64,000 nucleotides of DNA from positions 1-64,000 of the forward strand of contig CAKPXP010000004.1 of NCBI GenBank assembly GCA_934202005.1. The letters run 5' to 3'. Position 1 is the first letter of the stretch; each line of letters opens with the position of its first letter. The position numbers were made by a program, and so were the translations under genes. Under the pieces are notes generated by a model. The model did not search any database and was not told where the DNA came from. It saw nothing but the letters and a program-made list of their open reading frames with translations. Of the stretch, positions 1-64,000 are shown piece by piece. The stretch is from an uncultured Selenomonas sp. Its GTDB lineage: Bacteria > Bacillota > Negativicutes > Selenomonadales > Selenomonadaceae.

Positions 1-76
1 GGCCTATAGCTCAGTTGGTTAGAGCAACCGGCTCATAACCGGTCGGTCCTTGGTTCGAGTCCAAGTGGGCCCACCA
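1..76 (+). tRNA. tRNA-Met (CAT), first base outside window
   Basis: The cloverleaf is complete except for its first G, which lies just before the window. The acceptor strand ends TGGGCCC-ACCA with an encoded CCA. The D stem is GCTC/GAGC and the T loop is TTCGAGT. The anticodon stem ACCGG/CCGGT holds loop CTCATAA, so the anticodon is CAT. It lacks initiator features such as GGG/CCC in the anticodon stem. A tRNA-Ile2 whose CAT is modified to lysidine-AT cannot be excluded by eye. Confidence 0.93.
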
Positions 77-103
77 ATTTATAGAAGCTTACATATATAA
101 TAT

Positions 104-181
104 GACTCAGTAGCTCAGCTGGATTAGAGTATTTGACTACGAATCAAAGGGTCGGGGGTTCGAATCCCTCCTGGGTCACCA
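104..181 (+). tRNA. tRNA-Arg (ACG)
   Basis: Acceptor stem GACTCAG pairs with CTGGGTC, with one T-G wobble. The D stem is GCTC/GAGT, the anticodon stem TTTGA/TCAAA carries loop CTACGAA (anticodon ACG), and the T arm is GGGGG-TTCGAAT-CCCTC. CCA is encoded. It lies 27 bases after the Met tRNA and 5 before the Tyr tRNA, so the three are probably one transcript. Confidence 0.95.
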
Positions 182-186
182 TTTGT

Positions 187-272
187 GGGTAGGTGCCCGA
201 GTGGTTAAAGGGAACAGACTGTAAATCTGTCATCTTCGGATTACGATGGTTCGAATCCATCCCTGCCCACCA
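187..272 (+). tRNA. tRNA-Tyr (GTA)
   Basis: Class II tRNA of 86 bases with a long variable arm, as expected for bacterial tRNA-Tyr. Acceptor GGGTAGG pairs with CCTGCCC, followed by A-CCA. The anticodon stem ACAGA/TCTGT holds loop CTGTAAA (anticodon GTA). The T arm is GATGG-TTCGAAT-CCATC. It is the last gene of the tRNA cluster and is followed by a terminator. Confidence 0.95.
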
Positions 273-282
273 CGAATGTCAA

Positions 283-308
283 GCGTCGCAGTTTGCGGCG
301 CTTTTTTT
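283..308 (+). terminator. Intrinsic terminator of the tRNA cluster
   Basis: Stem GCGTCGCA/TGCGGCGC (one wobble) with loop GTT, followed by seven T. It sits 10 bases after the CCA of tRNA-Tyr. From here to the next gene end at 567 the only other signal I see is the hairpin at 492-537. Confidence 0.85.
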
Positions 309-491
309 AGTGCGCGAAACGCGGCCCGTGACGCAGCGGACGGTGCGTCTGGCGGCAAGTTGGGAGCGACGCGACGGCGGCAAGATGAGAGCAGTGCGGC
401 TGGCGGACGGAGCGGGCGACATTGCCCTGGGGCAGCGCGACGAGCGCTGGCCGCTCAACGTGCACGGGAGCAGCAGACGGCAGGACGAGAG

Positions 492-537
492 AAAGAGCCT
501 CGAGGCAGTGCAGGCGGCGCATGTCTCGAGGCTCTTT
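492..537 (-). terminator. Terminator hairpin after the 131-aa gene
   Basis: Perfect 13-bp inverted repeat AAAGAGCCTCGAG / CTCGAGGCTCTTT around a 20-base loop. Read on the minus strand the right arm ends CTCTTTCTCT, a modest U-rich tail. It lies 30 bases beyond the stop of the minus-strand gene ending at 567. Confidence 0.6.
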
Positions 538-566
538 GCAGTTCTTCAAACGTATGGGCACTACCG

Positions 567-962
567 TCACTCCTTGACGCGGCAGGAGAAGGTCTCGCCG
601 TCGGCGCTGCGTCCCGCGGCGTGCTTGCCCTCGAAGAGGGCTTCGCTCATCTTCCGCATGAGCTCGTCCTGTTCCTTGGCGGCGGAGAAGATGACGGCAC
701 TGCCGCCCTCTGGCGTCTCGCCGTCTACGGGCGTGATGGCGAGCTGGAGACGGTGATCCTTGTCGCGGCGGAAGGAGTGGCGCAGTTTCGTGCGCAGCCA
801 TTCCGCGATGAGCTCGATGCTCTGGAACGAGGCTTTCTTGTTGTACGCGCCGTAGGCTTTCGCGGCGATCTCCGCGGCGCGCGCCTTGTCGTCGGTGACG
901 CCGAGGAGGGAGAATTCGGAGCTGTCGTTTTCCGTGACGAGCTGCGTGACGATGTAATGCAT
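567..962 (-). CDS. Hypothetical protein, 131 aa
   Basis: I do not recognise a family. The product is a soluble, charged protein with no signal peptide or membrane segment. It starts MHYIVTQLVTEND and has a mixed alpha/beta look, with strand-like segments near residues 1-20 and 70-92 and a Lys/Arg-rich helix around residues 50-70. The ATG is preceded by AGAAAGGAACC at good spacing. It is a single-gene unit, divergent from the ECF component gene at 1190 and ending before the 492-537 hairpin. A role cannot be assigned from context. Confidence 0.7.
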   Translation of the reverse strand: MHYIVTQLVTENDSSEFSLLGVTDDKARAAEIAAKAYGAYNKKASFQSIELIAEWLRTKLRHSFRRDKDHRLQLAITPVDGETPEGGSAVIFSAAKEQDELMRKMSEALFEGKHAAGRSADGETFSCRVKE

Positions 963-1080
963 GATGAGGTTCCTTTCTGTGATCTGTGGATTATGATTTG
1001 AGGGATGGGGCCGCTGCGCTGTGTGCCGTATGGTGGTATCTTCTCAGCCATCGCAGCGCGACGCCGCGTTTGCATGAAAT

Positions 1081-1115
1081 ATGCCAGTTGTGCGCCGCCT
1101 CGCGTCAACTGGCAT
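1081..1115 (+). promoter_or_regulatory. Inverted repeat in leader of the ECF S-component gene
   Basis: Perfect 10-bp inverted repeat ATGCCAGTTG / CAACTGGCAT around a 15-base loop, 75 bases upstream of the ATG at 1190. It could be an operator or an RNA hairpin. ECF S-component genes are often vitamin-riboswitch controlled, but I recognise no riboswitch core here. Confidence 0.4.
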
Positions 1116-1189
1116 AGAATTTGTTACCGAACTGGGCCTTTTTCCCGCTGCGTCTTCGCTGTAGAATAGCGGAAAAGGAGTGATGAACT

Positions 1190-1708
1190 ATGGTAAATTC
1201 TGATATCGTGACCAGGCGGCAGGCTTTCTCCGCGCGGGAGCTCTGCGTGACGGCCGTGATGACGGCGCTCGTGTTCCTCGCGACGTTTGTGCCGCGCATC
1301 CCGATCCCCCTCGGCTATGCGCATCTCGGGGATGCGGTGATCTTCCTCCTCGCGCTCTTGCTTGGGCGGCGCGAGGCGCTCATCGCGGCCTGCCTCGGCT
1401 CCGCGCTCTCCGATGTGATGGGCGGCTTCTTCCTCTGGGCCGTGCCGACGCTCTTCATCAAGTTCTGGATGGCGGAGATCGTCTGGCATCTGGCGGGACG
1501 CGTCCCTGCGGGGCTCGTGCGGACGGCGGCAGCGTTCCTGCTGTCCTCGCTCTGGATGGCGGCGGCGTATACGGCGTTCGGCGCGCTGCTCTACGCGAGC
1601 GTAGCGGCGGGCCTCGCCTCGGCGCCGGGCCTGCTCATGGAGGGGCTCGTCAATACGGCGGCCGCGCTGCTCGTGCTGCCGGCCCTGCGGCGTCTGCGCC
1701 GCGCCTGA
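1190..1708 (+). CDS. ECF transporter S component (PF07155-like)
   Basis: Predicted substrate-binding membrane subunit of an energy-coupling-factor importer; it would work with a shared EcfA/A'/T module encoded elsewhere. It has 172 aa and five or six hydrophobic segments. The sequence after the first segment, PRIPIPLGYAHLGDAVIF followed by an LLLGRRE turn and an ALSDVMGG helix, resembles the riboflavin-type ECF S family formerly called DUF1393. The substrate is not predictable; riboflavin, another vitamin or a queuosine precursor are all possible. The start ATG follows AAAAGGAGTGATGAACT. The leader carries a 10-bp inverted repeat. It is monocistronic by layout. Confidence 0.8.
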   Translation: MVNSDIVTRRQAFSARELCVTAVMTALVFLATFVPRIPIPLGYAHLGDAVIFLLALLLGRREALIAACLGSALSDVMGGFFLWAVPTLFIKFWMAEIVWHLAGRVPAGLVRTAAAFLLSSLWMAAAYTAFGALLYASVAAGLASAPGLLMEGLVNTAAALLVLPALRRLRRA

Positions 1709-1797
1709 GGCGTGCGGGATACAGGGATTTGCGGCCTGCCGCTTCGCGGCGTTTGACATCGCTGGTCCAATCGGCACCCGCCTGCGTGCGGGCTGGG

Positions 1798-2259
1798 TCA
1801 TTTCTTTTCCTTTTGTTCCTTCGACCGCCCCTTGGCGGCCTTTTCTTTTGCCTTGGCTTTGTCGTCGCGCTTCTTCTGCTGCTCGTAGCGCGCGTAGTCG
1901 ACGCCCATGCTGAGGAATTTGTGCTTAATGCTCATGATGGGGTGCTTGAGGTACATGCGGCCGCGGTTGCTGCTCATGATGGTGAGGAACTCGCGCGCCT
2001 GGCGCTCGCCGAAGCACTGCGCCGTGAACTCGCAGCGGTCGCAGATGGGCTTCGTGATGCCGTAGCGGCAGCGGTTCATGCGCGTCATGACGGTTGCGAG
2101 CAGCGCCGTGCACTTCGGGCAGAGCTTGTCGCCCGTGGTGCCGTGATGGGCATGGCAGTAGACGGCGAAGGTCTTCTTGATGGAGTTTTTTTCCTTTGGA
2201 ATGTTGTTCTTTATCTCGACGGGTTTTTTCTTCGGCAGAAATTTCGATAAGAAGCTCAT
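1798..2259 (-). CDS. YgbA-like nitrous oxide-stimulated promoter family protein
   Basis: Resembles E. coli YgbA (PF11756), a small cytoplasmic protein linked to nitrosative stress. Shared features run in order: an IKKTF helix, an LCPKC motif, MNRCRYG--KPICDRC, a second Cys after it (QCFGERQ), then GRMYLKHPIMSIKHK. The Cys spacing suggests metal or Fe-S binding. The C-terminal 30 residues are a Lys/Glu-rich tail. I chose the ATG at 2259 because AAAGGATG lies 6 bases upstream; two more upstream ATGs in frame have no ribosome site. It converges with the ECF gene. Confidence 0.75.
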   Translation of the reverse strand: MSFLSKFLPKKKPVEIKNNIPKEKNSIKKTFAVYCHAHHGTTGDKLCPKCTALLATVMTRMNRCRYGITKPICDRCEFTAQCFGERQAREFLTIMSSNRGRMYLKHPIMSIKHKFLSMGVDYARYEQQKKRDDKAKAKEKAAKGRSKEQKEKK

Positions 2260-2414
2260 AAGAATCATCCTTTGCATAGTATCGGCGGCGCTCGGTGAGA
2301 GCGGCGCCTTTTCACTTCGCGAAAAATACGCTACAATATATTCTAAGTGTTTTAGTATAGAAAAGCAAGCGACGCGCGGACAATCGTCGGCGCGCCTGGA
2401 AAGGAGGCGGAAAC

Positions 2415-2603
2415 ATGCGGGGGATTTCGACGCTTCTCGTGCTGGCGCTCGTCATTTTCGCGGCGTACGCGAAGACGCAGGAACAGGGCGGGACGCCGCT
2501 CTTCCAGTCGGGAGACGGCAAGCTCATCCTCATCGCGCTAGCGGCGTTCGTTGTGCTCATCGGCGTGGCGAACTGGCTGCGGCTGCGGCAGCAGAGGAAA
2601 TAG
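2415..2603 (+). CDS. Small two-helix membrane protein, 62 aa
   Basis: Unrecognised small membrane protein. One hydrophobic helix spans roughly residues 5-19, then a polar Gly/Gln-containing loop, then a second helix at about 36-53, ending in a basic RLRQQRK tail that should face the cytoplasm. A strong AAGGAGGCGG lies 5 bases before the ATG. It is followed at once by a hairpin plus T-rich stretch (2613-2655) and stands alone between the YgbA-like gene and degS. Confidence 0.65.
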   Translation: MRGISTLLVLALVIFAAYAKTQEQGGTPLFQSGDGKLILIALAAFVVLIGVANWLRLRQQRK

Positions 2604-2611
2604 TCCATGCT

Positions 2612-2728
2612 TGTGGATAACCTGGTGATAACCGCCGAGGTTATCCACTTTTCTTTACGCCGAACGGTGCATATGGGGATTGTTCTGTGGATAAGCAGCC
2701 TCATTTCCTGCATGGCGCCTGTGGATAA
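2612..2728. other. Cluster of four DnaA-box-like nonamers
   Basis: TGTGGATAA, the reverse complement of the consensus DnaA box TTATCCACA, occurs exactly at 2612-2620, 2686-2694 and 2720-2728. TTATCCACT (8 of 9) lies at 2641-2649. No other exact copy was noticed in the window. The first and second boxes also form the arms of a terminator-like hairpin (2613-2648 followed by TTTTCTTT), so part of the signal has a simpler explanation. dnaA and dnaN are not here, so this would be a DnaA-titrating or regulatory cluster rather than a proven origin. Confidence 0.5.
2613..2655 (+). terminator. Terminator after the 62-aa membrane protein gene
   Basis: Arms GTGGATAACC (2613-2622) and GGTTATCCAC (2639-2648) pair perfectly and are followed by TTTTCTTT. 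It starts 10 bases after the stop codon. The arms double as DnaA-box-like sequences. Confidence 0.6.
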
Positions 2729-2756
2729 CTTTTCCGGGACGCGGCGGCGCGGATGA

Positions 2757-2785
2757 TTGCACCGCGGGCGCTTTTAGGGTAGAAT
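2757..2785 (+). promoter_or_regulatory. Sigma-70-type promoter for degS operon
   Basis: TTGCAC, 17-base spacer, TAGAAT. Transcription would begin near 2792, so the short repeat at 2798-2829 lies inside the leader, just before the degS ribosome site. Confidence 0.6.
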
Positions 2786-2797
2786 AGGGAAAGATGC

Positions 2798-2829
2798 TTA
2801 GGAAGCGCAGATGCATCAGTGGTTCCTTA
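2798..2829 (+). repeat. Solo-terminus copy of the MITE-like repeat
   Basis: TTAGGAAGCGCAGATGCATC continuing to TTCCTTA: the two inverted ends of the long repeat family (full copies at 22541, 22849, 40000, 56475) joined with almost no internal sequence. It sits in the degS leader. Confidence 0.7.
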
Positions 2830-2847
2830 GGAGCAGGGGGGGCGGAC

Positions 2848-4146
2848 ATGGCAGTAAATGAGCAGCTCGAGGCATGGTCGGAGTCGTCGCTCGGGGAGGG
2901 CGCGCTGAAGAAGATCCTGAGCAATACGATTGAGACGATCGAGGATAACAAGACGCAGATTTTCGGCATCTATGAGACGGCGAAGGACGAGGTCGCGCAG
3001 AGCCGCAAGGTGCTCGAGGATCTGAAGTTCCAGGCGCGGCAGACGATCGAGCGCGTGGATGCCCTCGCGGCGCAGGAGCAGCAGGCGAAGCAGGAGCTCG
3101 TCACGGTGAGCTCGAATTTCAGTGATTACTCGGAGGAGCGCATCAAGAAGCGCTATGACGCGGTCAGGGAGGTGCAGGTCGCGCTCGCGGTGGAGCGCGA
3201 CAAGGAGAAAAGCCTGCGCGTGCAGCGGGACAAGCTCGAGCTGCGTCTGCACCGTCTCATGGTGATGCTGCAGCAGGCGGAGCATCTGGCGCTCGCGATC
3301 GGCTCGGTGCTCAGCTATCTCTCGACGCAGGTGTCAGGCGTGCTCTGGAAGATCGAGGCGGTGCAGAAGGACAAGCTCGTGGGCGCGCGCATCATCAAGG
3401 CGGTCGAGGAGGAGCGCTACCGCATGTCGCGGGAGCTCCACGACGGGCCGGCGCAGGATCTCGCGAATCTCATCTTTCAGACGAGCATCTGCGAGAAGCT
3501 CGTGGACTATGATCCGGAGGAAGCGAAGAGGAATCTCCAGGTCATGCGCCAGGAGGTGCGGGATTGCCTGTCCGCGGTGCGCCAGGTGATCTTCGATATG
3601 CGGCCGATGGCGCTCGATGACATCGGCCTGGCGGCGGCGCTCCAGCAGATCGTGAGCAAGCTCGAGGCGCGCGGCGTGGTCGCGGCGGATTTCCAGCTCG
3701 ATGGCAAGCCGGTGCAGCTCTCGAAGTATGTGGAGATCGCGGCGTTCCGCATCGTGCAGGAGGCGCTCGCGAACGTCGCGCACCACGCGGGCACGAAGAC
3801 GGCGCGCGTGCGCGTGCTCTACACGAAGACGGCGCTCTCCATCCTCGTGGAGGACAACGGCAAAGGCTTCAATCCCGAGGCGCCGGTTCCCGCTGAGGAA
3901 GCGATCGGGCGCGAGGACGGCGCGACGGAGGCCGCAGCCGAGGGAGAGGCGCCGCAGCTGCTGCACGAGACGTCGCATTTCGGCCTCATGAATATGCAGG
4001 AGCGCGCGAAGATCATCGGCGCGGAGTTCAGCGTGGCGTCGGAGCCGGGCAAGGGGACGCGCGTGCATCTGCGCATCCCGTTTCAGAAGGAGGATGTCGC
4101 TGTGCGGCAGCCGCAAGGAAGGTCAGGTGGAAAGAAAAGCGAATGA
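2848..4146 (+). CDS. degS: DegS-like sensor histidine kinase
   Basis: Cytoplasmic histidine kinase of the DegS/NarL-partner class (HisKA_3), 432 aa with no membrane segment. Residues 1-150 form a long coiled-coil sensor region. The phosphorylation motif is SRELHDGPAQDL with His198. The ATPase domain follows, with N box EALANVAHH (Asn309), DNGKGF, and G box GLMNMQERA near residue 379. About 35 acidic, Ala-rich residues are inserted in the ATP lid between those last two motifs, which is longer than I expect for DegS. No DegU-type response regulator lies next to it. I chose the ATG at 2848, after a G-rich SD; the in-frame ATG at 2794 would translate the repeat. Its stop overlaps the next start by ATGA. 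Confidence 0.88.
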   Translation: MAVNEQLEAWSESSLGEGALKKILSNTIETIEDNKTQIFGIYETAKDEVAQSRKVLEDLKFQARQTIERVDALAAQEQQAKQELVTVSSNFSDYSEERIKKRYDAVREVQVALAVERDKEKSLRVQRDKLELRLHRLMVMLQQAEHLALAIGSVLSYLSTQVSGVLWKIEAVQKDKLVGARIIKAVEEERYRMSRELHDGPAQDLANLIFQTSICEKLVDYDPEEAKRNLQVMRQEVRDCLSAVRQVIFDMRPMALDDIGLAAALQQIVSKLEARGVVAADFQLDGKPVQLSKYVEIAAFRIVQEALANVAHHAGTKTARVRVLYTKTALSILVEDNGKGFNPEAPVPAEEAIGREDGATEAAAEGEAPQLLHETSHFGLMNMQERAKIIGAEFSVASEPGKGTRVHLRIPFQKEDVAVRQPQGRSGGKKSE

Positions 4147-5645
4147 AGCAGGAAATGAAGGAGGCTGGCGACGCCGATCCGCGCCAGCGCAGGGCGCCGA
4201 TACCCGAGGCCATGCGGGCCTATGCGGGAGACGGCGCTCTCGCTTTTCATACGCCGGGACACAAGCAGGGGCTCGGCGCGCATCCGCTGCTCCGGGCGCT
4301 CATCACGCCCGAGGGGCTGCGTGAGGAAGTCTCGCTCATGGAGGAGCTCGACGATCTCCACGAGCCGACGATGTGCATCAAGGAGGCGGAGACGCTCGCG
4401 GCGGAGCTCTACGGCGCGGATCATGCTTATCTCGTGGTGAACGGCACGACGGGCGCGACCCATGCGATGCTGCTCGGCACGCTCTCGCCAGGAGATGTCG
4501 TGCTCGTGCCGCGCAACGCGCACCGCTCGCTCATCGGCGGGCTCGTGCTCGCGGGCGCGCAGCCCGTCTACCTCCAGCCGGAATTCGACGCGGCCTACGG
4601 CATTCCGATGGGCGTCGCGCCGGAGACGGTGCGGCGCGCGCTCGCGGCGCATCCCGAGGCGCGCGCCGTCGCGCTCGTCTATCCGACGTACTACGGCGTG
4701 ACGACGGATCTCGCGGCCATCGCGGCGATGGCGCACGCACGCGGCGCGCTGCTGCTCGTCGACGAGGCGCACGGGGCGCATCTGCGCTTTTCTGACGCGC
4801 TGCCGCCGCAGGCCATCGACTGCGGCGCGGACGTCGCGGCGCAGAGTACGCACAAGCTGCTCGGCGCGATGACACAGGGCTCGCTGCTCCTCACGCGCGG
4901 GCCGCGCATCGACGCGGAGCGCCTGCGGGAGGCGGCGAGCCTGCTCCAGACGACGAGTCCGAACCAGCTGCTCATGGCGTCTATCGACATCGCGCGCCTG
5001 CAGATGGCCGAGCAGGGCCGCGCGCTCGTCGGCCGCGCCGTGCGCCTCGCGGGGGAGCTCCGACGCGCGGTGCGCGAGATCCCGGGGCTCGAGACATTCG
5101 ACGCGGCGGCGATGACGCGGCCGGGCGCGAGCGGCCTCGATGTCACGAAGGTGACGGTCAGCGTGCGCGGTCTCGGTCTCACGGGGGTGGAGGCCGAGCA
5201 GCTCCTGCGCCATACTTACAAGGTGCAGTGCGAGCTCTCCGACGCGGAGAATCTGCTCTTCATCATTTCCTACGCGGATACGGAGCGCGAGGTCGCGCGC
5301 CTCGCGGAGGCGCTCCGCGCGCTCGCGCGGGAGCACGCGCGGACGCCTGGGAAGCGCGAGATGCCCGTGCTGCCGCCTGTGCCGGAGACGGCCTGCGCGC
5401 CGCGCGCGGCCTTTTTCGCGGCGAAGGAGCGCGTGCCATTCGACACGGCTGCGGGCCACATCGCGGCGGAGCAGGTGATGTTCTACCCGCCGGGCGTGCC
5501 GCTCCTCGCGCCGGGCGACCGCGTGCGCCAGGCGGCCATCGACTACATCCGCGCGATGCAGCGCGCCGGACGCAAGGTCGTCGGCCCGGAGGATCCGCAG
5601 CTGCGGACATTGAAGGTATTGAGAGAGGAACGAAAACGGATATGA
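4143..5645 (+). CDS. Orn/Lys/Arg decarboxylase family PLP enzyme
   Basis: Fold-type I PLP enzyme of the SpeA/YaaO-like family, about 500 aa. It has the family opening TPGHKQG, then VNGTTGATHAM for the phosphate cup, VDEAHGAHLRF for the PLP ring Asp/His, and STHKLLGAMTQ with Lys238 as the expected Schiff-base lysine. The C-terminal domain keeps the E-V-FYPPGVPLLAPG segment. It probably decarboxylates lysine, arginine or ornithine; the substrate is not readable. Polyamines such as cadaverine are covalently bound to peptidoglycan in Selenomonas, so a lysine/ornithine role is attractive but inferred. It is coupled to degS and tmk by 4-base overlaps. Confidence 0.85.
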   Translation: MKQEMKEAGDADPRQRRAPIPEAMRAYAGDGALAFHTPGHKQGLGAHPLLRALITPEGLREEVSLMEELDDLHEPTMCIKEAETLAAELYGADHAYLVVNGTTGATHAMLLGTLSPGDVVLVPRNAHRSLIGGLVLAGAQPVYLQPEFDAAYGIPMGVAPETVRRALAAHPEARAVALVYPTYYGVTTDLAAIAAMAHARGALLLVDEAHGAHLRFSDALPPQAIDCGADVAAQSTHKLLGAMTQGSLLLTRGPRIDAERLREAASLLQTTSPNQLLMASIDIARLQMAEQGRALVGRAVRLAGELRRAVREIPGLETFDAAAMTRPGASGLDVTKVTVSVRGLGLTGVEAEQLLRHTYKVQCELSDAENLLFIISYADTEREVARLAEALRALAREHARTPGKREMPVLPPVPETACAPRAAFFAAKERVPFDTAAGHIAAEQVMFYPPGVPLLAPGDRVRQAAIDYIRAMQRAGRKVVGPEDPQLRTLKVLREERKRI

Positions 5646-6334
5646 CGAAAGGAAAGCTCATCATCGTCGAGGCCGGCGACGGCAGCGGCAAGGCGACGCA
5701 GACGCGGGAGCTCTGCGCGCATCTCGAGCGCGAGGGGCGGCGCGTGCACCGCGTCTCGTTCCCCGACTACGCGTCGGAGTCCTCGGCGCTCGTGCGCATG
5801 TATCTATCCGGCGCGTTCGGCGGCCACGCGGACGACGTCAATCCCTACGCCGCCTCGGCGTTTTTTGCCGTCGACCGCTACGCCTCGTACCGCACGACAT
5901 GGAAGAAATGGCACGACGCGGGGGACATCATCCTCGCGGATCGCTACACGACGTCGAACATGGTGCACCAGGCAGTGAAGATCCGCGGCGCGCGGGAGCG
6001 CGAGGCGTTCCTCGACTGGCTCTACGACTTCGAGTTCCGGAAGATGGGCCTGCCCGTGCCGGACGCAGTCGTCTTCCTCGACATGGCGCCGGAGGTCGCC
6101 GACCGCCTCATCGCCGCACGCGCCGCCAAGACGGGCGCGCGGGAGGACATCCACGAGCGGGACAAGGAGTACCTCGCCCGCTGCCACGCGGCGTATCTCG
6201 CGCTCGCGGAGAAATACGGCTGGGCGCGCATCCCGTGCAGCGAGGGCGGCGCGCCCCGTCCCGTCGCGGCCATCCACGAGGACGTCTGGCGCGCGCTCGC
6301 GCCCGTTCTCGGCAATCAGGAGGAAACGAAATGA
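5642..6334 (+). CDS. tmk: Thymidylate kinase
   Basis: Phosphorylates dTMP to dTDP with ATP. The 230-aa product begins MTKGKLIIVEAGDGSGKATQ, containing the P-loop GDGSGKAT, then the DRYTTSNMVHQ motif (DR[YH]) near residue 100, and a lid region rich in Arg around residues 155-175. The usual Ser/Thr then Thr after the P-loop Lys is Ala-Thr here, as in some other tmk proteins. It is slightly longer than E. coli Tmk (213 aa). The ATG overlaps the preceding stop (ATGA), as does its own stop with rnmV. Confidence 0.92.
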   Translation: MTKGKLIIVEAGDGSGKATQTRELCAHLEREGRRVHRVSFPDYASESSALVRMYLSGAFGGHADDVNPYAASAFFAVDRYASYRTTWKKWHDAGDIILADRYTTSNMVHQAVKIRGAREREAFLDWLYDFEFRKMGLPVPDAVVFLDMAPEVADRLIAARAAKTGAREDIHERDKEYLARCHAAYLALAEKYGWARIPCSEGGAPRPVAAIHEDVWRALAPVLGNQEETK

Positions 6335-6879
6335 TCAAAGAAGTTCTCGTCGTCGAGGGCAAGATGGACGTCGTCGCCATCGGCAAGGCCGTGGAGGCGG
6401 ACTGCATCATCACGGGCGGCTTCAGCCTGAAGCCGAAGACGCTCGACGACATCGAAAAGGCATACAAGCGGCGCGGCATCATCATCCTCACGGATCCCGA
6501 CTCCGCGGGGGAGCGCATCCGCAAATTCCTCGCGAAGCGGTTCCCGGACGCGAAGCACGCGTTCATCCCCGTCGAGGAGGCGACGGCGCATGACGACATC
6601 GGCGTCGAGCAGGCGCAGCCGCCCGCCATCCGCGCGGCGCTCGCGCGCGTGCATACGCTCTCGTTCGAGCCGACGGAGGAGTTTACCGGCGCCGACCTCA
6701 TCGCGGCGGGGCTCACGGGCACGCCGGACGCCGCCGCGCGCCGCGCGCGCCTCGGCGCCGTGCTCGGGCTCGGCTTTGCGAACGCGAAGACGTTCCTCAA
6801 GCGGCTCAACCACTACGGCGTCACGCGCGCGGAGTTCCAGGAGGCGCTCGCCGCGCTCGAGAAGGGAGAAAACGCATGA
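6331..6879 (+). CDS. rnmV: Ribonuclease M5
   Basis: Toprim-domain nuclease that matures 5S rRNA in Firmicutes. The 182-aa protein opens IKEVLVVEGKMDVVAI with the conserved Glu of Toprim (VEGK), and has the DPDSAGERIRK motif (DxD) near residue 55. The C-terminal helical part (residues 95-182) matches the RNase M5 extension. RBS AGGAGGAAACGAA-like precedes the ATG. The rnmV-rsmA pair is a standard Firmicute arrangement. ATGA overlaps on both sides indicate translational coupling. Confidence 0.93.
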   Translation: MIKEVLVVEGKMDVVAIGKAVEADCIITGGFSLKPKTLDDIEKAYKRRGIIILTDPDSAGERIRKFLAKRFPDAKHAFIPVEEATAHDDIGVEQAQPPAIRAALARVHTLSFEPTEEFTGADLIAAGLTGTPDAAARRARLGAVLGLGFANAKTFLKRLNHYGVTRAEFQEALAALEKGENA

Positions 6880-7754
6880 ACGAAGAAGACGAGAATCTGC
6901 TCCATCCGACCATCGCGAGCCGCGCGGTCACGCAGCATATATTGAAGGCCTTCGGTCTGCACGCGAGCAAGCGGCTCGGGCAGAACTTCCTCATCGACGC
7001 GGGCATCGTGCGCGGCATCGTCGCGGCGGCCGAGGTGCAGCCGGGCGATCGCGTGCTCGAGATCGGCCCGGGCATCGGCACGCTCACGCAGGGCCTCGCG
7101 GAGGCCGGCGCCGACGTGCGCGCCGTCGAGCTCGACAAGAAGCTCCCCGCCGTGCTCGCCGAGACGCTCAAGGGCTACGCAAACGTCCGCATCATCCCCG
7201 GTGATATCTTAAAGACCGATATCCGCGCCGTCATGGGCGAGGGGCCGTTCAAGGTCGCGGCGAACCTGCCCTACTACATCACGACGCCGATCCTGCTCTC
7301 GCTGCTCGAGCAGCATCTCCCCATCACGCATCTCGTGACGATGGTGCAGAAGGAGGTCGCGGAGCGCATGATCGCAGAGCCGGGCTCGAAGGCGTACGGC
7401 GCGCTCTCCGTCGCCGTGCAGTACTACACGGAGCCCGCCATCGTGCTCGACGTGCCGCCGCGCTCATTTCTCCCCGCGCCCGAGGTCGACAGCTGCGTCA
7501 TCGCCTGCCGCGTGCGCGAGACGCCCGCCGTCGCCGTGCGCGATGAGAAATGCTTCTTCCGCGTCGTGCGCGCCGCGTTCGGCCAGCGGCGCAAGACGCT
7601 CGCGAACGCGCTCAAGGGCGGCGGCTTCCCGAAGGAGCAGGTGCGCGACGCGATGGAGCGCGCCGGCATCGATCCCCTGCGGCGCGGCGAGACGCTCTCG
7701 CTCGCGGAGTTCGCGGCGCTCGCAGACGCGTTCGCCGACCTTGCCGCGCGCTGA
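6876..7754 (+). CDS. rsmA: 16S rRNA dimethyladenosine transferase
   Basis: RsmA/KsgA dimethylates the two adjacent adenines in the 3' hairpin of 16S rRNA. Of 292 aa, the SAM-binding core shows KRLGQNFLID, then VLEIGPGIGTLTQGL, the acidic residue in VELDKK, and the catalytic NLPYYIT motif (residues about 131-137). PRSFLPAPEVDS and FGQRRKTLANAL mark the C-terminal domain. It ends the degS-decarboxylase-tmk-rnmV-rsmA run; a gap of 152 bases with a new promoter follows. Confidence 0.95.
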   Translation: MNEEDENLLHPTIASRAVTQHILKAFGLHASKRLGQNFLIDAGIVRGIVAAAEVQPGDRVLEIGPGIGTLTQGLAEAGADVRAVELDKKLPAVLAETLKGYANVRIIPGDILKTDIRAVMGEGPFKVAANLPYYITTPILLSLLEQHLPITHLVTMVQKEVAERMIAEPGSKAYGALSVAVQYYTEPAIVLDVPPRSFLPAPEVDSCVIACRVRETPAVAVRDEKCFFRVVRAAFGQRRKTLANALKGGGFPKEQVRDAMERAGIDPLRRGETLSLAEFAALADAFADLAAR

Positions 7755-7797
7755 GGACGCAGCGGAGAAAACGTTTCAAGTATACATGCGGAAAGCA

Positions 7798-7826
7798 TTG
7801 CCTGTATAACAATTTTGTTATACAAT
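7798..7826 (+). promoter_or_regulatory. Promoter overlapped by a 22-bp perfect palindrome
   Basis: TTGCCT, 17-base spacer, TACAAT forms a plausible promoter for the NhaC gene. The spacer and most of the -10 are covered by the palindrome at 7803-7824: TGTATAACAA, TT, TTGTTATACA, with perfect 10-bp arms. That position is typical for a repressor operator. No regulator gene is adjacent. Confidence 0.6.
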
Positions 7827-7906
7827 AACAACTGATTTTGATTTCCAAAAGAAATCACGGTTGCGGCCGTGGTTTTCTAATTTCCGAAAGAAAGCAGGCA
7901 TCATCT

Positions 7907-9421
7907 ATGGCACAAACAGCATGGTCCATCCTGCCGCCGGTCATCACGATCGCCCTCGCCCTCTGGACGAAGGAGGTCTACATGTCGCTCATCATCGGCA
8001 TCTTCTCGGGGGCGCTGCTCTTCACGGGCGGCAATGTCCTCGAGGCGATCCTCACGATGTTCGCGGTCATGGAGGACAAGGTCGGCGGCAACGTCAACAT
8101 CCTCGTGTTCCTCGTCATCCTCGGCATCCTCGTCGCGGCGATCACGCGCTCGGGCGCGACGCGCGCCTACGGGGAGTGGGCGGTGCGCACGATCCGCGGC
8201 AAGCGCAGCGCCTCGCTCGTGACGGCGCTGCTCGGCATCGTCATCTTCATCGACGACTATTTCAACTGCCTGACGGTCGGCACGGTCATGCGCCCCGTCA
8301 CGGACAAGTTTAAGATCGCGCGCACGAAGCTCGCCTACATCATCGATGCGACGGCGGCGCCGGTCTGCATCATCGCGCCGGTGTCGAGCTGGGCGGCGGC
8401 CGTCGGCTCCTCGCTGCCGGAGGACAGCACGATCGACGGGTTCAGCCTGTTCCTCCAGACGATCCCGTTCAACCTCTACGCGTGGCTCACGCTCCTTTTC
8501 ATGTTCTTCATCATCTGGACGGGACGCGACTACGCGGCGATGGGGCGCTCGGTGCGCGAGAACGCGGCGCATTTCTTCATCCCGCCGGAGTACCAGGACG
8601 CGGATGATGACGATGATACCGCGGGCCAGACGCCGGGCAAGGGGAGGATCTACGACCTCCTGCTGCCGCTCATCGTGCTCATCTCGGCCTGCGTGTTCGG
8701 CATGCTCTACACGGGCGGCATCTACGATGGCAAGGGCGTGCAGGAGGCGTTCGCGAACTGCGACTCCGCAAAGTCGCTCGTGCTCGGCTCGTTCATCGCG
8801 TTCGTCTTCACGGGGCTTCTTTACCTGCCGCGCCGCGTCGTGACGTTCAACCAGTTCTGCGCTTGCTTCGGCAAGGGGTTCAAGGCGATGGTGCCCGCCA
8901 TCTTCATCCTTTGCCTCGCGTGGACGCTCTCGGGCATCTGCTCGGATAAATACCTGAACCTTGGCGGCTACGTCGGCGCGCTCGTGAGCGCACATGCCTC
9001 CGTCATCACGTTCCTGCCGCCCATCTTCTTCCTCGTCGCGATCGGTCTCGCGTTCGCGACGGGCACGAGCTGGGGCACGTTCGGCATTCTCATCCCCATC
9101 GCGATGGCCGTCGTGGGCACGGAGAATGCGAACCTGCTCGTGCTCTGCGTGACAGCGGTGCTCTCAGGTGCCGTGGGCGGCGACCATGCCTCGCCGATCT
9201 CCGATACGACAATCCTCGCATCCGCGGGCGCGCAGTGCCACCATCTCGATCATGTGAGCACGCAGCTGCCGTACGTCATCACGGTCGGCTCGTGCTGCCT
9301 CGCCGGCTACATCGTCGACGGCCTCACGCAGAACGGCTGGCTCGGCCTCGCGACAGCGCTCGTCTGCCTCGCGGCGGTGATGCTCACGATCCGCGCGAAG
9401 GTTCCCGTGGTGGATGACTGA
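7907..9421 (+). CDS. Na+/H+ antiporter, NhaC family
   Basis: Integral membrane antiporter of the NhaC/IT superfamily, 504 aa with about 11-12 hydrophobic segments. Family hallmarks are FIDDYFNCLTVGTVMRPVTD near residues 110-130, then APVCIIAPVSSWAA, and near the C-terminus ATGTSWGTFGILIPIA and GGDHASPISDTTILAS. NhaC homologues exchange Na+ and H+, sometimes with a carboxylate such as malate/lactate or an amino acid, so substrate is uncertain. I start at MAQTAW (7907) because the upstream 23 codons overlap the operator leader. A Cys-rich small gene overlaps its stop. Confidence 0.85.
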   Translation: MAQTAWSILPPVITIALALWTKEVYMSLIIGIFSGALLFTGGNVLEAILTMFAVMEDKVGGNVNILVFLVILGILVAAITRSGATRAYGEWAVRTIRGKRSASLVTALLGIVIFIDDYFNCLTVGTVMRPVTDKFKIARTKLAYIIDATAAPVCIIAPVSSWAAAVGSSLPEDSTIDGFSLFLQTIPFNLYAWLTLLFMFFIIWTGRDYAAMGRSVRENAAHFFIPPEYQDADDDDDTAGQTPGKGRIYDLLLPLIVLISACVFGMLYTGGIYDGKGVQEAFANCDSAKSLVLGSFIAFVFTGLLYLPRRVVTFNQFCACFGKGFKAMVPAIFILCLAWTLSGICSDKYLNLGGYVGALVSAHASVITFLPPIFFLVAIGLAFATGTSWGTFGILIPIAMAVVGTENANLLVLCVTAVLSGAVGGDHASPISDTTILASAGAQCHHLDHVSTQLPYVITVGSCCLAGYIVDGLTQNGWLGLATALVCLAAVMLTIRAKVPVVDD

Positions 9422-9618
9422 TGCTCGCGAAGGAAAAGGCCGCTGCGGCGCTCGCGGCCATCGAGGCCTGCTGCGGCCACTGCACCTACTGCTCGCCGGA
9501 CTGCCCCGTCGCCATCGCCCGCCGCGCCATGCGCGGCCTCTATGACGACCTCACAGCAGCGGAGGAGCAGGCGGCGGAGCGCGGCGCGCCGCAGACGCAG
9601 CCGGACGGTGCGCGGTGA
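9421..9618 (+). CDS. Cys-rich small protein coupled to NhaC antiporter
   Basis: The 65-aa product is unrecognised. It begins MLAKEKAAAALAAIEA and then has CCGHCTYCSPDC, five cysteines and one histidine within 12 residues (Cys17, 18, 21, 24, 28), followed by a helix PVAIARRAMRGLYDDL and a disordered tail. The Cys cluster suggests zinc or Fe-S binding. The ATG shares its A with the antiporter stop (TGATG), so translation is coupled and a role linked to the transporter is plausible. A strong terminator follows. Confidence 0.65.
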   Translation: MLAKEKAAAALAAIEACCGHCTYCSPDCPVAIARRAMRGLYDDLTAAEEQAAERGAPQTQPDGAR

Positions 9619-9631
9619 TCATATAGAGAAC

Positions 9632-9669
9632 AAAAATCGGAAGTGTCCGTAGGGACGCTTCCGATTTTT
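9632..9669 (+). terminator. Bidirectional intrinsic terminator
   Basis: Long stem beginning AAAAATCGGAAG with its complement ending CTTCCGATTTTT, loop about GTA, T-rich on both strands. It ends the nhaC transcript and could also stop the leftward gene from 10114. Confidence 0.85.
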
Positions 9670-9778
9670 CTATGCCATCCTGGTGTATGCTGACAGACGT
9701 TCCTCTGCGCTACCTGCGGTTGGTGTTGCCTCCACATGAGCGCGTAGGGAGGGAAACGCTGGAGGATTCCGTGCTTCC

Positions 9779-10114
9779 TTACCGATGATGGTGCTTCTGG
9801 TGGCGCGCGTGGCTTTCGTAGTCGCTCTTGATCTGCCGCACGACCTTGTCATGGCGTTCCTGCTCTTTTTGCAGGGCTCGGTCGTGTTTTTTCTTGTCGC
9901 CGTCCTTGCGGAACTCATAGCGGATGGCGGAGACGTTCATCCTGTGCGTGACATCCTCTTCGTGCATGCGGCGGCTGTATTCGTTTGAGCCGTTGCCGTC
10001 ATGCGGGCGCGCTGCGGCCTGCGCGACGCTGGCCGTCGCGAGCACCGCGCCCGCGGTGCCGAGTGTCATGACGCCGGCGAGCGCGGCGGCGATGATGCGT
10101 TTCTTGCTGTCCAT
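9779..10114 (-). CDS. Secreted basic hypothetical protein
   Basis: The 111-aa product has a clear Sec signal peptide: MDSKKRI, a hydrophobic core AAALAGVMTLGTAGAVL, and likely cleavage after AQA near residue 33. The mature part is very polar, with SRRMHEEDVTHRM, then a Lys/His/Arg-rich helical region and a His-rich end (HARHQKHHHR). It is probably periplasmic and could bind metal through the His tail; this is inference. RBS GAGGTACATC precedes the ATG. It stands alone. Confidence 0.65.
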   Translation of the reverse strand: MDSKKRIIAAALAGVMTLGTAGAVLATASVAQAAARPHDGNGSNEYSRRMHEEDVTHRMNVSAIRYEFRKDGDKKKHDRALQKEQERHDKVVRQIKSDYESHARHQKHHHR

Positions 10115-10303
10115 GATGTACCTCCTCTGGCGGCAGCCTGTGGACTGTCCGCGCGTTCCTGCTGCGGGATGGCTGATGACGCGAGGGCAACAGTCTCCCG
10201 GAAAGTTTCATTCGATGGCCATATCATATCCAAACGCATTGAGAGACGGCTTAGACGCTGGTTTATTTTCCCTTGCGCGCTGGTTTTGCGCGGAAAAGAA
10301 TTT

Positions 10304-10324
10304 GCGGGCGCGCTGGACGCCCGC
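10304..10324 (-). terminator. Weak terminator after the 154-aa gene
   Basis: GCGGGCG/CGCCCGC stem with a 7-base loop; on the minus strand it is followed by AAATTCTTTTCC. It starts 6 bases beyond the stop at 10330. The rest of 10115-10329 shows nothing I can name. Confidence 0.45.
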
Positions 10325-10329
10325 GCACC

Positions 10330-10794
10330 TCAGAGCTTGCCAAACTTCGGCACGGTGAGGGACTCGTGGTCGGCCTTTGCCTTCTGGATCATGATCTTGA
10401 GGCGCTCAATGTTCTTTTTGTGGCGGTCGATGGCGAAGCCGATGCGGATGTGCTCCTCCTCGGTGAAATCGCCGCTGTCGTAGGCCTGCTGGATGCGGCC
10501 GAGGCGCTCCTCGACCTCCTTGAGCTCGTCGGTCAGCAGGATCTCCTCCTGCAGCGCGAAGCCGTAGACGGCGCGCAGCTGATCCTTGACGTAGGCGGCG
10601 TAGCCCGGTTCGCCGGACGCCTTCTCGAGGCGCTGCGCGACGCGGTAGATGATGTCGTAGGGGCTTTCGCCGCTGTGGATCATGTTGAGGATCTCCATCT
10701 TCATCTGCTGCTCGCGGCCGTGCGGCTGCGTGATGAGCGGGTTGAGCCCCTCGGTTCCCTGCGGGGCTTGGTTCATTTCCGTTTCTTCGTTCAT
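10330..10794 (-). CDS. Hypothetical helical protein, 154 aa
   Basis: I do not recognise the family. It is cytoplasmic, largely alpha-helical and charged. The N-terminal 30 residues are Gln/Glu/Pro-rich and probably disordered. Residues 30-80 form a helical unit with SGESPYDIIYRVAQRLEK, and residues 85-145 look like an amphipathic helical hairpin (EEILLTDELKEVEERLGRIQ, then RHKKNIERLKIMIQKAK). A good AAAGGAGC-like site precedes the ATG. It lies downstream of pucR in the same direction but 110 bases away. Confidence 0.65.
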   Translation of the reverse strand: MNEETEMNQAPQGTEGLNPLITQPHGREQQMKMEILNMIHSGESPYDIIYRVAQRLEKASGEPGYAAYVKDQLRAVYGFALQEEILLTDELKEVEERLGRIQQAYDSGDFTEEEHIRIGFAIDRHKKNIERLKIMIQKAKADHESLTVPKFGKL

Positions 10795-10904
10795 GGGATG
10801 CTCCTTTCAGAGAGAGGTCTTTTCGTGATGGGCAGGCGCGGTCTGTGCCGTGGAGCACGCCTGCCGCGCGCAGTCGCTCCGTTGCGACAGAGGGGCGGCG
10901 CGGG

Positions 10905-12203
10905 CTATGCGGGCGGGCGGCGTTCCTCCGCCGCGAGGCTTGCCTCGAAGCGCTCGACGGCGAAGGCGAGCAGGTAGGCGAAACGTTCCTCCGTGGCCGC
11001 GAGCGTCGCGTGCGTGAGTTCCTTCACCTTGCGGATGCGGTAGCCCGCGGTGTTGCGGTGCGTGTATGTGCGCGCGGCGGTCTGGGCGAGACTGCCGCCC
11101 GTGAGGAGATAGTGGCGGAGCGTCTCGGCGAGGCGCGCATGGTGCGCGGCGTCGTAGCGGTGCAGCGCGCCGAGGTGCTCCTCGGCGTAGGCGCGCAGCA
11201 GCGCGCGGTCGGGATGCGTGAAGAGCAGGCGGTAGACGCCGAGTGCGCGGAAGGGCAGCAGCGCCGGCGCGGCCGACTTTGGCGGTGGCTCCTGTGCCGC
11301 GCCCGTCTCGCAGAGCCCCGTGCGCGCGGCGATGAGGGCGGCGCGCGCCTCGCGATAGGCGGCGGGCAGGGCCGCGAGGTCGGTGTGCGGATCGCTCTCG
11401 CCGCCCAGGAGCGCAGGGGGCGGTGCTGCGGCAGCGAGCGCGGCGAGCGGTAGCGCATCTGCCTCCTGCGCCTCCGGCAGCTCGCGCAGGAGCAGCGGCG
11501 CTCCGTGGAAAAAGAAGAGCTGCAGCGGCAGCCCTGCCAGCGCGCGCCGCCAGCGGCGGCTGAGATCCGCGTCCTCCGGCGGCGCGAGGGGCGCGCCGAG
11601 ATCGAAGACCGTGAGGGTGAAGCGCCGCGGGTGGAAGCCGCGCTCCGTGAGCTCCCGGAGCGCGGCGAGCTGGCGTCCCGTGAGCAGCACGGGCCGGCCG
11701 CTCGCGCCGGGGTAGAGCGGCAGCACCGTCTCGCCCGCGGGCGGCTTGGGCGCGGCGGTGTCGTCGAGCAGCGCGCAGAGCAGCTGCTCCGTGCGGCGCT
11801 CTTTTTGCGCCTGCTCCATGAGCAGAGCACAGACCTCCTGCATGAGGTCTGCGATATGTGTCTGCCACGGCATGAGGAGCAGGGGGAACGAGTGCGCCTC
11901 GCAGAACGCGCGCACCTCGTCCGTGATGTCGCTCTCGCGCAGATATTTCCCCGTGTTGAGGATGAGCGCCGCCGCCTGACGTCCCTCGAGCGCGTGCACG
12001 AAATCGCGCAGCCAGTGCTCCTGCAGGGCCGCGAGCCCCGTGGTGATGACGAGCTCGCCGCCGCGCAGGAAACCGGCGTTGCCGATGTCCTCGAGCAGGC
12101 ACGCCCAGGTGAACTCATGCGCGAGGCCGCCGCGCCCCGCGAGCAGGCGCAGGCCGTAGCGCGCGCGCGCCGCCTGGAGAAAGGTCTGCAGCTGGATGGC
12201 CAT
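10905..12203 (-). CDS. PucR-family transcriptional regulator
   Basis: DNA-binding regulator of 432 aa. The N-terminal PucR domain (residues 1-130) starts with a helix containing LQTFLQAARARYGLRLLAG and has GGELVITTGLA. The C-terminal helix-turn-helix of the PucR/CdaR type is at about residues 365-415: LRHYLLTGGSLAQTAARTYTHRNTAGYRIRK-like (shown in pieces: HRNTAGYRIRKV is the recognition helix). PucR proteins often sense nitrogen metabolites. It is divergent from gabT-4hbD, 293 bases away, so it most likely controls GABA catabolism. The middle region is not a recognisable enzyme domain. Confidence 0.82.
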   Translation of the reverse strand: MAIQLQTFLQAARARYGLRLLAGRGGLAHEFTWACLLEDIGNAGFLRGGELVITTGLAALQEHWLRDFVHALEGRQAAALILNTGKYLRESDITDEVRAFCEAHSFPLLLMPWQTHIADLMQEVCALLMEQAQKERRTEQLLCALLDDTAAPKPPAGETVLPLYPGASGRPVLLTGRQLAALRELTERGFHPRRFTLTVFDLGAPLAPPEDADLSRRWRRALAGLPLQLFFFHGAPLLLRELPEAQEADALPLAALAAAAPPPALLGGESDPHTDLAALPAAYREARAALIAARTGLCETGAAQEPPPKSAAPALLPFRALGVYRLLFTHPDRALLRAYAEEHLGALHRYDAAHHARLAETLRHYLLTGGSLAQTAARTYTHRNTAGYRIRKVKELTHATLAATEERFAYLLAFAVERFEASLAAEERRPPA

Positions 12204-12236
12204 GATGATCCCTCCTTGCGTCGATTATACAATATC

Positions 12237-12251
12237 TGTGCCATTAGCACA
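12237..12251. promoter_or_regulatory. Candidate PucR operator
   Basis: TGTGC-CATTA-GCACA, a perfect 5-bp inverted repeat (with T/A flanks) 34 bases upstream of the pucR start, in the divergent region. It is next to the AT-rich TTATACAATAT tract that could be a promoter element. Confidence 0.35.
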
Positions 12252-12369
12252 AATGCATACAGGAAAATCAGGCTGTCAGCCCGTGGCAGCCGCTGTTTTT
12301 TCGTGCTAAGATAAAAGCATCCCAAGGGAAGTACGAAAGGAAATCCTACTCCCGCAAGAAGATATATGC

Positions 12370-12424
12370 AAAAGGTGATACGGCAAAGGCGCCGCGTGGA
12401 GCGGCCCGCCGTATCACCTTTTTA
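12370..12424 (+). terminator. Intrinsic terminator inside gabT leader (attenuator)
   Basis: Fifteen-base perfect arms AAAAGGTGATACGGC / GCCGTATCACCTTTT surround a GC-rich loop that can itself pair (GGCGCCGC with GCGGCCC). A T run follows at once. It lies within the leader, 73 bases before the gabT ATG, with no gene upstream on this strand. The segment before it (about 12322-12351, GGGAAGTA with TACTCCC) can also fold. This is the layout of a transcription attenuator or riboswitch expression platform. Confidence 0.65.
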
Positions 12425-12496
12425 TGTTGCGCGGCGTACAGCCGATGGAGGTTCCCGGAGCGATGAGTCTCTGGGAGAGATGAAGGAGGAATCATC

Positions 12497-13852
12497 ATGC
12501 TCAGAGATGCATTGCCGGAAATCCATACGAAGCTCCCCGGACCGAAGTCCGCTGCCGTGATTGCCCGCCGCGAGGCCGTCGTGCCGAGCGCGATCCACTG
12601 CGGCTACCCCGTCGTGATGAAGCGCGCGGAGGGCGCGATCATCGAGGATCTCGACGGCAACCATTTCCTCGACTGGATCGGCGGCGTCGGCGTCCTCAAC
12701 ATCGGCCACTGCCATCCCGAGGTCGTTGCGGCCGTCAAGGAGCAGGCGGATAAATATTTCCACGGCATGTTCAACGTCGTGACGCACGAGGGCTATGTGA
12801 GCCTTGCGGAGAAGCTCTGCGCCATCGCGCCCGTGCGCGGCGCGAAGAAGCGCGCCTACTTCACGAACAGCGGTGCCGAGGCGGACGAGAACGCGGTCAA
12901 GATCGCCAAGGCCTTCACGAAGCGACCGAACATCATCGTCTTTTCCGGTGCGTTCCACGGCCGCACGCTGCTCACGATGTCCATGACGTCGAAGAAGGCC
13001 TACGCCGTCGGCATGGGCCCGTTCCCTGACGGCGTCTACCGCGCGGAGTTCCCGTACCTCTACCGCCGTCCGACGGGCATGCCGGAGGAGGCCGCCATCG
13101 ACTACTACGTCGGGAAATTCCAGGAGGTCTTCGAGAACGCGAGCCCCGCGGCGTACGTCGCGGCTGTCGTCGTCGAGCCGCTGCAGGGCGAGGGCGGCTT
13201 CATCCCCGCGCCGATCCCCTGGATCAAGGCCATCCGCAAGATCTGCGACGAGCATGGCATCCTGCTCATTGCGGACGAAGTGCAGTCCGGCTTCTGCCGC
13301 ACGGGGCGCATGTTCGCCTCCGAGTATTGGAAGGAAGCGGGCGTCGAGCCGGACATCATCGCGACGGCGAAATCCATCGCGGCCGGCGTGCCGCTCTCGG
13401 CCATCGTCGCGCGCGATGAGATCATGGAGTCCGTGCCGGGCGGCGTCATCGGCGGCACCTTCGGCGGCAACGCGCTCGCCTGCGCGGCCTCGCTCAAGAC
13501 CATCGAGATCATGGAGCGCGACCACCTCGCCGACCGCTCCCTCGCCATCGGCGAGAAAGTCATGGCGCGCTACAAGGAATGGCTCGCGAAATACGACTGC
13601 GTCGGCGACGTGCGCGGCCTCGGCGGCATGATCGGCATCGAGTTCGTCGAGGACAAGGCATCGAAGAAACCGGCCAAGGCCCTCACGGGCGCCATCATAG
13701 AGGAATGCGCCGCGAACGGCCTGCTCGTCGAGGGCGCCGGCATCTACGGCAACGTCATCCGCTTCCTCGCGCCGCTCGTCATCACCGACGAGCAGCTCGA
13801 GGCCGGCCTCAACATCTTCGAGCGCGCCATCAAGACGTGCGCGAGGGTCTGA
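12497..13852 (+). CDS. gabT: 4-aminobutyrate aminotransferase (class III)
   Basis: PLP-dependent class III aminotransferase, 451 aa; transfers the amino group of GABA to 2-oxoglutarate, giving succinate semialdehyde. Motifs in order: LDWIGGVGVLNIGHCHPEV, TNSGAEADENAVKIAK, FSGAFHGRT, VVEPLQGEGGF, LIADEVQSGFCRTG with the PLP-ring Asp, ATAKSIAAG with the Schiff-base Lys, and GTFGGNALACAASL. The neighbour 4hbD, 20 bases downstream, reduces the product, which supports GABA as substrate over ornithine or acetylornithine. RBS AAGGAGGAATCATC precedes the ATG. Control probably involves PucR and the leader terminator. Confidence 0.88.
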   Translation: MLRDALPEIHTKLPGPKSAAVIARREAVVPSAIHCGYPVVMKRAEGAIIEDLDGNHFLDWIGGVGVLNIGHCHPEVVAAVKEQADKYFHGMFNVVTHEGYVSLAEKLCAIAPVRGAKKRAYFTNSGAEADENAVKIAKAFTKRPNIIVFSGAFHGRTLLTMSMTSKKAYAVGMGPFPDGVYRAEFPYLYRRPTGMPEEAAIDYYVGKFQEVFENASPAAYVAAVVVEPLQGEGGFIPAPIPWIKAIRKICDEHGILLIADEVQSGFCRTGRMFASEYWKEAGVEPDIIATAKSIAAGVPLSAIVARDEIMESVPGGVIGGTFGGNALACAASLKTIEIMERDHLADRSLAIGEKVMARYKEWLAKYDCVGDVRGLGGMIGIEFVEDKASKKPAKALTGAIIEECAANGLLVEGAGIYGNVIRFLAPLVITDEQLEAGLNIFERAIKTCARV

Positions 13853-13872
13853 CCGCGGGAAAGGGGCAGCCT

Positions 13873-14997
13873 ATGAAAACCTTCCAGATTGCGCCGGAGA
13901 TCTGCCTGCTGCATACAGTAGATGAATTCCTCGCGGAGTTCGCGCCGGGCGAGGGCGACCTCGTCTTCGCGAGCAGCGGCACGCAGAAGCGCGCCTTCGC
14001 CGGGAAGCTCGCGGGCGCGACGGTCATCGACTACCGCGCCTATGGTAGCGGCGAGCCGACCGACCTCATGGTCGAGGGCATCGTCGCCTCCCTCGCGGGC
14101 AGGGAATACCGCCGCGTCTTCGCCATCGGCGGCGGCACGATCCTCGACGTCGCGAAGCTCTTCGCGCTCGAGCGCGTCGCGCCCGTCACCGACCTCTTCC
14201 AGAAGAAATTCCCCGCCGTGAAGAAGCACCCGCTCATCCTCGTGCCGACGACCTGCGGCACGGGCAGCGAGGCCACGAACATCTCCATCCTCGAGCTCAC
14301 GAAACTCCATACGAAGATGGGCCTCGCGGACGCGGCGCTCTACGCGGATCAGGCCGTGCTCGTGCCGCCGCTCCTCGCGGGGTTGCCGGACCGCGTCTTC
14401 GGCGCGAGCGCCATCGACGCGCTCATCCACTCCGTCGAGTCCTACACCTCGCCGAAGGCGACCGCGTTCTCCCGCCTCTTCTCGTTCAAGGCGATGGACA
14501 TCCTCATCGAGGGCTTCCTCGCCATCGCGCGCGAGGGCAGCGCCGCGCGTGAGGAACGCCTCGAGGGCTTCCTGCGCGCGAGCACCTACGCGGGCATCGC
14601 GTTCGGCAACGCGGGTTGCGCCGCCGTCCACGCGCTGAGCTATCCGCTCGGCGCCGCGCGGCACGTCCCGCACGGCGAGGCGAACGCCGTCATGTTCGCC
14701 GCCGTCTACGATGCCTACCGCGCGAAGCGCTACGACGGACGTCTCCAGAAGCTCACCTGGCACATCGCGAACCTGCTCGGCTGCCAGGAACAGGAGGCTT
14801 TCCCGCGCCTCATGGCGCTCCTCGACAAAATCCTGCCGAAAAAGCCGCTCGCTGCCTACGGCGTCAAGGAAAGCGACCTCGCCGCCTACACCGACATCGT
14901 GATGACGCAGCAGGGCCGCCTCATGGCGAACAACTACGTCCCGCTCACGCGCGACGAAGTCCTCGCCATCTACGAAAAGCTGTATCGCGGGGCATAA
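13873..14997 (+). CDS. 4-hydroxybutyrate dehydrogenase
   Basis: Iron-containing group III alcohol dehydrogenase, 374 aa. From memory it resembles Clostridium kluyveri 4HbD along its length: FAIGGGTILDVAKLF (NAD binding), PLILVPTTCGTGSEATNISI, HTKMGLADAAL, SSIDALIH-type ASAIDALIHSVESYTSPKA, YAGIAFGNAGCAAVHALSYPLG, HVPHGEANA (metal ligands), and MANNYVPLT at the C-terminus. It reduces succinate semialdehyde to 4-hydroxybutyrate, the second step of fermentative GABA use. CoA transferase and dehydratase genes for later steps are not in the window. RBS AAGGGG lies 8 bases before the ATG. Confidence 0.87.
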   Translation: MKTFQIAPEICLLHTVDEFLAEFAPGEGDLVFASSGTQKRAFAGKLAGATVIDYRAYGSGEPTDLMVEGIVASLAGREYRRVFAIGGGTILDVAKLFALERVAPVTDLFQKKFPAVKKHPLILVPTTCGTGSEATNISILELTKLHTKMGLADAALYADQAVLVPPLLAGLPDRVFGASAIDALIHSVESYTSPKATAFSRLFSFKAMDILIEGFLAIAREGSAAREERLEGFLRASTYAGIAFGNAGCAAVHALSYPLGAARHVPHGEANAVMFAAVYDAYRAKRYDGRLQKLTWHIANLLGCQEQEAFPRLMALLDKILPKKPLAAYGVKESDLAAYTDIVMTQQGRLMANNYVPLTRDEVLAIYEKLYRGA

Positions 14998-15058
14998 GCC
15001 AGTCCGCTGGCGTACCCCCGATCACATATCTTTCCTCACAATTTCTGTGTTCCATACG

Positions 15059-15096
15059 CGACAGGCCGCAGCCCCATCAAGGGCTGCGGCCTGTCG
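15059..15096. terminator. Strong hairpin after 4hbD
   Basis: Perfect 16-bp stem CGACAGGCCGCAGCCC / GGGCTGCGGCCTGTCG with loop CATCAA. There is no T run, so termination is uncertain. It directly abuts the truncated repeat at 15098. Confidence 0.5.
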
Positions 15097-15097
15097 T

Positions 15098-15178
15098 CAC
15101 TCCGTATTCACGCGTCTGCACGCTCCTCTCTAGGAGACAGCCATCATCCGGAGCACTTCATTTCATCAGCGCTTCCTA
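15098..15178 (-). repeat. Internally deleted MITE-like repeat
   Basis: Minus-orientation fragment. CACTCCGTATTCACGCGTCT matches the right part of full copies, then CTCTCTAGGAGACA from their middle, then ATCCGGAGCACTTCATTT and the end ATCAGCGCTTCCTA. The central GTAGC/GCTAC hairpin is deleted. Confidence 0.75.
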
Positions 15179-15189
15179 AAAGGAGACAG

Positions 15190-15237
15190 AAAGCCCGCTG
15201 CCGGATGGAACGGATCTTCCATCCGGTAGCGGGCTTT
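15190..15237 (-). terminator. Terminator of the NlpC/P60 gene
   Basis: AAAGCCCGCTGCCGGATGG pairs with CCATCCGGTAGCGGGCTTT (one wobble). On the minus strand the stem ends in CTTTCTGTCT. The region 15238-15303 holds nothing further. Confidence 0.6.
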
Positions 15238-15303
15238 CCGGGCTGCGGCGGGCAGCGGATTCCCCGTCAGCCGCCGGCTGTTGTTTCCGATGGACTGCGG
15301 AGT

Positions 15304-16056
15304 CTATTTCATGACGATGTGCTTGCCGCCGAGGAAACGCGGCTGCCAGTAGGTGTTGGAGAGGGCGTCGATGCGGACGCCCTTGCTGGAGCTCGCGTGG
15401 ATGAACTGGCCGCCGCCGAGGTAGATGCCGCAGTGGGAGGGGCCAGGCTCGTAGGTCGTGAAGAATACGAGGTCGCCGGGCTCGAGCTGGTTCGCGCTCA
15501 TCGTGCGGAGACCGAGCTTGTACTGGTCGTCAGCGAGGCGCGGGATGGAGATGCCGTTTTGCGCGAATACGTACTGGAGGTAGCCGGAGCAGTCGAAGGC
15601 TTTCGGCGTCGTGCCGCCGAACTGGTAGGGCGTGCCGATGTAGTTCTTGGCGGTCTTGATGACGGCGCTGACCTTGCTGCGCGGCAGGATGGGGACGTTG
15701 TTCGGCGCGAGCGGCGCTTTGATCGCAGGCATCTTTTGCGCGGGCGGCTGGACGTTCGCGCCCCAGGGGCGTTTCTTCGCCGTCTTGAGCGCGCGCCAGG
15801 TGGCGGCGTTGACGATGCCGGTGATGCGGATCTTCTGGTCGCGCTGGAACTCGGCGACGGCGCGCTCGGTGCCGCTGCCGAAGATGCCGTCCGCGCTGCC
15901 GCGCAGGTAGCCGATCTCGCTGAGCTTCTGCTGGAGCAACACGACGTCATGGCCGTGCGAGCCGTTGCGCAGGACGGGGGAGGCGGAGGCGGCGGGAGCG
16001 CTGAGCAGGAGCGCGAGGCTGAGGGCGAGCGTTGCTTTTGCGATATGGCGATGCAT
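15304..16056 (-). CDS. Peptidoglycan-binding NlpC/P60 hydrolase
   Basis: Secreted cell-wall endopeptidase, 250 aa. The signal peptide is MHRHIAKATLALSLALLLSA with cleavage near ASA (residue 25). A PG_binding_1 repeat follows (residues 30-90: GSHGHDVVLLQQKLSEIGYL, DGIFGSGTERAVAEFQR). A Pro-rich linker leads to the NlpC/P60 domain (about 128-250) with catalytic Cys in KAFDCSGYLQYVF, His in GPSHCGIYLG and third polar residue His in FIHASSSKG. It would cut gamma-D-Glu-diamino acid bonds. It is a single gene with its own terminator. Confidence 0.9.
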   Translation of the reverse strand: MHRHIAKATLALSLALLLSAPAASASPVLRNGSHGHDVVLLQQKLSEIGYLRGSADGIFGSGTERAVAEFQRDQKIRITGIVNAATWRALKTAKKRPWGANVQPPAQKMPAIKAPLAPNNVPILPRSKVSAVIKTAKNYIGTPYQFGGTTPKAFDCSGYLQYVFAQNGISIPRLADDQYKLGLRTMSANQLEPGDLVFFTTYEPGPSHCGIYLGGGQFIHASSSKGVRIDALSNTYWQPRFLGGKHIVMK

Positions 16057-16178
16057 GGGGGAAGCTCCTTTCTTTGCGAGATATTGCGGGCCGCGCTTCC
16101 TGCGGCCTGATTCGTCAGCCGTGCGGATGTGGCCGGTACGCGCGGCAATCGTGGACGCGCTTGCCGAGGGCTGATCCG

Positions 16179-16547
16179 TCAGCCGTGCAGGACGTGGTCG
16201 AGGCCCTGCTGCATGAGTGTGACGACGTGGTCGTCGTCGAGGGAGTAGAAGGCCTCCTTGCCGACTTTGCGGAATTTTACGAGGCGTGCGTTCCGCAGGA
16301 CGCGGAGCTGGTGCGAGATGGCGGACTGGCCCATGCCGAGGGCTTCCGCGATGTCGCAGACGCAGAGCTCCTCCTTGTGCGCGAGCAGGGAGAGGAGCTT
16401 GATGCGCGTGCGGTCGCCGAGGATCTTGAAGATTTCGGCGAGGCGCAGGCTCGTCTCGTCGTCGACCTCGTGCAGGCGCGCCATTTCGAGGGCTTCCGGG
16501 TGTGTCTTATGGATTTCGCAGAGGTCGCTTTGTTCGCTTGGTTTCAT
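16179..16547 (-). CDS. ArsR/SmtB-family metal-sensing repressor
   Basis: Winged-helix regulator, 122 aa. Core: LAEIFKILGDRTRIKLLSLL, ELCVCDIAEALGMGQSAISHQLRVLRNARLVKFRKVGKEAFYSL-type sequence (the CVCD and SHQLRVL pieces are diagnostic). Potential metal ligands are DLCEIHKTH at the N-terminus, CVC in alpha-3, and D-H-x(11)-DHVLH in the last helix, as in SmtB/CadC/ZiaR. It likely senses Zn, Cd or Pb. No metal exporter gene is adjacent; a remnant HD-GYP gene lies upstream on the other strand. The ATG follows GAAAGGAAACGAGACACG. Confidence 0.87.
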   Translation of the reverse strand: MKPSEQSDLCEIHKTHPEALEMARLHEVDDETSLRLAEIFKILGDRTRIKLLSLLAHKEELCVCDIAEALGMGQSAISHQLRVLRNARLVKFRKVGKEAFYSLDDDHVVTLMQQGLDHVLHG

Positions 16548-16638
16548 CGTGTCTCGTTTCCTTTCGCTTCTATCTTTTCTATTATATCATTCTTCCGGCT
16601 GAAACTGGAAGTAGAAAATTTCTAGAAAAATCTGCGGA

Positions 16639-17037
16639 CTCAAGATCTCCGATCTCGTGCTCAACAAGCCGGGGCGTCTGACGGAGGAGGAGTTCGCACA
16701 GATGAAGCTCCATACGGTCTACGGCGCGCGCATGATCCGCGATACGATCCGGCGGGATATGGATGAGAACTTCTACGAGATGGCGTACCATATCGCGCTG
16801 AGCCATCACGAGCGCTATGACGGCAAGGGGTATCCGCAGGGTCTGCGCGGGGAGGAGATCCCGCTGGAGGCGCGGATCATGGTGCTCGTGGATGTCTATG
16901 ACGCGCTCGTGAGCGAGCGCGTGTACAAGCCGGCCATGCCGCGGGAAAAGGCGCTCGCCATCATCCGGGAGGGGCGCGGGACGCAGTTCGATCCGAATCT
17001 GACGGATATTTTTCTCGCGTTTATGGAAAAGCAGTGA
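16639..17037 (+). pseudogene. HD-GYP phosphodiesterase remnant (5' truncated)
   Basis: The frame reads LKISDLVLNKPGRLTEEEFAQ and continues through HERYDGKGYPQGLRGEEIPL to the normal end of an HD-GYP domain. A complete domain has about 60 further residues upstream with the His-Asp pair (LLHDIGK). Here the frame meets a stop at 16612 and the promoter region of the ArsR gene instead. The catalytic HD pair and any sensor domain are therefore missing. A GTG at 16657 could start a 126-aa product but has no convincing ribosome site. It is best read as a decayed cyclic-di-GMP phosphodiesterase. Confidence 0.8.
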
Positions 17038-17111
17038 GGAAGGTCGCTTTATTGGCTGCGAGGGCGCCTGCACACGGGAGGTACACAGGTGCGGCGCAGC
17101 GCGCGATATGG

Positions 17112-17156
17112 AAACGGCGCACGATGTCTGCTGGGCAGAGGTCGTGCGCCGTTTTT
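17112..17156. terminator. Bidirectional terminator between HD-GYP remnant and mupG
   Basis: AAACGGCGCACGA / TCGTGCGCCGTTTTT, 13-bp stem with a 17-base loop. T run on the plus strand, and it lies 11 bases beyond the mupG stop on the minus strand. Confidence 0.8.
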
Positions 17157-17166
17157 GCGTGCTAGG

Positions 17167-18243
17167 TTATTCCGGGAAGAGAAAGGAGAATCTGCGGCCG
17201 GGGGAGATGTAGTCGATGAGGAAGAGGTCGCTTTCCCTGATGCGGGCGGCGACGTTGATACGGGGGTCGGCGGGGAGGTCGGTCTTGAGAATCTCAAACT
17301 CGCCCATGTAGCGGCCATAGCCTTCGTTGTCGATGGTGACGGCGCCGCGCGGGCGGGCAGCTGTATTCTCCGGAGGGATGGCGCCGCCGATGAGGCGGCG
17401 GCTTTCTTGCGCGCGGATGGCGTCGCGGGCTTCGTCGATGCGGGCGGTGAAGGTGTGGGAAAGGAGGGATTTCTGCGCGAGGTCGCGCGTGAGGAGGTCG
17501 GCTTCGAGGACGACTTGGTCGTCGTGGAGGCTGGCGAGGCAGCGGAGCTCCTCGTCTGTCGGCAGGGCGTCGGCGAGGAATACGGAGTCGATGCCGAGCG
17601 CGACGAGGTGGCGGGCGGCGAGGCTCGTCGGCAGGGTGCGGTGGTCTTCGAGTGTTGGGAGGCCGTCTCTGAGCGGTGAGCGGCGGCGGCCGTTCCGGGA
17701 GGGGAGGAAGGCGCCGACGCGGATGCCGGCTTTGTGGAGCATGGAGGTCTTGCGCGCGAGGGTTTCCTCGCTGAGTCCGGTGCCGGTGCGCGGGTAGAAG
17801 TTGTGGAGGGCGTCGATCTTGGTGAAGTCGGTCTTGGCATCTACGAGTTTCTGGAGCAGGCGGCCGGTCATGGTGGAGGCGTTGAGCTGGAGACGGATGT
17901 GCTGGGTGTTGTGGCTGAGGCGTGCGATGTCTTCCGAGGAGAAGCCGTCGTCGAGGCGCAACGTGGTGATGCCGAGCATGCGGAAGGCGGAGAGGTTGAA
18001 TTCCTTGAGGCCGAGGAGGGAGAGGGTGGCGGGGCTGACGTCGGAGATGATTTCCATGTGCTGGGCGCGCGCGGACTTGAGCAGGACGCCGAGCTCGCGC
18101 TTGAGGGCGTCGGGGTCGGTCTCGGGGATGTGGAGGGAGGTGAAGAGGCGGCGGAGGCCGAGAGAGGCGGCCCGCTCGATGAGGGCGAGGTTTTCTTCCA
18201 GGGTGTTGTCGAGGCCGGGGTAGATGGAAATGCCGTTTTGCAT
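17167..18243 (-). CDS. mupG: 6-phospho-N-acetylmuramidase (MupG/DUF871)
   Basis: Cytoplasmic glycosidase of the DUF871/MupG family, 358 aa. It hydrolyses MurNAc-6P-GlcNAc, the disaccharide imported by a MurP-type PTS. An N-terminal TIM-barrel (residues 1-235) opens GISIYPGLDNTLEENLALIERAA in pieces, has TSLHIPE and ISDVSPATL. A smaller C-terminal beta domain follows with TIDNEGYGRYMGEFEI. Start ATG follows AAAGGAGTTGATTTC on the minus strand. Genes murP and murQ lie just upstream in the same direction, which makes the assignment stronger than sequence alone. Confidence 0.87.
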   Translation of the reverse strand: MQNGISIYPGLDNTLEENLALIERAASLGLRRLFTSLHIPETDPDALKRELGVLLKSARAQHMEIISDVSPATLSLLGLKEFNLSAFRMLGITTLRLDDGFSSEDIARLSHNTQHIRLQLNASTMTGRLLQKLVDAKTDFTKIDALHNFYPRTGTGLSEETLARKTSMLHKAGIRVGAFLPSRNGRRRSPLRDGLPTLEDHRTLPTSLAARHLVALGIDSVFLADALPTDEELRCLASLHDDQVVLEADLLTRDLAQKSLLSHTFTARIDEARDAIRAQESRRLIGGAIPPENTAARPRGAVTIDNEGYGRYMGEFEILKTDLPADPRINVAARIRESDLFLIDYISPGRRFSFLFPE

Positions 18244-18293
18244 GAAATCAACTCCTTTGATGAAGGGAAAATGGGGGAAGGAGCGGCGGGGAG

Positions 18294-18417
18294 TGGTTCG
18301 AGGTGGCTCGTTGGTTCGAGGCTGAGGCGGGAAGATGGTACGCGGGGTGGTTCGAGATGGTTTGCTCCGCTTCGCGATTGCTGTTCGGTGGCTGGTGTCG
18401 GGTGGAGAATGGTTCGC
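18294..18417 (-). repeat. Four TGGTTCG(A) direct repeats between murP and mupG
   Basis: The octamer TGGTTCGA occurs at 18294, 18312 and 18348, and TGGTTCGC at 18410, in a G-rich 177-base gap on the transcribed region. Its reverse complement is in the mRNA. I see no terminator or start signal in it. Confidence 0.4.
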
Positions 18418-18420
18418 GGC

Positions 18421-19821
18421 TCATTCCTCGGGGTCTTCAAAGCCGAGGAGCAGGGTGGCGAGGAAGCCGCCGAGGTAGGCGGCGAGGAGGCCGAGGAGGT
18501 AGATGGGAATGTTGTCGGTGGCGGCGGCGAGGGGGAGGCCGCTGATGCCGATGGTAGCGGCGCCGACCTGGAAGGCGGCCTGGACGGCGCCTCCGCAGGC
18601 GCCGCCGATGCAGGCACCGAGGAACGGCTTGCCGAGCGGGAGGGTGACGCCATAGATGAGGGGCTCGCCGACGCCCATGATGCCGACGGGGAGGGCGGAG
18701 GCGATGATTTTTTTGAGTTTCTTGTTTTTCGTGCGCAGGTAGACGGTGAAGCTCGCGCCGACCTGGCCGGCGCCGGCCATGGCGAGGACGGGCAGGAGGA
18801 TGGTGACGCCGTAGCGGGCGAGGAGCTCGGCGTGGATGGGGGTGAGGGTCTGATGCAGGCCGAGCATGACCATGGGGAGGAAGGTGCCGCCGAGGATGAA
18901 GCCGGTGAGGGAGCCGCCGCTGCCGATGGCCGTGGTGGCGGCGCTGCCGATGGCGTCGGAGATGAGGCCGCCGAGGGGCTGGAGGATGCAGATGGCGGCG
19001 GTTCCCGCGAGGAGGAAGGTGAGGAGCGGGACGAGGAAGAGGCTGAGCGTCTCGGGGATGAGGCGGCGCAGCCGTTTCTCGATGAGGGTGGCGAGGGCGG
19101 CGACGAGGAGGACGGAGATGATGCCGCCGCGGCCCGGGACGAGCGGCGCGCCGAAGAGAGTGATGTGCGCGAGATCCGGGTGGGCGAGCAGGGCGCCGAG
19201 GATGCCGCCGAGGATGGGGGTACCGCCGAATTCCTCCGCGGTGTTGCGGCCGACGATGATGTTCATGCCCCAGAAAACGGTGGAACTCGCGACGGCGAGG
19301 AGCTGGAAGAGGGGAGAGGCGGTGAGAACGCTGTCGTATTTGCCGACGACGTTGAGGCAGCCGCTGATGAGGCCGCAGGCGATGAAGCCGGGGATGAGCG
19401 GGATGAAGATGCTCGCGATGCGCTTGAAGAATAGCTTGACGGGCGTCGCGTTCCGCGCGCGGATCCGGGCGTGGAGGGCTTTGCCGTCGCCAATCTGCGG
19501 ATGGGAGGTGCGCCCTTCCGGGCAGGGCGTTTCTGCGTGCGAACCGGCCGCGGCGGGGACCGCCTGGAGGAGCGTTTGCAGGGCCGCGTCGACGGCGGCG
19601 GCTTTGCCGGGGCCGAGGATGAGCTGCAGCTCGCTGCCGCTGACGTTGGTGCCGAGGACGCCGGGGATGGCCGCGAGCTGGGCCTTGAGGCCTTCTGTGA
19701 TACCGCCGGCGAGCTCGAGGCGCAGGCGCGTCATGCAGTGGTAGGCTTTCGTGATGTTTTTCCTGCCGCCTGCGCGCTCCAGGACGGCGCGGGCGATGCG
19801 TTCCTGTTCGGCTTCGTTCAT
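18421..19821 (-). CDS. murP: MurNAc-type PTS transporter EIIBC
   Basis: Phosphotransferase-system permease, 466 aa. The EIIB domain (residues 1-75) has the phosphocysteine in KAYHCMTRLRLEL (Cys29). After a linker comes an EIIC domain with about ten membrane segments, including LIPGFIACGLI, GGTPILGGILGAL and the family signature MGVGEPLIYGVTLPLG. No EIIA is fused, as for MurP/TreB/SacP-like permeases. Its setting between murQ and mupG points to MurNAc or MurNAc-GlcNAc uptake as the 6-phosphate. It overlaps the murQ stop by 4 bases. Confidence 0.87.
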   Translation of the reverse strand: MNEAEQERIARAVLERAGGRKNITKAYHCMTRLRLELAGGITEGLKAQLAAIPGVLGTNVSGSELQLILGPGKAAAVDAALQTLLQAVPAAAGSHAETPCPEGRTSHPQIGDGKALHARIRARNATPVKLFFKRIASIFIPLIPGFIACGLISGCLNVVGKYDSVLTASPLFQLLAVASSTVFWGMNIIVGRNTAEEFGGTPILGGILGALLAHPDLAHITLFGAPLVPGRGGIISVLLVAALATLIEKRLRRLIPETLSLFLVPLLTFLLAGTAAICILQPLGGLISDAIGSAATTAIGSGGSLTGFILGGTFLPMVMLGLHQTLTPIHAELLARYGVTILLPVLAMAGAGQVGASFTVYLRTKNKKLKKIIASALPVGIMGVGEPLIYGVTLPLGKPFLGACIGGACGGAVQAAFQVGAATIGISGLPLAAATDNIPIYLLGLLAAYLGGFLATLLLGFEDPEE

Positions 19822-20732
19822 GCGAGGGGCTCCTTTCGTGCGGCGCGGAGGGTTTCTTTCAGCCGTCCCTGCCTCTTGGCGAGCATTTCCTCGCAGGCGG
19901 CGATGGGCGCGCCCGTGAGGACGTGGAGGACGGCGAGCTTGGCGCTGCCGTCCGCGGCGGCGAGGGCGTCCGCCGCTTCTTCGCGGCTGCAGGCGGCGAT
20001 GGTCATGACGATGCCGAGGGCGCGCTCTTTGAGCTTGGCGTTCGAGGCTTTGACATCGACCATGAGGTTGCCGTAGGTCTTGCCGAGGCGGATCATGGCG
20101 CCCGTCGAGAGCATGTTGAGCACGAGCTTCTGCGCCGTGCCCGCCTTCATGCGCGTCGATCCCGTGACAGCTTCGGGGCCGGTGATGGGGAGCAGGGCGA
20201 TGTCGGCGAGGCTGGCGATGGCCGCGTGCTCGCTACAGGCGAGGGCGATGGTGGCGCCGCCGCAGGCGCACGCGTGGCGCAGCGCGCCGATGACGTAGGG
20301 CGTGCGGCCGGAGGCGGCGATGCCGCAGGCGATGTCGCCCGCGCTGAAGCCCCGCGCCGCGAGGTCGCGAGCGCCGAGCTCCTCGCTGTCCTCTGCGCCC
20401 TCCTGCGCGCGGAAGATGGCGGGCGTGCCGCCGGCGATGATGCCCTGGATGCGCTCGGGATCGGTGCGGTAGGTCGGCGGGCATTCGACGGCATCGAGGA
20501 TGCCGAGGCGTCCCGAGGTGCCCGCGCCGATGTAGAAGAGCCTGCCGCCCGCCGCGAGGCGCGCAGCGATGAGGTCGACGGCGCGCGCGATGTCGGGCAG
20601 GATGGCGGCGACGGCCTGCGGCACGCGCTGATCCTCCTCGTTGATGAGGCGCACGAGCTCGAGCGTCGGTACTTCGTCGATATGGAGCGTGCGCGGATTG
20701 CGCTGCTCCGTTGTGAGTTGGCTGAGATTCAT
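19818..20732 (-). CDS. murQ: N-acetylmuramic acid 6-phosphate etherase
   Basis: Cleaves the lactyl ether of MurNAc-6P, giving GlcNAc-6P and D-lactate. The 304-aa protein (E. coli MurQ 298) has an N-terminal SEQNP-like TTEQRNPRTLHID, the SIS domain phosphosugar loop FYIGAGTSGRLGILDA, CPPTYRTDP, GGTPAIFRAQEGAEDS with the catalytic Glu, and TGSTRMKAGTAQKLVLNM. The ATG at 20732 follows GCGAGGACCC; upstream in-frame sequence is leader. It is first in the murQ-murP-mupG operon. Confidence 0.94.
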   Translation of the reverse strand: MNLSQLTTEQRNPRTLHIDEVPTLELVRLINEEDQRVPQAVAAILPDIARAVDLIAARLAAGGRLFYIGAGTSGRLGILDAVECPPTYRTDPERIQGIIAGGTPAIFRAQEGAEDSEELGARDLAARGFSAGDIACGIAASGRTPYVIGALRHACACGGATIALACSEHAAIASLADIALLPITGPEAVTGSTRMKAGTAQKLVLNMLSTGAMIRLGKTYGNLMVDVKASNAKLKERALGIVMTIAACSREEAADALAAADGSAKLAVLHVLTGAPIAACEEMLAKRQGRLKETLRAARKEPLA

Positions 20733-20791
20733 GTGTAGGGTCCTCGCTCTGTTTTCTAGATGATGTAGCGATATCGTCATGTTCTCGCTGA

Positions 20792-20816
20792 TGCGCGCAA
20801 CGCATCGTTGCGCGCA
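20792..20816 (-). promoter_or_regulatory. Palindrome in murQ leader
   Basis: TGCGCGCAACG-CAT-CGTTGCGCGCA: perfect 11-bp arms with a 3-base loop, 60 bases upstream of the murQ ATG. There is no T run next to it, so an operator or mRNA hairpin is more likely than a terminator. A possible promoter (TATACT-like) lies further upstream near 20870-20880. Confidence 0.5.
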
Positions 20817-20930
20817 GGACTGGTGATTTTCGGAGCGGTTGCTCCCATTTCGTTTATTTTCTTCGTATGTGAATAGTATAGCACATTTTTCCTTCGTGCG
20901 CGGGCAGAGCGCCGCTAGGCGCGCACAAGA

Positions 20931-20974
20931 AAAAACTGCGCAGCGCTCAGAAGGAAATCCGAGACGCTGCGCAG
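20931..20974 (-). terminator. Terminator of the lactate permease gene
   Basis: CTGCGCAGCG / CGCTGCGCAG, 10-bp perfect stem with a 19-base loop. On the minus strand it is followed by TTTTTTCTTG. It lies 15 bases past the lldP stop and separates lldP from murQ. Confidence 0.85.
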
Positions 20975-20988
20975 CGGTGACCTGTGGG

Positions 20989-22521
20989 TTATCCGAGGAT
21001 CGAGAAGCCGAAGTACACGATGGCTCCCATGATGAGGATGAACGGGACGTAGATTTTGACGGCAAAGCTCAGGAGCTTGCTGTCGCAGCCCTTGACGCCG
21101 ATGGCGCCGACGGCGATGGCGATGCTCTGCGGCGAGATCATCTTGCCTGCGCAGGCGCCTGTCGCGTTGGCGGCGGCGAGCCATGCCTGTCCGGCCTCGC
21201 TCGCGCCGATGGCGACGGCGGAGTCTGTCTGCAGCTTGCCGAAGAGGACGCACGAGGAGGTCGCGGAGCCCGTGATGAACGTGCCGATGGAGCCGATGAA
21301 GGCCGCGACGGTCGGATAGAGCGTGCCTGTGGCGGCGACGGCGGTCGTCGCGATATCGAACGTCATGCCCGCATAGCCCATGACCTTTGCCGTAGCGATG
21401 ACGGTGATGATGGTGACGATGGTGAAGCGGAGGTTGATGATGGTCGTCTTGAGGACGGAGAGCATCTCTCCCATGCCGGCGCCCTGCATATGGCCGCCGA
21501 GGAAGGCGGCGAGGAAGATGAGCACGCCAGGCGTCGCGACCCAGGTGAAGGTGTAGGGCGCACCGTCCGCGCCGTCATAGATGAGGACGGAGGTCTTGAT
21601 GAGGTTCAGCGGATCGTGCAGCACCGGGACGAGCTTGCTCGTCACGAGCAGGAAGACGAAGATGAGGATGAACGGCAGCCAGGCGAGCAGCCCCTTGCGG
21701 GCGTCGACGGCGGGCGCGTTTCCGAGCGCGTCCATGGCGTAGGCGGGATCGTGCAGCGGGAAGGCTTTCGCGCAGAGGACGATGGCGCCCATCGCGCCGA
21801 TCGAGCCTGCGATGACGGCGAGCTCAGGGCCGAGGAAAGCGGCGACGACGAGCTCCGGCAGCAGGAAACCGAGGCCTGCCGCGAGGCAGTAGGATATCAT
21901 GCCATGGAGCGCCTTGAGCGATTTGCCCGTCACGATGGTCATGATGAAAGGGCAGAGCAGCGAGAGCGGCGCGAGCTGCAGCGCCGTGTAGAGCGCGAGC
22001 TGGCTGCTGGGGACGCCCGTCACGCTGCCGAGCGTGACGAGCGGGATGCCGATGGAGCCGTAGGCCGTCGGCACGGAGTTCGCGATGAGGCAGACGCTCG
22101 CCGCGAGCAGCGGCGGGATGCCGAGGCCCGCGAGCATGCCGGCGGGGATGGCGACGGCGGTGCCGAAGCCCGCCATGCCCTCGAGGAAGCTGCCGAAGCC
22201 CCAGCCGATGAGCAGGATGAGCACGCGCTTATCCGAGCTCACGGAGGTGAGCATCTGCTTGATGGTGTCCATGCTCTTCGTGTGGAGGCTGAGATTATAG
22301 GTGAAGATGGCGGCGATGATGACGAGCAGGATGGGCCAGCAGGCGAGTGCCGCGCCCTCGAGCGTAGCCTCCGCCGCGTGGAGCGGCGTCATGCCGTAGA
22401 TGCCGAGGCTGGCTGCCCAGGCGACGAGGAGGGCGATGGAGCACGCCTTCCAGGCGGACATGTGCATGACAGTGAGCGCCACGATGAGCCAGAGAATTGG
22501 CGATAAGGCAATGAAAATCAT
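20989..22521 (-). CDS. lldP: L-lactate permease family transporter
   Basis: LctP/LldP-family proton-coupled lactate (glycolate) permease, 510 aa with about 12-14 hydrophobic segments. Recognisable parts: WPILLVIIAAIFTYNLS, WGFGSFLEGMAGFGTAVAIPAG, NSVPTAYGSIGIP, and near the end GSIGTFITGSATSSCVLFGKLQ and TGACAGKMISPQSIAIA. In this fermenter it may export as well as import lactate. MurQ next door releases D-lactate. Its leader contains a full repeat element (22541-22701). RBS AAAGGGGATTTTCT precedes the ATG. Confidence 0.92.
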   Translation of the reverse strand: MIFIALSPILWLIVALTVMHMSAWKACSIALLVAWAASLGIYGMTPLHAAEATLEGAALACWPILLVIIAAIFTYNLSLHTKSMDTIKQMLTSVSSDKRVLILLIGWGFGSFLEGMAGFGTAVAIPAGMLAGLGIPPLLAASVCLIANSVPTAYGSIGIPLVTLGSVTGVPSSQLALYTALQLAPLSLLCPFIMTIVTGKSLKALHGMISYCLAAGLGFLLPELVVAAFLGPELAVIAGSIGAMGAIVLCAKAFPLHDPAYAMDALGNAPAVDARKGLLAWLPFILIFVFLLVTSKLVPVLHDPLNLIKTSVLIYDGADGAPYTFTWVATPGVLIFLAAFLGGHMQGAGMGEMLSVLKTTIINLRFTIVTIITVIATAKVMGYAGMTFDIATTAVAATGTLYPTVAAFIGSIGTFITGSATSSCVLFGKLQTDSAVAIGASEAGQAWLAAANATGACAGKMISPQSIAIAVGAIGVKGCDSKLLSFAVKIYVPFILIMGAIVYFGFSILG

Positions 22522-22540
22522 AGAAAATCCCCTTTCTTTT

Positions 22541-22701
22541 AGGAACCGCTGATTAAATGAAGTGCTCCGGATTTACGTGGATGCGCTGTACTCTTCGGAG
22601 ACAAACCGCAGGCGTAGCTAAAGCTACGCTGAGGATTTGTTGACGACGAGAGGACAGTGCAGACGCGTGAAGACGGAGTGCTGAATTCATCAGTGTTTCC
22701 T
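22541..22701 (+). repeat. Full MITE-like palindromic repeat (copy A)
   Basis: 161 bp from AGGAACCGCTGATTAAATGA to CATCAGTGTTTCCT. The centre is GCGTAGC-TAAA-GCTACGC. It is nearly identical to copies at 22849 and 40000. It lies in the lldP 5' leader, between its promoter and start codon. Confidence 0.9.
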
Positions 22702-22732
22702 TTGTCTATGTGCGCAGACCCCTCTGGGAAAC

Positions 22733-22761
22733 ATTCTATTATATAATGAAAAATAAAGCAA
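22733..22761 (-). promoter_or_regulatory. Promoter for lldP
   Basis: On the minus strand TTGCTT, 17-base spacer, TAGAAT. It lies in an AT-rich stretch unlike the rest of the window, and directs transcription through repeat copy A into lldP. Confidence 0.55.
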
Positions 22762-22848
22762 GAAAAAAGAATACAACCAATATAGGATTCAACTTAAACA
22801 ATAACAAAAAAGAATCATGGAACGGAGGGGGAGGCAGATAGCATGTGT

Positions 22849-23015
22849 TAAGGAAGCGCTGATTAAATGAGGTGCTCCGGATTTACGTGGATGCGCTGTA
22901 TCTCTCTAGGAGACAAACCGCAGGCGTAGCTAAAGCTACGCTGAGGATTGTCGACGACGAGAGGACAGTGCAGACGCGTGAAGACGGAGTGCCGAATTAA
23001 TCAGTGATTCCTTAA
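22849..23015 (+). repeat. Full MITE-like palindromic repeat (copy B)
   Basis: 167 bp with the best-kept ends: TTAAGGAAGCGCTGATTAA and, at the other end, TTAATCAGTGATTCCTTAA. The arms match at 16 of 19 positions. The interior folds as one long imperfect hairpin around GCGTAGC-TAAA-GCTACGC. No open frame or transposase. It shares its last TTAA with the solo copy at 23012. Confidence 0.92.
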
Positions 23016-23046
23016 GGAAGTGTTGAATGAATCAGTGCTTCCTTAA
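23012..23046 (+). repeat. Solo-terminus copy of the repeat (copy C)
   Basis: 35 bp, TTAAGGAAGTGTTGAATGAA then TCAGTGCTTCCTTAA. Only the two inverted ends remain, abutting copy B and sharing its TTAA. Confidence 0.85.
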
Positions 23047-23092
23047 AAGGTAAGCTCCGCTGGCCGCGCGTGCGCAAAAGATGACAGGCATG

Positions 23093-23131
23093 AAAAGGGA
23101 GCCTGTACATGACACGTTCTGTCAGGCTCCC
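23093..23131 (-). terminator. Terminator of ilvA
   Basis: GGGAGCCTG / CAGGCTCCC with extra pairing ACA/TGT inside; on the minus strand it ends in CCCTTTTCATG. It is about 80 bases past the ilvA stop; 23132-23212 holds nothing else I can name. Confidence 0.65.
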
Positions 23132-23212
23132 GGGATGCTTTCTGTCAGGTTCCTGCGGTGCGGACTGGGGTGCTGGCGGGCTGCCGCGATCGGCGGCAGA
23201 TGCGGCGTCTCC

Positions 23213-24481
23213 TCAGTAGACGCGCTCCGGCTCGTAGCCATGCGCTCTGAGCGCGGTGATGATGCGCTGGACGTGTTTCTCGTTGTGTGTCTCGCAGGTG
23301 ACTTCGAGCACGACTTTCTTGAAGCTGTCCGTCACCTTGGCCTGGTTGTGGTTGAGCTCGATGACGTTCGCGTTCTGTTCGGCGAGGATGCGCGAGATGT
23401 TGAGGAGCTGGCCTGGCTTGTCTGGCAGCTGGACGCCGAAGCAGAAGACGCGGCTGCGCGCGATGAGCGCTTTGTCGATGAGCGCGGAGATCGTCGAGAT
23501 GTCGATGTTGCCGCCCGAGACGATGGCGGCGACCTTCTTGCCCTGGAACGGCAGTTTCGAGAGCGCCGCGAGCGAGAGCACGCCCGCGCCCTCGGCGATG
23601 AGCTTGTGCTTCTCGATGAGGGAGAGCAGCGCGCCCATGATCTCCATCTCGGAGACGGTGAAGATGTCGTCGAGATATTTCTTGCAGAACGCGTAGGTGA
23701 GCGTGCCTGCTGTCTTGACCGCGCAGCCGTCGGCGACGGTGTCGGCGCTCGCGAGCGAGACGATGCCGCCCTTGGTGAGCGCGGCTTTCATGCAGGCGGC
23801 GTTCTCCGGCTCGACGCCGTAGACCTTGACGTTCGGGTTCACGAGCTTCGTCGCGAGCGCGACGCCCGAGGCGAAGCCGCCGCCGCCGATCGGCACGAGG
23901 ATGGCGTCGACGTCCTTGAGCGCGTCGATGATCTCGAGCGCCGTCGTGCCCTGGCCGAGCAGGACCTGGAGGTCGTTGAACGGATGGATGTAGACGTAGC
24001 CGTGCTGCTTCTGCAGCTCGAGGCTGTAGGCGTAGGCATCGTCGAAGCCGTCGCCGTGCAGCACGACCTCGGCGCCGAGCGCCTTCGTCGCCTCGACCTT
24101 GAGGAGCGGCGTCGTGGCCGGCATGCAGATGACGGCCTTGACGCCGAGCTTCTTCGCGGCGTAGGCGACGCCCTGCGCGTGGTTGCCCGCCGAGGCTGTG
24201 ATGACGCCTTTTTCCTTTTCTTCCTCGGTGAGCTGGCTGATCTTGTTGTAGGCGCCGCGCAGCTTGAATGCGCCTGTATGCTGCAGGTTCTCCGGCTTCA
24301 GGTAGACGTCGTTGCCGGAGAGCTCGGAGAAATAATCGCTGTGGATGAGGCGCGTCTTGCGCGCGACGCCCTCGAGCTGCTTGGAAGCGCGGTAGACGTC
24401 GGCGATGGTCGTGCGCGCGACGATGGCCTCGTTCTCTGCCGCCTCATCGTGCGCGAGGCGGTCTTTTTTATCTTCTGGCAT
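23213..24481 (-). CDS. ilvA: Threonine ammonia-lyase with ACT domain
   Basis: PLP enzyme converting threonine to 2-oxobutyrate and ammonia, 422 aa. The catalytic domain has KPENLQHTGAFKLRGAYNK with the PLP Lys, TASAGNHAQGVAYAAKKLG, GQGTTALEII, PIGGGGFASGVAL (phosphate loop) and VSGGNIDIS. A single C-terminal ACT domain (about 340-422: FGVQLPDKPGQLLNISRIL) gives it the length of the TdcB-plus-ACT type rather than the 510-aa biosynthetic IlvA. It may therefore serve catabolism or isoleucine synthesis. A good promoter lies upstream. Confidence 0.9.
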   Translation of the reverse strand: MPEDKKDRLAHDEAAENEAIVARTTIADVYRASKQLEGVARKTRLIHSDYFSELSGNDVYLKPENLQHTGAFKLRGAYNKISQLTEEEKEKGVITASAGNHAQGVAYAAKKLGVKAVICMPATTPLLKVEATKALGAEVVLHGDGFDDAYAYSLELQKQHGYVYIHPFNDLQVLLGQGTTALEIIDALKDVDAILVPIGGGGFASGVALATKLVNPNVKVYGVEPENAACMKAALTKGGIVSLASADTVADGCAVKTAGTLTYAFCKKYLDDIFTVSEMEIMGALLSLIEKHKLIAEGAGVLSLAALSKLPFQGKKVAAIVSGGNIDISTISALIDKALIARSRVFCFGVQLPDKPGQLLNISRILAEQNANVIELNHNQAKVTDSFKKVVLEVTCETHNEKHVQRIITALRAHGYEPERVY

Positions 24482-24512
24482 ATGGTTTGCCTCCTATCGT
24501 GTTATCGTTACA

Positions 24513-24541
24513 AGTTTACATGAGGAGCGGACGTCTGTCAA
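24513..24541 (-). promoter_or_regulatory. Promoter for ilvA
   Basis: On the minus strand TTGACA, 17-base spacer, TAAACT, 32 bases upstream of the ilvA start codon. The leader is short and ends in a strong ATAGGAGGC ribosome site. Confidence 0.75.
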
Positions 24542-24676
24542 TCGCAGGACGGCGCGTGTGGAACTTTTTGACAAATTTTCGAGGAAACTTTTTGGTTCAT
24601 GAAGGATTTTGCCGAGAAAACGCGAATAAAGAAGGTAAGAAAGGAAACGAGACGTGATGCGGAGGAGGGAATGCCT

Positions 24677-25111
24677 ATGGAGCAGTTTTCCCGGATTCTC
24701 GTGCCAGTGGATGGTTCCCCCGGATCGCTCAAGGCGCTTGATGCGGCCGCCCTGCTCGCGAAGGCGGGCGGGGCGACGCTCGATATTCTCACCGTCGCGT
24801 ATTTTGCGAGCGAGACGGATACAGAGAATCTCGTGAGCTGGCTGCCGGAGAGTGTGACGCGGCCCATCGGGCCTGTTGTGCACGATGCGCTCAGCCACGC
24901 GGAGGAGCGTGTGCGCGGGCTCGTGCCCTACGAGCTGCACGAGCGGACGGGCATCCCCGCGGAGGAGATCCTGCGCTTCGCGGCGGAGCACGCGCAGGAG
25001 CCGATCGTCGTCGGCGGACGCGGGCTCGGCCGCGTCGAGGGATTCTTCCTCGGCAGCGTGAGCCAGGAGGTCATGGAACGGGCGCCAGGCACCGTCATCG
25101 TTGTGAAATGA
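24677..25111 (+). CDS. Universal stress protein (first of two)
   Basis: UspA-like protein of 144 aa with the alpha/beta ATP-binding fold. It has RILVPVDGSPGS at the N-terminus and the nucleotide loop GGRGLGRVEGFFLGSVSQEV (G-2x-G-9x-G-S) near the C-terminus, so it is of the ATP-binding type. An insert in the middle (SWLPESVTRPIGP) is family-typical. I prefer the ATG at 24677, 8 bases after AGGAGG; the ATG at 24671 is the alternative. A second Usp gene follows after 15 bases. Confidence 0.88.
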   Translation: MEQFSRILVPVDGSPGSLKALDAAALLAKAGGATLDILTVAYFASETDTENLVSWLPESVTRPIGPVVHDALSHAEERVRGLVPYELHERTGIPAEEILRFAAEHAQEPIVVGGRGLGRVEGFFLGSVSQEVMERAPGTVIVVK

Positions 25112-25126
25112 ATGGAGGTTATCGTT

Positions 25127-25546
25127 ATGACAATCAAGAATATTCTCGTACCAGTCGATGGTTCTGAAGGTTCGGATCGCGCGGTCACGCAGGCGATCAC
25201 GCTCGCGGAGGCATGCGGCGCGAAGCTCAATTTCCTCTATGTGGCGAACATCAATCAGCTCGCGATCAACGCCTGCCTCTCCGATGCCATCCTCGACGCC
25301 GTGACGAAGGCGGGCAACGTCATTCTCGACCGGGCGATGGAGATGGTGCCGAGCGGCATCGATAAGGAGGCATTCTCCGAGACGGGTTCGCCGGCTGTCG
25401 TCATCCTCGATTTCGCGACGGACAAGGATATGGATATGATCGTCATGGGCAGCCGTGGCCTCGGCGTCGTCAAGGGCGTGCTGCTCGGCAGCGTGAGCCA
25501 GTATATCGTGGAGCAGTCCAAGTGCCCCGTGCTCGTCGTGAAATGA
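25127..25546 (+). CDS. Universal stress protein (second of two)
   Basis: UspA-like, 139 aa: NILVPVDGSEGSDRAVTQAI at the N-terminus, GSRGLGVVKGVLLGSVSQYI as the ATP loop, and the usual CPVLVVK ending. It starts at ATG 25127, 8 bases after GGAGG. It is only moderately similar to the preceding Usp gene (shared GS-GL-VSQ core), so this is an old tandem pair rather than a recent duplication. The following degenerate GGDEF gene begins within or just after its end. Confidence 0.9.
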   Translation: MTIKNILVPVDGSEGSDRAVTQAITLAEACGAKLNFLYVANINQLAINACLSDAILDAVTKAGNVILDRAMEMVPSGIDKEAFSETGSPAVVILDFATDKDMDMIVMGSRGLGVVKGVLLGSVSQYIVEQSKCPVLVVK

Positions 25547-25608
25547 AGCAAGGCATGGCAGATGCACAGGAAACGACGGAACGCAGGGAAGGTCGGGGAA
25601 CCGGTACT

Positions 25609-26637
25609 ATGGCAGAGCAGACAGATGAGAAGACGGCATTCGTGATTCCGTCCGAGCCGTTTTCGCAGATTGTCGTCAGCGGCCTCGGGACGCCGCTCGA
25701 TGCCGAGCTCTCGCGGGCAGCGGGCATGCGCCTCTGGCAGGAGCGCCTGGGCGCCATCGGCATGATGCTCGAGCGGAGCGGCGCGACGCTCTTTACGTTC
25801 GATCTTGAGGAGGATACCTTTTACTTTCTCCGGGTGGAGCAGGATGGGCAGCAGACGGAGCGGAAGATCCGTAATTTCAGCGCTATCCTCGATATGGCGG
25901 TGCATGGCAGCGACCCCGAGGGCGTACGCTTCGCGGAGGCCGTCCGGGAGGCCATCCGCCGGCCGATGGACGGCGTCGTGGAGTTCTACGGTAGCGTGTT
26001 CTCTGAGGAGCCGCATTGGAACAGGCTCACCTACAAGAGCGTGCCGGCGTCGGACGGCATTGTGTCGAGCATCATCGGCTACAGTTTTGCGACCGATGGC
26101 GCGAGCGAGTGGTGCGCGCATGGCATGGCAGGCGGACGGCAGGGAGGCAGCTCCCTTGAGGCCATCGCCTCGGGCGCGAAGCTGGAGGCGGAGATCAACC
26201 GCCAGATCCATCAGCTGCCGCAGGGGGACAAGGGAACGCTGTTCCTCATCGAGCTCACGAACCTCGAGGAGCATATCACGGCGCACCCGGAGATCAATGT
26301 AGCGGGCTACACGCACGCGCTCTCGGATATGATCCTCTCGGATTTCCGTGGCAGCGACCTCCTGGGGCAGGTGCGGGAGGACAGGTTCGTCCTCTTCATC
26401 TGCGGCCATACGCCGCTCGACATCATCGAGCGCCGCGCACAGCGCGTCATCGAGCTCGTGCACAAAGTCTCCATGAAGGGCTTCGAGCATATCAACGTGA
26501 GCATCGGCGTAGCCGCGACCGGCGCGCCGAAGCTCCGTTACCAGGTGCTGCTTACACAGGCGGAGGCCGCGCTCAAGAACGCCAAGGCGCACGGGAAGAA
26601 CAACTACCGCGTTTATTTTGAGGAAGAAAAGTTATAA
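25609..26637 (+). CDS. Degenerate GGDEF-domain protein
   Basis: About 342 aa, cytoplasmic. Residues 1-175 form an unassigned sensor-like domain. From about residue 200 the sequence follows a GGDEF fold: LIELTNLEEH (where active enzymes have DIDxFK), DFRGSDLLGQ (GGDxxL region), VREDRFVLF at the GGDEF loop, and INVSIGVAATG then AEAALKNAKAHGKNNYRVY. The catalytic GG(D/E)EF is replaced by REDRF, so cyclic-di-GMP synthesis is not expected. It may be a binding or signalling relic. The start is uncertain: 25609 has a weak GGGGA site and ATGs at 25543 and 25555 are alternatives. Confidence 0.72.
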   Translation: MAEQTDEKTAFVIPSEPFSQIVVSGLGTPLDAELSRAAGMRLWQERLGAIGMMLERSGATLFTFDLEEDTFYFLRVEQDGQQTERKIRNFSAILDMAVHGSDPEGVRFAEAVREAIRRPMDGVVEFYGSVFSEEPHWNRLTYKSVPASDGIVSSIIGYSFATDGASEWCAHGMAGGRQGGSSLEAIASGAKLEAEINRQIHQLPQGDKGTLFLIELTNLEEHITAHPEINVAGYTHALSDMILSDFRGSDLLGQVREDRFVLFICGHTPLDIIERRAQRVIELVHKVSMKGFEHINVSIGVAATGAPKLRYQVLLTQAEAALKNAKAHGKNNYRVYFEEEKL

Positions 26638-26652
26638 ATGGTTTTCAGGATG

Positions 26653-26677
26653 AGGCTGCCGGCGGGCAGCCTTTTTT
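26653..26677 (+). terminator. Terminator after the GGDEF-like gene
   Basis: AGGCTGCC-GGCG-GGCAGCCT stem followed by TTTTTC, 16 bases past the stop codon. Confidence 0.85.
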
Positions 26678-26845
26678 CTGATTGACGTGTGTCCCTATGG
26701 GCAGCGCGTGACGCGCGGCGTCTCGCGGCGTTCCCTTGTCAGGGGGATGGGGATTGTATATAATGAAGTAAGTCATTTTTTCATCAGTCTGCGGCTGTGC
26801 GGCGGGTGCGCTGCGGGCGGACGATAGCTTCGGGGAGGAAAAGCG

Positions 26846-27877
26846 ATGCGACGGTATACGACGCTTCTTTTGACGGCGTTCCTGCTCTTCGTGCTCGTCG
26901 TGGCGGGGTCGGCGTATCTCGGCGGCACGGGCCATGTCGAGGAGGATGCGGTGATGCGGGAGCTCACCGTCTACACGACGCTGCCGGCGGAGCACGCCGA
27001 TCAGCTGGGCAAGGCGTATGCGCAGGAGCGGCATGTGCGACTGAATTTCGTGCCGCTCACACGCGACGAGCTCGTGCGGCGCGCGCCTGGCGACAGCGAG
27101 GCCGCGCTCGTGCTGGCGGATGAGGAGACGCTCCTGCGCCTCTCGGAGGCGGGCGCGTTCACGCCCTATGTCTCAGAGACATCTGACGCGGTGCCTGCAG
27201 AGTTCAAGCAGTCGGAGGGCGCCTGGACGGGCGTCTGGTACGATCCCGTCGTCTTCGCGGTGAACAAGGACTACCTTCGGACGCTCCGTGAGGTGCCGGA
27301 CACCTGGACCGCGCTCGCGGCGGCGCCTGGCGTGCGCATCGGCATGACGGACTTTGTCGCGGCGGACGCCTCAGCGCACCTGCTCTTTTCCCTGATCGCG
27401 GAGTTCGGCGACGCGGCGGCCTACGACATTCTCCGCGGCATCCATCCGAAAGTCGTGCAGTATACGAAATATCTCTCGAACCCTGTGCGCCAGGTCGGCA
27501 TGGGGGAGGCGGATATCTCTGTGGCCGTGGCGAGCGAGGCGTTTCGCTATGTAAGCGGCGGCTATCCCATCCGCGTGGTCTATCCGGCGGACGGGACGGC
27601 CTATCTGCTCACGGGCGCGGGCATCCTCGCGCAGTGCAGCGAGGCGGACAGGCAGGCGGCGGGGCGGCTCATCGACTGGCTGCTCTCCGATGAGGCACAG
27701 CTCGCGCTCGCGTCGCAGGGGTTCTATTTCCTCACGACGAATCCCGCGACGCTCGCCTATCAGTCCTTTCCAGGGAAGAACATCGTGCTCTTCCGGCAGT
27801 TCCCGCGCTTCACGGAGGCGGAGAAACACGCTTTCCTGGATCGCTGGGTGAAGTACATCAGGTTCAGCAGCCCCTGA
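26846..27877 (+). CDS. Orphan ABC-type solute-binding protein
   Basis: Periplasmic-binding-protein fold, type II, 343 aa, of the group that carries iron, phosphonate or similar ligands (SBP_bac_6/8-like). A hydrophobic N-terminus (MRRYTTLLLTAFLLFVLVVA) is a signal peptide or anchor without a lipobox Cys. The mature part starts RELTVYTTLPAEHADQLGKAY, then GVWYDPVVFAVN, YLSNPVRQVGMGEADIS, and the end VKYIRF. No ABC permease or ATPase gene is adjacent; the neighbours are a GGDEF-like gene and rimO. It could instead serve a sensor. RBS GGGGAGGAAAAGCG is strong. Confidence 0.8.
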   Translation: MRRYTTLLLTAFLLFVLVVAGSAYLGGTGHVEEDAVMRELTVYTTLPAEHADQLGKAYAQERHVRLNFVPLTRDELVRRAPGDSEAALVLADEETLLRLSEAGAFTPYVSETSDAVPAEFKQSEGAWTGVWYDPVVFAVNKDYLRTLREVPDTWTALAAAPGVRIGMTDFVAADASAHLLFSLIAEFGDAAAYDILRGIHPKVVQYTKYLSNPVRQVGMGEADISVAVASEAFRYVSGGYPIRVVYPADGTAYLLTGAGILAQCSEADRQAAGRLIDWLLSDEAQLALASQGFYFLTTNPATLAYQSFPGKNIVLFRQFPRFTEAEKHAFLDRWVKYIRFSSP

Positions 27878-27939
27878 GCGGGCTGGCAAGTGGCAGAAAC
27901 GCGGCACGCTTGTGCGCGTAGAAATATGGAGGAAAGATT

Positions 27940-29274
27940 GTGAAAGCAGGTTTTGTCAGTCTTGGCTGTTCCAAGAATCTCGTCGATACGGAAATGATGC
28001 TCGGCATCCTCAGGGAGCACGGCATCGAGCTCACGCCGGAGCCGGCGGAGGCGGATATCCTCATCGTCAATACATGCGCGTTCATCGAGTCCGCCAAGGA
28101 GGAGTCGATCACGACCATCCTCAACATGGCGGAATACAAGGAGTCCGGCCGCTGCCGCAGTCTCATCGTCGCAGGCTGCCTCGGCCAGCGCTACGGGCAG
28201 GAGCTCCTCGACGATATGCCGGAGGCGGACGCCATCATCGGCACAGGCGCGTGGAACCGCATCATGGAGGCCGTCGAGGAGTCGCTCAAGGGACACCGCG
28301 TCGTCATCGCGGGCGAGGACAAGCTGCTCTACGACGAGCACACGCCGCGCATCACGACGACGCCCGCCTACACCGCCTATGTGAAGATTGCCGAGGGCTG
28401 CAACAACCGCTGTGCCTTCTGCGCCATCCCCTACATCCGCGGCGCCTACCGCAGCCGCCCCATCGAGGATATCCGCGACGAGGTGGCGAACCTCGCCGCG
28501 CGCGGCGTGAAGGAGATCATCCTCATCGCGCAGGACACGACGGAGTACGGGCGCGACCTCTACGGCGAGCCGCAGCTCGCGAAGCTCCTGCGCACGCTCT
28601 GCACGGTCGAGGGCGTGCACTGGATCCGCACGCTCTACAGCTATCCGACGTATTTCAGCGACGAGCTCATCGAAACGATCGCGAGCGAGCCGAAGCTCGT
28701 GAAATACGTCGACCTGCCCATGCAGCACGCGCACGATGAGGTGCTGCGCCGCATGCACCGCCCCGACACGCAGGCCTCCATGCGCGCGCTCATCGAGAAG
28801 CTGCGCACGCGCATCCCCGGCGTCACGATCCGCTCGACGTTCATCGTCGGCTTCCCCGGCGAGACGGACGCGCAGTACCAGACGCTGCGGAACTTCCTCG
28901 AGGAGATGCGCCTCGACAAAGTCGGCGTTTTCACCTACTCGCGCGAGGAGGGCACGCCTGCCTACGACATGCCGAACCAGGTGCCGGAGGATGTCATGCA
29001 GGAGCGCTACCATGACCTCATGAGCCTCCAGTGCAAGATCTCCGAGGAGCTCAACCACGAGCTCGAGGGCAGGGAACTCGAAGTCCTCGTCGAGGGACGC
29101 GACGAGGAGCAGGCGAACATCGCCGTCGGCCGCTCCTACCGCGAGGCGCCGGACGTCGACGGACAGGTCTACATCGAGGGCGACACGGACAGCCAGATCG
29201 GCGATCTCGTGCGCGTGCGCGTGCTGCAGGGATTCACCTATGACGTCGTCGGCGAAAGGGTGGAAGAAGCATGA
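27940..29274 (+). CDS. rimO: Ribosomal protein S12 methylthiotransferase
   Basis: Radical-SAM methylthiotransferase that modifies an Asp of ribosomal protein S12, 444 aa. The UPF0004 domain has SLGCSKNLVDTE, NTCAFIESAKEES and AGCLGQRYG, giving the three Cys of the first cluster. The radical-SAM motif is EGCNNRCAFCAIPYIRG (CxxxCxxC). A TRAM domain ends the protein. The motif IPYIRG without the MiaB pattern supports RimO. The start is GTG, 7 bases after GGAGGAA. Its stop overlaps pncC. Confidence 0.95.
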   Translation: MKAGFVSLGCSKNLVDTEMMLGILREHGIELTPEPAEADILIVNTCAFIESAKEESITTILNMAEYKESGRCRSLIVAGCLGQRYGQELLDDMPEADAIIGTGAWNRIMEAVEESLKGHRVVIAGEDKLLYDEHTPRITTTPAYTAYVKIAEGCNNRCAFCAIPYIRGAYRSRPIEDIRDEVANLAARGVKEIILIAQDTTEYGRDLYGEPQLAKLLRTLCTVEGVHWIRTLYSYPTYFSDELIETIASEPKLVKYVDLPMQHAHDEVLRRMHRPDTQASMRALIEKLRTRIPGVTIRSTFIVGFPGETDAQYQTLRNFLEEMRLDKVGVFTYSREEGTPAYDMPNQVPEDVMQERYHDLMSLQCKISEELNHELEGRELEVLVEGRDEEQANIAVGRSYREAPDVDGQVYIEGDTDSQIGDLVRVRVLQGFTYDVVGERVEEA

Positions 29275-29768
29275 AGGCACAAGAGGAAGACCAGCTCGCC
29301 GCGCGTCTCGGCGCGGCGCTTTGCGCGGCCGGCAAGACCATCGCCTGCGCGGAGTCCTGTACGGGCGGCCTCGTGACGAGCCGTCTCACGGACATCCCCG
29401 GCAGCTCCGGCTACGTCATGGGCTCCATCGTCTCCTATACGAACGAGATCAAGGAGCGCCTCGTCGGCGTGCGCCACGCGACGCTCGCCGCGCACGGCGC
29501 CGTCTCCCCTGAGACCGCGCGGGAAATGGCCGAGGGCATCCGCCGCGTCATCCGCACAGATCTCGGCATCGGCATCACGGGCATCGCCGGGCCGGGCGGC
29601 GGCACGGCGGCGAAGCCCGTCGGCCTCGTCTACATCGCCGTGAGCGGCGCGCGCGGCACCCGCGTCACGGAGAACCATTTCCACGGCACGCGCGCCGAGG
29701 TCAAGCGTCAGACGAGCGACCGCGCGCTCACGCTCGCGCTCGACTACCTCACGGAGGTGCAGGCATGA
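29271..29768 (+). CDS. pncC: Nicotinamide-nucleotide amidohydrolase (CinA C-terminal type)
   Basis: Stand-alone CinA C-terminal domain, 165 aa; PncC deamidates NMN to nicotinate mononucleotide in NAD recycling. It has AESCTGGLVTSRLTDIPGSS with the catalytic Ser, then GSIVSYTNEIKERLVGV, HGAVSPETAREMAEG, and GITGIAGPGGGT. The N-terminal MoCF-like half of full CinA is absent. It overlaps the rimO stop (ATGA-type) and udk start, so rimO-pncC-udk is one transcript. Confidence 0.9.
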   Translation: MKAQEEDQLAARLGAALCAAGKTIACAESCTGGLVTSRLTDIPGSSGYVMGSIVSYTNEIKERLVGVRHATLAAHGAVSPETAREMAEGIRRVIRTDLGIGITGIAGPGGGTAAKPVGLVYIAVSGARGTRVTENHFHGTRAEVKRQTSDRALTLALDYLTEVQA

Positions 29769-30460
29769 CGAAAGAGAGGGAGGCAGACACGGCAATCGGC
29801 ATGAAAACAAGCAAAAAGATAGGTACGGAGACGCGTGCGGCGGAGCAGGCGACCACCATCATCGGCATCGCGGGCGGCACCGGCTCGGGGAAGTCAACCT
29901 TCACGAACCGCCTCAAGCGCGCCTTCGGTGACGCCATCACCGTCATCTATCACGACAACTACTACAAGCCGCACGACGACCTCACGCTCGAGGAGCGGCG
30001 CACCATCAACTACGACCATCCGGACGCGCTCGACACCGACCTCCTCGTCCATCACCTCGAGGAATTGCGCGCCGGACGGGCTGTCGACTGTCCCACCTAC
30101 GACTTCACGCAGCACACGCGCGCCAAGAAGACCGTTGCCATCCAGCCGAGCCGCGTCATCATCGTCGAGGGCATCCTCATCCTGCAGGACGCACGCCTAA
30201 GAGACCTCTTCGACATCAAGATCTACGTCGAAGCCGACGCCGACGAACGCATCCTGCGCCGCGTCGCGCGCGACATCCGCGAGCGCGGCCGCAGCCTTGA
30301 GAGCGTCATCGACCAATACCTCACCACCGTCAAACCCATGCACTACCTCTACGTCGAGCCGACAAAGACCTTCGCCGACCTCATCCTCAACAGCGGACGC
30401 AACGACATCGCGTTCGATGTGATGAAGACGAAGATCGAGGCGCTGCTGGGAGAAGGATAA
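29765..30460 (+). CDS. udk: Uridine kinase
   Basis: Pyrimidine salvage enzyme phosphorylating uridine and cytidine, 231 aa. P-loop GIAGGTGSGKSTF near residues 33-45, HDNYYKPHDDLTLEERRTINYDHPDALDT in pieces (DNYYK and YDHPDA are diagnostic), CPTYDFTQHTR, VIIVEGILIL, and RDIRERGRS lid. The N-terminal 25 residues are extra and polar; a start at a later Met (MKTSKK, 29801) is possible. Last gene of the rimO operon, followed at once by a strong terminator. Confidence 0.94.
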   Translation: MTKEREADTAIGMKTSKKIGTETRAAEQATTIIGIAGGTGSGKSTFTNRLKRAFGDAITVIYHDNYYKPHDDLTLEERRTINYDHPDALDTDLLVHHLEELRAGRAVDCPTYDFTQHTRAKKTVAIQPSRVIIVEGILILQDARLRDLFDIKIYVEADADERILRRVARDIRERGRSLESVIDQYLTTVKPMHYLYVEPTKTFADLILNSGRNDIAFDVMKTKIEALLGEG

Positions 30461-30461
30461 T

Positions 30462-30506
30462 AAAAAGACAGCGGCCTGCCAAGATTTGGCAGGCCGCTGT
30501 CTTTTT
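30462..30506. terminator. Very strong bidirectional terminator
   Basis: Perfect 21-bp stem beginning AAAAAGACAGCGGCCTG with GAT loop and T run at the far end; A and T runs serve both strands. It ends udk and marks the sharp boundary where the AT-rich DpnI cassette begins. Confidence 0.92.
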
Positions 30507-30544
30507 CTGGACATGAGTGAATACTCGTTTGGAGCAGTAAGGTT

Positions 30545-30907
30545 TTATCTATTGTTTGCCACAATCGCTAAGCTTTTGTCCAGTTTTTCTTTGCTGAATC
30601 CTTTTGTTTCATTGTCGTTGCTCATGATATATAATGCTTGGCGCATTTCAGTTTCTGTTAAATTCTGTTCCGACCAACAGGCAGTTTCATTCACATATTT
30701 TTCTACATCTTCAATCGTCCATTTGTCAAAAACTTGGTATGGCCAACCTTCGATATCAACGTTACATTCCCTTAAATCGTGATCTTCGATGATAATATCA
30801 CCTTTATTGTTTCGCTTTATGGTTTCCATTAAGGCTTCATGCCAATTTTCAGCCTCTACCGTAACTTTCTTTTCGTAAATCTCTTGAATTGTTAAGTTAA
30901 ATTTCAC
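30545..30907 (-). CDS. DpnD/PcfM-like protein
   Basis: 120 aa. The N-terminal 45 residues (KFNLTIQEIYEKKVTVEAENWHEA in pieces) match the beta-strand pattern of the DpnD/PcfM family, short proteins found with dpnI and on conjugative elements; function unknown. The C-terminal part (TIEDVEKYVNETACWSEQNL onward) is extra to that core. It lies 20 bases after the DpnI homologue on the same strand, as dpnD follows dpnC in Streptococcus pneumoniae. Base composition is AT-rich compared with flanking genes. Confidence 0.7.
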   Translation of the reverse strand: MKFNLTIQEIYEKKVTVEAENWHEALMETIKRNNKGDIIIEDHDLRECNVDIEGWPYQVFDKWTIEDVEKYVNETACWSEQNLTETEMRQALYIMSNDNETKGFSKEKLDKSLAIVANNR

Positions 30908-30927
30908 TTTCTAACACCTCGAAGCAA

Positions 30928-31713
30928 TCAGATCAATTTATTTATTATTTTCAACCGATATTCGCCCTTGCCCAAAAAGTCCACAAAGCCCTTATCGCGT
31001 AAGATTTGCAATTGCTGGCGGATTTTAGGCTGGATATTGTGATTTTCTCTATGCCGTGCCTGCAAATAATCTGTAAAGCTGTATATATCCTTGAGTGTGA
31101 AATAATCGCTATCCATCTGTTCCAAGCAGTAGAGTACATCCATCAGCCAGCCCCTTTCCTGAATATGACTGGTGGCCAATGCCGTAGTAGCGGATACTTT
31201 TTCACACACTTGCTTGGGATTAAGAATTTCCTGTTGATAAATGATAGGAATTTTTCCCTGCGCAGGAATGTTCTTCCAAGCGATGTTGCATCCTGTCCAG
31301 CCTGCACGGTGGGCCGTTGGCGACAATGGCTTTCTTTTGATAATGATTTCCGAGGTGAAAAAGTAACTTGGAATCATCCAAAGATTTTCCACTATGTATT
31401 CCGGCCGCCTATATTCCATGACAAACAGATGTGGATTGTTGTCCTCCATCAGCCTGGTCATCATAGTTTCATAGGAACCATCCGCAATTACCGAGCCGAA
31501 GCGGCCATTGTGACTCTTCAATTCAAAAACATTTTTGCAACTGGGACATAGCAAATCTGCTACCGGTTTATTATTTTGCAAATGCACTAAGTGTGGTTCG
31601 CCACACATGACACAATACATGTTTTCAGCCGCCCATGTTTCGGTTATGACTCGTGCTTGCTGCTGGGGGCTATGGTAGGATGCTCCCAAAGCAAGGTCCA
31701 TGTGTATATCCAT
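30928..31713 (-). CDS. dpnI: DpnI-type restriction endonuclease for methylated GATC
   Basis: Homologue of DpnI (dpnC), a type IIM enzyme that cuts GATC only when the A is methylated. It has 261 aa against 254 for DpnI. The PD-(D/E)xK site is in the same positions: Asp53 (PVAD), Glu64 and Lys66 (ELK). Zinc cysteines are YCVMC and LCPSC. PLSPTAHRAGWTGCNIAW and the C-terminal winged-helix stretch KIRQQLQILRDKGF also match. RBS AGGAGGTGTTCAC precedes the ATG. The host genome should therefore lack Dam methylation. The cassette's low GC suggests horizontal gain. Confidence 0.93.
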   Translation of the reverse strand: MDIHMDLALGASYHSPQQQARVITETWAAENMYCVMCGEPHLVHLQNNKPVADLLCPSCKNVFELKSHNGRFGSVIADGSYETMMTRLMEDNNPHLFVMEYRRPEYIVENLWMIPSYFFTSEIIIKRKPLSPTAHRAGWTGCNIAWKNIPAQGKIPIIYQQEILNPKQVCEKVSATTALATSHIQERGWLMDVLYCLEQMDSDYFTLKDIYSFTDYLQARHRENHNIQPKIRQQLQILRDKGFVDFLGKGEYRLKIINKLI

Positions 31714-31741
31714 GTGAACACCTCCTGTATATTTGTCTCAT

Positions 31742-31770
31742 ATTATAGGATCCTTGTCTTTCTTTACACA
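31742..31770 (-). promoter_or_regulatory. Promoter of the dpn cassette with adjacent GATC
   Basis: On the minus strand TATAAT (complement 31742-31747) preceded by 17 bases and a weak -35 (TGTGTA). A GGATCC sequence, so a GATC site at 31749-31752, touches the -10. RBS and start follow within 30 bases. Confidence 0.5.
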
Positions 31771-31793
31771 GCCTTGGTTTCCCTATTCGTCAT

Positions 31794-33137
31794 TCATATC
31801 CGCAGATGCCGCATAAACGTCCGATAGTAAATGCCGAGCAATACGGCCGCGAGGATCCAGGAGAGGGGGTAGCAGAGGAGGAGATTCGCGAAGGTGCGGT
31901 AGGAGGGGAAGATGAGGAAGACCCAGGCGAGGCGGGAGCCGCAGATGGCGAAGAAGGCGATGACAGCGGGGCCGATGCTGTTGCCGTAGCCGCGCAGGGC
32001 GGCGGAGAGGGTGTCGCCGATGGCGCAGAGGAAGCTGAAGGCGACGACGTATTCGATGCGCGTTTCCGCGAGGCGGATGACCTCGGGATCGCTGGTGAAA
32101 TAGGAAAAGATCGCGCGCATGGTGAGGAGCGCGAAGATGCCGTTGAGGAGCGCGATGATGACGGCGAAGGCGAGGCAGAGCGCGGCGGCGCGTCGGCAGC
32201 GGCTGAGGTCGCGCGCGCCGTAGTTCTGCCCGACGAAGGTGGTGCAGGTCTGGTCGATAGAGAAGACGCCGTAGTAGAGGAGAATCTCGATGGTGAAGGC
32301 CGCGGCGGAGGCGGCCATGACCTTTTCGCCGAGGCTGTTGATGGCTGCCTGGAGCACGAGGTTCGCGATGTCGAACATCATGCCCTGCGCGGCGGCGGGG
32401 AGGCCGATCGCGCAGATGCGCCTGAGGATGGCGAGGCGGCAGGAGACACGCAGGAGGCGCGGCTCGAGGCGCAGCACGCCAGCCTGGTGGAGGAGGCTGC
32501 GGAGGAGGTGGGCGGCGCAGCCGAGGAACGCGAGGTCGGTGGCGAGGGCTGCGCCTGCCGCGCCCCAGCCGAGGATGGGGATGAAGAGCAGGTCGAGCAG
32601 GATGTTTAGCAGGCTCGCGAGGAAGAGCGCGCGGAAGGGCGTGCACGTGTCGCCGCGGCTTCTGAGGATGGCGGCGATGAAGTTGTAGAGGCAGAGGAAG
32701 GGCATGCCGAGGAGGAAGATGCGGAAATATGTCAGCGCGAGCGGCAGGACTTCCTCCGGCACGCCGAGCCAGTCCATGACGGGCGCGGCGGCGCACTCAC
32801 CGAGCGCGGCGACGGCGAGGCCGGTGAAAAGGGCGAGCAGGATGGCGGCGTGGACGGTGCGGGAGGCATCGCGCAGCCTGCCCGCACCGAGGGCCTGCGA
32901 GATGAGGACGTTCGCGCCGAGCGAGAGGCCGAGGAAGAGATAGACGATGAGGCCGACGAGCGGCGTGTTGTTGCCGACGGCGGCCATGGCGGCCGCGCTG
33001 TCATAGCGGCCGAGGATCAGCGTGTCGGCGGCGTTGAAGAGCTGCTCGAAGATACCGGTGAGCACGAGCGGGATGGCGAAGACGATGATTTTATTCCATA
33101 GAGTGCCATGGAGCATATCGATTTCTCTTGCGGACAT
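31794..33137 (-). CDS. MATE-family efflux transporter
   Basis: Multidrug and toxin extrusion transporter, 447 aa with 12 hydrophobic segments in two homologous halves. First half: LTGIFEQLFNAADTLILGRY and SLGANVLISQALGAG. Second half: GLPAAAQGMMFDIANLVLQAAIN and GQNYGARDLSRCRRA. I start at MSAREID (33137), 6 bases after GGGAGG; the upstream 26 codons are probably leader. Ion-coupled drug/Na+ exchange is expected; the substrate is unknown. The dpn cassette lies just downstream on the same strand. Confidence 0.9.
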   Translation of the reverse strand: MSAREIDMLHGTLWNKIIVFAIPLVLTGIFEQLFNAADTLILGRYDSAAAMAAVGNNTPLVGLIVYLFLGLSLGANVLISQALGAGRLRDASRTVHAAILLALFTGLAVAALGECAAAPVMDWLGVPEEVLPLALTYFRIFLLGMPFLCLYNFIAAILRSRGDTCTPFRALFLASLLNILLDLLFIPILGWGAAGAALATDLAFLGCAAHLLRSLLHQAGVLRLEPRLLRVSCRLAILRRICAIGLPAAAQGMMFDIANLVLQAAINSLGEKVMAASAAAFTIEILLYYGVFSIDQTCTTFVGQNYGARDLSRCRRAAALCLAFAVIIALLNGIFALLTMRAIFSYFTSDPEVIRLAETRIEYVVAFSFLCAIGDTLSAALRGYGNSIGPAVIAFFAICGSRLAWVFLIFPSYRTFANLLLCYPLSWILAAVLLGIYYRTFMRHLRI

Positions 33138-33258
33138 GAGGTTCCTCCCTGAATTGGATATTGGTTCTGCCAGGACGGCAGGGATATACGCTGTGCAGTG
33201 CGCGTTGTGACGCATCTTCCGTCATTTCGTGGAGACGGATGTGATTTGTGGGGGCGTA

Positions 33259-34938
33259 TCACGGGGAGACGCGCGCGAAGAAGGGCTGCGCCGTGAGGTC
33301 GATCTCGAAGGTGCGCGGCCATGGGAAGCCGGCGCTCGCGCGCAGGTCGTAGATGGCGAGCATCTCATCGGTGCCCGGTACGGGGAACGGGGCGCGAAGG
33401 GAGCGCGTCTGCTTGTAGACAGCGACTTGCGCGGCGAGTCGCCGCTGCAGCAGGGCGGTCGCCCAGCGGTGGTTGTGCTCGAGGTCGAGATCGGCGGTGT
33501 TCGTGTAGCCGGCCTTTTTGAGTGCGCGGTTGATGGGGTCGATGTCTTCCTTGAGGTAGAAGTAGTCCTCGAGGATGCGTCCCTGGAGGAAGATCTCGTT
33601 CGCCATCGCGCCCGCTTCTCTCTGTTCTTTGTTTGCGTCCGGCCGCTGCGCGGCGAGGGCGAGGGAGGCCTCCGCGAGCGCCGTGCCGACGGCGTTGCTC
33701 GTCGTGTTCCAGCCCGCGTAGGCGGTGAGGCACGTGAGCGGGAAGTCTCGCGCGAGGAGCAGCGGCAGCAGGGGCTCGCGCGCGTCGAAATGCTTGCTGA
33801 GGTCGACGAGCGCCGTCGGCTTCCCGCGCTCGACGAGCCCGCTGAGCGCTGTGCAGGCCGCGGCGCGGGCGTCGAGGGAGCCCTTTTCTGCGTCGCTCGC
33901 GTTCAGGTAGAGGACGAGGTCGGCGTCCTCGGGCGTATCGGCGCGGCGGCCGCCGATGAGGCGGATCTTTTCGTCCGCGGTCGCGTCCACGGAGACGGCC
34001 ATGTAGGGCATGACGCGCGCGGCGGCCGCTGGCTCGGCGTAGGCGACGAAGACGCGTGGGGAGAAACCCTGCTGCTCGTTCACGCAGGCGGCGAGGAGCG
34101 TCTGCGCGATCTCGTCGGCGCCGTGCGTGAGCGTGACGCGCGCGCTCGCGCCGCTCGCCTCGATGGTCTGCTGCAGGCGGTATTTCTCGATGTTCGGGAT
34201 GCCGTAGGGCTCGCCGTCGTCCTGGCCGAGCACGAGGCGGGTGAGGGTGCCGTCCTCGGTGAGGGCGATGAGCTTTTCGTTGAGGCGGGCGTTCTCGTCG
34301 AAATGGCCCTCGTAGGCGGCGAGGCTCGCGTCGGAGATCTTTGCGCGCAGGCGGTCGCGCTCGGCCGTGTCGATGGCAAGGCCCGCGGCCTCCTTGCCGA
34401 CGACACGGGAGTAGGCGATGAGCGCGCGCCGCTCATCGTAGCCGTCGATGGTGTCCTGCGGCGTGAGGCGCGGCAGGATGCTGAAGGCATAGATGCGGGC
34501 CGTCGGCTGCGCGGCGTGGAGCGCGCGCAGATAGGCGACGAGCGCGTCCTGCGCCGTCTCCGTCGCCGTGTGCTCGCGCGCGGCGAGCAGGCCGCCGTAG
34601 AGGAGCTGGTCGATGGAGAGGAGCACGGTGTCGCCGGGCGCGATGGTCTCCTGCAGCCAGGCGCGAAGTCCCGCTGTGTCGCCGGGGGCGGAGTAGTAGT
34701 CCATGAGCGCGCCGGGCGGCGTCACGACGTCGCGCCCCGCGATGCGGCCGAGCGCGGCGACGTGGGCACGGCAGGGCGGGCGGCTGTCGAGCGGCACGAG
34801 GAGCACGCGTCCCTGCGGCGCGCGCTCAGAGGCGACGGGCGTGAGGGCGGGCTGCGGATGGATGGCGAGGTGCCAGAGGCCGAGCGCGAGGGCGAGCAGC
34901 AGGGCAAGCAGGAGCAGGCCGCGCTTTCGTTTGGACAA
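33259..34938 (-). CDS. DUF4127 family protein
   Basis: About 559 aa, matching DUF4127 (PF13552), a family of unknown biochemical role found mostly in Firmicutes. A single hydrophobic segment near the N-terminus (GLLLLALLLALALGLWHLAI) is a signal anchor, so the body is extracytoplasmic. Family signatures: VLLVPLDSRPPCRAHV, PPGALMDYYSAPGDT, LSIDQLLYGGLLAAREH, GQDDGEPYGIPN, and AYAGWNTTSNAVGTALAEA. I start at TTG 34938, 8 bases after AAAGGA; an upstream ATG at 35013 overlaps a promoter-like TATACT. Enzymatic function is unproven. Confidence 0.82.
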   Translation of the reverse strand: MSKRKRGLLLLALLLALALGLWHLAIHPQPALTPVASERAPQGRVLLVPLDSRPPCRAHVAALGRIAGRDVVTPPGALMDYYSAPGDTAGLRAWLQETIAPGDTVLLSIDQLLYGGLLAAREHTATETAQDALVAYLRALHAAQPTARIYAFSILPRLTPQDTIDGYDERRALIAYSRVVGKEAAGLAIDTAERDRLRAKISDASLAAYEGHFDENARLNEKLIALTEDGTLTRLVLGQDDGEPYGIPNIEKYRLQQTIEASGASARVTLTHGADEIAQTLLAACVNEQQGFSPRVFVAYAEPAAAARVMPYMAVSVDATADEKIRLIGGRRADTPEDADLVLYLNASDAEKGSLDARAAACTALSGLVERGKPTALVDLSKHFDAREPLLPLLLARDFPLTCLTAYAGWNTTSNAVGTALAEASLALAAQRPDANKEQREAGAMANEIFLQGRILEDYFYLKEDIDPINRALKKAGYTNTADLDLEHNHRWATALLQRRLAAQVAVYKQTRSLRAPFPVPGTDEMLAIYDLRASAGFPWPRTFEIDLTAQPFFARVSP

Positions 34939-35015
34939 GGGGATCAGTTCCTTTCTAGCGTGTTCGCGCCGCTGAACGGCGAGAATGTTGTTACATATCT
35001 CATAGTATATCATGG

Positions 35016-35044
35016 TTCACGAACGCAGGAAAATATGATAGAAT
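35016..35044 (+). promoter_or_regulatory. Promoter for rsmD-coaD
   Basis: TTCACG, 17-base spacer, TAGAAT. The leader from about 35050 to 35141 contains two GC-rich hairpins. Confidence 0.5.
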
Positions 35045-35065
35045 AAGTAGTGTTTGAAATCTTTA

Positions 35066-35121
35066 CGGAGCGCGTATGATATGCGCTGCTCCGCAAGGGC
35101 CCGCCGCGTATCGGCGGGCCC
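35066..35121 (+). promoter_or_regulatory. Two tandem hairpins in rsmD leader
   Basis: First: CGGAGCGCGTAT and ATGCGCTGCTCCG (35066-35093) pair imperfectly. Second: GGGCCCGCCG-CGTAT-CGGCGGGCCC (35097-35121) pairs perfectly. Neither has a T run. They lie 20 bases before the rsmD ATG and may modulate translation. Confidence 0.45.
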
Positions 35122-35141
35122 GGGAAGGTGGGAATCTCCCC

Positions 35142-35720
35142 ATGAGAATCATCACGGGGCGGGCCCGCGGGACGCGCCTCAAGACGCCGCGGGGAATGGC
35201 GGTTACGCGGCCGACCTCGGACCGGGTGAAGGAGTCGCTTTTCAGCATCCTCGGTTCGCTCGTCGCGGGGCGGCGGGTGCTCGATGTCTTTGCGGGTACG
35301 GGCAGCCTCGGCCTCGAGGCGCTTTCGCGCGGGGCGGCGGCGGCGGTGCTCGTCGACGCGGCGACGGCGCCGCTTTTGCGGGAGAACGTCCGCCGCTGCC
35401 ATTTCGAGCAGGCGGCGGAGGTGCTCTCGCTTGACGCGTTCGCGGCGCTCGCGAGACTCGAGCGGGCGCCGCGAACGTTTGACCTCGTGTTCTGCGATCC
35501 GCCTTATCACAAGGGGCTTTTCGAGCGGGCGCTGGCTTTCTTTGACGGCGGCCATCTGCTCGCGGAAAACGGCATCCTCGTCGTGGAACACGGCGGGGAT
35601 GAGGACGCGCTGCCGGAGCTTGCCGCGCTCGTCCGCGTGGACGGGCGGCGCTACGGCAAGACGACGCAGCTGTCCTTTTTCCAGCGGCGGAGTTTCGTGG
35701 AGGTGGATGTAGGTGAGTGA
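35142..35720 (+). CDS. rsmD: 16S rRNA (guanine-966-N2)-methyltransferase
   Basis: SAM-dependent methyltransferase of 192 aa that modifies G966 of 16S rRNA. Features: MRIITGRARGTRLKTPRG start, RPTSDRVKESLFSIL, VLDVFAGTGSLGLEALSRGA (SAM loop), and the catalytic FCDPPYHKG (D-PPY, here DPPY). The ATG at 35142 gives the family-standard N-terminus. Its end overlaps coaD by 8 bases, the usual rsmD-coaD pairing in Firmicutes. Confidence 0.93.
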   Translation: MRIITGRARGTRLKTPRGMAVTRPTSDRVKESLFSILGSLVAGRRVLDVFAGTGSLGLEALSRGAAAAVLVDAATAPLLRENVRRCHFEQAAEVLSLDAFAALARLERAPRTFDLVFCDPPYHKGLFERALAFFDGGHLLAENGILVVEHGGDEDALPELAALVRVDGRRYGKTTQLSFFQRRSFVEVDVGE

Positions 35721-36207
35721 GAGAATCGCGGTTTGTTCCGGCAGTTTCGACCCGGTCACGATCGGCCATGTCGATATCTTCGAGCGGGCGAGCCGCATGT
35801 TTGACGAGCTGGTCGTCTGTGTGTTCCACAACATCAGGAAGCAGTCGTATTTCACCATCGACGAGCGCCGTGCGTTCCTCGAGCAGGCGACGGCGCACCT
35901 CCCTAATGTGCGCGTGGATGCCTTTTCCGGGCTGCTCACGGACTATATGCGCTCCATCGGCGCGCATATCATCGTGCGGGGCGTGCGCTCGGTCAAAGAC
36001 CTCGAGTACGAGGAGAACGAGGCGCATATGCTGCATCACCTCGATGCGTCGGTGGAGACGGTGTTCCTGCTGACGAACCCGGCGTATTCCTTCGTGAGCT
36101 CCTCGGGCATCCGGGAGCTCGCCGCGTTCCGCGGCGATGTGCACGGCCTCGTGCCGGCGTGTGTGGAGAGAGCTGTCAGGGCCAGGTGGTCGGCAGAGAG
36201 TCGATAA
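35713..36207 (+). CDS. coaD: Phosphopantetheine adenylyltransferase
   Basis: Fourth step of coenzyme A synthesis, 164 aa. Nucleotidyltransferase motifs are present: GSFDPVTIGHVDIFERA (T-x-GH), VVCVFHNIRKQSYF, RGVRSVKDLEYE and VSSSGIREL (the ISS-x-x-R equivalent). GTG start follows GGAGGTGGATGTAG. CoA supply links it functionally to the fatty-acid genes further right, but it belongs to a different transcript. Confidence 0.95.
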   Translation: MSERIAVCSGSFDPVTIGHVDIFERASRMFDELVVCVFHNIRKQSYFTIDERRAFLEQATAHLPNVRVDAFSGLLTDYMRSIGAHIIVRGVRSVKDLEYEENEAHMLHHLDASVETVFLLTNPAYSFVSSSGIRELAAFRGDVHGLVPACVERAVRARWSAESR

Positions 36208-36257
36208 GGAAACGCTGATGCAAAGGCAGGGTGCCGAATGAATCCGTGATTCCGTAA
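36206..36257 (+). repeat. Internally deleted MITE-like repeat (copy H)
   Basis: TAAGGAAACGCTGATGCAAA, GGCAGGGTGCCGAATGAATC, ending GTGATTCCGTAA. It keeps both ends and a GCAAAGGCAGGGTGCCGAAT block otherwise found only in copy E (56475-56641), so it belongs to that subfamily. It fills the coaD to 36278 gap. Confidence 0.75.
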
Positions 36258-36277
36258 ATATAAAAGAGGTAGAAAAG

Positions 36278-37009
36278 ATGTCATCCAAAAAACTAGCCAA
36301 GAAGAATGCCGTAGCGCGTGTCAATCCTGCGGGCCGCGACGCGACCTCCCGCGTGGAGGAGACGCTCAACAAGGTGGAGGATCTCGTGGTCAATTCCTCG
36401 CATCTGCCGCTCACGGGCAAGAGCATGATCGATGAAAACGACCTCATCCATCTTGTGGAAGAGCTCCGTCAGGATCTGCCGCTCGAGCTCAATCACGCGC
36501 GGGAGATCATGGAGAAGGAAACGGAGATCATCGAGCAGGCGCATCGCGAAGCGGACGAGATCATCCAGAAGGCGAAGGACTACGCGGCGGGGCTCGTCGC
36601 CAAGGAGACGGTCGTGACGGAGGCGCAGGCGAAGGCGCGGGAGATCGAGGCGCAGTCCGAGGAGAAGGCGCGCGTGCTCGTCGAGCAGGCGCAGCAGCAG
36701 CGCGCGGAGGTGCTCGCGCGCACGCGCGAGGAGTCGAAGCAGCTGCGCGATGCGGCGGATACGTATGTGAACCAGGTGTTCGACCAGCTCATCGGCCATG
36801 TCGCGGATACGGCGAAGTTCGCGCAGCAGTCGGTGAACTATCTGCAGCAGTCGGTGTCGAGCATCGACCAGGCGCGCGGCACGCTGCAGCAGGCCAAGGA
36901 GCAGATGAACCGCGGCGCGGCCGAGGCGGCTGCTGCGGCGGAGGCCGCGTTGCCAGAGGAGGCGGCGCCTGCTGAGGAGCATGTGGCCGCGGGAAAGGCA
37001 GAGGCCTGA
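36278..37009 (+). CDS. Coiled-coil cytoplasmic protein, 243 aa
   Basis: Soluble, highly charged helical protein. Residues 1-45 are basic and probably disordered. From about 75 to 165 there is a continuous heptad-like coiled coil (EIMEKETEIIEQAHREADEI, QAKAREIEAQSEEKARVLVE) reminiscent of the stalk subunits of ATP synthases or DivIVA-like proteins. A helical hairpin (TYVNQVFDQLIGHVADTAKF) follows, then an Ala/Glu-rich tail. Relatives next to coaD in Firmicutes are often named ATPase without evidence; no P-loop is present. RBS AGAGGTAGAAAAG precedes the ATG. Confidence 0.7.
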   Translation: MSSKKLAKKNAVARVNPAGRDATSRVEETLNKVEDLVVNSSHLPLTGKSMIDENDLIHLVEELRQDLPLELNHAREIMEKETEIIEQAHREADEIIQKAKDYAAGLVAKETVVTEAQAKAREIEAQSEEKARVLVEQAQQQRAEVLARTREESKQLRDAADTYVNQVFDQLIGHVADTAKFAQQSVNYLQQSVSSIDQARGTLQQAKEQMNRGAAEAAAAAEAALPEEAAPAEEHVAAGKAEA

Positions 37010-37010
37010 G

Positions 37011-37778
<768 letters not shown>

Positions 37779-37806
37779 GCGTCGGCTCGTGCGGTCAGGG
37801 GGAACT

Positions 37807-39030
37807 ATGAAAGCGATTTATCTCGATGCGTTTTCCGGTATCAGCGGCAACATGCTGCTCGGCGCATTTCTACAGGCGGGAGTGCCAGAGAGCTATCTGC
37901 GGCAGGAACTCGCGAAGCTGCCGCTCGCGGGGGAGTTCGAGCTCTCCTGCACGCCTGTCACGAAGCAGGGCGTCCGTGCCGCTTACGTCGATGTGAGGCT
38001 GATGTCTGAGACAGCGCATGGAGAGACGCAGGAAGCGCAGGCCCATGCCCATGTTCATCGCACGCTGGCGGATATCGAGGCGCTGCTCTCCGAAGCGTCG
38101 CTCTCCGAAGCCGTGAAGAAAAAAGCACGCGCTGTTTTCCGCCTGCTCGCTGAGGCGGAGGGAACGGTTCATGGTAAGCCTGCGGCAGAGGTGGCGTTCC
38201 ACGAGGTCGGCGCGGTGGACTCCATCGTCGATATCGTCGGCACGGCCATCTGCCTCGACTATCTCGGCATCGAGCAGGTGCTCGCGTCGCGGCTCAATGT
38301 CGGCAGCGGTTATGTGCGCTGCGCGCATGGCATCATGCCCGTACCGGCGCCAGCGGTCGCTGAACTCCTGATGGGGTGGCCGACATACGCGTTTGGTGCG
38401 GAGGAGGAGCTCACGACGCCGACGGGCGCGGCAGTCGTGCGGGCGTTTGCGCAGCATGCGGCAGCGCTTCCGGAGGACTTTGCCGTCCGTGCGATCGGCT
38501 ATGGCGCGGGCAGCCGCGATCTGCCGCTTCCCAATGTGCTGCGGCTCTATGTCGGCGAGCGTGAGGGCGCAGCCGCGGAGGAGACGCCGCTGCTGCTCTC
38601 GACGAACATTGACGATATGAGTCCCGAGGTCTACGGCTACCTCTTCGACCGGCTGCTTGCGGCAGGGGCGCTCGACGTCTGGGTGACGCCTATATATATG
38701 AAGAAAAATCGTCCGGCGCAGCAGCTCACCGTGCTCGTGCGCCCCGCGCAGCGCTCGGCCTGCACGGAGATCATCTTCCGCGAGACGACGAGCATCGGCC
38801 TGCGCGTGACGCCCCTTGCGGAGCGCATCGCCTGTGACCGCCGCACGGCAAGCGTCGAGACGCGTTACGGGACGGTGCGCGTGAAGGTCGCGTCCTGGCA
38901 GGGGAAGATCGCGACGACCTCGCCGGAGTATGAGGACTGCCGCCGCCTGGCGGAGGCGCAGGACGTGCCGCTCAAGGAAGTCTATGACGAGGCGAGGCGC
39001 GCGCTCGCGTTTCGGCTCGGCGGTGCGTGA
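37807..39030 (+). CDS. larC: Nickel insertion protein LarC (single frame)
   Basis: Final step of the nickel-pincer nucleotide cofactor, a CTP-dependent cyclometallase, 407 aa. It opens YLDAFSGISGNMLLGAFLQAG and has FHEVGAVDSIVDIVGTAICLD, ELLMGWPTYAFGAEEELTTPTGAA in pieces, NIDDMSPEVYGYLFDRLL and VTPIYMKKNRPAQQLTVLV. In Lactiplantibacillus plantarum the full protein needs a programmed frameshift between larC1 and larC2; here both halves are in one uninterrupted frame. His-rich HAHVHRT lies near residue 80. RBS AGGGGGA precedes the ATG. Confidence 0.93.
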   Translation: MKAIYLDAFSGISGNMLLGAFLQAGVPESYLRQELAKLPLAGEFELSCTPVTKQGVRAAYVDVRLMSETAHGETQEAQAHAHVHRTLADIEALLSEASLSEAVKKKARAVFRLLAEAEGTVHGKPAAEVAFHEVGAVDSIVDIVGTAICLDYLGIEQVLASRLNVGSGYVRCAHGIMPVPAPAVAELLMGWPTYAFGAEEELTTPTGAAVVRAFAQHAAALPEDFAVRAIGYGAGSRDLPLPNVLRLYVGEREGAAAEETPLLLSTNIDDMSPEVYGYLFDRLLAAGALDVWVTPIYMKKNRPAQQLTVLVRPAQRSACTEIIFRETTSIGLRVTPLAERIACDRRTASVETRYGTVRVKVASWQGKIATTSPEYEDCRRLAEAQDVPLKEVYDEARRALAFRLGGA

Positions 39031-39071
39031 AGGACCGCCGCATCGCGGCGCGCGACGAAATCGCTTCTGGC

Positions 39072-39100
39072 TTGACAAACGATATGGTCATCGCTATAAT
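39072..39100 (+). promoter_or_regulatory. Consensus promoter for yceD-rpmF
   Basis: TTGACA, 17-base spacer, TATAAT: a perfect sigma-70/SigA match. Transcription should start near 39107, only about 11 bases before the yceD ATG at 39118, so the leader is extremely short. Confidence 0.85.
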
Positions 39101-39117
39101 GGATGGAGTTGATGCTA

Positions 39118-39618
39118 ATGCATATTCATATTGCTGAATTGAATGCCGGACTCGGGAAAGAACTTCCGTTTTCGTTTACAACCGCTGCGGCAGACATTGA
39201 TGCCACAGCGGCTGATTACGCTTTCGAAGGACCCATCGAGGTCGAGGGGCATGTGATGAACACAGGCACGGGCTATCGTGTCGAGGGCGTCATCCGCGCG
39301 CGGAAGCGCTTCATCTGCGACCGCTGCCTCGAGGAATGCCTGGAGGCGCAGGAACATGCCTTTTCGGAGATGTTCCGGCAGGGGACGCCTGCTGAGAACG
39401 ACGACGCGAATTTCTTTGACGGAGACGAGATTGAGCTTCAGGAGCTTGTCCGTGACACGCTTCTGGCGGCCCAGCCGCTCAGCAATATCTGCAAGCCCGA
39501 TTGCAAAGGGCTCTGCCCCGTATGCGGCGCAAACCTCAACCACGGCGACTGTGGCTGCGACAGGTTCGTGCCCGACCCGAGGCTGGCAGCATTGCAGCAA
39601 TTCCAAGCGAAAGAATAG
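39118..39618 (+). CDS. yceD: YceD/DUF177 family protein
   Basis: 166-aa protein of the DUF177 family, almost always encoded before rpmF and linked to 23S rRNA levels. It has a small beta domain, then RKRFICDRCLEECLEAQEHAFSEMF in pieces, EIELQELVRDTLLAAQPLSNIC and the Cys-rich end CKPDCKGLCPVCGANLNHGDC. The two CxxC-type pairs suggest zinc binding. The start is one of three close ATGs (39103, 39112, 39118); I prefer 39118 from the GGAG spacing, though the promoter would leave little of that SD in the transcript. Confidence 0.9.
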   Translation: MHIHIAELNAGLGKELPFSFTTAAADIDATAADYAFEGPIEVEGHVMNTGTGYRVEGVIRARKRFICDRCLEECLEAQEHAFSEMFRQGTPAENDDANFFDGDEIELQELVRDTLLAAQPLSNICKPDCKGLCPVCGANLNHGDCGCDRFVPDPRLAALQQFQAKE

Positions 39619-39644
39619 GACGCATATAAGGAGGTGTATCCGAG

Positions 39645-39824
39645 ATGGCAGTACCTAAGCGTAAAATGTCGAAGGCTCGCCGCGATCAGCGTCGCGCGAA
39701 CTGGAAACTGACGGCGCCCGGCTTCGTTTCGTGCCCGCAGTGCCATGAGCCGATGATGCCGCATCACGTTTGCCCGGAGTGCGGTTACTATGACGGCAAA
39801 GAGGTTGTGAAGGCAGCGGAGTAA
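39645..39824 (+). CDS. rpmF: 50S ribosomal protein L32
   Basis: 59-aa ribosomal protein. [20 protein letters not shown] is the classical L32 start; CPQC and CPEC form the four-Cys zinc ribbon in the second half. The strong AAGGAGGTGTATCCGAG site precedes the ATG. It sits 26 bases after yceD, and its terminator separates it from the fapR promoter. The yceD-rpmF-fapR/plsX-fab order is widely conserved in bacteria. Confidence 0.97.
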
Positions 39825-39843
39825 GCGCCTTTGACCGATAGAG

Positions 39844-39874
39844 AGCAGGACTTCATGTCCTGCTTATTTTTTTT
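39844..39874 (+). terminator. Terminator of rpmF
   Basis: AGCAGGAC-TTCAT-GTCCTGCT stem followed by TATTTTTTTT, 19 bases past the stop codon. Confidence 0.92.
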
Positions 39875-39903
39875 GCCCTGGCGAGGCCGCGTGCGAGGAG
39901 GGC

Positions 39904-39932
39904 TTGCAATTTCCCCGCAAAGCCGTTATAAT
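39904..39932 (+). promoter_or_regulatory. Promoter of the fapR-fab operon
   Basis: TTGCAA, 17-base spacer, TATAAT. Transcription would start near 39939, giving a leader of about 240 bases that contains the FapR-like site and repeat copy D. Confidence 0.8.
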
Positions 39933-39947
39933 ATTCCTCGTTATGAC

Positions 39948-39970
39948 AGGTAGTAAAAGCAGGTACTAAG
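39948..39970 (+). promoter_or_regulatory. Candidate FapR operator
   Basis: AGGTAGTAAAAGCAGGTACTAAG-type sequence: half-site AGGTACTAA, which matches the right half of the Bacillus FapR site, preceded by AGGTAGTAA. TAGTA and TACTA also form an inverted pair 8 bases apart, wider than in Bacillus. It lies about 10-30 bases downstream of the transcription start, a position fit for autoregulation. Confidence 0.55.
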
Positions 39971-39999
39971 TAATAGCAGACACCATCAGTGGTTATGTG

Positions 40000-40164
40000 A
40001 GGAAGCGCTGATTAAATGAAGTGCTCCGGATTTACGTGGATGCGCTGTATCTCTCTAGGAGACAAACCGCAGGCGTAGCCGAAGCTACGCTGAGGTTTGT
40101 CGACGACGAGAGAACAGCACAGACGCGTGAAGACAGAGTGCTGAATTAATCAGTGCTTCCGTAA
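40000..40164 (+). repeat. Full MITE-like palindromic repeat (copy D)
   Basis: 165 bp from AGGAAGCGCTGATTAAATGA to AATTAATCAGTGCTTCCGTA. It matches copy B at nearly every position, with GCCGAAGCTACGC in place of GCTAAAGCTACGC at the centre. It lies in the leader of the fapR operon, ending 13 bases before the fapR ATG. Confidence 0.92.
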
Positions 40165-40177
40165 GGGAAGAGGTGAG

Positions 40178-40741
40178 ATGATGGCGCGTGTGAAAAAGAA
40201 GGAACGACAGGAGCTTCTGGTGCAGACGGTGAAGGACAAGCCGTTCCTCACGGATGAGGAGCTCGCGAAGGCGCTCGAGGTGAGCGTCCAGACGATCCGG
40301 CTCGACCGTCTGGAGCTCGGTATCCCGGAGCTCCGCGGCCGCATCCGCCGCATGGCTGAGACGGCGCAGAACAAGGTGAAGTCCATCGCGAGCGGCGAGG
40401 TCGTCGGCGAGCTCATCGACCTTGAGCTCGGACATTCCGGTATTTCGCTCCTGCGCGTGACGGAGGACATGGTGTTCGCCCGCTCGCAGATTGCGAAGGG
40501 CTACTACATGTTCTCGCAGGCCAATTCCCTCGCGCTCGCGCTCATCGACTCGCCGCTTGCCGTCACGGGCGTCGCGAATGTGAAGTATAAGGTGCCGGTG
40601 CATGTGGGAGAGAAGCTCATCGCGAAGGCGGAGATCGTCCGCGTGCGCGGCAATAAATATTTTGTCTGGGTAAAGACGAGGAATGATACGCAGGAGGTCT
40701 TCCGCGCGAAATTCATCTTGGTTTCGCTGGGGGAGAGCTAA
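40178..40741 (+). CDS. fapR: Fatty-acid biosynthesis repressor FapR
   Basis: Malonyl-CoA-responsive repressor of fatty acid and phospholipid synthesis, 187 aa. The N-terminal DeoR-like helix-turn-helix is KPFLTDEELAKALEVSVQTIRLDRLELGIPELR in pieces. A hot-dog effector domain follows (residues about 75-185) with GEVVGELIDLELGHSGISLL and FSQANSLALALID. The start is ATG 40178 or the next codon-pair ATG 40181 after AGAGGTGAG. It heads the plsX-fabH-fabK-fabD-fabG-acpP operon and has a candidate operator upstream. Confidence 0.93.
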   Translation: MMARVKKKERQELLVQTVKDKPFLTDEELAKALEVSVQTIRLDRLELGIPELRGRIRRMAETAQNKVKSIASGEVVGELIDLELGHSGISLLRVTEDMVFARSQIAKGYYMFSQANSLALALIDSPLAVTGVANVKYKVPVHVGEKLIAKAEIVRVRGNKYFVWVKTRNDTQEVFRAKFILVSLGES

Positions 40742-40754
40742 GGAGGAATGCTCC

Positions 40755-41783
40755 GTGAAGATTGCCGTAGATGCTATGGGCGGCGACTACGCGCCGCTCG
40801 AGATTGTCTTTGGCGCCGTGCGTGCCGCGAAGAAATACGACTGTGAGATCGTGCTCGTCGGCGATGAGCCGGCAATCCGCAAGGTGCTCGAGCGCGAGCC
40901 GGACTGGGAGAAGCTCGGCATCTCCATCGTGCACGCAAGCCAGGTCATCGGCATGGATGAGCATCCCGCCGACGCCGTGCGCACGAAGAAGGACGCGTCG
41001 GTCGTCGTCGCGACGCGTCTCGTGAAGGACGGGAAATGCGATGCCGTGCTCTCCGCCGGTTCGACAGGCGCGGCGGTGACGGCGGCGCAGCTCATCCTGC
41101 GGCGCATCAAGGGCATTGGGCGGCCGACGATTGCGACGCCGATGCCTACGCCGAAGGGCGTGACGCTCCTCCTGGACTCGGGCGCGAACGTGGACTCGAA
41201 GCCTGTGCACCTCGTGCAGAGCGGCCTCATGGGCTCCCTCTACGCGCAGTATGTATTCGGCGTCAAGGAGCCGCGCGTCGGCCTCCTCAACATCGGCGAG
41301 GAGGAGACGAAAGGCAACGAGCAGGCGAAGGCGACGTACCAGCTGCTGAAGAACATGCACACGATCCGCTTCACGGGCAACGCGGAGGGACGCGACGTCC
41401 CGAAGGGGAACTTTGATGTCGTAATTTGTGATGGATTTGTGGGCAATGTTGTGCTAAAATTTGCAGAGGGCTTGGCAAAGACCATCCTGAAGCTCATCAA
41501 GGAGGCCGTGAAGAACGGCGGCTTGCTCGCGAAGCTCGGCGCGCTCCTCCTGATGCCGACGCTCAAGAAGCTCGGCAAGCGGCTCGATGTGACGGAGTAC
41601 GGCGGGGCGCCGCTCCTCGGCGTCAACGGCTGCGTCATCATCAGCCATGGTTCTTCCAATGCCAAGTCGATCTGCAGCGCGATCGGCGTAGCCGTTGATT
41701 ATGTCAAGGGCGATGTGCTCGCGCATATCCGCGATTCGCTGGCAAAGGAGGAGATACTGACGAATGACGGAGAGAAGAATTAA
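40755..41783 (+). CDS. plsX: Phosphate acyltransferase PlsX
   Basis: Makes acyl-phosphate from acyl-ACP for phospholipid synthesis, 342 aa. Features: VKIAVDAMGGDYAPLEIVFGA start, DAVLSAGSTGAAVTAAQLIL, LLLDSGANVDSKP, GLLNIGEEETKGNE and FDVVICDGFVGNVVLKFAEGL. GTG start follows AGGAGGAATGCTCC. Its last 20 bases overlap fabH. Confidence 0.95.
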   Translation: MKIAVDAMGGDYAPLEIVFGAVRAAKKYDCEIVLVGDEPAIRKVLEREPDWEKLGISIVHASQVIGMDEHPADAVRTKKDASVVVATRLVKDGKCDAVLSAGSTGAAVTAAQLILRRIKGIGRPTIATPMPTPKGVTLLLDSGANVDSKPVHLVQSGLMGSLYAQYVFGVKEPRVGLLNIGEEETKGNEQAKATYQLLKNMHTIRFTGNAEGRDVPKGNFDVVICDGFVGNVVLKFAEGLAKTILKLIKEAVKNGGLLAKLGALLLMPTLKKLGKRLDVTEYGGAPLLGVNGCVIISHGSSNAKSICSAIGVAVDYVKGDVLAHIRDSLAKEEILTNDGEKN

Positions 41784-42768
41784 CGCGGGTATCCTCGGCA
41801 CGGGGCATTACCTGCCGCCGCGCATCCTCACGAACGAGGAGCTCGCGCAGCGCGTCGCTACGAGCGATGAATGGATCACATCACGCACGGGCATCCATGC
41901 GCGCCGCATCGCGGCGGCGGATGTGCCGGTCACGGCGCTCGCGGAGCCTGCCGCGCGCATGGCGCTCGCGGATGCCGGGATCGAGGCGGCTGCGATCGAT
42001 CTCATCATCTTCGCGACGCTCACGCCGGATCGCGTGATCCCCGCGGCGGCCTGCGAGCTGCAGCGGCGGCTCGGTGCGGCGCGCGCCGCGGCGTTCGACC
42101 TCTCGGCCGCATGCTCGGGCTTTGTCTACGCGGCGGCTGTCGCGTGCCAGTTCATCGAGGCTGGCATCTATCGCCATGTCCTCGTGGTCGGCGCGGAGGA
42201 GCTCTCGAAGGTCGTGGACTGGCAGGATCGAGGGACCTGCATCCTCTTCGGCGATGGCGCGGGCGCGGCGGTCTTCGGCCCCGTGCCCGCGGGGCTTGGC
42301 GCGCTTGCGTTCGATCTCGGCGCTGACGGCAGCCAGGGCGAGGCGCTCACGATTCCCGCGAGCGGCAGCCTGCATCCCGTCACGGAGGAGCGCCTGCGCG
42401 CGCGGGAGAACTTCATCCGCATGGACGGCAAGGCGGTCTTCCGGTTCGCGGTCACAGTCATGGGAAAGACCGTGGAAACTTCCCTCGCCCGGGCGGGACT
42501 CACGAAGGATGCCCTCGATTGGCTCGTCCCGCACCAGGCGAACATCCGCATCATCGAGGCGGCGGCGAAAAGGCTCGGCCTGCCGCTCGCGCAAGTCATC
42601 ATTAATATCGAGAACTACGGCAATATGTCAGCGGCGTCCATACCTGTCGCCCTGTCGGAGGCGGCGCACGCACACCGTTTCCGCAAGGGGGACCGCATCG
42701 CACTCGCCGGCTTCGGCGCTGGGCTCACATGGGCATCCTGCATCCTGCGCTGGGCGAAGGAGGACTAA
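41764..42768 (+). CDS. fabH: Beta-ketoacyl-ACP synthase III
   Basis: Condenses acetyl-CoA with malonyl-ACP to start fatty acid synthesis, 334 aa. Opening GILGTGHYLPPRILTNEELA, TSDEWITSRTGIHARR, active-site Cys in FDLSAACSGFVYA, His in WLVPHQANIRII, and Asn in IENYGNMSAASIPVAL, completing the Cys-His-Asn triad. It begins inside the end of plsX, so translation is coupled. fabK follows after 6 bases. Confidence 0.96.
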   Translation: MTERRINAGILGTGHYLPPRILTNEELAQRVATSDEWITSRTGIHARRIAAADVPVTALAEPAARMALADAGIEAAAIDLIIFATLTPDRVIPAAACELQRRLGAARAAAFDLSAACSGFVYAAAVACQFIEAGIYRHVLVVGAEELSKVVDWQDRGTCILFGDGAGAAVFGPVPAGLGALAFDLGADGSQGEALTIPASGSLHPVTEERLRARENFIRMDGKAVFRFAVTVMGKTVETSLARAGLTKDALDWLVPHQANIRIIEAAAKRLGLPLAQVIINIENYGNMSAASIPVALSEAAHAHRFRKGDRIALAGFGAGLTWASCILRWAKED

Positions 42769-42774
42769 TTTCTG

Positions 42775-43722
42775 ATGTTTGAAAACAATGTTATCTGCAA
42801 GTTGCTACAGATCGAATACCCGATTTTCCAGGGCGGCATGGCCTGGATCGGCACGGCGGAGCTCGCCTCGGCGGTATCGAACGCCGGCGGCCTCGGCATC
42901 ATCGGCGCCGGCCACATGCCGCCGGAGCTCCTGCGCGCGGAGATCCAGAAATGCAAGGGCTGGACAAAGAAGCCGTTCGGCGTCAATGTCATGCTCATGA
43001 GCCCCTATGTGAAAGAGGTTATGCAGGTTGTGCTCGAGGAGAAGGTGCCGGTCGTCACGACGGGCGCGGGCAATCCGGGTGAGTACGTGCCGGAGCTCAA
43101 GGCCATCGGCTCGAAGGTCATCCCCGTCGTCGCCTCCGTCGCGCTTGCGAAGCGCCTCGTGCGCTCCGGCGCGGACGCCGTCATCGCTGAGGGTACGGAG
43201 TCTGGCGGCCATATCGGCGAGATCACGACGATGGCGCTCGTGCCGCAGGTCGTCGATGCCGTCGATGTGCCGGTCATCGCGGCGGGCGGCATCGCGGACG
43301 CGCGCGGTGTCGCGGCGGCGTTCGCGCTCGGCGCGAAGGCCGTGCAGATGGGCTCGCGCTTCGTCATGAGCGAGGAGTGCATCGCGCATCCGAACTACAA
43401 GAACCTCATCCTCAAGGCGAAGGATCGTTCGACTGTCGTCACGGGCCGCACGCTCGGCCATCCGGCGCGCGTGCTCCACAACAAGCTCACGCGCAAGTAC
43501 CAGGAGCTGGAGGCCGCGGGCGCGCCTGCCGAGGAGCTCGAGAAGCTCGGTGTCGGCTCGCTGCACCGCGCGACGCATGAGGGCGATGTCGAGAACGGCT
43601 CCGTGATGATCGGCGAGATCTCCGGCATGCTCAACGACATCAAGCCGGTCAAGACCATCATGGAAGATATCGTGGCGGGACTTCCCGCGACGATCGACGC
43701 GATCCGCGAGGATCTGCGCTGA
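42775..43722 (+). CDS. fabK: Enoyl-ACP reductase II
   Basis: FMN-dependent enoyl-ACP reductase, 315 aa, in place of FabI. It shows EYPIFQGGMAWIGTAELASAVSNAGGLG, NVMLMSP, VVTTGAGNPGEYV, EGTESGGHIGEITTMALVPQV in pieces, and AAFALGAKAVQMGSRFVMSEE. Setting between fabH and fabD makes the reductase role secure. No fabI is visible in the window. RBS AAGGAGGACTAATTTCTG-like precedes the ATG. Confidence 0.93.
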   Translation: MFENNVICKLLQIEYPIFQGGMAWIGTAELASAVSNAGGLGIIGAGHMPPELLRAEIQKCKGWTKKPFGVNVMLMSPYVKEVMQVVLEEKVPVVTTGAGNPGEYVPELKAIGSKVIPVVASVALAKRLVRSGADAVIAEGTESGGHIGEITTMALVPQVVDAVDVPVIAAGGIADARGVAAAFALGAKAVQMGSRFVMSEECIAHPNYKNLILKAKDRSTVVTGRTLGHPARVLHNKLTRKYQELEAAGAPAEELEKLGVGSLHRATHEGDVENGSVMIGEISGMLNDIKPVKTIMEDIVAGLPATIDAIREDLR

Positions 43723-43779
43723 TAGATAGAACAGCGACATAGAACCGTATGAAATGAATGGAAAGAGAGGTCAGCAACT

Positions 43780-44724
43780 GTGAACAAGTTAGCTTTCGTA
43801 TTCCCGGGCCAGGGCGCACAGACCGTCGGCATGGGAAAGGATTTTTGTGAGAAGTACGACGTGGCGAAGAGGCTCTTCCGCGAGGCGGACGAGGCGCTCG
43901 GCTACTCCATCCAGAAGATGTGCTTCGAGGGGCCGGCGGAGGACCTCAAGCTCACGGCCAATACCCAGCCCGCCATCCTCACGATGAGCGTCATCGCCTA
44001 TGAGATCCTCAAGGAGCATGGCATCGAGCCGGACATCACGGGCGGCCATAGTCTCGGTGAGTACTCCGCGCTCGTCGCGGCGGGCGTCATGGATTTCCAG
44101 AATGCCGTCCTGCTCGTGCACAAGCGCGGCACGTACATGCAGGAGGCCGTGCCGGTTGGCAAGGGCGGCATGGCGGCCATCATCGGCCTCGGTGACGATG
44201 TCATCGAGGATGCCTGCGTGAAGGCATCCGCCGCGGCTGGCGCCGTGCAGGCAGTCAACTTCAACTGCCCGGGCCAGACGGTCATCGCGGGTACGACGGA
44301 GGGCGTCGCAGCCGCTGTTGAGACGCTCAAGGCAGCCGGTGCGAAAAAGGCTGTCATCCTGCCGGTCTCCGCGCCGTTCCACTCGACGCTCATGCAGCCG
44401 GCAGCCGTGAAGCTCGCGGCCGAGCTCGACAAGGTCGAGATCCGCGACGCAAAGATCCCCGTCGTCTCGAACTACACGGGCGAGCTCGAGACGAAGGCGG
44501 AGGAGATCAAGGCGAATCTCGTCGCGCAGGCGGATCATCCCGTCAAGTGGATCGCCTGCGTCAAGGCGATGCAGGCGTTCGGCGCGGACACGTTCGTCGA
44601 GGCGGGCCCGGGCAAGACGCTCTGCGGCTTCAACAAGCGCATCGACCGCAGCCTCAAGAGCATGAACGTCGAAAACATCGAGACGCTCGAAAAAACCCTT
44701 GACTATTTGAGGGAGGTTCGCTAA
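43780..44724 (+). CDS. fabD: Malonyl-CoA:ACP transacylase
   Basis: Loads malonyl groups on ACP, 314 aa. AFVFPGQGAQTVGMGKDF start, active-site Ser in ITGGHSLGEYSALVAAG, Arg replaced region VHKRGTYMQEAVP, His in VSAPFHSTLMQPA, and GPGKTLCGFNKRI near the end. GTG start after AGAGAGGTCAGCAACT. The next gene follows after a single base. Confidence 0.96.
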   Translation: MNKLAFVFPGQGAQTVGMGKDFCEKYDVAKRLFREADEALGYSIQKMCFEGPAEDLKLTANTQPAILTMSVIAYEILKEHGIEPDITGGHSLGEYSALVAAGVMDFQNAVLLVHKRGTYMQEAVPVGKGGMAAIIGLGDDVIEDACVKASAAAGAVQAVNFNCPGQTVIAGTTEGVAAAVETLKAAGAKKAVILPVSAPFHSTLMQPAAVKLAAELDKVEIRDAKIPVVSNYTGELETKAEEIKANLVAQADHPVKWIACVKAMQAFGADTFVEAGPGKTLCGFNKRIDRSLKSMNVENIETLEKTLDYLREVR

Positions 44725-44725
44725 T

Positions 44726-45469
44726 ATGCTTTTAGATGGAAAGACCGCGCTTGTCACGGGCGCGTCCCGCGGCATCGGCCGCGCCATCGCGCTGCGGCTC
44801 GCGGCTGAGGGCGCATCTGTCGCCATCAACTACGCGGGCAACACCGCGAAGGCGGAGGAGACGAAGGCGGCCATCGAGGCGGCCGGCGGCAAGGCCGCGC
44901 TCTTCCAGGCGGATGTCTCCGACAGCGCGCAGGTCGAGCAGATGGTCGCAGCCGTCACGGAGGCGTTCGGCACGATCGACATCCTCGTGAACAACGCGGG
45001 CATCACGCGCGACGGCCTGCTCATGCGCATGAAGGAAGAGGACTTCGATGCCGTGCTCGACACGAACCTCAAGGGCATCTTCCATGTGACGAAGGCCGTC
45101 TCGAAGCTCATGATGAAGAAACGCGCTGGCCGCATCGTCAACATGGCGAGCGTCGTCGGCATCATGGGCAACGCGGGCCAGACGAACTACGCGGCGGCCA
45201 AGGCCGGCGTCATCGGCTTCACGAAGTCGGCGGCGCGCGAGTTCGCCGCGCGCGGCATCACAGTCAACGCCGTCGCACCGGGCTTCATCGCGACAGACAT
45301 GACGGCCGCGATGCCGGAGAAGGCGAAGGAAGCGACGCTCGCCGCCATTCCGCTCCGCCGCATGGGCGAGCCGGAGGATGTGGCGAACGCCGTCGCGTTC
45401 CTCGTCTCTGACCAAGCTTCCTATATTACAGGCCAGGTCGTCAAGGTAGACGGCGGCATGGTTATGTGA
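44726..45469 (+). CDS. fabG: 3-oxoacyl-ACP reductase
   Basis: NADPH-dependent short-chain dehydrogenase, 247 aa. TGASRGIGRAIALRLAAEGA (cofactor loop), NNAGITRDGLLMRM, catalytic Ser in NMASVVGIMGNAGQ, YAAAKAGVIGFTKS with Tyr and Lys, and the C-terminal GQVVKVDGGMVM. Standard FabG length. It precedes acpP by 39 bases. Confidence 0.96.
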   Translation: MLLDGKTALVTGASRGIGRAIALRLAAEGASVAINYAGNTAKAEETKAAIEAAGGKAALFQADVSDSAQVEQMVAAVTEAFGTIDILVNNAGITRDGLLMRMKEEDFDAVLDTNLKGIFHVTKAVSKLMMKKRAGRIVNMASVVGIMGNAGQTNYAAAKAGVIGFTKSAAREFAARGITVNAVAPGFIATDMTAAMPEKAKEATLAAIPLRRMGEPEDVANAVAFLVSDQASYITGQVVKVDGGMVM

Positions 45470-45508
45470 TATAACTATATAGTACACCAAGATAAGGAGG
45501 TGAAAGAC

Positions 45509-45754
45509 ATGGCAGATGCAGACAAGACTTTCGAGAAAGTACGCGATATCGTCGTCGAGCAGCTGGGCGTTGAGGCCGATGAGGTTTCGATCGATTCCAC
45601 GTTTATCGATGACCTTGGTGCAGATTCCCTGGATATTGTTGAGCTGATCATGGCTTTTGAAGAGGAATTCAATATTGAGATTCCGGACGAGGCTGCTGAG
45701 AAGATCAAGACGGTGCAGGATGTTGTCACCTATATCGACCAGAACAGCAAATAA
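45509..45754 (+). CDS. acpP: Acyl carrier protein
   Basis: 81-aa acidic carrier protein. The phosphopantetheine attachment site is [18 protein letters not shown], with Ser40. The start ATG follows AAGGAGGTGAAAGAC, the best ribosome site of the operon, as expected for an abundant protein. A moderate terminator follows, which would lower expression of the next genes. Confidence 0.97.
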
Positions 45755-45778
45755 AGTTTGTTCGTCTTACCTTTTCTG

Positions 45779-45813
45779 AAATCCCGTGAAGTGAAGATTC
45801 TTCGCGGGATTTT
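45779..45813 (+). terminator. Intra-operon terminator after acpP
   Basis: AAATCCCGTGAAG / CTTCGCGGGATTTT, one wobble, loop about 8 bases, weak T tail. It may partly separate acpP from the second FabK-like gene. Confidence 0.65.
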
Positions 45814-45843
45814 CTAAAGGTAGGATTGATTGGAGGAGTAACC

Positions 45844-46788
45844 TTGAAGCTTCCAGAGCTGAAGATTGGCACGAAGATTGCAAAAGTCCCCATCGTACAG
45901 GGAGGCATGGCCATCCGGCTTTCCACAGCGCGGCTGGCTGCAGCAGTTGCCAACGAAGGCGGTATCGGGCTCATCGCCGCATCCGGCATGTCCCATGAGG
46001 AACTTCGCTATGAAATCCGGCTCGCAAGGTCGCTGACTTCTGGAATCATCGGCATCAACATCATGGTCGCCGCCCGCGATTTCGCAGGCGTTGTCAAAAC
46101 GGCCATCAAGGAGGGCATCGACCTCATCGTTGCCGGTGCAGGCTTTTCTCGCGACATGTTCGGCTACGGTAAGGAATCGGGCACGCCGATCGTTCCGATC
46201 GTCTCGTCCGTGAAATTAGCAAAGATATCGGAGCGTCTTGGTGCGACGGCAATCGTCGTAGAGGGCAAAGAGGCTGGCGGCCATCTCGGTACGAGCACCT
46301 CGGTGCGTGAGCTCATTCCGGGCATCCGCGCCGCGGTCAAGATCCCGGTCATCGCCGCTGGCGGCGTCCTCTCCGGCCAGGACATCGTTGATTTCATAAA
46401 GATGGGCGCCAACGGCGTCCAGATGGGTTCCCGCTTCGCAGCGAGCGCCGAGTCGAATGCGGCTCCCGCGCTCAAGGAGTATTACCTCAAGTCGAAGCCA
46501 GAGGATATTGTTGTCATTCACAGTCCGGTCGGCCTGCCCGGCCGCGCTGTCCGCACGCCGTTCTCGGCACGCGTCATGGAGGGGCCGGTTCCTCCGAAGG
46601 TTTGCGACGCCTGCCTCAAGGCGTGCAAGCATAATTTCTGCATCATCCGCGCGCTCACGCGCGCGCAGCAGGGCGATGTGGAGACGGGGCTTGTGTTCAC
46701 AGGGGAATACATGCCGCGCATCAAGAAGATCCTTTCCGTTCATGAGATCTTTTCCCAGCTGAAACGGGAAGCGGCCGCCGCCCAGTGA
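45844..46788 (+). CDS. FabK-like NAD(P)H:flavin oxidoreductase (second copy)
   Basis: FMN-dependent TIM-barrel enzyme of the FabK/nitronate monooxygenase superfamily, 314 aa. KVPIVQGGMAIRLSTARLAAAVANEGG, EGKEAGGHLGTSTSVREL, PVIAAGGVLSGQDIVDFIKMGANGVQMGSRFAA in pieces. It differs from FabK in a C-terminal Cys-rich segment, KVCDACLKACKHNFCIIRAL, followed by TGEYMPRIKKILSV. It could be an alternative enoyl reductase, a nitronate monooxygenase or an uncharacterised oxidoreductase. TTG start after GGAGGAGTAACC. Confidence 0.85.
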   Translation: MKLPELKIGTKIAKVPIVQGGMAIRLSTARLAAAVANEGGIGLIAASGMSHEELRYEIRLARSLTSGIIGINIMVAARDFAGVVKTAIKEGIDLIVAGAGFSRDMFGYGKESGTPIVPIVSSVKLAKISERLGATAIVVEGKEAGGHLGTSTSVRELIPGIRAAVKIPVIAAGGVLSGQDIVDFIKMGANGVQMGSRFAASAESNAAPALKEYYLKSKPEDIVVIHSPVGLPGRAVRTPFSARVMEGPVPPKVCDACLKACKHNFCIIRALTRAQQGDVETGLVFTGEYMPRIKKILSVHEIFSQLKREAAAAQ

Positions 46789-46873
46789 GGGAGCGCCGCG
46801 CAGGCGGCCAAGGAGGCGGCGCGCAGTATCCGCTCGCGGGTGCTGCACATGTAGTATGAGAGGAGAATCGATT

Positions 46874-48118
46874 TTGAATAAACGCGTAGTCATTACAGGC
46901 ATGGGCGCCATCACGCCGATCGGCACGGGCAAGGAAGCGTTCTGGAACGCCATGATGGAGGGCAAGAACGGCATCGGGCGCATCACGCGCTTCGATCCTG
47001 AGGGTTTCCACGCGCAGATCGCCGGCGAGGTCAAGGACTTCGATCCGACGGCCTACATCGACAAGAAAGAGTCAAAGCGCATGGACCGCTACACGCAGTT
47101 CGCTGTCGCGACGGCTGGCATGGCCATCAAGGACGCGGGTCTCGACCTCGAGAAAGAGAACCTCGAGCGCATCGGCACGTATGTCGGTACGGGCATCGGC
47201 GGCATCGAGACGATGCATTCCCAGTATGAGAAGTATTTCGCGAAGGGCCCCTCGCGCATCAGCCCGTTCTTCGTGCCGATGATGATTGCGAATATGGCGG
47301 CAGGCCAGGTCTCGATCGAGTACAAGCTGCACGGCCCGTCCTCCTGCGTGGTGACGGCGTGCGCGACGGGCACGAACTGCATCGGCGACGCGTTCCGCGT
47401 CATCCAGCACGGCGGCGCGGACGTCATGCTCGCGGGCGGCACGGAGGCTGCGATCAGCCAGGCGGCAGTCGCGGGCTTCGGCGCGATGAAGGCGCTCTGC
47501 ATGGATCACAACGACGATCCGGAGCATGCCTCCCGCCCGTTCGACAGGGGACGCAGCGGCTTCGTCATGGGCGAGGGCTGCGGCATCGTCGTGCTCGAGA
47601 GCCTCGAGCACGCGAAGGCGCGCGGTGCGCACATCTACGCGGAGGTCGCTGGCTACGGCGCGAACTCTGACGCCTACCATATCACGAGCCCGGCGCCGCA
47701 CGGTGAGTTCCAGGCGAAGTGCATGCAGCTCGCGCTCGATGACGCCGGCATGCAGGCCAGTGAGGTCGACTACGTCAACGCGCACGGCACGTCGACGCAC
47801 CTCAACGACCAGGGCGAGACCGAGGCCATCAAGCAGGTCTGGGGCGCGGCGGCCAAGGACGTCTCCGTCTCCTCCATCAAGTCGATGACGGGCCATCTGC
47901 TCGGCGCGGCCGGCGGTGTCGAGTGCATCGCGACGGCGCTCGCGGTCGAGAAGGACATGCTGCCGCCGACGATCAACTACGAGACGCCGGATGAGGGGCT
48001 CGACCTCGACTATGTACCGAACAAGGCAAAGGCGAAGAAGGTCCGCGCGGCGATGTCGAACTCGTTCGGCTTCGGCGGTCACAACGCCTGCCTCCTGCTC
48101 AAGAAATACGCGGAGTGA
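46874..48118 (+). CDS. fabF: Beta-ketoacyl-ACP synthase II
   Basis: Chain-elongating condensing enzyme, 414 aa. KRVVITGMGAITPIGTGKEA start, active-site Cys in VVTACATGTNCIGDAFR, and the two His in VNAHGTSTHLND and SIKSMTGHLLGAAG. TTG start is 6 bases after AGGAGAATCG; an in-frame ATG at 46856 has no ribosome site. It is followed with almost no gap by rnc. Confidence 0.95.
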   Translation: MNKRVVITGMGAITPIGTGKEAFWNAMMEGKNGIGRITRFDPEGFHAQIAGEVKDFDPTAYIDKKESKRMDRYTQFAVATAGMAIKDAGLDLEKENLERIGTYVGTGIGGIETMHSQYEKYFAKGPSRISPFFVPMMIANMAAGQVSIEYKLHGPSSCVVTACATGTNCIGDAFRVIQHGGADVMLAGGTEAAISQAAVAGFGAMKALCMDHNDDPEHASRPFDRGRSGFVMGEGCGIVVLESLEHAKARGAHIYAEVAGYGANSDAYHITSPAPHGEFQAKCMQLALDDAGMQASEVDYVNAHGTSTHLNDQGETEAIKQVWGAAAKDVSVSSIKSMTGHLLGAAGGVECIATALAVEKDMLPPTINYETPDEGLDLDYVPNKAKAKKVRAAMSNSFGFGGHNACLLLKKYAE

Positions 48119-48123
48119 ATCAA

Positions 48124-48834
48124 ATGAACGGATGCAGTGCAGCAAGAAAAGGCGAGCTTCTCGCGCTCGCTCAGCGGCTCGGCGTGACATTCCATGACAT
48201 CGGGCTCCTGCATACGGCGCTCGTTCATACCTCATATGCCAATGAAGCGCAGGGGCGCGTCGCACACAACGAGCGCCTCGAATTCTTGGGAGATGCTGTG
48301 CTGGAGCTTGCCTCCAGCACATATCTTTATACGCACTTCCCGCGCCTTCCCGAGGGCGAGCTCACGAAGACGCGCGCGAGCATCGTCTGCTCGGCTGCGC
48401 TCGCGAAGATCGCGGCGCGGCTCGGGCTCGGCGAGTACCTGCTCCTGGGGCATGGCGAGGAAATGAGCGGCGGACGCGCGCGCACGACGAACCTCGAGGA
48501 CGCTTTCGAGGCTGTGCTCGGCGCCATCTATCTCGACCAGGGATGGGAGGCGGCGCGCGACTACGCGCTGCGCCAGCTCGCGCCGGAGTTCGACCAGGTG
48601 CGGCATGGCGAGAACCTGCAGGATTACAAAACGCTCCTCCAGGAGCTCGTGCAGAAGACGCCGGGCAGCACCATCGCCTACGAGCTCCTCGAGGCGACGG
48701 GCCCGGATCACGCGAAGCACTACCGCTACGCCGTCGTCATCAATGGCAAAACCTGCGGCGAGGGCGAGGGCTCGAGCAAGAAGGAAGCGGAGCAGCAGGC
48801 GGCGCGGATGGCGCTTGCCAGGCAGAAAAAATGA
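48124..48834 (+). CDS. rnc: Ribonuclease III
   Basis: Double-stranded RNA nuclease, 236 aa. The signature NERLEFLGDAVLELASSTYL holds the catalytic Glu and Asp, EDAFEAVLGAIYLDQGW the second acidic site, and residues about 160-236 are the dsRNA-binding domain (DYKTLLQELVQ, then SSKKEAEQQAARMAL). ATG 48124 follows GGAG by 8 bases; a GTG at 48115 overlapping the fabF stop is the alternative. Confidence 0.96.
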   Translation: MNGCSAARKGELLALAQRLGVTFHDIGLLHTALVHTSYANEAQGRVAHNERLEFLGDAVLELASSTYLYTHFPRLPEGELTKTRASIVCSAALAKIAARLGLGEYLLLGHGEEMSGGRARTTNLEDAFEAVLGAIYLDQGWEAARDYALRQLAPEFDQVRHGENLQDYKTLLQELVQKTPGSTIAYELLEATGPDHAKHYRYAVVINGKTCGEGEGSSKKEAEQQAARMALARQKK

Positions 48835-48848
48835 CAGGAGACGATACG

Positions 48849-49661
48849 ATGCGGAAGCTCACGATGCTCGGCACGGGCTGTGCGATGGTCACCCATTGCT
48901 ACAATACCTGCTTTTTCCTTGAGAACGAGGACGGCAGCCTGCTGCTCACGGACGCGGGCGGCGGCAACACCATCCTGCGTCAGCTCGAGCTCACGGGCTT
49001 TGACTATGGTCGCTGTCACCACATGTTCGTCACGCATGGTCATACCGACCATGTGCTCGGCGTCATCTGGGTGATCCGCAAGGTCGCGGATCTCATGAAC
49101 AAGGGGAAATACGAAGGTACGTTCACGATTTATTGTCATGATGTCGTCAAGGACATGCTGCTCACGATGACGCGCATGACGCTCAAGAAAAAGGACTTCG
49201 CGCGCATCGGCGACGGCATCGAGCTGCGCGAGGTCAAAGACGGCGAGGCCATCATGCTGCCGTTCGCGCGCCTCACGGCGTTCGACATCTGCTCGACGAA
49301 GGCGAAGCAGTTCGGTTACGCGCTCGACTACGCGGACGGCATGCGCCTCACCTGCCTCGGCGACGAGCCCTTTAACGAGCACGACCGAGCCTATGCCGAG
49401 CACGCTGACTGGCTGCTCTCCGAGGCGTTCTGCAAATACGCCGACCGCGAGCGATACAAGCCCTACGAGAAGCATCACAGCACGGTCAAGGAAGCAAGCG
49501 AGCTCGCCGCCGCGCTCGGCGCGAAGCACCTCGTGCTCTACCATACAGAGGACAAGACGCTCGCGACGCGCAAGCGCGACTACGCGGCCGAGGCGGCGCA
49601 GTACTACGATGGCGTCGTCTGCGTGCCCGACGATCTCGAGACCATCGTGCTGGAGAAGTAA
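48849..49661 (+). CDS. Metallo-beta-lactamase fold hydrolase (RNase Z-like)
   Basis: 270-aa MBL-fold protein. LTMLGTGCAMVTHCYNTCFFLE start, SLLLTDAGGGNTIL, the metal motif VTHGHTDHVLGVIWVIR (HxHxDH), CLGDEP as the later Asp, and the C-terminal His in KHLVLYHTED. Spacing resembles RNase Z/ElaC-type proteins, but the length and missing exosite leave tRNA processing unproven. It follows rnc by 14 bases with AGGAG before the ATG and closes the operon. Confidence 0.82.
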   Translation: MRKLTMLGTGCAMVTHCYNTCFFLENEDGSLLLTDAGGGNTILRQLELTGFDYGRCHHMFVTHGHTDHVLGVIWVIRKVADLMNKGKYEGTFTIYCHDVVKDMLLTMTRMTLKKKDFARIGDGIELREVKDGEAIMLPFARLTAFDICSTKAKQFGYALDYADGMRLTCLGDEPFNEHDRAYAEHADWLLSEAFCKYADRERYKPYEKHHSTVKEASELAAALGAKHLVLYHTEDKTLATRKRDYAAEAAQYYDGVVCVPDDLETIVLEK

Positions 49662-49716
49662 CCATGGCGTGCGCATAGAATCGTGCAGGGCATGTTCATG
49701 CGCGGCGCTTGGCATG

Positions 49717-49753
49717 AAAATACCGGATGTCATCTCATGACATCCGGTATTTT
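49717..49753. terminator. Strong bidirectional terminator
   Basis: AAAATACCGGATGTCAT-CTC-ATGACATCCGGTATTTT, perfect 17-bp stem. It serves the fab-rnc operon on one strand and marR on the other. Confidence 0.92.
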
Positions 49754-49777
49754 CGTACGCCCACAGTGTTGGGAGAC

Positions 49778-50218
49778 TCAATCCGCTGTCGCCATCTTCT
49801 CGATGGAGCGGTTGAGGAGGTCGATGGCGTTTGCGAGCGCGTCCTGCTCCTCGGGGCGGAGGTTCTTGAGGCTGCGGATGAATTTCTGGCGCACGATCTC
49901 GTTCTGATCCTCGATGAGGCGTTCGCCCGCGGTCGTGAGGGAGATGAGCACGCGTCGGCGGTCGCGCCGGTCGGTCTCGCGCTGGATGAGGCCGGAGGCC
50001 GTGAGCTTCTCGCAGATGCTCGTCATCTGCTGCTTGGAAATGTTGAGGAGCGTGCCGACGGACGTGAGAGACTCCGTTCCGTCGACGCGCAGCGTCATGA
50101 GGACGGCGAACTGGTTGAAGGGGACGGGGACGGCGAGATGGCGGTAAAAGTTGCGGTGGATGAGCACGAGCGTCTCGATGAAGTGCATCGAGATGGACTC
50201 AGCGGCGGTTTCTGACAT
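49778..50218 (-). CDS. MarR-family regulator of the RND operon
   Basis: Winged-helix regulator, 146 aa. VPVPFNQFAVLMTLRVDGTESLTSVGTLLNISKQQMTSICEKL in pieces forms the HTH; the wing is DRRDRRRVLISLT. Long terminal helices for dimerisation are present. It is divergent from the adaptor/pump genes across 298 bases, where a MarR-like palindrome overlaps the pump promoter. A nearly identical palindrome precedes mlaE. It probably represses both; ligand unknown. The ATG follows AAAGGAGACGACCGC. Confidence 0.87.
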   Translation of the reverse strand: MSETAAESISMHFIETLVLIHRNFYRHLAVPVPFNQFAVLMTLRVDGTESLTSVGTLLNISKQQMTSICEKLTASGLIQRETDRRDRRRVLISLTTAGERLIEDQNEIVRQKFIRSLKNLRPEEQDALANAIDLLNRSIEKMATAD

Positions 50219-50428
50219 GCGGTCGTCTCCTTTTGACTGATTTCGTGGGCACGGCGGAACGGAGAGCGTCGAGGTGCGGCGGGCTGTGCGGTGCCGTTTG
50301 TTTTTATGATAGTGCGCGGGCGCGATATCGTATCGAGGGAATGAGCTTTTCATACAATTAAATTTGCAGAAAGCGGGGCGGGATACGCCCGCGCCGCCTT
50401 GACTTTTCGCTAGATATACTATACTATA

Positions 50429-50460
50429 TTGACGATAAATAGTAAACAAATATTTACTAA
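50429..50460 (+). promoter_or_regulatory. RND promoter with MarR-type operator
   Basis: TTGACG (50429-50434), about 16 bases, TATTTA-like -10. The palindrome TAGTAAA-CAAATA-TTTACTA (50440-50459, perfect 7-bp arms) covers the spacer and -10. Fifteen of 16 arm positions match the site at 57687-57708. Confidence 0.7.
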
Positions 50461-50516
50461 TTTTAAGAAGGAATGAGATGTCTCTTCCAGGGAAGTAAAA
50501 GAGGGAGGTTATTTTT

Positions 50517-51734
50517 TTGCATTTCGCGAAAAGAAAGAAACCGATTGCGCTCATGCTCGCGCTGGCGCTTGCGGCTTCCGCACTGCTCGCCGGCTGCGGC
50601 GGGCAGAAGCAGCAGGCGGCCGGCGGCGCTGCGCAGGTCAAGGCCATGAAGGTCCTGCAGCAGGACACGCCGGTCGTGAGCGAGTACGCGGGTCAGATCG
50701 CCGGTAAGGACGAGGTCAAGGTGCAGTCCAAGGTCTCGGGCCGCGTCGTGGAGAAGTATTTCCACGGCGGTGATTTCGTGCAGGCGGGGCAGCCGCTCTA
50801 CCGCATCGACAGCCGCCAGTATGAGTCAGCTGTGCTGCAGGCACAGGCGACGCTCGCGCAGTCGCAGGCGACGCTCGCGAACGCGCAGACGGATCTCGGC
50901 CGCGACCAGGAGCTCCTGGCATCCGACGCGATCTCCGAGCAGCAGGTCACGACGCAGCAGGCGAATGTCAACGCGTACAGCGCGGCGGCGGCGGCCAACC
51001 AGGCGCTGCTGCAGAAGGCGCAGCAGGATCTCTCCGATACGGTCGTCTATGCGCCGATGTCCGGTCAGGTCTCCGTCGATGACGTCGCCATCGGTACGTT
51101 CGCGACGGCGGGCAATACGAACCTCGTGACGATCGGTACGACGGATCCCGTGTTCGTGACGTTCAGCATCTCCGAAACGGAGTACCTGAAGTTCCGCAAC
51201 ATCCAGCAGAGGCAGAGCGGCAGCGGCAATGGCATCACGGTTGCAATCAAGCTCTCCGACGGCACGACGTATCCGCTTGACGGGCGCATCGTGCAGGCGG
51301 ACCGCGCGCTCACGCAGAATTCCGGCACACTGACGGTGAAGGCGCTCTTCGGCAATCCCGATGGACTTCTGCTCCCCGGCATGTTCGCGCGCGTGAAGCT
51401 CACAGGCGAGACGGTGCCGAACGCGATCCTCGTACCGCAGCGCGCGGTGCAGCAGCTCCTTGACAAGACGTTTGTCATGGTCGTCGGCGCGGACGGCAAG
51501 TCCGAGGCGCGCAAGATCGAGCTCGGTCAGCAGGTCGGCAGCTACTACATCGTCAAGAGCGGCCTTTCCGCGGAGGATACCGTCGTCGTCGAGGGACTCT
51601 CGAGCCTCACGGAGGGCAAGGAGCTTGCGGTGACGATGGTGACGCCTGAGGATATGGGCTTCTCATTTGATGAGGATACGACGCCGTATGATACGATGAC
51701 TTCCTCGGAAGCCAACAGCGGCAGCGACAGCTAA
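50517..51734 (+). CDS. RND efflux adaptor (membrane fusion protein)
   Basis: AcrA/MexA-type periplasmic adaptor, 405 aa. Lipoprotein signal: basic KRKK, hydrophobic stretch, lipobox LLAGC with Cys27. Lipoyl/hairpin region KVQSKVSGRVVEKYFHGGDFVQAGQPLYRID, alpha-hairpin residues about 95-165 rich in Ala/Gln, then AGNTNLVTIGTTDPVFVTFSISE and VPQRAVQQLLDKTFVMVVG. TTG start, 8 bases after GGGAGG. It is coupled to the pump gene; no outer-membrane factor follows. Confidence 0.93.
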   Translation: MHFAKRKKPIALMLALALAASALLAGCGGQKQQAAGGAAQVKAMKVLQQDTPVVSEYAGQIAGKDEVKVQSKVSGRVVEKYFHGGDFVQAGQPLYRIDSRQYESAVLQAQATLAQSQATLANAQTDLGRDQELLASDAISEQQVTTQQANVNAYSAAAAANQALLQKAQQDLSDTVVYAPMSGQVSVDDVAIGTFATAGNTNLVTIGTTDPVFVTFSISETEYLKFRNIQQRQSGSGNGITVAIKLSDGTTYPLDGRIVQADRALTQNSGTLTVKALFGNPDGLLLPGMFARVKLTGETVPNAILVPQRAVQQLLDKTFVMVVGADGKSEARKIELGQQVGSYYIVKSGLSAEDTVVVEGLSSLTEGKELAVTMVTPEDMGFSFDEDTTPYDTMTSSEANSGSDS

Positions 51735-51747
51735 GGGAGGCGGCGAT

Positions 51748-54700
51748 TTGTCTAAATTCTTTATTCATCGCCCGATTTTCGCCATCGTTGTCTCGCTCAT
51801 CATTGTCATCGCCGGCGCGATTGCGGCGACGCAGCTGCCGATCGCGCAGTATCCGCAGATCTCGCCGCCGACGGTGCAGGTGTCTGCGAGCTATACGGGC
51901 GCGAGCGCCGCGGTCGTCAACCAGACGATCGCGCAGATCGTCGAGGAACAGGTCAACGGCACGCAGGGCATGGACTACATGTCCTCGAGCTCTGATGATA
52001 CGGGGGGGTACAGCCTGTCGGTCACGTTCGATGTCGGCACGGACGGCGATATGGACTCGGTCAAGGTGCAGAACAACGTCGCCTCCGCGACGAGCCAGCT
52101 CCCCTCTGAGGTCCAGCAGGTCGGCGTGACGACGAGAAAATCGACGAACGATATGGCGTACATGATGGCGTTCTATTCGCCGGATGGTACGTATGACCGC
52201 GCGTTTATGAAGAACTACGCGACGATCTATCTCCTGGACAAGCTCAAGCGCATCAACGGCGTCGGCGATGTCCAGGTGTTCGGCTCGGACTACGCGATGC
52301 GCGTCTGGCTCAACCCGGACAAGCTCGCGGAGCTCGGCCTCACGGTCGCTGATGTCTCGGCGGCCATCAAGGAGCAGAACGTCCAGGCGCCTGCCGGTAC
52401 GGTCGGCGCGATGCCGGTCAACAACGGGCAGGAAAAGCAGATGTCCGGCAAGATCGAGGGACGTCTGACGACGCCGGAGGAGTTCGGCAACGTCATCATC
52501 AAGTCGGCTGGCGACGGCAAGTTCGTCCGCCTCAAGGATGTCGCAAAAATCGAGGCGGGCGCGCAGTCGGAGAGCATCATCTCGAAGTTCAACGGCTATC
52601 CGTCCGTCGGTTTCGGCATCAAGCTCACGAGTGACGCGAATGCCATGCAGACCATCAGCGAGGTGCGCAAAGTCTTTGACGAGGCGAAGGAGACGCTGCC
52701 GCCAGGTATGGAGATGTCGACAATCTTCGACTCGACGGACTATATCAGCACATCTATCGAGGAGGTCTTGATGACCTTTGTGGAGGCGCTGCTGCTCGTC
52801 GTCTTCGTCATCTTCGTTTTCCTGCAGAACTGGCGCGCAACGGTCATTCCGCTGCTCGCCGTGCCGGTCTCGCTCGTTGGTACGCTCGGCGCGTTCATCG
52901 TGCTCGATTTCACCATCAACACGCTGACGCTCTTCGCGATGGTGCTCGCCATCGGCCTCGTCGTCGATGATGCGATCGTCGTCATCGAGAACGTCGAGAA
53001 GCACATGGAGGAGGGCCTGACGCCGGTCGATGCGACGGAGCGCGCGATGGACGAGGTCCAGGGGCCTGTCGTCGCCATCGCTGTCGTCCTCTCCGCCGTG
53101 TTCGTGCCGGTCGCGTTCCTCGGCGGCATGACAGGCGTCCTCTACAAGCAGTTCGCGCTCACGATCGCCGTGTCGGTCTGCCTTTCGGCCTTCGTGGCGT
53201 TGACGCTGACGCCGGCGCTCTGCGCGATGATGCTCAAACGACATACGGAGGAGGATGACCAGGGCGTGCTCGGCCGCTTCTTTGCGGGCTTCAACCGCTG
53301 GTTCGAGCGCACGAAGCTCGGCTATGTCGGCATCGTGGCGAAGTTCATCCGCCATACGCGCCTCGCGTTCATTTTCCTGCTCATCGTGACGGGTGTCGCG
53401 GGGCTCATCTACAAGAACCTGCCGTCGACGTTCGTGCCGAACGAGGATCAGGGCTACATGTTCGCGGCGGTCGAGATGCCGGACGGCACTTCGGCCAACC
53501 GCACGCAGGAGGTCATCGACAGGCTCAACGTGGCCATGATGGAGAATATCAAGGGCTTCGATGGCACGATGGCCATCACGGGCTTCTCGCCGCTCTCGGG
53601 CGGTGCGTCCTCGAGCGCCGGCATGATCGTCGTCGGCATGAAGGACTGGTCGCAGCGTGAGGACGCGGCGGCCTCGGTCGACGCGGCGGTGCGCACGACG
53701 TTCGGCATCGGCGCGAAGGTCGCGCCGGAGGCCACGGTCATCGCAATGAATCCGCCGGCGCTCCCCGGCCTCGGCATGACGGGCGGCTGGACGCTCCAGC
53801 TGCAGGATATGACGGGGCACACGGAGACGGAGCTCAACGACATCACGAAGAAGATCGTTGCGGCAGCCAACCAGCGTCCGGAGCTCGCTGGCGTGCGTTC
53901 GACGTATTCCGCCGGCTCGCCGGTCGTCCAGTATGAGGTCGACCGCGAGAAGGTCAAGAACCTCGGCATCCAGCTCTCCGATGTCTTCACGGCCATGCAG
54001 GTCAACTACGGCGGCTACCAGGTCAACGACTTCAACCGCTTCGGCCGCAGCTACAAGGTCATGCTGCAGGCGGACAACGACTACCGCAGCTCGACGGATC
54101 AGATGAAGTTCATCTTCGTCAAGTCCGCCTCTGGCACGATGGTGCCGCTCGATACGCTCTTGAAGCCGAAGTTCACCTCCGGCCCGTCGACAATCTCCCG
54201 TTTCAACGGCACGCGCTCCATCCAGATCACGGGCCAGACAGGGAGCGGCTATTCCTCCGGACAGGCGATGAACGCCATCAAGGAGGTCGTGCAGCAGAAC
54301 GCGGGCACGGGCTTCAGCATCGAGTGGTCCGGTCAGAGCCGCGAGGAGGCAAAGGCCTCGAGCTCGACGATCAAGGTGCTCGTGCTCTCGCTCGTCTTCG
54401 TCTTCCTCTGCCTCGCAGCGCTCTATGAGAGCTGGAGCGTACCGTTCGCCGTGCTGCTCACGGTGCCGACGGGCATCTTCGGCGCGCTCGTCTCGGAGTA
54501 TGGGCTTTCCATCCTCGAGGAGATGTTCGGCCACATGAACGCTGGCCTGCAGGACAGCGTCTACATGCAGATCGGCATCATCGCGATCATCGGTCTCGCG
54601 GCGAAGAACGCGATCCTCATCGTCGAATTCGCCAAGGTCCGCGTGGATCGCGGCATGGAGCCGGTGAAGGCCGCGCTCGAGGCCGCGGGCCTGCGCCTGC

Positions 54701-54939
54701 GCCCGATCCTCATGACGAGCTTCGCGTTCATCATCGGCTGCGTCCCGCTCGCGATCGCGACGGGTGCCGGTGCTGCGGCGCGCAACGGCATGGGCGTCGC
54801 CGTCGTCGGCGGCATGTTCTTCGCGACAGCGATGGGCATCTTCCTCATCCCCGTCTTCTTCGTGGCGACGGAATGGATCGCCGCGAAGCTCGGCATCGTG
54901 CCGAAGGCGCGGAAAAAGACGTCCATTGATTACATGTGA
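51748..54939 (+). CDS. RND multidrug efflux pump, HAE1 family
   Basis: AcrB/MexB-type proton-driven pump, 1063 aa, 12 membrane helices and two large periplasmic loops. FFIHRPIFAIVVSLIIVIAG start, proton-relay Asp pair in AIGLVVDDAIVVIENVEKH, FVPVAFLGGMTG, and second-half motifs NAILIVEFAKVRVDRGM and RPILMTSFAFIIG. TTG start after GGGAGGCGGCGAT. The pump must use a TolC encoded elsewhere; the nearest is at 60635, under a matching operator. Confidence 0.95.
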   Translation: MSKFFIHRPIFAIVVSLIIVIAGAIAATQLPIAQYPQISPPTVQVSASYTGASAAVVNQTIAQIVEEQVNGTQGMDYMSSSSDDTGGYSLSVTFDVGTDGDMDSVKVQNNVASATSQLPSEVQQVGVTTRKSTNDMAYMMAFYSPDGTYDRAFMKNYATIYLLDKLKRINGVGDVQVFGSDYAMRVWLNPDKLAELGLTVADVSAAIKEQNVQAPAGTVGAMPVNNGQEKQMSGKIEGRLTTPEEFGNVIIKSAGDGKFVRLKDVAKIEAGAQSESIISKFNGYPSVGFGIKLTSDANAMQTISEVRKVFDEAKETLPPGMEMSTIFDSTDYISTSIEEVLMTFVEALLLVVFVIFVFLQNWRATVIPLLAVPVSLVGTLGAFIVLDFTINTLTLFAMVLAIGLVVDDAIVVIENVEKHMEEGLTPVDATERAMDEVQGPVVAIAVVLSAVFVPVAFLGGMTGVLYKQFALTIAVSVCLSAFVALTLTPALCAMMLKRHTEEDDQGVLGRFFAGFNRWFERTKLGYVGIVAKFIRHTRLAFIFLLIVTGVAGLIYKNLPSTFVPNEDQGYMFAAVEMPDGTSANRTQEVIDRLNVAMMENIKGFDGTMAITGFSPLSGGASSSAGMIVVGMKDWSQREDAAASVDAAVRTTFGIGAKVAPEATVIAMNPPALPGLGMTGGWTLQLQDMTGHTETELNDITKKIVAAANQRPELAGVRSTYSAGSPVVQYEVDREKVKNLGIQLSDVFTAMQVNYGGYQVNDFNRFGRSYKVMLQADNDYRSSTDQMKFIFVKSASGTMVPLDTLLKPKFTSGPSTISRFNGTRSIQITGQTGSGYSSGQAMNAIKEVVQQNAGTGFSIEWSGQSREEAKASSSTIKVLVLSLVFVFLCLAALYESWSVPFAVLLTVPTGIFGALVSEYGLSILEEMFGHMNAGLQDSVYMQIGIIAIIGLAAKNAILIVEFAKVRVDRGMEPVKAALEAAGLRLRPILMTSFAFIIGCVPLAIATGAGAAARNGMGVAVVGGMFFATAMGIFLIPVFFVATEWIAAKLGIVPKARKKTSIDYM

Positions 54940-54956
54940 TGCGATAATGGTTTCCA

Positions 54957-54993
54957 CCGTGTCGGGCTGCGTGCCCGGCGCGGTTTTTCTTTT
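54957..54993 (+). terminator. Terminator of the RND operon
   Basis: CCGTGTCGGGC-TGCGT-GCCCGGCGCGG, two wobbles, followed by TTTTTCTTTT. Confidence 0.8.
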
Positions 54994-55012
54994 GGAAAGC
55001 GCTAGGGGGGAT

Positions 55013-55039
55013 TAAGTTCCGTCTCGTTCCTGACGATAT
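55013..55039 (+). promoter_or_regulatory. Sigma-28 (FliA/SigD) promoter for flagellin
   Basis: TAAGTTCC, 11-base spacer, GACGATAT, close to the sigma-28 consensus TAAAGTTT-N11-GCCGATAA. It lies 44 bases before the flagellin ATG. Confidence 0.75.
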
Positions 55040-55082
55040 AAATAGAAGAAGGGAATTTCGTCCATAGAGCAAGGAGGCTGTT

Positions 55083-56390
55083 ATGACGATCAACAATTAT
55101 GTGATGTCCATCGGCATCCTCAATACACTCAATCAGCATTCCGCGAGCATGGCGAACCACATGCAGCATATCGCAACGGGCCTGCGCATCGCGCGCGTCG
55201 CGGATGATCCCGCGGGCTGGGCGATAGGGCAGCGCATGGATGTGCGTATCCGCAGTCTCGACGCGGCGAGCCGTAACGCGCAGCAGTCGAAGAGCCTCCT
55301 GAAGGTCGCGGACGGCGGCATCAGCTCGACGGTCGACATCCTGCGCACGCTGAAGGAAAAGGCCATCGAGGCGGCGAACGACACGGCGACGACGGCGGAT
55401 CGGCAGACCATCCAGAAGCTCTTCGACCAGTACGCCGACCAGATCGACGACAACGCGCTCGTGACGTACAACGGCAAATATCTCCTAGACGGCTCGCGGC
55501 AGGGGCTCTCGCAAAAGACGCAGCAGGCGTTCACGAACGAGCAGCTCGGCAAGGATACAGAGCTCACGACAAAGCTCACCAACCTCACGCGCCGCGACGG
55601 CTCGAGCCTCAATATTCTCGCGGGCGATACGGTGAACGTCTCCTATGTCAAGGATGGCAAGACGTACAGCGCGAGCTACGCGGCGAAGGATACGACGGTT
55701 GAGGATATCTTCAAGCAGATGAACGCCATCGCGGGCGATGTATTCGATATTGCGGGCATGAGCGATACGACGGAGATCGGCACGGGCGCGGCGGGGCAGA
55801 CGGTAAAGACGGCCGACGGGGAGAGCGCGATCTCCGTCAAGGCCAAGGACGCGGGCACAGCCGGGAGCATCTCAGGCTTCACCATCGGCATCAGCGACAG
55901 CCAGGGACAGATGAAGAAGACGGTGAATAGCGCGCTCGACGCGTTCACGGAGACCATCCAGGCGAAGGACGCGCGTGCGGACGGCTCGCTCAAGATGCAG
56001 ATCGGCGCGGACGCGAACAACAGCCTGAACATCCCGCTCGGCGATATGAGCTCGCGCGCGCTCGGCCTGCGCGGCAGGGACGGCAGCGTGCTCGACGTCA
56101 CGACGCAGAAGGGCGCGAACGCGGCGATGGACGTGCTCGATAAGGCGCTCGAGCGCGCGCTCGACCAGGAGACGACGGTCGGCGCGATGTCGTCGCGGCT
56201 CGACTACACCATCAGCAACCTCACGGTGCAGAGCGAGAACCTCACCAACGCGAAATCGACGCTGCTCGATGCTGATATGGCCAAGGAAATGCTCGCGTAC
56301 ACGCGGGAGAATGTGCTCATGCAGGCGGCAATGGCGATGCTCGCGCAGAACAACCAGAACGCGGGCTGGTTCCTCTCGCTGCTCGGCTGA
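55083..56390 (+). CDS. Flagellin, divergent
   Basis: 435-aa filament protein. The conserved N-terminal coiled region is SMANHMQHIATGLRIARVADDPAGWAIGQRM and continues to about residue 140 (AIEAANDTATTADRQTIQ, then DGSRQGL). The C-terminal region (about 345-435) has SSRLDYTISNLTVQSENLTNAKSTLLDADMAKE in pieces and ends NAGWFLSLLG, longer than the usual LLR/LLG ending context. The variable middle has beta-rich repeats. Pieces such as DDPAGWAIG (usual DDAAGLAI) show divergence. No other flagellar gene is near; it has its own sigma-28 promoter and RBS AAGGAGGCTGTT. Confidence 0.92.
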   Translation: MTINNYVMSIGILNTLNQHSASMANHMQHIATGLRIARVADDPAGWAIGQRMDVRIRSLDAASRNAQQSKSLLKVADGGISSTVDILRTLKEKAIEAANDTATTADRQTIQKLFDQYADQIDDNALVTYNGKYLLDGSRQGLSQKTQQAFTNEQLGKDTELTTKLTNLTRRDGSSLNILAGDTVNVSYVKDGKTYSASYAAKDTTVEDIFKQMNAIAGDVFDIAGMSDTTEIGTGAAGQTVKTADGESAISVKAKDAGTAGSISGFTIGISDSQGQMKKTVNSALDAFTETIQAKDARADGSLKMQIGADANNSLNIPLGDMSSRALGLRGRDGSVLDVTTQKGANAAMDVLDKALERALDQETTVGAMSSRLDYTISNLTVQSENLTNAKSTLLDADMAKEMLAYTRENVLMQAAMAMLAQNNQNAGWFLSLLG

Positions 56391-56474
56391 GGTGTGCCGC
56401 GGGAAAGCGCGGGATGTATGAAACTACACGTCTTCGTCATGGTGGATTCGTTCTGCCTTTTGGCAGCGCGTTCA

Positions 56475-56641
56475 TTAGGGAAGCACTGATTAATTCGGCA
56501 CCCTGCCTTTGCATATCTGCACTGTCCTCTCGTCGCCCTACAATCCTCAGCGTAGCTCTGCTACGCCTCCGGTTTGTCTCCTAGAGAGATACAGCGCATC
56601 TATGCAAATCCAGGGAACCTCATTTAATCAGCGCTTCCTTA
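56475..56641 (-). repeat. Full MITE-like palindromic repeat (copy E)
   Basis: 167 bp, minus orientation: TTAGGGAAGCACTGATTAAT to TTTAATCAGCGCTTCCTTA, with GCGTAGCTCTGCTACGC at the centre. The outer thirds differ from copies A, B and D (GCACCCTGCCTTTGCAT in place of GCACTCCGTCTTCACGC), marking a second subfamily shared with copy H. Confidence 0.9.
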
Positions 56642-56650
56642 GATAAAAAT

Positions 56651-56744
56651 AGGGCTGCTGCACGCAGCGATTTTCCTGCAGACCTCGTCGCGAGAAATTC
56701 TCGCCTGCCAGGTAACGCGGGAAATGCTTACGTGCAGCAGCCCT
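56651..56744 (-). ncRNA. Candidate structured RNA or complex terminator
   Basis: Perfect 14-bp arms AGGGCTGCTGCACG / CGTGCAGCAGCCCT enclose 66 bases that contain the palindrome GCGAGAAATTCTCGC. On the minus strand the second arm is followed by TATTTTTATC. It lies about 145 bases beyond the rnhA stop and touches repeat copy E. It could be a small RNA with its own terminator, a terminator of rnhA, or a relic of another element. The rest of 56745-56889 holds one more small hairpin (GTCCAC-AAA-GTGGAC at 56823-56837) and nothing else. Confidence 0.4.
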
Positions 56745-56889
56745 TCACTATGTAAATCCTCAAGAACGCAAGCCGCAGGCGCAACGTGATTTGCTGGATT
56801 TACTGCAAGGACGGCGCACAATGTCCACAAAGTGGACGTCTGTGCATGTAGCTTTGTGTGTTGTGCGGATGCCGATGGATGGCAGCGTG

Positions 56890-57606
56890 TCAGCGGCAGA
56901 ACTTCATCGCCTCGCCGCGCGCGAGCGTGTCGCAGCGCTCGTTGCGCGGGTTGCCGCGATGGCCCTTGACCCAGTGGTAGCTGATGGCGTGCGTGCGCGT
57001 GAGCGCGTCGAGCTGCTCCCAGAGGTCGCGGTTGAGTACGGGGGTGCCGTCGGCCTTCTTCCAGCCGCGCCGCTTCCAGCCCGCGAGCCATTTCGTCAGG
57101 CCGTTCTTGAGGTACTGGCTGTCCGTGTAGAGCGCGACGCGCGTGTCGGCGGGCGCGAAGGCGAGCGCCTCGATGGCGGCGGTGAGCTCCATACGGTTGT
57201 TGGTCGTCTCGGGATGGCCGCCGCTCTTTTCCGTGAGCGTGCCCGTGCGCTCGTCGCAGGCGACGATGGCCCAGCCGCCGGGGCCGCCGGGATTCTTGAG
57301 GCAGCTGCCGTCCGTGTAGATCGTGTAGTCGGCGGGCGCGGTCGCAGCTGCTGCCGCGCAGCTGCCGCGCGGCGGGCGCGGACGGGGCGCGGCGGGCGCG
57401 GACGGGGCGCGGCGGGCGCTACCCTGCGGCGCGCCCGTGGCGGCGTTCGTTTCGCCGTTCAGCCAGGCGAGCGCGGCCGCGACGTCGGCGAAGCCCTTGT
57501 ACCTCGCGCCGGGGTAGCCCTTGATTTGTTTCTCACATTCCTGCCAGCTCGTGAAGAGGCCGCACGCGCGGCCGCGCGCGACGGCGTAGATGGATGGTTT
57601 TGCCAT
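56890..57606 (-). CDS. rnhA: Ribonuclease HI with viroplasmin-like N-domain
   Basis: 238 aa. Residues 1-50 are the caulimovirus-VI/RNase H N-terminal hybrid-binding domain (YAVARGRACGLFTSWQEC, GYPGARYKGF). A Pro/Ala/Arg-rich linker (52-92) follows, built by a 20-bp tandem repeat. The catalytic domain has YTDGSCLKNPG (Asp99), NNRMELTAAIEAL (Glu), ALYTDSQYLKNGLTKWL (Asp), HWVKGHRGNPRNERCD with the last Asp. It removes RNA from RNA-DNA hybrids. Start ATG follows GAGGGATCTC. It is divergent from the mla operon. Confidence 0.94.
   Translation of the reverse strand: MAKPSIYAVARGRACGLFTSWQECEKQIKGYPGARYKGFADVAAALAWLNGETNAATGAPQGSARRAPSAPAAPRPRPPRGSCAAAAATAPADYTIYTDGSCLKNPGGPGGWAIVACDERTGTLTEKSGGHPETTNNRMELTAAIEALAFAPADTRVALYTDSQYLKNGLTKWLAGWKRRGWKKADGTPVLNRDLWEQLDALTRTHAISYHWVKGHRGNPRNERCDTLARGEAMKFCR
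57371..57419 (-). repeat. 20-bp tandem repeat in rnhA linker
   Basis: GGCGGGCGCGGACGGGGCGC repeated at 57371 and 57391, plus 9 bases of a third copy at 57411. The unit length is not a multiple of three, so each copy is read in a different frame and a gain or loss would shift the frame of the catalytic domain. Confidence 0.85.
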
Positions 57607-57686
57607 GAGATCCCTCATTTCCTGCTGATGATCGGTGCTTCTATTATAGACGTTCCATGCCATCCGGGGCAATATCATGCAAAAAA

Positions 57687-57708
57687 TTAGTAAACATATC
57701 TTTACTAA
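57687..57708. promoter_or_regulatory. MarR-type operator upstream of mlaE
   Basis: TTAGTAAA-CATATC-TTTACTAA: perfect 8-bp arms with a 6-base spacer. It is almost the same as the site in the RND promoter at 50440. Its right arm overlaps the putative -35 (TTTACT) of the mla promoter. Confidence 0.75.
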
Positions 57709-57729
57709 CTCCGCTTTGCTTGCTAAACT
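57701..57729 (+). promoter_or_regulatory. Promoter of the mla-tolC-tamB operon
   Basis: TTTACT, 17-base spacer, TAAACT, 66 bases before the mlaE ATG. Confidence 0.55.
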
Positions 57730-57794
57730 AAGGGGTGTATGATTTGGGAGGGAAAGACTGCACAGATGACAACGGACGACAGAGGAGGAACGCG

Positions 57795-58562
57795 ATGCTT
57801 CATTTACTCGAACAGCTCGGCGCATTCGTGATCGCGCGCTGTGAGGCGTTCGGCACGGTGGTGCTGCTCTACGCGGAGACGATGCGGCAGCTGCGGCATC
57901 GGCCGCGCGTGCGGCACATCCTGGCGCAGATGTCGCATCTCGGTGTGGACTCGCTCTCCATCGTGTGCCTCACGCTGCTCTTCACGGGCGTCGTGCTCAC
58001 GCTGCAGACGGCGCATGAGTTCATCAAGTTCGGCGCGCAGGGGACGATCGGCGCGGTCATCGCGATCGCCATCGGTCGCGAGCTTGGGCCTGTGCTCGTG
58101 GGGGTTGTCTGCGCGGGCCGCGTCGGCGCGGCCATCACGGCGGAGATCTCGACGATGAAGGTCACGGAGCAGATCGACGCGCTGCGCGTGATGGCGGTGA
58201 GTCCCGTCGACTACCTCATTGTGCCGCGCATGCTCGCCTGCATGCTGGTCGTGCCGTTGCTCACGATATTCGGTGATTTCATCGGCGTGTTCGGCGGCTG
58301 GGTGGTCGCGGTCTATTACTCAGGCGTCAGCTCGTTCCTCTTCACGAACGCCATCCATGTCTATGTCGATGCCTATGACCTCCTCGGCGGCCTCGTCAAG
58401 GCGGTCTTCTTTGGCAATGTCATCGCGGTGCTCGGCTGTTATTACGGCCTGCACGCGCCGGACGGCGCGGAGGGCGTCGGACGCGCGACGACGCGCACGG
58501 TCGTCGCCTCCATCATCGTGATTTTCATCTTGAACGCGCTCTTGACTCTTATCCTATATTAA
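57795..58562 (+). CDS. mlaE: MlaE-family ABC lipid-transport permease
   Basis: Inner-membrane permease of the Mla phospholipid transporter, 255 aa, about five or six membrane segments. FTGVVLTLQTAHEFIKFGAQGTIGAVIAIAIGRELGPVLVGVVCAGRVGAAITAEISTMKVTEQIDAL, seen in pieces, is the family hallmark (RELGPVL, AGRVG, EISTMKVTEQIDALRVM). The ATG follows GAGGAGGAACGCG. It starts the mlaE-mlaF-mlaD-tolC-tamB run, a gene order known from Veillonella. Confidence 0.95.
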   Translation: MLHLLEQLGAFVIARCEAFGTVVLLYAETMRQLRHRPRVRHILAQMSHLGVDSLSIVCLTLLFTGVVLTLQTAHEFIKFGAQGTIGAVIAIAIGRELGPVLVGVVCAGRVGAAITAEISTMKVTEQIDALRVMAVSPVDYLIVPRMLACMLVVPLLTIFGDFIGVFGGWVVAVYYSGVSSFLFTNAIHVYVDAYDLLGGLVKAVFFGNVIAVLGCYYGLHAPDGAEGVGRATTRTVVASIIVIFILNALLTLILY

Positions 58563-58581
58563 CAGCGCGAGCGAGGGTTTT

Positions 58582-59328
58582 ATGATAAGATTGATAGATG
58601 TAAGCAAGAGCTTCGACGGTTATGAGGCGCTGAAACATGTGAGCCTCACGATCGCGGATGGCGAGACGCTCGCCATCATCGGCGGTTCAGGCTCCGGCAA
58701 GAGCACGCTGCTCCGACTGCTCATCGGGCTCATCAAGCCGACGAGCGGCGAGATCTATATCGGCGATCAGGAGATCGGCCATATGACGGAGCAGGAGCTC
58801 AAGCCCATCCGCCTGCACATGGGGATGGTGTTCCAGTACTCAGCACTCTTCGACTCGATGACGGTCGGCGACAACGTCGCGTTCGGCCTGCGCGAGCACA
58901 CGGATCTCAGCGAGGCGCGCATCGCTGAGATCGTGCGCGAAAAGCTCCATCTCGTCGGGCTCGACGGCGTGGAGGATCTGATGCCGGGCGAGCTCTCGGG
59001 CGGTATGAAGAAGCGCGTGAGTCTCGCGCGCGCCATCGCCATAGAGCCGTCCATCATTTTCTACGACGAGCCGAGCTCCGGTCTCGATCCCATCATGACG
59101 GAGAAGATCGACGAGCTCATCATCCATACACAGAGGGCGCTCCATGTGACGAGCGTCGTCGTTACGCATGATATGGCGAGTGCCTGCCGCATCGCGGACC
59201 GCATCGCCATGATATACGAGGGAGAACTCATCGCCGTCGATACGGCGGAGCGCTTCCAGAGACTCAAGGATCCAAGGGTGCAGGCGTTCTTCCATACGCT
59301 GCGCACGACAAAGGAGGTTTGCCCATGA
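58582..59328 (+). CDS. mlaF: MlaF-family ABC ATPase
   Basis: ATPase of the Mla transporter, 248 aa. Walker A GGSGSGKSTLLR near residues 34-45, Q-loop MVFQYSALFDSMTV, signature ELSGGMKKRVSLARAIA, Walker B SIIFYDEPSSGLDP, H-loop VVTHDM. The FDSMTVGDNVAF segment and the extended C-terminal helix are typical of MlaF. It overlaps mlaD by 4 bases. Confidence 0.95.
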   Translation: MIRLIDVSKSFDGYEALKHVSLTIADGETLAIIGGSGSGKSTLLRLLIGLIKPTSGEIYIGDQEIGHMTEQELKPIRLHMGMVFQYSALFDSMTVGDNVAFGLREHTDLSEARIAEIVREKLHLVGLDGVEDLMPGELSGGMKKRVSLARAIAIEPSIIFYDEPSSGLDPIMTEKIDELIIHTQRALHVTSVVVTHDMASACRIADRIAMIYEGELIAVDTAERFQRLKDPRVQAFFHTLRTTKEVCP

Positions 59329-60605
59329 AGACAGAGGCGAAGGTCGGCGCGTTCACATTGGCGGGCCTGCTGCTGCTCGCAGCGCTCGTCATCGGGCTCA
59401 GCGGCTTCTCCCTCCGTTCCAGCAAGGGATATACGGTCTATGCCGGCTTCCATCAGGTCGTCGGTCTCGAGAAGCAGGCGCAGGTCTGTCTCTCCGGCGT
59501 GCCCGTCGGCGAGGTGAAGTCCATCGAGAACGATGGCGGCGGCGTGACGGTGGCGATGAGGGTTCGCCCGGACGTCCGCATCCCGGAGGGATCGCATGTG
59601 ACGATCGGCACGCCGGGCGTCATGGGCGAGAAGTTCGTCAACATCCAGCCAGCGGAGGACCGCGGCTACTATATCAGCGACGGCGCGTATCTCATCGGCG
59701 AGGACGAGGCGGGCATGGATTCGATGTTCGCGGGCATCAACCAGGCGGTTGGAGAGGTGCAGGAACTGCTCGCGAGCATGAACAGCATCGTCGGCAATGA
59801 GGGCTTCCGTACCTCCATCCTGCAGATGATGGCGAACCTGCGTGATACGACGGAGCATCTTTCAGGACTCATCGCCGTCCTCGAGCAGACGGCGGCGGAG
59901 AACCGTGGGAATGTCCATGAGATCACGGCGAATCTTGTGACGCTCACGGCTTCGATGAACCGCACGATGGGGAATGTCGAGCACATGATGGCGAACCTCG
60001 ATGCCTTCGCGGGCGACCCGGCGACGACGGCGAGCCTGCGCGAGACGCTCACGAATATCCAGGATACGAGTGCGCGCATCGACAAGATGGCGCAGAATCT
60101 CGAGGGCGTCGCGGGCGATCCCGAGACAGCGGAAAGCCTGCGTGAGACCATAAAGAACGCGCGCGACGTGAGTGCGCGCGCAAGCAAGGCGCTCAGCAAG
60201 GTTGGCAGCCTCTCGATGGAGCCGCGCGTCGATGTGCTCTACAGCGGCAAGGAGCACGACTGGAGCGCGAACGCGAATCTGCGTGTGGAAAACGGCGCGC
60301 GCTTCCTCGACCTCGGCGTCGATGACATCGGCAATGACAGCCTCTTCAACGCGCAGGTCGGGCGGCGTCGCGGCAGTCTCGGCGCGCGCGGCGGCGTGGT
60401 CGCCGGCAAGGTCGGCCTCGGCCTCGATGCCTATGCGGGTGATAAGTTCACCTTTTCCGCGGACGCCTATGACCCGGACGATGTGAAGCTGCGGCTGCGC
60501 GCCGCGTATGATCTCGGAGGCGGCACCGCTCTTCTCGGGCAGTTCGATGATGTGACAGACAGTGAGAAACGCGCGGGCTATTTCGGTCTGCGGCAGACGT
60601 TCTGA
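59325..60605 (+). CDS. mlaD: MlaD fused to helical bridge and beta-barrel
   Basis: 426 aa, against about 180 in E. coli MlaD. A short cytoplasmic start and membrane helix (residues 9-28) lead to an MCE domain (about 36-115: YTVYAGFHQVVGLEKQAQV, GVPVGEVKSIEN, GTPGVMGEKFVNI). Residues 130-290 are long helices with two similar units of about 35 residues (each with AGDP-T--SLRET). From about 296 to the end, amphipathic strands with Gly/aromatic turns (VDVLYSGKEHDWSANANLRV, RAGYFGLRQTF) look like an outer-membrane barrel ending in Phe. This is the trans-envelope MlaD architecture reported for Veillonella parvula. Confidence 0.92.
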   Translation: MKTEAKVGAFTLAGLLLLAALVIGLSGFSLRSSKGYTVYAGFHQVVGLEKQAQVCLSGVPVGEVKSIENDGGGVTVAMRVRPDVRIPEGSHVTIGTPGVMGEKFVNIQPAEDRGYYISDGAYLIGEDEAGMDSMFAGINQAVGEVQELLASMNSIVGNEGFRTSILQMMANLRDTTEHLSGLIAVLEQTAAENRGNVHEITANLVTLTASMNRTMGNVEHMMANLDAFAGDPATTASLRETLTNIQDTSARIDKMAQNLEGVAGDPETAESLRETIKNARDVSARASKALSKVGSLSMEPRVDVLYSGKEHDWSANANLRVENGARFLDLGVDDIGNDSLFNAQVGRRRGSLGARGGVVAGKVGLGLDAYAGDKFTFSADAYDPDDVKLRLRAAYDLGGGTALLGQFDDVTDSEKRAGYFGLRQTF

Positions 60606-60634
60606 TAGAATAGGATTTGACAGGAGGAGTCACT

Positions 60635-62317
60635 TTGAAGAAAGCGAATCGTTTCCATAAAAAGCTCACGGCGCTTGTGCTCGCAGGCCTCATGGCGCTG
60701 AGCGCCGGTACGGCGCTTGCGGCGAATACCGTGGAGCTCGGTCTCGACGATAGCATCCAGATGGCGCTCGAGAACAACCGCGCCATCAAGCAGTCCATCG
60801 CGCAGGTAGACCAGGCGCGCTGGAATCTCTCGTCTGCGCGCCGTAGCGCGGGGCCGACGCTTGCCTGGCAGGGCACAGTGAACCGCGTGGGCGGTAAGGC
60901 GTACGAGCACGCGGACTACGACACGGCCTACGGCAATACGCTGCAGGCGGCTTACAATCTCGACGCGAGCGGCAGTCTGAAGCATACGCGGCAGCGTGCG
61001 AGCTTTGCGCTCAACGCGGCGGATCTCGCACTCGAGAACGCGAAGCAGGCCGTGAAGCTCCAGACGACGCAGGCGTACTACCAGCTGCTCGAGTGCCGCA
61101 ACCTCGTCGATGTCAATCAGGAGGCCGTCGATACGCTTGAGGAGCATCTGAGTAACGTCAACGCGCAGTACCGCGTGGGCACGGTCGCGAAGTCCGATGT
61201 GCTCGCCTCGGAGGTTCAGCTCGCGAACTCACAGCAGAGCCTCGTGACGGCGCAGAACAATTACGATATCGCGATGGCGACGCTCAACAACATCATCGGC
61301 CTGCCGTCGGATACGGTGCTCTCCGTCAAGGATCAGCTCCAGTACACGGCCTATCCTGATCTGAACCTCGATAGCTGCACGGTCTACGCGCTCGACAATC
61401 GCCCGGACGGCATCGCGGCCGACTACGAGGTCGAGCAGAGCAAGGAAGCCCTCGCCATCGCGAAGGCCGGCCATCTGCCGACGGTCACGGCAGGCGTCAC
61501 GCGCGGCCTCACGGGACGTGATGCGTTCAAGGAGGACATCACGGGCCAGTGGGCGGCCGGCCTCACGGCGAGCTGGAACATCTTCGATAACGGCCAGGTA
61601 GGCGCGGCGGTCGAGCAGGCGAAGGCCGGCCTGCGCGCGGCGGAGGAGTCCGCGGCGGCGACGAAGGAGAACATCCAGCTCAATGTGCGCGAGCAGTTCC
61701 TCTCGCTGCAGGCGGCGGAGAAGAACATCCAGACGACGTCCAAAGCCGTCGAGCAGGCAGAGGAGGACTACAAGATCGCGCAGGTCCGCTACAGCGCCGG
61801 CGTCGATACGAACCTCGCCGTCATGGACGCGCAGGAGAAGCTCACGAGTGCGCGCACGAACTACTACACGGCGCTCTATAACTACAATACGAGCAAGGCG
61901 GCGCTCGACAAGGCGATGGGCATCCCCGTCGACATCGATGTGCCGCGCTATGTCGCCGCGCAGCAGGCGGGCGATACGCCGCGCGAGACGCTCGATGCCG
62001 CGCTGCTCCGCGAGAAGCCCTCGAAGGATGAGGAGAAATCCCTGCGCGAGGTCAAGGACGTGGTGAAGATCGCGGCCGCGAAGGAAGCGGACGCCAAGAA
62101 GGCCGAGGCGAAGGCTGCGCAGGAAAAGGCCGCGGTCAAGCAGACGAAAAAGGCGGATAAGACAGAAAAAGCGGCGGTGAAACAACCGGCTGCAGCGGCC
62201 AAGACTGCCGCCGCGGACAAAACGGGTAAAACGGACAAAGCGGCGACGGCGGCACCACAGGCCAGTGAGAACACGCAGGCGGAGAGCAGCAGCGTGGCGG
62301 CGGAGCTCGCGCGCTGA
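60635..62317 (+). CDS. tolC: TolC-family outer-membrane efflux protein with Lys/Ala tail
   Basis: 560 aa. Signal peptide MKKANRFHKK then LTALVLAGLMALSAG, cleavage near ALA (residue 31). Two OEP repeats: ALENNRAIKQSIAQVDQARWNLSSARR start, LVDVNQEAVDTLEEHLSNVNAQYRVGTVAKSDVLASEVQLAN and the second-half equivalent AEEDYKIAQVRYSAGVDTNLAVMDAQEKLTSART, both in pieces. From about residue 455 there is an unusual 100-residue extension rich in Lys, Ala, Glu and Thr. TTG start after AGGAGGAGTCACT. It may serve the RND pump at 50517 as well as Mla. Confidence 0.93.
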   Translation: MKKANRFHKKLTALVLAGLMALSAGTALAANTVELGLDDSIQMALENNRAIKQSIAQVDQARWNLSSARRSAGPTLAWQGTVNRVGGKAYEHADYDTAYGNTLQAAYNLDASGSLKHTRQRASFALNAADLALENAKQAVKLQTTQAYYQLLECRNLVDVNQEAVDTLEEHLSNVNAQYRVGTVAKSDVLASEVQLANSQQSLVTAQNNYDIAMATLNNIIGLPSDTVLSVKDQLQYTAYPDLNLDSCTVYALDNRPDGIAADYEVEQSKEALAIAKAGHLPTVTAGVTRGLTGRDAFKEDITGQWAAGLTASWNIFDNGQVGAAVEQAKAGLRAAEESAAATKENIQLNVREQFLSLQAAEKNIQTTSKAVEQAEEDYKIAQVRYSAGVDTNLAVMDAQEKLTSARTNYYTALYNYNTSKAALDKAMGIPVDIDVPRYVAAQQAGDTPRETLDAALLREKPSKDEEKSLREVKDVVKIAAAKEADAKKAEAKAAQEKAAVKQTKKADKTEKAAVKQPAAAAKTAAADKTGKTDKAATAAPQASENTQAESSSVAAELAR

Positions 62318-62371
62318 GGCGCTGCCAAGCGACGTGAGCTGCCCGTGAAGCTGGCTTCCGAAAGGAACAGC

Positions 62372-62416
62372 AAGCCGCCGGGACGTGCTGAGGCGTCGTT
62401 TCCTGGCGGCTTTTCT
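62372..62416 (+). terminator. Leaky terminator between tolC and tamB
   Basis: AAGCCGCC / GGCGGCTT with an internal ACG/CGT pair, followed by TTCT. The T tail is short, so read-through into tamB is likely. Confidence 0.5.
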
Positions 62417-62433
62417 AAGAGGGGGATGTCACG

Positions 62434-64000
62434 ATGAAGCGGAAAACAGTATTGCGCGGCGTATGTGGCATCCTTTTTCTTTGCCTGCTCGCGGGCGCGG
62501 GGCTTTGGTATTACGTTCAGACGAGCGTCTTCATGCAGACGGCGGGGGAGCAGGCGGGGCGTCTCGCTGCCTCGGCGCTCGGCACGGAGGTCACTGTGGG
62601 TAGCGTTGAGATCTCTTCGCTCCATGAGCTCTCCCTTCATGATGTTGCCATCTATGACAAGCAGGCGGAATGCATCGCGAGCGCCGCGGAGGCGCGGGTG
62701 CATTTCCGCCTGCTTGCTGTGCTGGAAAATCCCGCCGCGGCCGTCGATGAGGTGACGCTGCGCGGCGTGACGGCCCTGCTCGCACAGCGCGCGGACGGAT
62801 CGTGGAACATCGAGGATATTGAGACGGGACGCACGGGGGAGAATGCGTTCCGCGGCGAGGTCGCCGTAGAGGATGCGCGCGTGACTGTGAGGCAGGGAGC
62901 GCGCTCTCTCACGGTGGATGATGTCAAGGGCGAGGCGGACTTCGCTGCGTTCCCTGCGATCCGCGCCGAGCTGCAGGCCGCGCAAGACGGCGCGCGGGCC
63001 GAGGTCACGGCGACGCTCGACAGCGACCGGCAGATCGTGAATGTGAAGGCGCGCGATGTCGATCTCGCCTCGTATCTTTACCTTGTCCCCGACGGGCTCT
63101 TGCCGGACGGCGTCACGCTCGTGGGCGGCGAGGTGAAGCAGGCATCGGCGACGTTCTACCGCCATGCGGGGCAGCTCTCCATCATCGGCGACGGCGAGCT
63201 TGCAGCGGGCGCCGTCGATGTGCAGGGCAGGCAGCTGCGGGAAATCCAGGGCTTCACGCATTTCACGAACCGCTCGCTCGGCGGCGATGTTACGGCGGAG
63301 CTCAATGGGGAGCAGGCGCGTGTCTACGGGGAGGTGCGTTTCGATACGCCGTCTCCCGCGATGAGCCTCACGCTCGAGGTGCCGTCGGTCGATCCCGCGG
63401 CCGTGCTCGGCGCGGCGCTGCCCATCGCCTATGAGGGGCCGGTCGCCGTTAGCGCGCGCATCGGCGGCACATTCGCGCAGCCCACAGCCGACGGCGAGGT
63501 GCGCATCGCGCGCGGCGCGGCGGAGGGGATTCCCTTTCAAAATGCCGCGGCGCATCTGCGCCTCCTCGGTGGTGTGCTCTATCTGCAGGAGGCGCGCGGG
63601 CAGGCGTTCGGCGGCCAGTTCTCTGGCGAGGCGGAGCTTACACTCGCCGATATGGCCTTCACGGGGCATGCCAAGGTGGAGGGCGTCTCGCTCGCCGCGC
63701 TCTCTCCCTGCCTCAGGCCGTATCTTGGCGACGCGCAGATGCCAGACGTTACAGGAACGCTCGCGGCGGATGTGGGCTTTTCCGGCCAGGGGGCTGACAT
63801 GGCGCAGCTCGCCCTTGACGGCAGCGCCTCGGTCAGCCGCGGCGCCTACGGCAGCCTGCCCATCGACCGTCTCGGCGCCTCGTTCTCGTTGCGCGGGCGC
63901 GATCTCACGCTCGATTATCTGAGCGCGCGCCTGCCGAATGGCTCGAGCATCGGCCTTGAGGGAACGGTCACGGACGGCACGGCACTCTCGCTCGCCTTCT
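62434..64000 (+). CDS. tamB: TamB/AsmA-like envelope lipid-transport protein (partial)
   Basis: The first 522 codons lie in the window and the gene runs off the right end. It begins MKRKTVLRGVCGILFLCLLA, one membrane anchor at residues 8-28, then repeats of beta strands of the AsmA/TamB bridge type: GTEVTVGSVEISSLHELSLHDVAIYD in pieces, GVTALLAQRADGSWNIEDIE, and many G-x-A-x-L-strand units. These proteins form a periplasmic groove moving phospholipid to the outer membrane. Position after mlaEFD-tolC matches Veillonella. ATG follows GGGGGATGTCACG. Confidence 0.85.
   Translation, partial: MKRKTVLRGVCGILFLCLLAGAGLWYYVQTSVFMQTAGEQAGRLAASALGTEVTVGSVEISSLHELSLHDVAIYDKQAECIASAAEARVHFRLLAVLENPAAAVDEVTLRGVTALLAQRADGSWNIEDIETGRTGENAFRGEVAVEDARVTVRQGARSLTVDDVKGEADFAAFPAIRAELQAAQDGARAEVTATLDSDRQIVNVKARDVDLASYLYLVPDGLLPDGVTLVGGEVKQASATFYRHAGQLSIIGDGELAAGAVDVQGRQLREIQGFTHFTNRSLGGDVTAELNGEQARVYGEVRFDTPSPAMSLTLEVPSVDPAAVLGAALPIAYEGPVAVSARIGGTFAQPTADGEVRIARGAAEGIPFQNAAAHLRLLGGVLYLQEARGQAFGGQFSGEAELTLADMAFTGHAKVEGVSLAALSPCLRPYLGDAQMPDVTGTLAADVGFSGQGADMAQLALDGSASVSRGAYGSLPIDRLGASFSLRGRDLTLDYLSARLPNGSSIGLEGTVTDGTALSLAF

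Follow-up and report, generated by a model that had tools for sequence, protein, structure and literature searches.

The window, i.e. the whole stretch of 64,000 nucleotides that was analysed (uncultured Selenomonas sp., contig CAKPXP010000004.1), belongs by its sequence to the Selenomonas bovis group. It carries an RND efflux pump operon divergent from a marR gene and an mlaEFD-tolC-tamB operon, each preceded by a copy of the palindrome TAGTAAA-N6-TTTACTA. The features are listed below.

49778–50218, minus strand: marR, MarR-family regulator in which KQQMT (residues 62–66) opens the predicted recognition helix
50399–50427, plus strand: predicted MFP-RND promoter TTGACT-17-TACTAT (consensus scan)
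50418–50446, minus strand: predicted divergent marR promoter TTTACT-17-TATAGT (consensus scan), its TTTACT within the operator left arm
50439–50460, no strand: operator 1, TAGTAAA-N6-TTTACTA, marR/pump intergenic palindrome
50517–51734, plus strand: MFP, periplasmic adaptor of the RND pump (Pfam HlyD_D23; NCBIfam RND_mfp)
51748–54939, plus strand: RND permease, AcrB type (Pfam ACR_tran, 1090 bits; NCBIfam RND_permease_1, over cut-off)
54956–54984, plus strand: terminator-like stem with T run; the next gene is flagellin
57687–57708, no strand: operator 2, upstream of mlaE (palindrome scan)
57701–57729, plus strand: predicted mla promoter, with −35 TTTACT (operator right arm), 17 nt and extended −10 TG-C-TAAACT
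57795–58562, plus strand: mlaE permease (Pfam MlaE), its ATG preceded by GAGGAGG
58582–59328, plus strand: mlaF ATPase (Pfam ABC_tran)
59319–60605, plus strand: mlaD, MCE-domain protein of 428 aa (Pfam MlaD)
60617–62317 (likely start TTG 60635), plus strand: tolC (Pfam OEP), directly 3' of mlaD
62434–64000 and past the window end, plus strand: tamB-like gene, an open frame named from the order mlaEFD-tolC-tamB known from excerpts of PMC10665443

The order mlaE, mlaF, mlaD, tolC was obtained from Pfam matches, and tamB was placed by position only, its frame being open at the window end. On the NCBIfam model OM_asym_MlaD the mlaD product scored 81.9 bits, i.e. below the cut-off of 135; the gap between mlaD and tolC was at most 30 nt, with a Shine-Dalgarno-like sequence present. 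Adaptor and permease of the pump both exceeded their family cut-offs (RND_mfp 253 bits, cut-off 94.9; RND_permease_1 1304 bits, cut-off 1250), and the pump operon likely ends, without a tolC gene, at the terminator-like stem at 54956–54984. The initial annotation had placed marR next to the first palindrome and a tolC gene in the mla operon but not in the pump operon, and on all of these points it was borne out by the gene reading and the Pfam searches of the window.

Operator 1 (ATAGTAAACAAATATTTACTAA) contains TAGTAAA-N6-TTTACTA from position 50440, between marR and MFP-RND, and operator 2 (TTAGTAAACATATCTTTACTAA, arms TTAGTAAA-N6-TTTACTAA) contains it from position 57688, ahead of mlaEFD-tolC-tamB. 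The arms of the two were identical at 15/16 positions. When the window was scanned with the 8+8 palindrome allowing up to three mismatches, the two operators were the sole matches; the number expected by chance was on average 0.01, and two matches occurred in 0/100 shuffles, which upholds the positions and the arm agreement reported earlier.

It had also been stated that each palindrome overlaps a core promoter element. This held for mlaE and for marR, where the −35 lies within the operator, but not for the pump genes, where operator 1 sits just 3' of the predicted −10. When 47 upstream regions were reduced to an 80% consensus, the TTGAC of the pump promoter and a TATACTATA block were retained, and a marR −10 (at least 4/6 matches) was found at 17-nt spacing from the operator arm in 43/47 of them. 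At mlaE, the operator right arm served as −35, 17 nt from the −10, in 45/53 site-bearing promoters, with the extended −10 TG found in 44/53. Where mlaE meets mlaF (58559), the consensus scan also picked up a promoter-like sequence, which might partly bypass operator 2.

Distribution of the palindrome in related genomes

The MarR of S. bovis DSM 23594 (L016), whose genome has exact copies of the palindrome at both loci, shared 97% identity with the window MarR. The nearest comparison genome (G001; 2.7 Mb, 99% completeness) contained exactly two exact copies, both at the corresponding loci, and the backwards control pattern had none. No copies with one or two mismatches and 40 copies with three were found in G001; given that the control yielded 101 matches with up to three mismatches versus 42 for the palindrome, the three-mismatch matches were regarded as background. 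The initial annotation had held that absence of the palindrome from the mlaE promoters of sister species would speak against the link; it was present in 7/7 congeners, exactly in G001–G006 and with one mismatch in G007.

The survey was extended to family f1 (189 genomes), which was taken as Selenomonadaceae from the named loci. An exact palindrome was found in 65/189 genomes versus 6/189 for the backwards control, and mlaE and a relative of the RND permease were found in 186/189 and 182/189, respectively. Only located sites entered the counts that follow. The 54 fetched f1 stretches held 55 exact copies, of which 25 were found in the marR/MFP intergenic region, 3 ahead of an MFP gene that had no marR next to it, 2 ahead of a marR gene on its own and 20 upstream of mlaE at a distance of at most 400 bp. 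The remaining five were a copy 777 bp upstream of mlaE (G044), a copy between mlaF and mlaD in a genome where the mlaE promoter was cut off (G047), two copies before a glycosyltransferase gene and one inside a coding frame. The best match within 400 bp upstream of mlaE had 0–1 mismatches in 51/123 genomes, 2–3 in 6 and at least 4 in 66; for MFP, the corresponding region had 0–1 mismatches in 46/85 genomes, 3 in 1 and at least 4 in 38. The mismatch counts were thus bimodal at both promoters. With the shuffles, the backwards control and this bimodality at hand, a chance origin of the palindrome pair was ruled out.

Both promoters could be read in 70 f1 genomes, among which 33 had both sites, 31 had neither and 6 were mixed (Fisher's Exact Test, p = 1.5×10−13, uncorrected for kinship; the loci were not randomly drawn, site copies having been fetched for matching and siteless and pump-site-only genomes having been chosen). 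Five of the mixed genomes had the pump site alone (G010, G044, G050, G101 and G226), including G226 with two mismatches at mlaE and G044 with its distant copy, and one (G003) had the mla site alone, the left half of its pump operator being replaced by what appeared by eye to be the end of a transposase gene. Among 18 further mlaE promoters an exact or one-mismatch site was present in 9, and in the two-copy genomes of this set the mlaE site was exact in 8/8. In the siteless genus g13, which was only sampled (>60 genomes), 9/9 additional genomes had at least 4 mismatches at mlaE. Finally, 25 genomes chosen without a known mla copy showed one mismatch at mlaE in 20 cases, none in G224, two in one case and no site in three.

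At the level of genera, the table was 15, 1, 0 and 14 (Fisher's Exact Test, p = 2×10−7), with states assigned by hand such that g18 was counted as having both sites, though G024 has both and G050 and G101 the pump site only, g22 was counted as neither, yet G107 has a pump site and an mlaE start that is cut off, and g26 was counted as neither, with G032 showing two mismatches at mlaE. On a tree of MlaE and MlaF, again with state labels assigned by hand, there were four well-supported independent pairs (seven in all), in which the mla site followed the pump site in 2.8 pairs on average, with no difference in 1.2 and an opposing change in 0 (sign test, median p = 0.25). Given that only four pairs were supported, the correlation between pump and mla sites rests on few independent events, the counts given above are inflated by kinship, and a tree-based proof of correlated change was dropped.

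The palindrome recurs in other f1 genera and in three other families. In the class-wide search an exact copy was present in 90/380 genomes, and several of the copies inspected outside f1 were located inside or beside unrelated genes or at loci lacking any match to window genes (L286–L291); a class-wide regulon was rejected on these grounds.

MarR as the candidate repressor

The window MarR passed the Pfam cut-offs of two MarR winged-helix families (PF12802, 34.7 bits, cut-off 27; PF01047, 33.9 bits, cut-off 24.6), and its predicted model has the MarR fold, with KQQMT starting a helix at residues 62–74 that is followed by the wing. The corresponding helix reads DNA in MarR proteins. The protein scored below the cut-offs of all the named NCBIfam MarR equivalogs (Rv0880, E. 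coli MarR, SlyA, OhrR and MprA), the best being the Rv0880 family (53.9 bits versus 220), with 36.5 bits versus 240 on the E. coli MarR model.

KQQ[ML] was found at the predicted recognition helix in 54/54 MarR proteins encoded no more than 600 bp from a site (those of 53 genomes plus that of the window); these proteins were picked by nearness to the site, and the frequency of KQQ among other MarR proteins lies outside this count. Their median pairwise identity was about 29% (approximate, from stop-to-stop frames). In an alignment of 20 MarR proteins NISKQQMT was invariant, a Bacillus MarR with 29% identity included, and this Bacillus gene has TAGTAAACTGTTGTTTACTA, the same palindrome, upstream. 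The 20 kb Bacillus locus gave no matches to MFP, RND, MlaE or TolC. Two genomes outside f1, G307 and G310, had such a MarR and site without an adjoining pump and no mla site, the G307 site facing an MFS gene.

The palindrome and the marR gene were, as judged from these genomes, mostly present or absent together. Of 46 site-bearing pump promoters, 43 had marR within 1.3 kb of the pump. The 39 siteless pump promoters (37 of them read over 800 bp or more) gave a single weak MarR match, in G041, of 36.7 bits versus 139–231 for the others; in three of the 39 (G078, G091 and G093) tolC lies between marR and MFP. Could the palindrome nevertheless belong to another, unlinked regulator, marR being a mere neighbour? 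Linkage does not show binding, and the three exceptions among the site-bearing pumps (G016, G027 and G044) had no marR within 1.3 kb. In two of these (G027 and G044), however, a marR gene at another locus has a site of its own, the pump and mla loci also having copies. Given further that siteless pump operons are almost always without marR, and that helix motif and palindrome stay constant despite the low identity of the MarR proteins and recur as a pair in Bacillus, we consider an unlinked regulator to be quite unlikely. It is still harder to credit that the likeness arose by chance or through common ancestry of AT-rich promoter DNA, without any regulatory role at mlaE. The arms do hold a −35-like TTTACT, so that promoter need favours part of the motif, and related genomes have sequence in common. 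A −35 needs one arm only, yet both arms were intact (0–1 mismatches) in the 51 mlaE regions mentioned above; moreover the spacer varies, 66/123 mlaE upstream regions had at least 4 mismatches, and the marR-less genera examined had no palindrome at mlaE.

The reading of a single repressor at both operons, proposed in the initial annotation, thus appears strongly supported, since the shared site co-occurs with marR and all 54 site-adjacent MarR proteins share the helix motif. It is very probable, on these sequence comparisons, that one MarR represses the pump operon and the mlaEFD-tolC-tamB operon via the common palindrome.

The outer-membrane channel of the pump

Known RND pumps often, though not always, carry the gene for their outer-membrane channel in the operon. 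The search for such a gene was based on the OEP domain (PF02321), with two repeats per TolC. Four OEP matches were found in G001, corresponding to two TolC proteins, i.e. that of the mla operon and one on another contig, whose gene lies in a separate adaptor/ABC exporter operon. Of 29 genomes searched with OEP, 14 besides G001 had four matches and 14 had more (positions not all listed). In the second TolC regions of 16 genomes an adaptor match was found alongside in 14 and an ABC-ATPase match in 15, and Pfam confirmed adaptor and OEP at this locus in G001 and MacB in G024. An additional TolC in the pump operon was excluded by the genome-wide OEP search in G001 and elsewhere by BLAST with the window TolC only. 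The pump could instead work with the second TolC.

If the mla site supplies TolC to the pump, pumps with a tolC gene of their own would not be expected to share the site with mla. Outside f1, five genomes (G078, G091, G093, G312 and G313, from two families) have a marR / tolC-MFP-RND operon, and 5/5 had no site at mlaE (best matches with 5–6 mismatches). Four genomes outside f1 have a tolC-less marR / MFP-RND operon, and the mla site was present in three of them (one mismatch in G062 and G065, none in G077), the exception being G080, with a pump site and no mla site. This pattern fits TolC supply but derives from a small number of families. A pump operon without tolC is also retained in genomes lacking the site, from which it follows that shared regulation is not required for the pump to exist.

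These observations bear on why the two operons would be linked. MarR might repress both for the sake of barrier tightening by Mla and efflux together, with TolC a passenger and the pump using another TolC. This has several points in its favour: excerpts of PMC5684230 report that E. coli MarA activates mlaFEDCB and that loss of the latter raises drug accumulation without raising efflux, a second TolC was present in the genomes examined, and in genus g8 an operator before a heptosyltransferase gene suggests an envelope regulon. The absence of the mla site from 5/5 genomes whose pump has its own tolC was, on the other hand, predicted by TolC supply only. Barrier tightening alone is a tentative reading, which we think somewhat doubtful; TolC sharing appears to be the likelier of the two reasons for the link, a judgement on which our own confidence is evenly balanced.

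The proposed regulon and known systems

Seen directly are the shared palindrome, which is fixed in its placement in the promoters and co-occurs with marR, an unchanging helix motif and a pump operon that has no tolC. In the single-repressor model, MarR would bind TAGTAAA-N6-TTTACTA with its KQQM helix at both the marR/pump promoter region and the mla promoter, covering the −35 elements of mlaE and marR and, on operator 1, preventing transcription of the pump genes from starting. The pump, TolC and lipid transport would all be repressed together until an inducer, possibly a drug or another lipophilic molecule, frees MarR from the DNA. TolC from the mla operon would then become the outer-membrane channel of the pump, and Mla would tighten the membrane while the pump gains its channel. 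In such a scheme Negativicutes may have arrived independently at a 'mar regulon' of their own, where MarR acts on the promoters of the pump, of Mla-TolC and, in one genus, of LPS genes, the pump borrows TolC, and one signal both assembles efflux and seals the outer membrane; we give this full picture about the same weight for as against.

The nearest counterpart is the enterobacterial mar regulon. According to excerpts of PMC5684230, the E. coli activator MarA, itself controlled by MarR, activates mlaFEDCB by binding to it, while tolC, xseA and mlaFEDCB belong to the MarA regulon common to many Enterobacteriaceae; MarA activates LPS genes too (excerpt of PMC12052159). As far as these excerpts go, the likeness would be that a MarR-family protein heads a regulon of efflux, TolC and Mla, joined here by an LPS-type gene in one genus. 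The differences are that the predicted operator of MarR itself is found here at the pump and mla promoters, with predicted repression in place of activation by MarA, and that the enterobacterial regulon has mlaFEDCB and a separate tolC whereas Negativicutes have mlaEFD-tolC-tamB. No marA was recognised beside marR, where the frame at 48543–49661 on the opposite strand had no AraC-like sequence (by position and by eye). Since no marA was recognised there and the operator adjoins marR itself, the wiring resembles the mar regulon in its working and is not a member of it. Common control of efflux, tolC and mla looks convergent with the E. coli MarA wiring.

Three other systems share parts of the arrangement. 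In Pseudomonas aeruginosa a divergent MarR-family gene, mexR, represses the adjoining RND operon, mexAB-oprM, which in contrast encodes an outer-membrane channel; PMC8277102, in its passage on this system, names no second operator at an mla operon. Klebsiella pneumoniae RamA is also a drug-resistance regulator that raises Mla by activating mlaFEDCB, but is an AraC-family activator where here there would be a direct MarR operator (excerpt of PMC11792452). Veillonella parvula has the identical gene order mlaEFD-tolC-tamB, which Grasekamp et al. (2023, PMC10665443) describe as being conserved throughout the Negativicutes, whereas the present operator does not occur class-wide; MarR is unmentioned in the excerpts of that study, whose authors propose that V. 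parvula MlaD bridges the envelope on its own.

In the literature, mainly openly accessible, no description of a direct MarR link between pump and mla was found among the matches listed, and the half-palindrome appeared, among the matches listed, in unrelated uses only. The earlier remark that no description of such a link was known holds in this sense for the direct MarR form in Negativicutes and needs qualification for E. coli, in view of the activation of mlaFEDCB by MarA and the place of tolC in its core regulon (PMC5684230, in part). If the model is true, efflux and outer-membrane lipid traffic have been wired together twice in evolution, in enterics via MarA and in diderm Firmicutes directly via MarR. 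That would argue that selection favours coupling of pump output to membrane sealing and would give a reason for the presence of tolC in the mla operon of Negativicutes.

Some copies of the palindrome were located elsewhere. Those at L095, L136, L140, L143, L148 and L149 lie within coding frames, are probably due to chance and were rejected as regulon members. In both genomes of genus g8 an operator with the same −35/−10 geometry precedes a glycosyltransferase-9 (heptosyltransferase) gene, and this site, together with an MFS/MatE site in G128, provides leads for further members of the regulon.

Ancestry and surroundings of the pump genes

The RND protein of the window (pump genes 50517-54939) was found to be 92% identical to the RND proteins of genomes from other genera (G017, G045, G127, G205 and G010), whereas MlaE of the window is only 73-79% identical to MlaE of these genomes. 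Given this difference, a horizontal transfer of the pump genes appears possible. The identity to the MarR of the window was 60% for G017, 58% for G045, 43% for G127 and 68% for G010, the four genomes compared for this protein. The pump operon is neighboured by the following gene:

55083-56390, flagellin gene, between the pump operon and an RNase H-like gene

The operator at other genes

In both species of genus g8 (G014, locus L096 position 7731; G042, L118 7016) a glycosyltransferase-9 (heptosyltransferase) gene is preceded by this operator in an identical promoter geometry, and the gene is thus a likely third target, one that touches LPS.

Operator copies were also observed beside transporter genes. 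An exact copy is flanked by divergent MFS and MatE transporter genes in G128 (L152 6967), and in G307, which belongs to another family, an MFS transporter gene lies opposite a MarR that has the KQQM motif and this same operator (L281 1501), so that MarR and operator together may act more generally as a switch for efflux. In G044 (L119 7185) MarR and its own operator adjoin genes resembling ECF-type transporter ATPases, distant from pump and mla.

The MarR of Bacillus sp. EAC (L034 9858) is 29% identical and carries the same SKQQMT helix, and the same palindrome is present upstream of its own gene; no matches to the pump or mlaE genes were found in the 20 kb of this locus.

Displaced and possibly interrupted operators

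In G047, whose contig (L125) terminates inside mlaE, an exact operator copy is located between mlaF and mlaD (3758) and would therefore govern only mlaD-tolC-tamB. In G003 (L208 1-360) sequence resembling the end of a transposase gene stands in place of the pump operator's left half. Either the operator was broken naturally or the assembly was joined there; the mla operator of this genome, unlike the pump operator, is intact.
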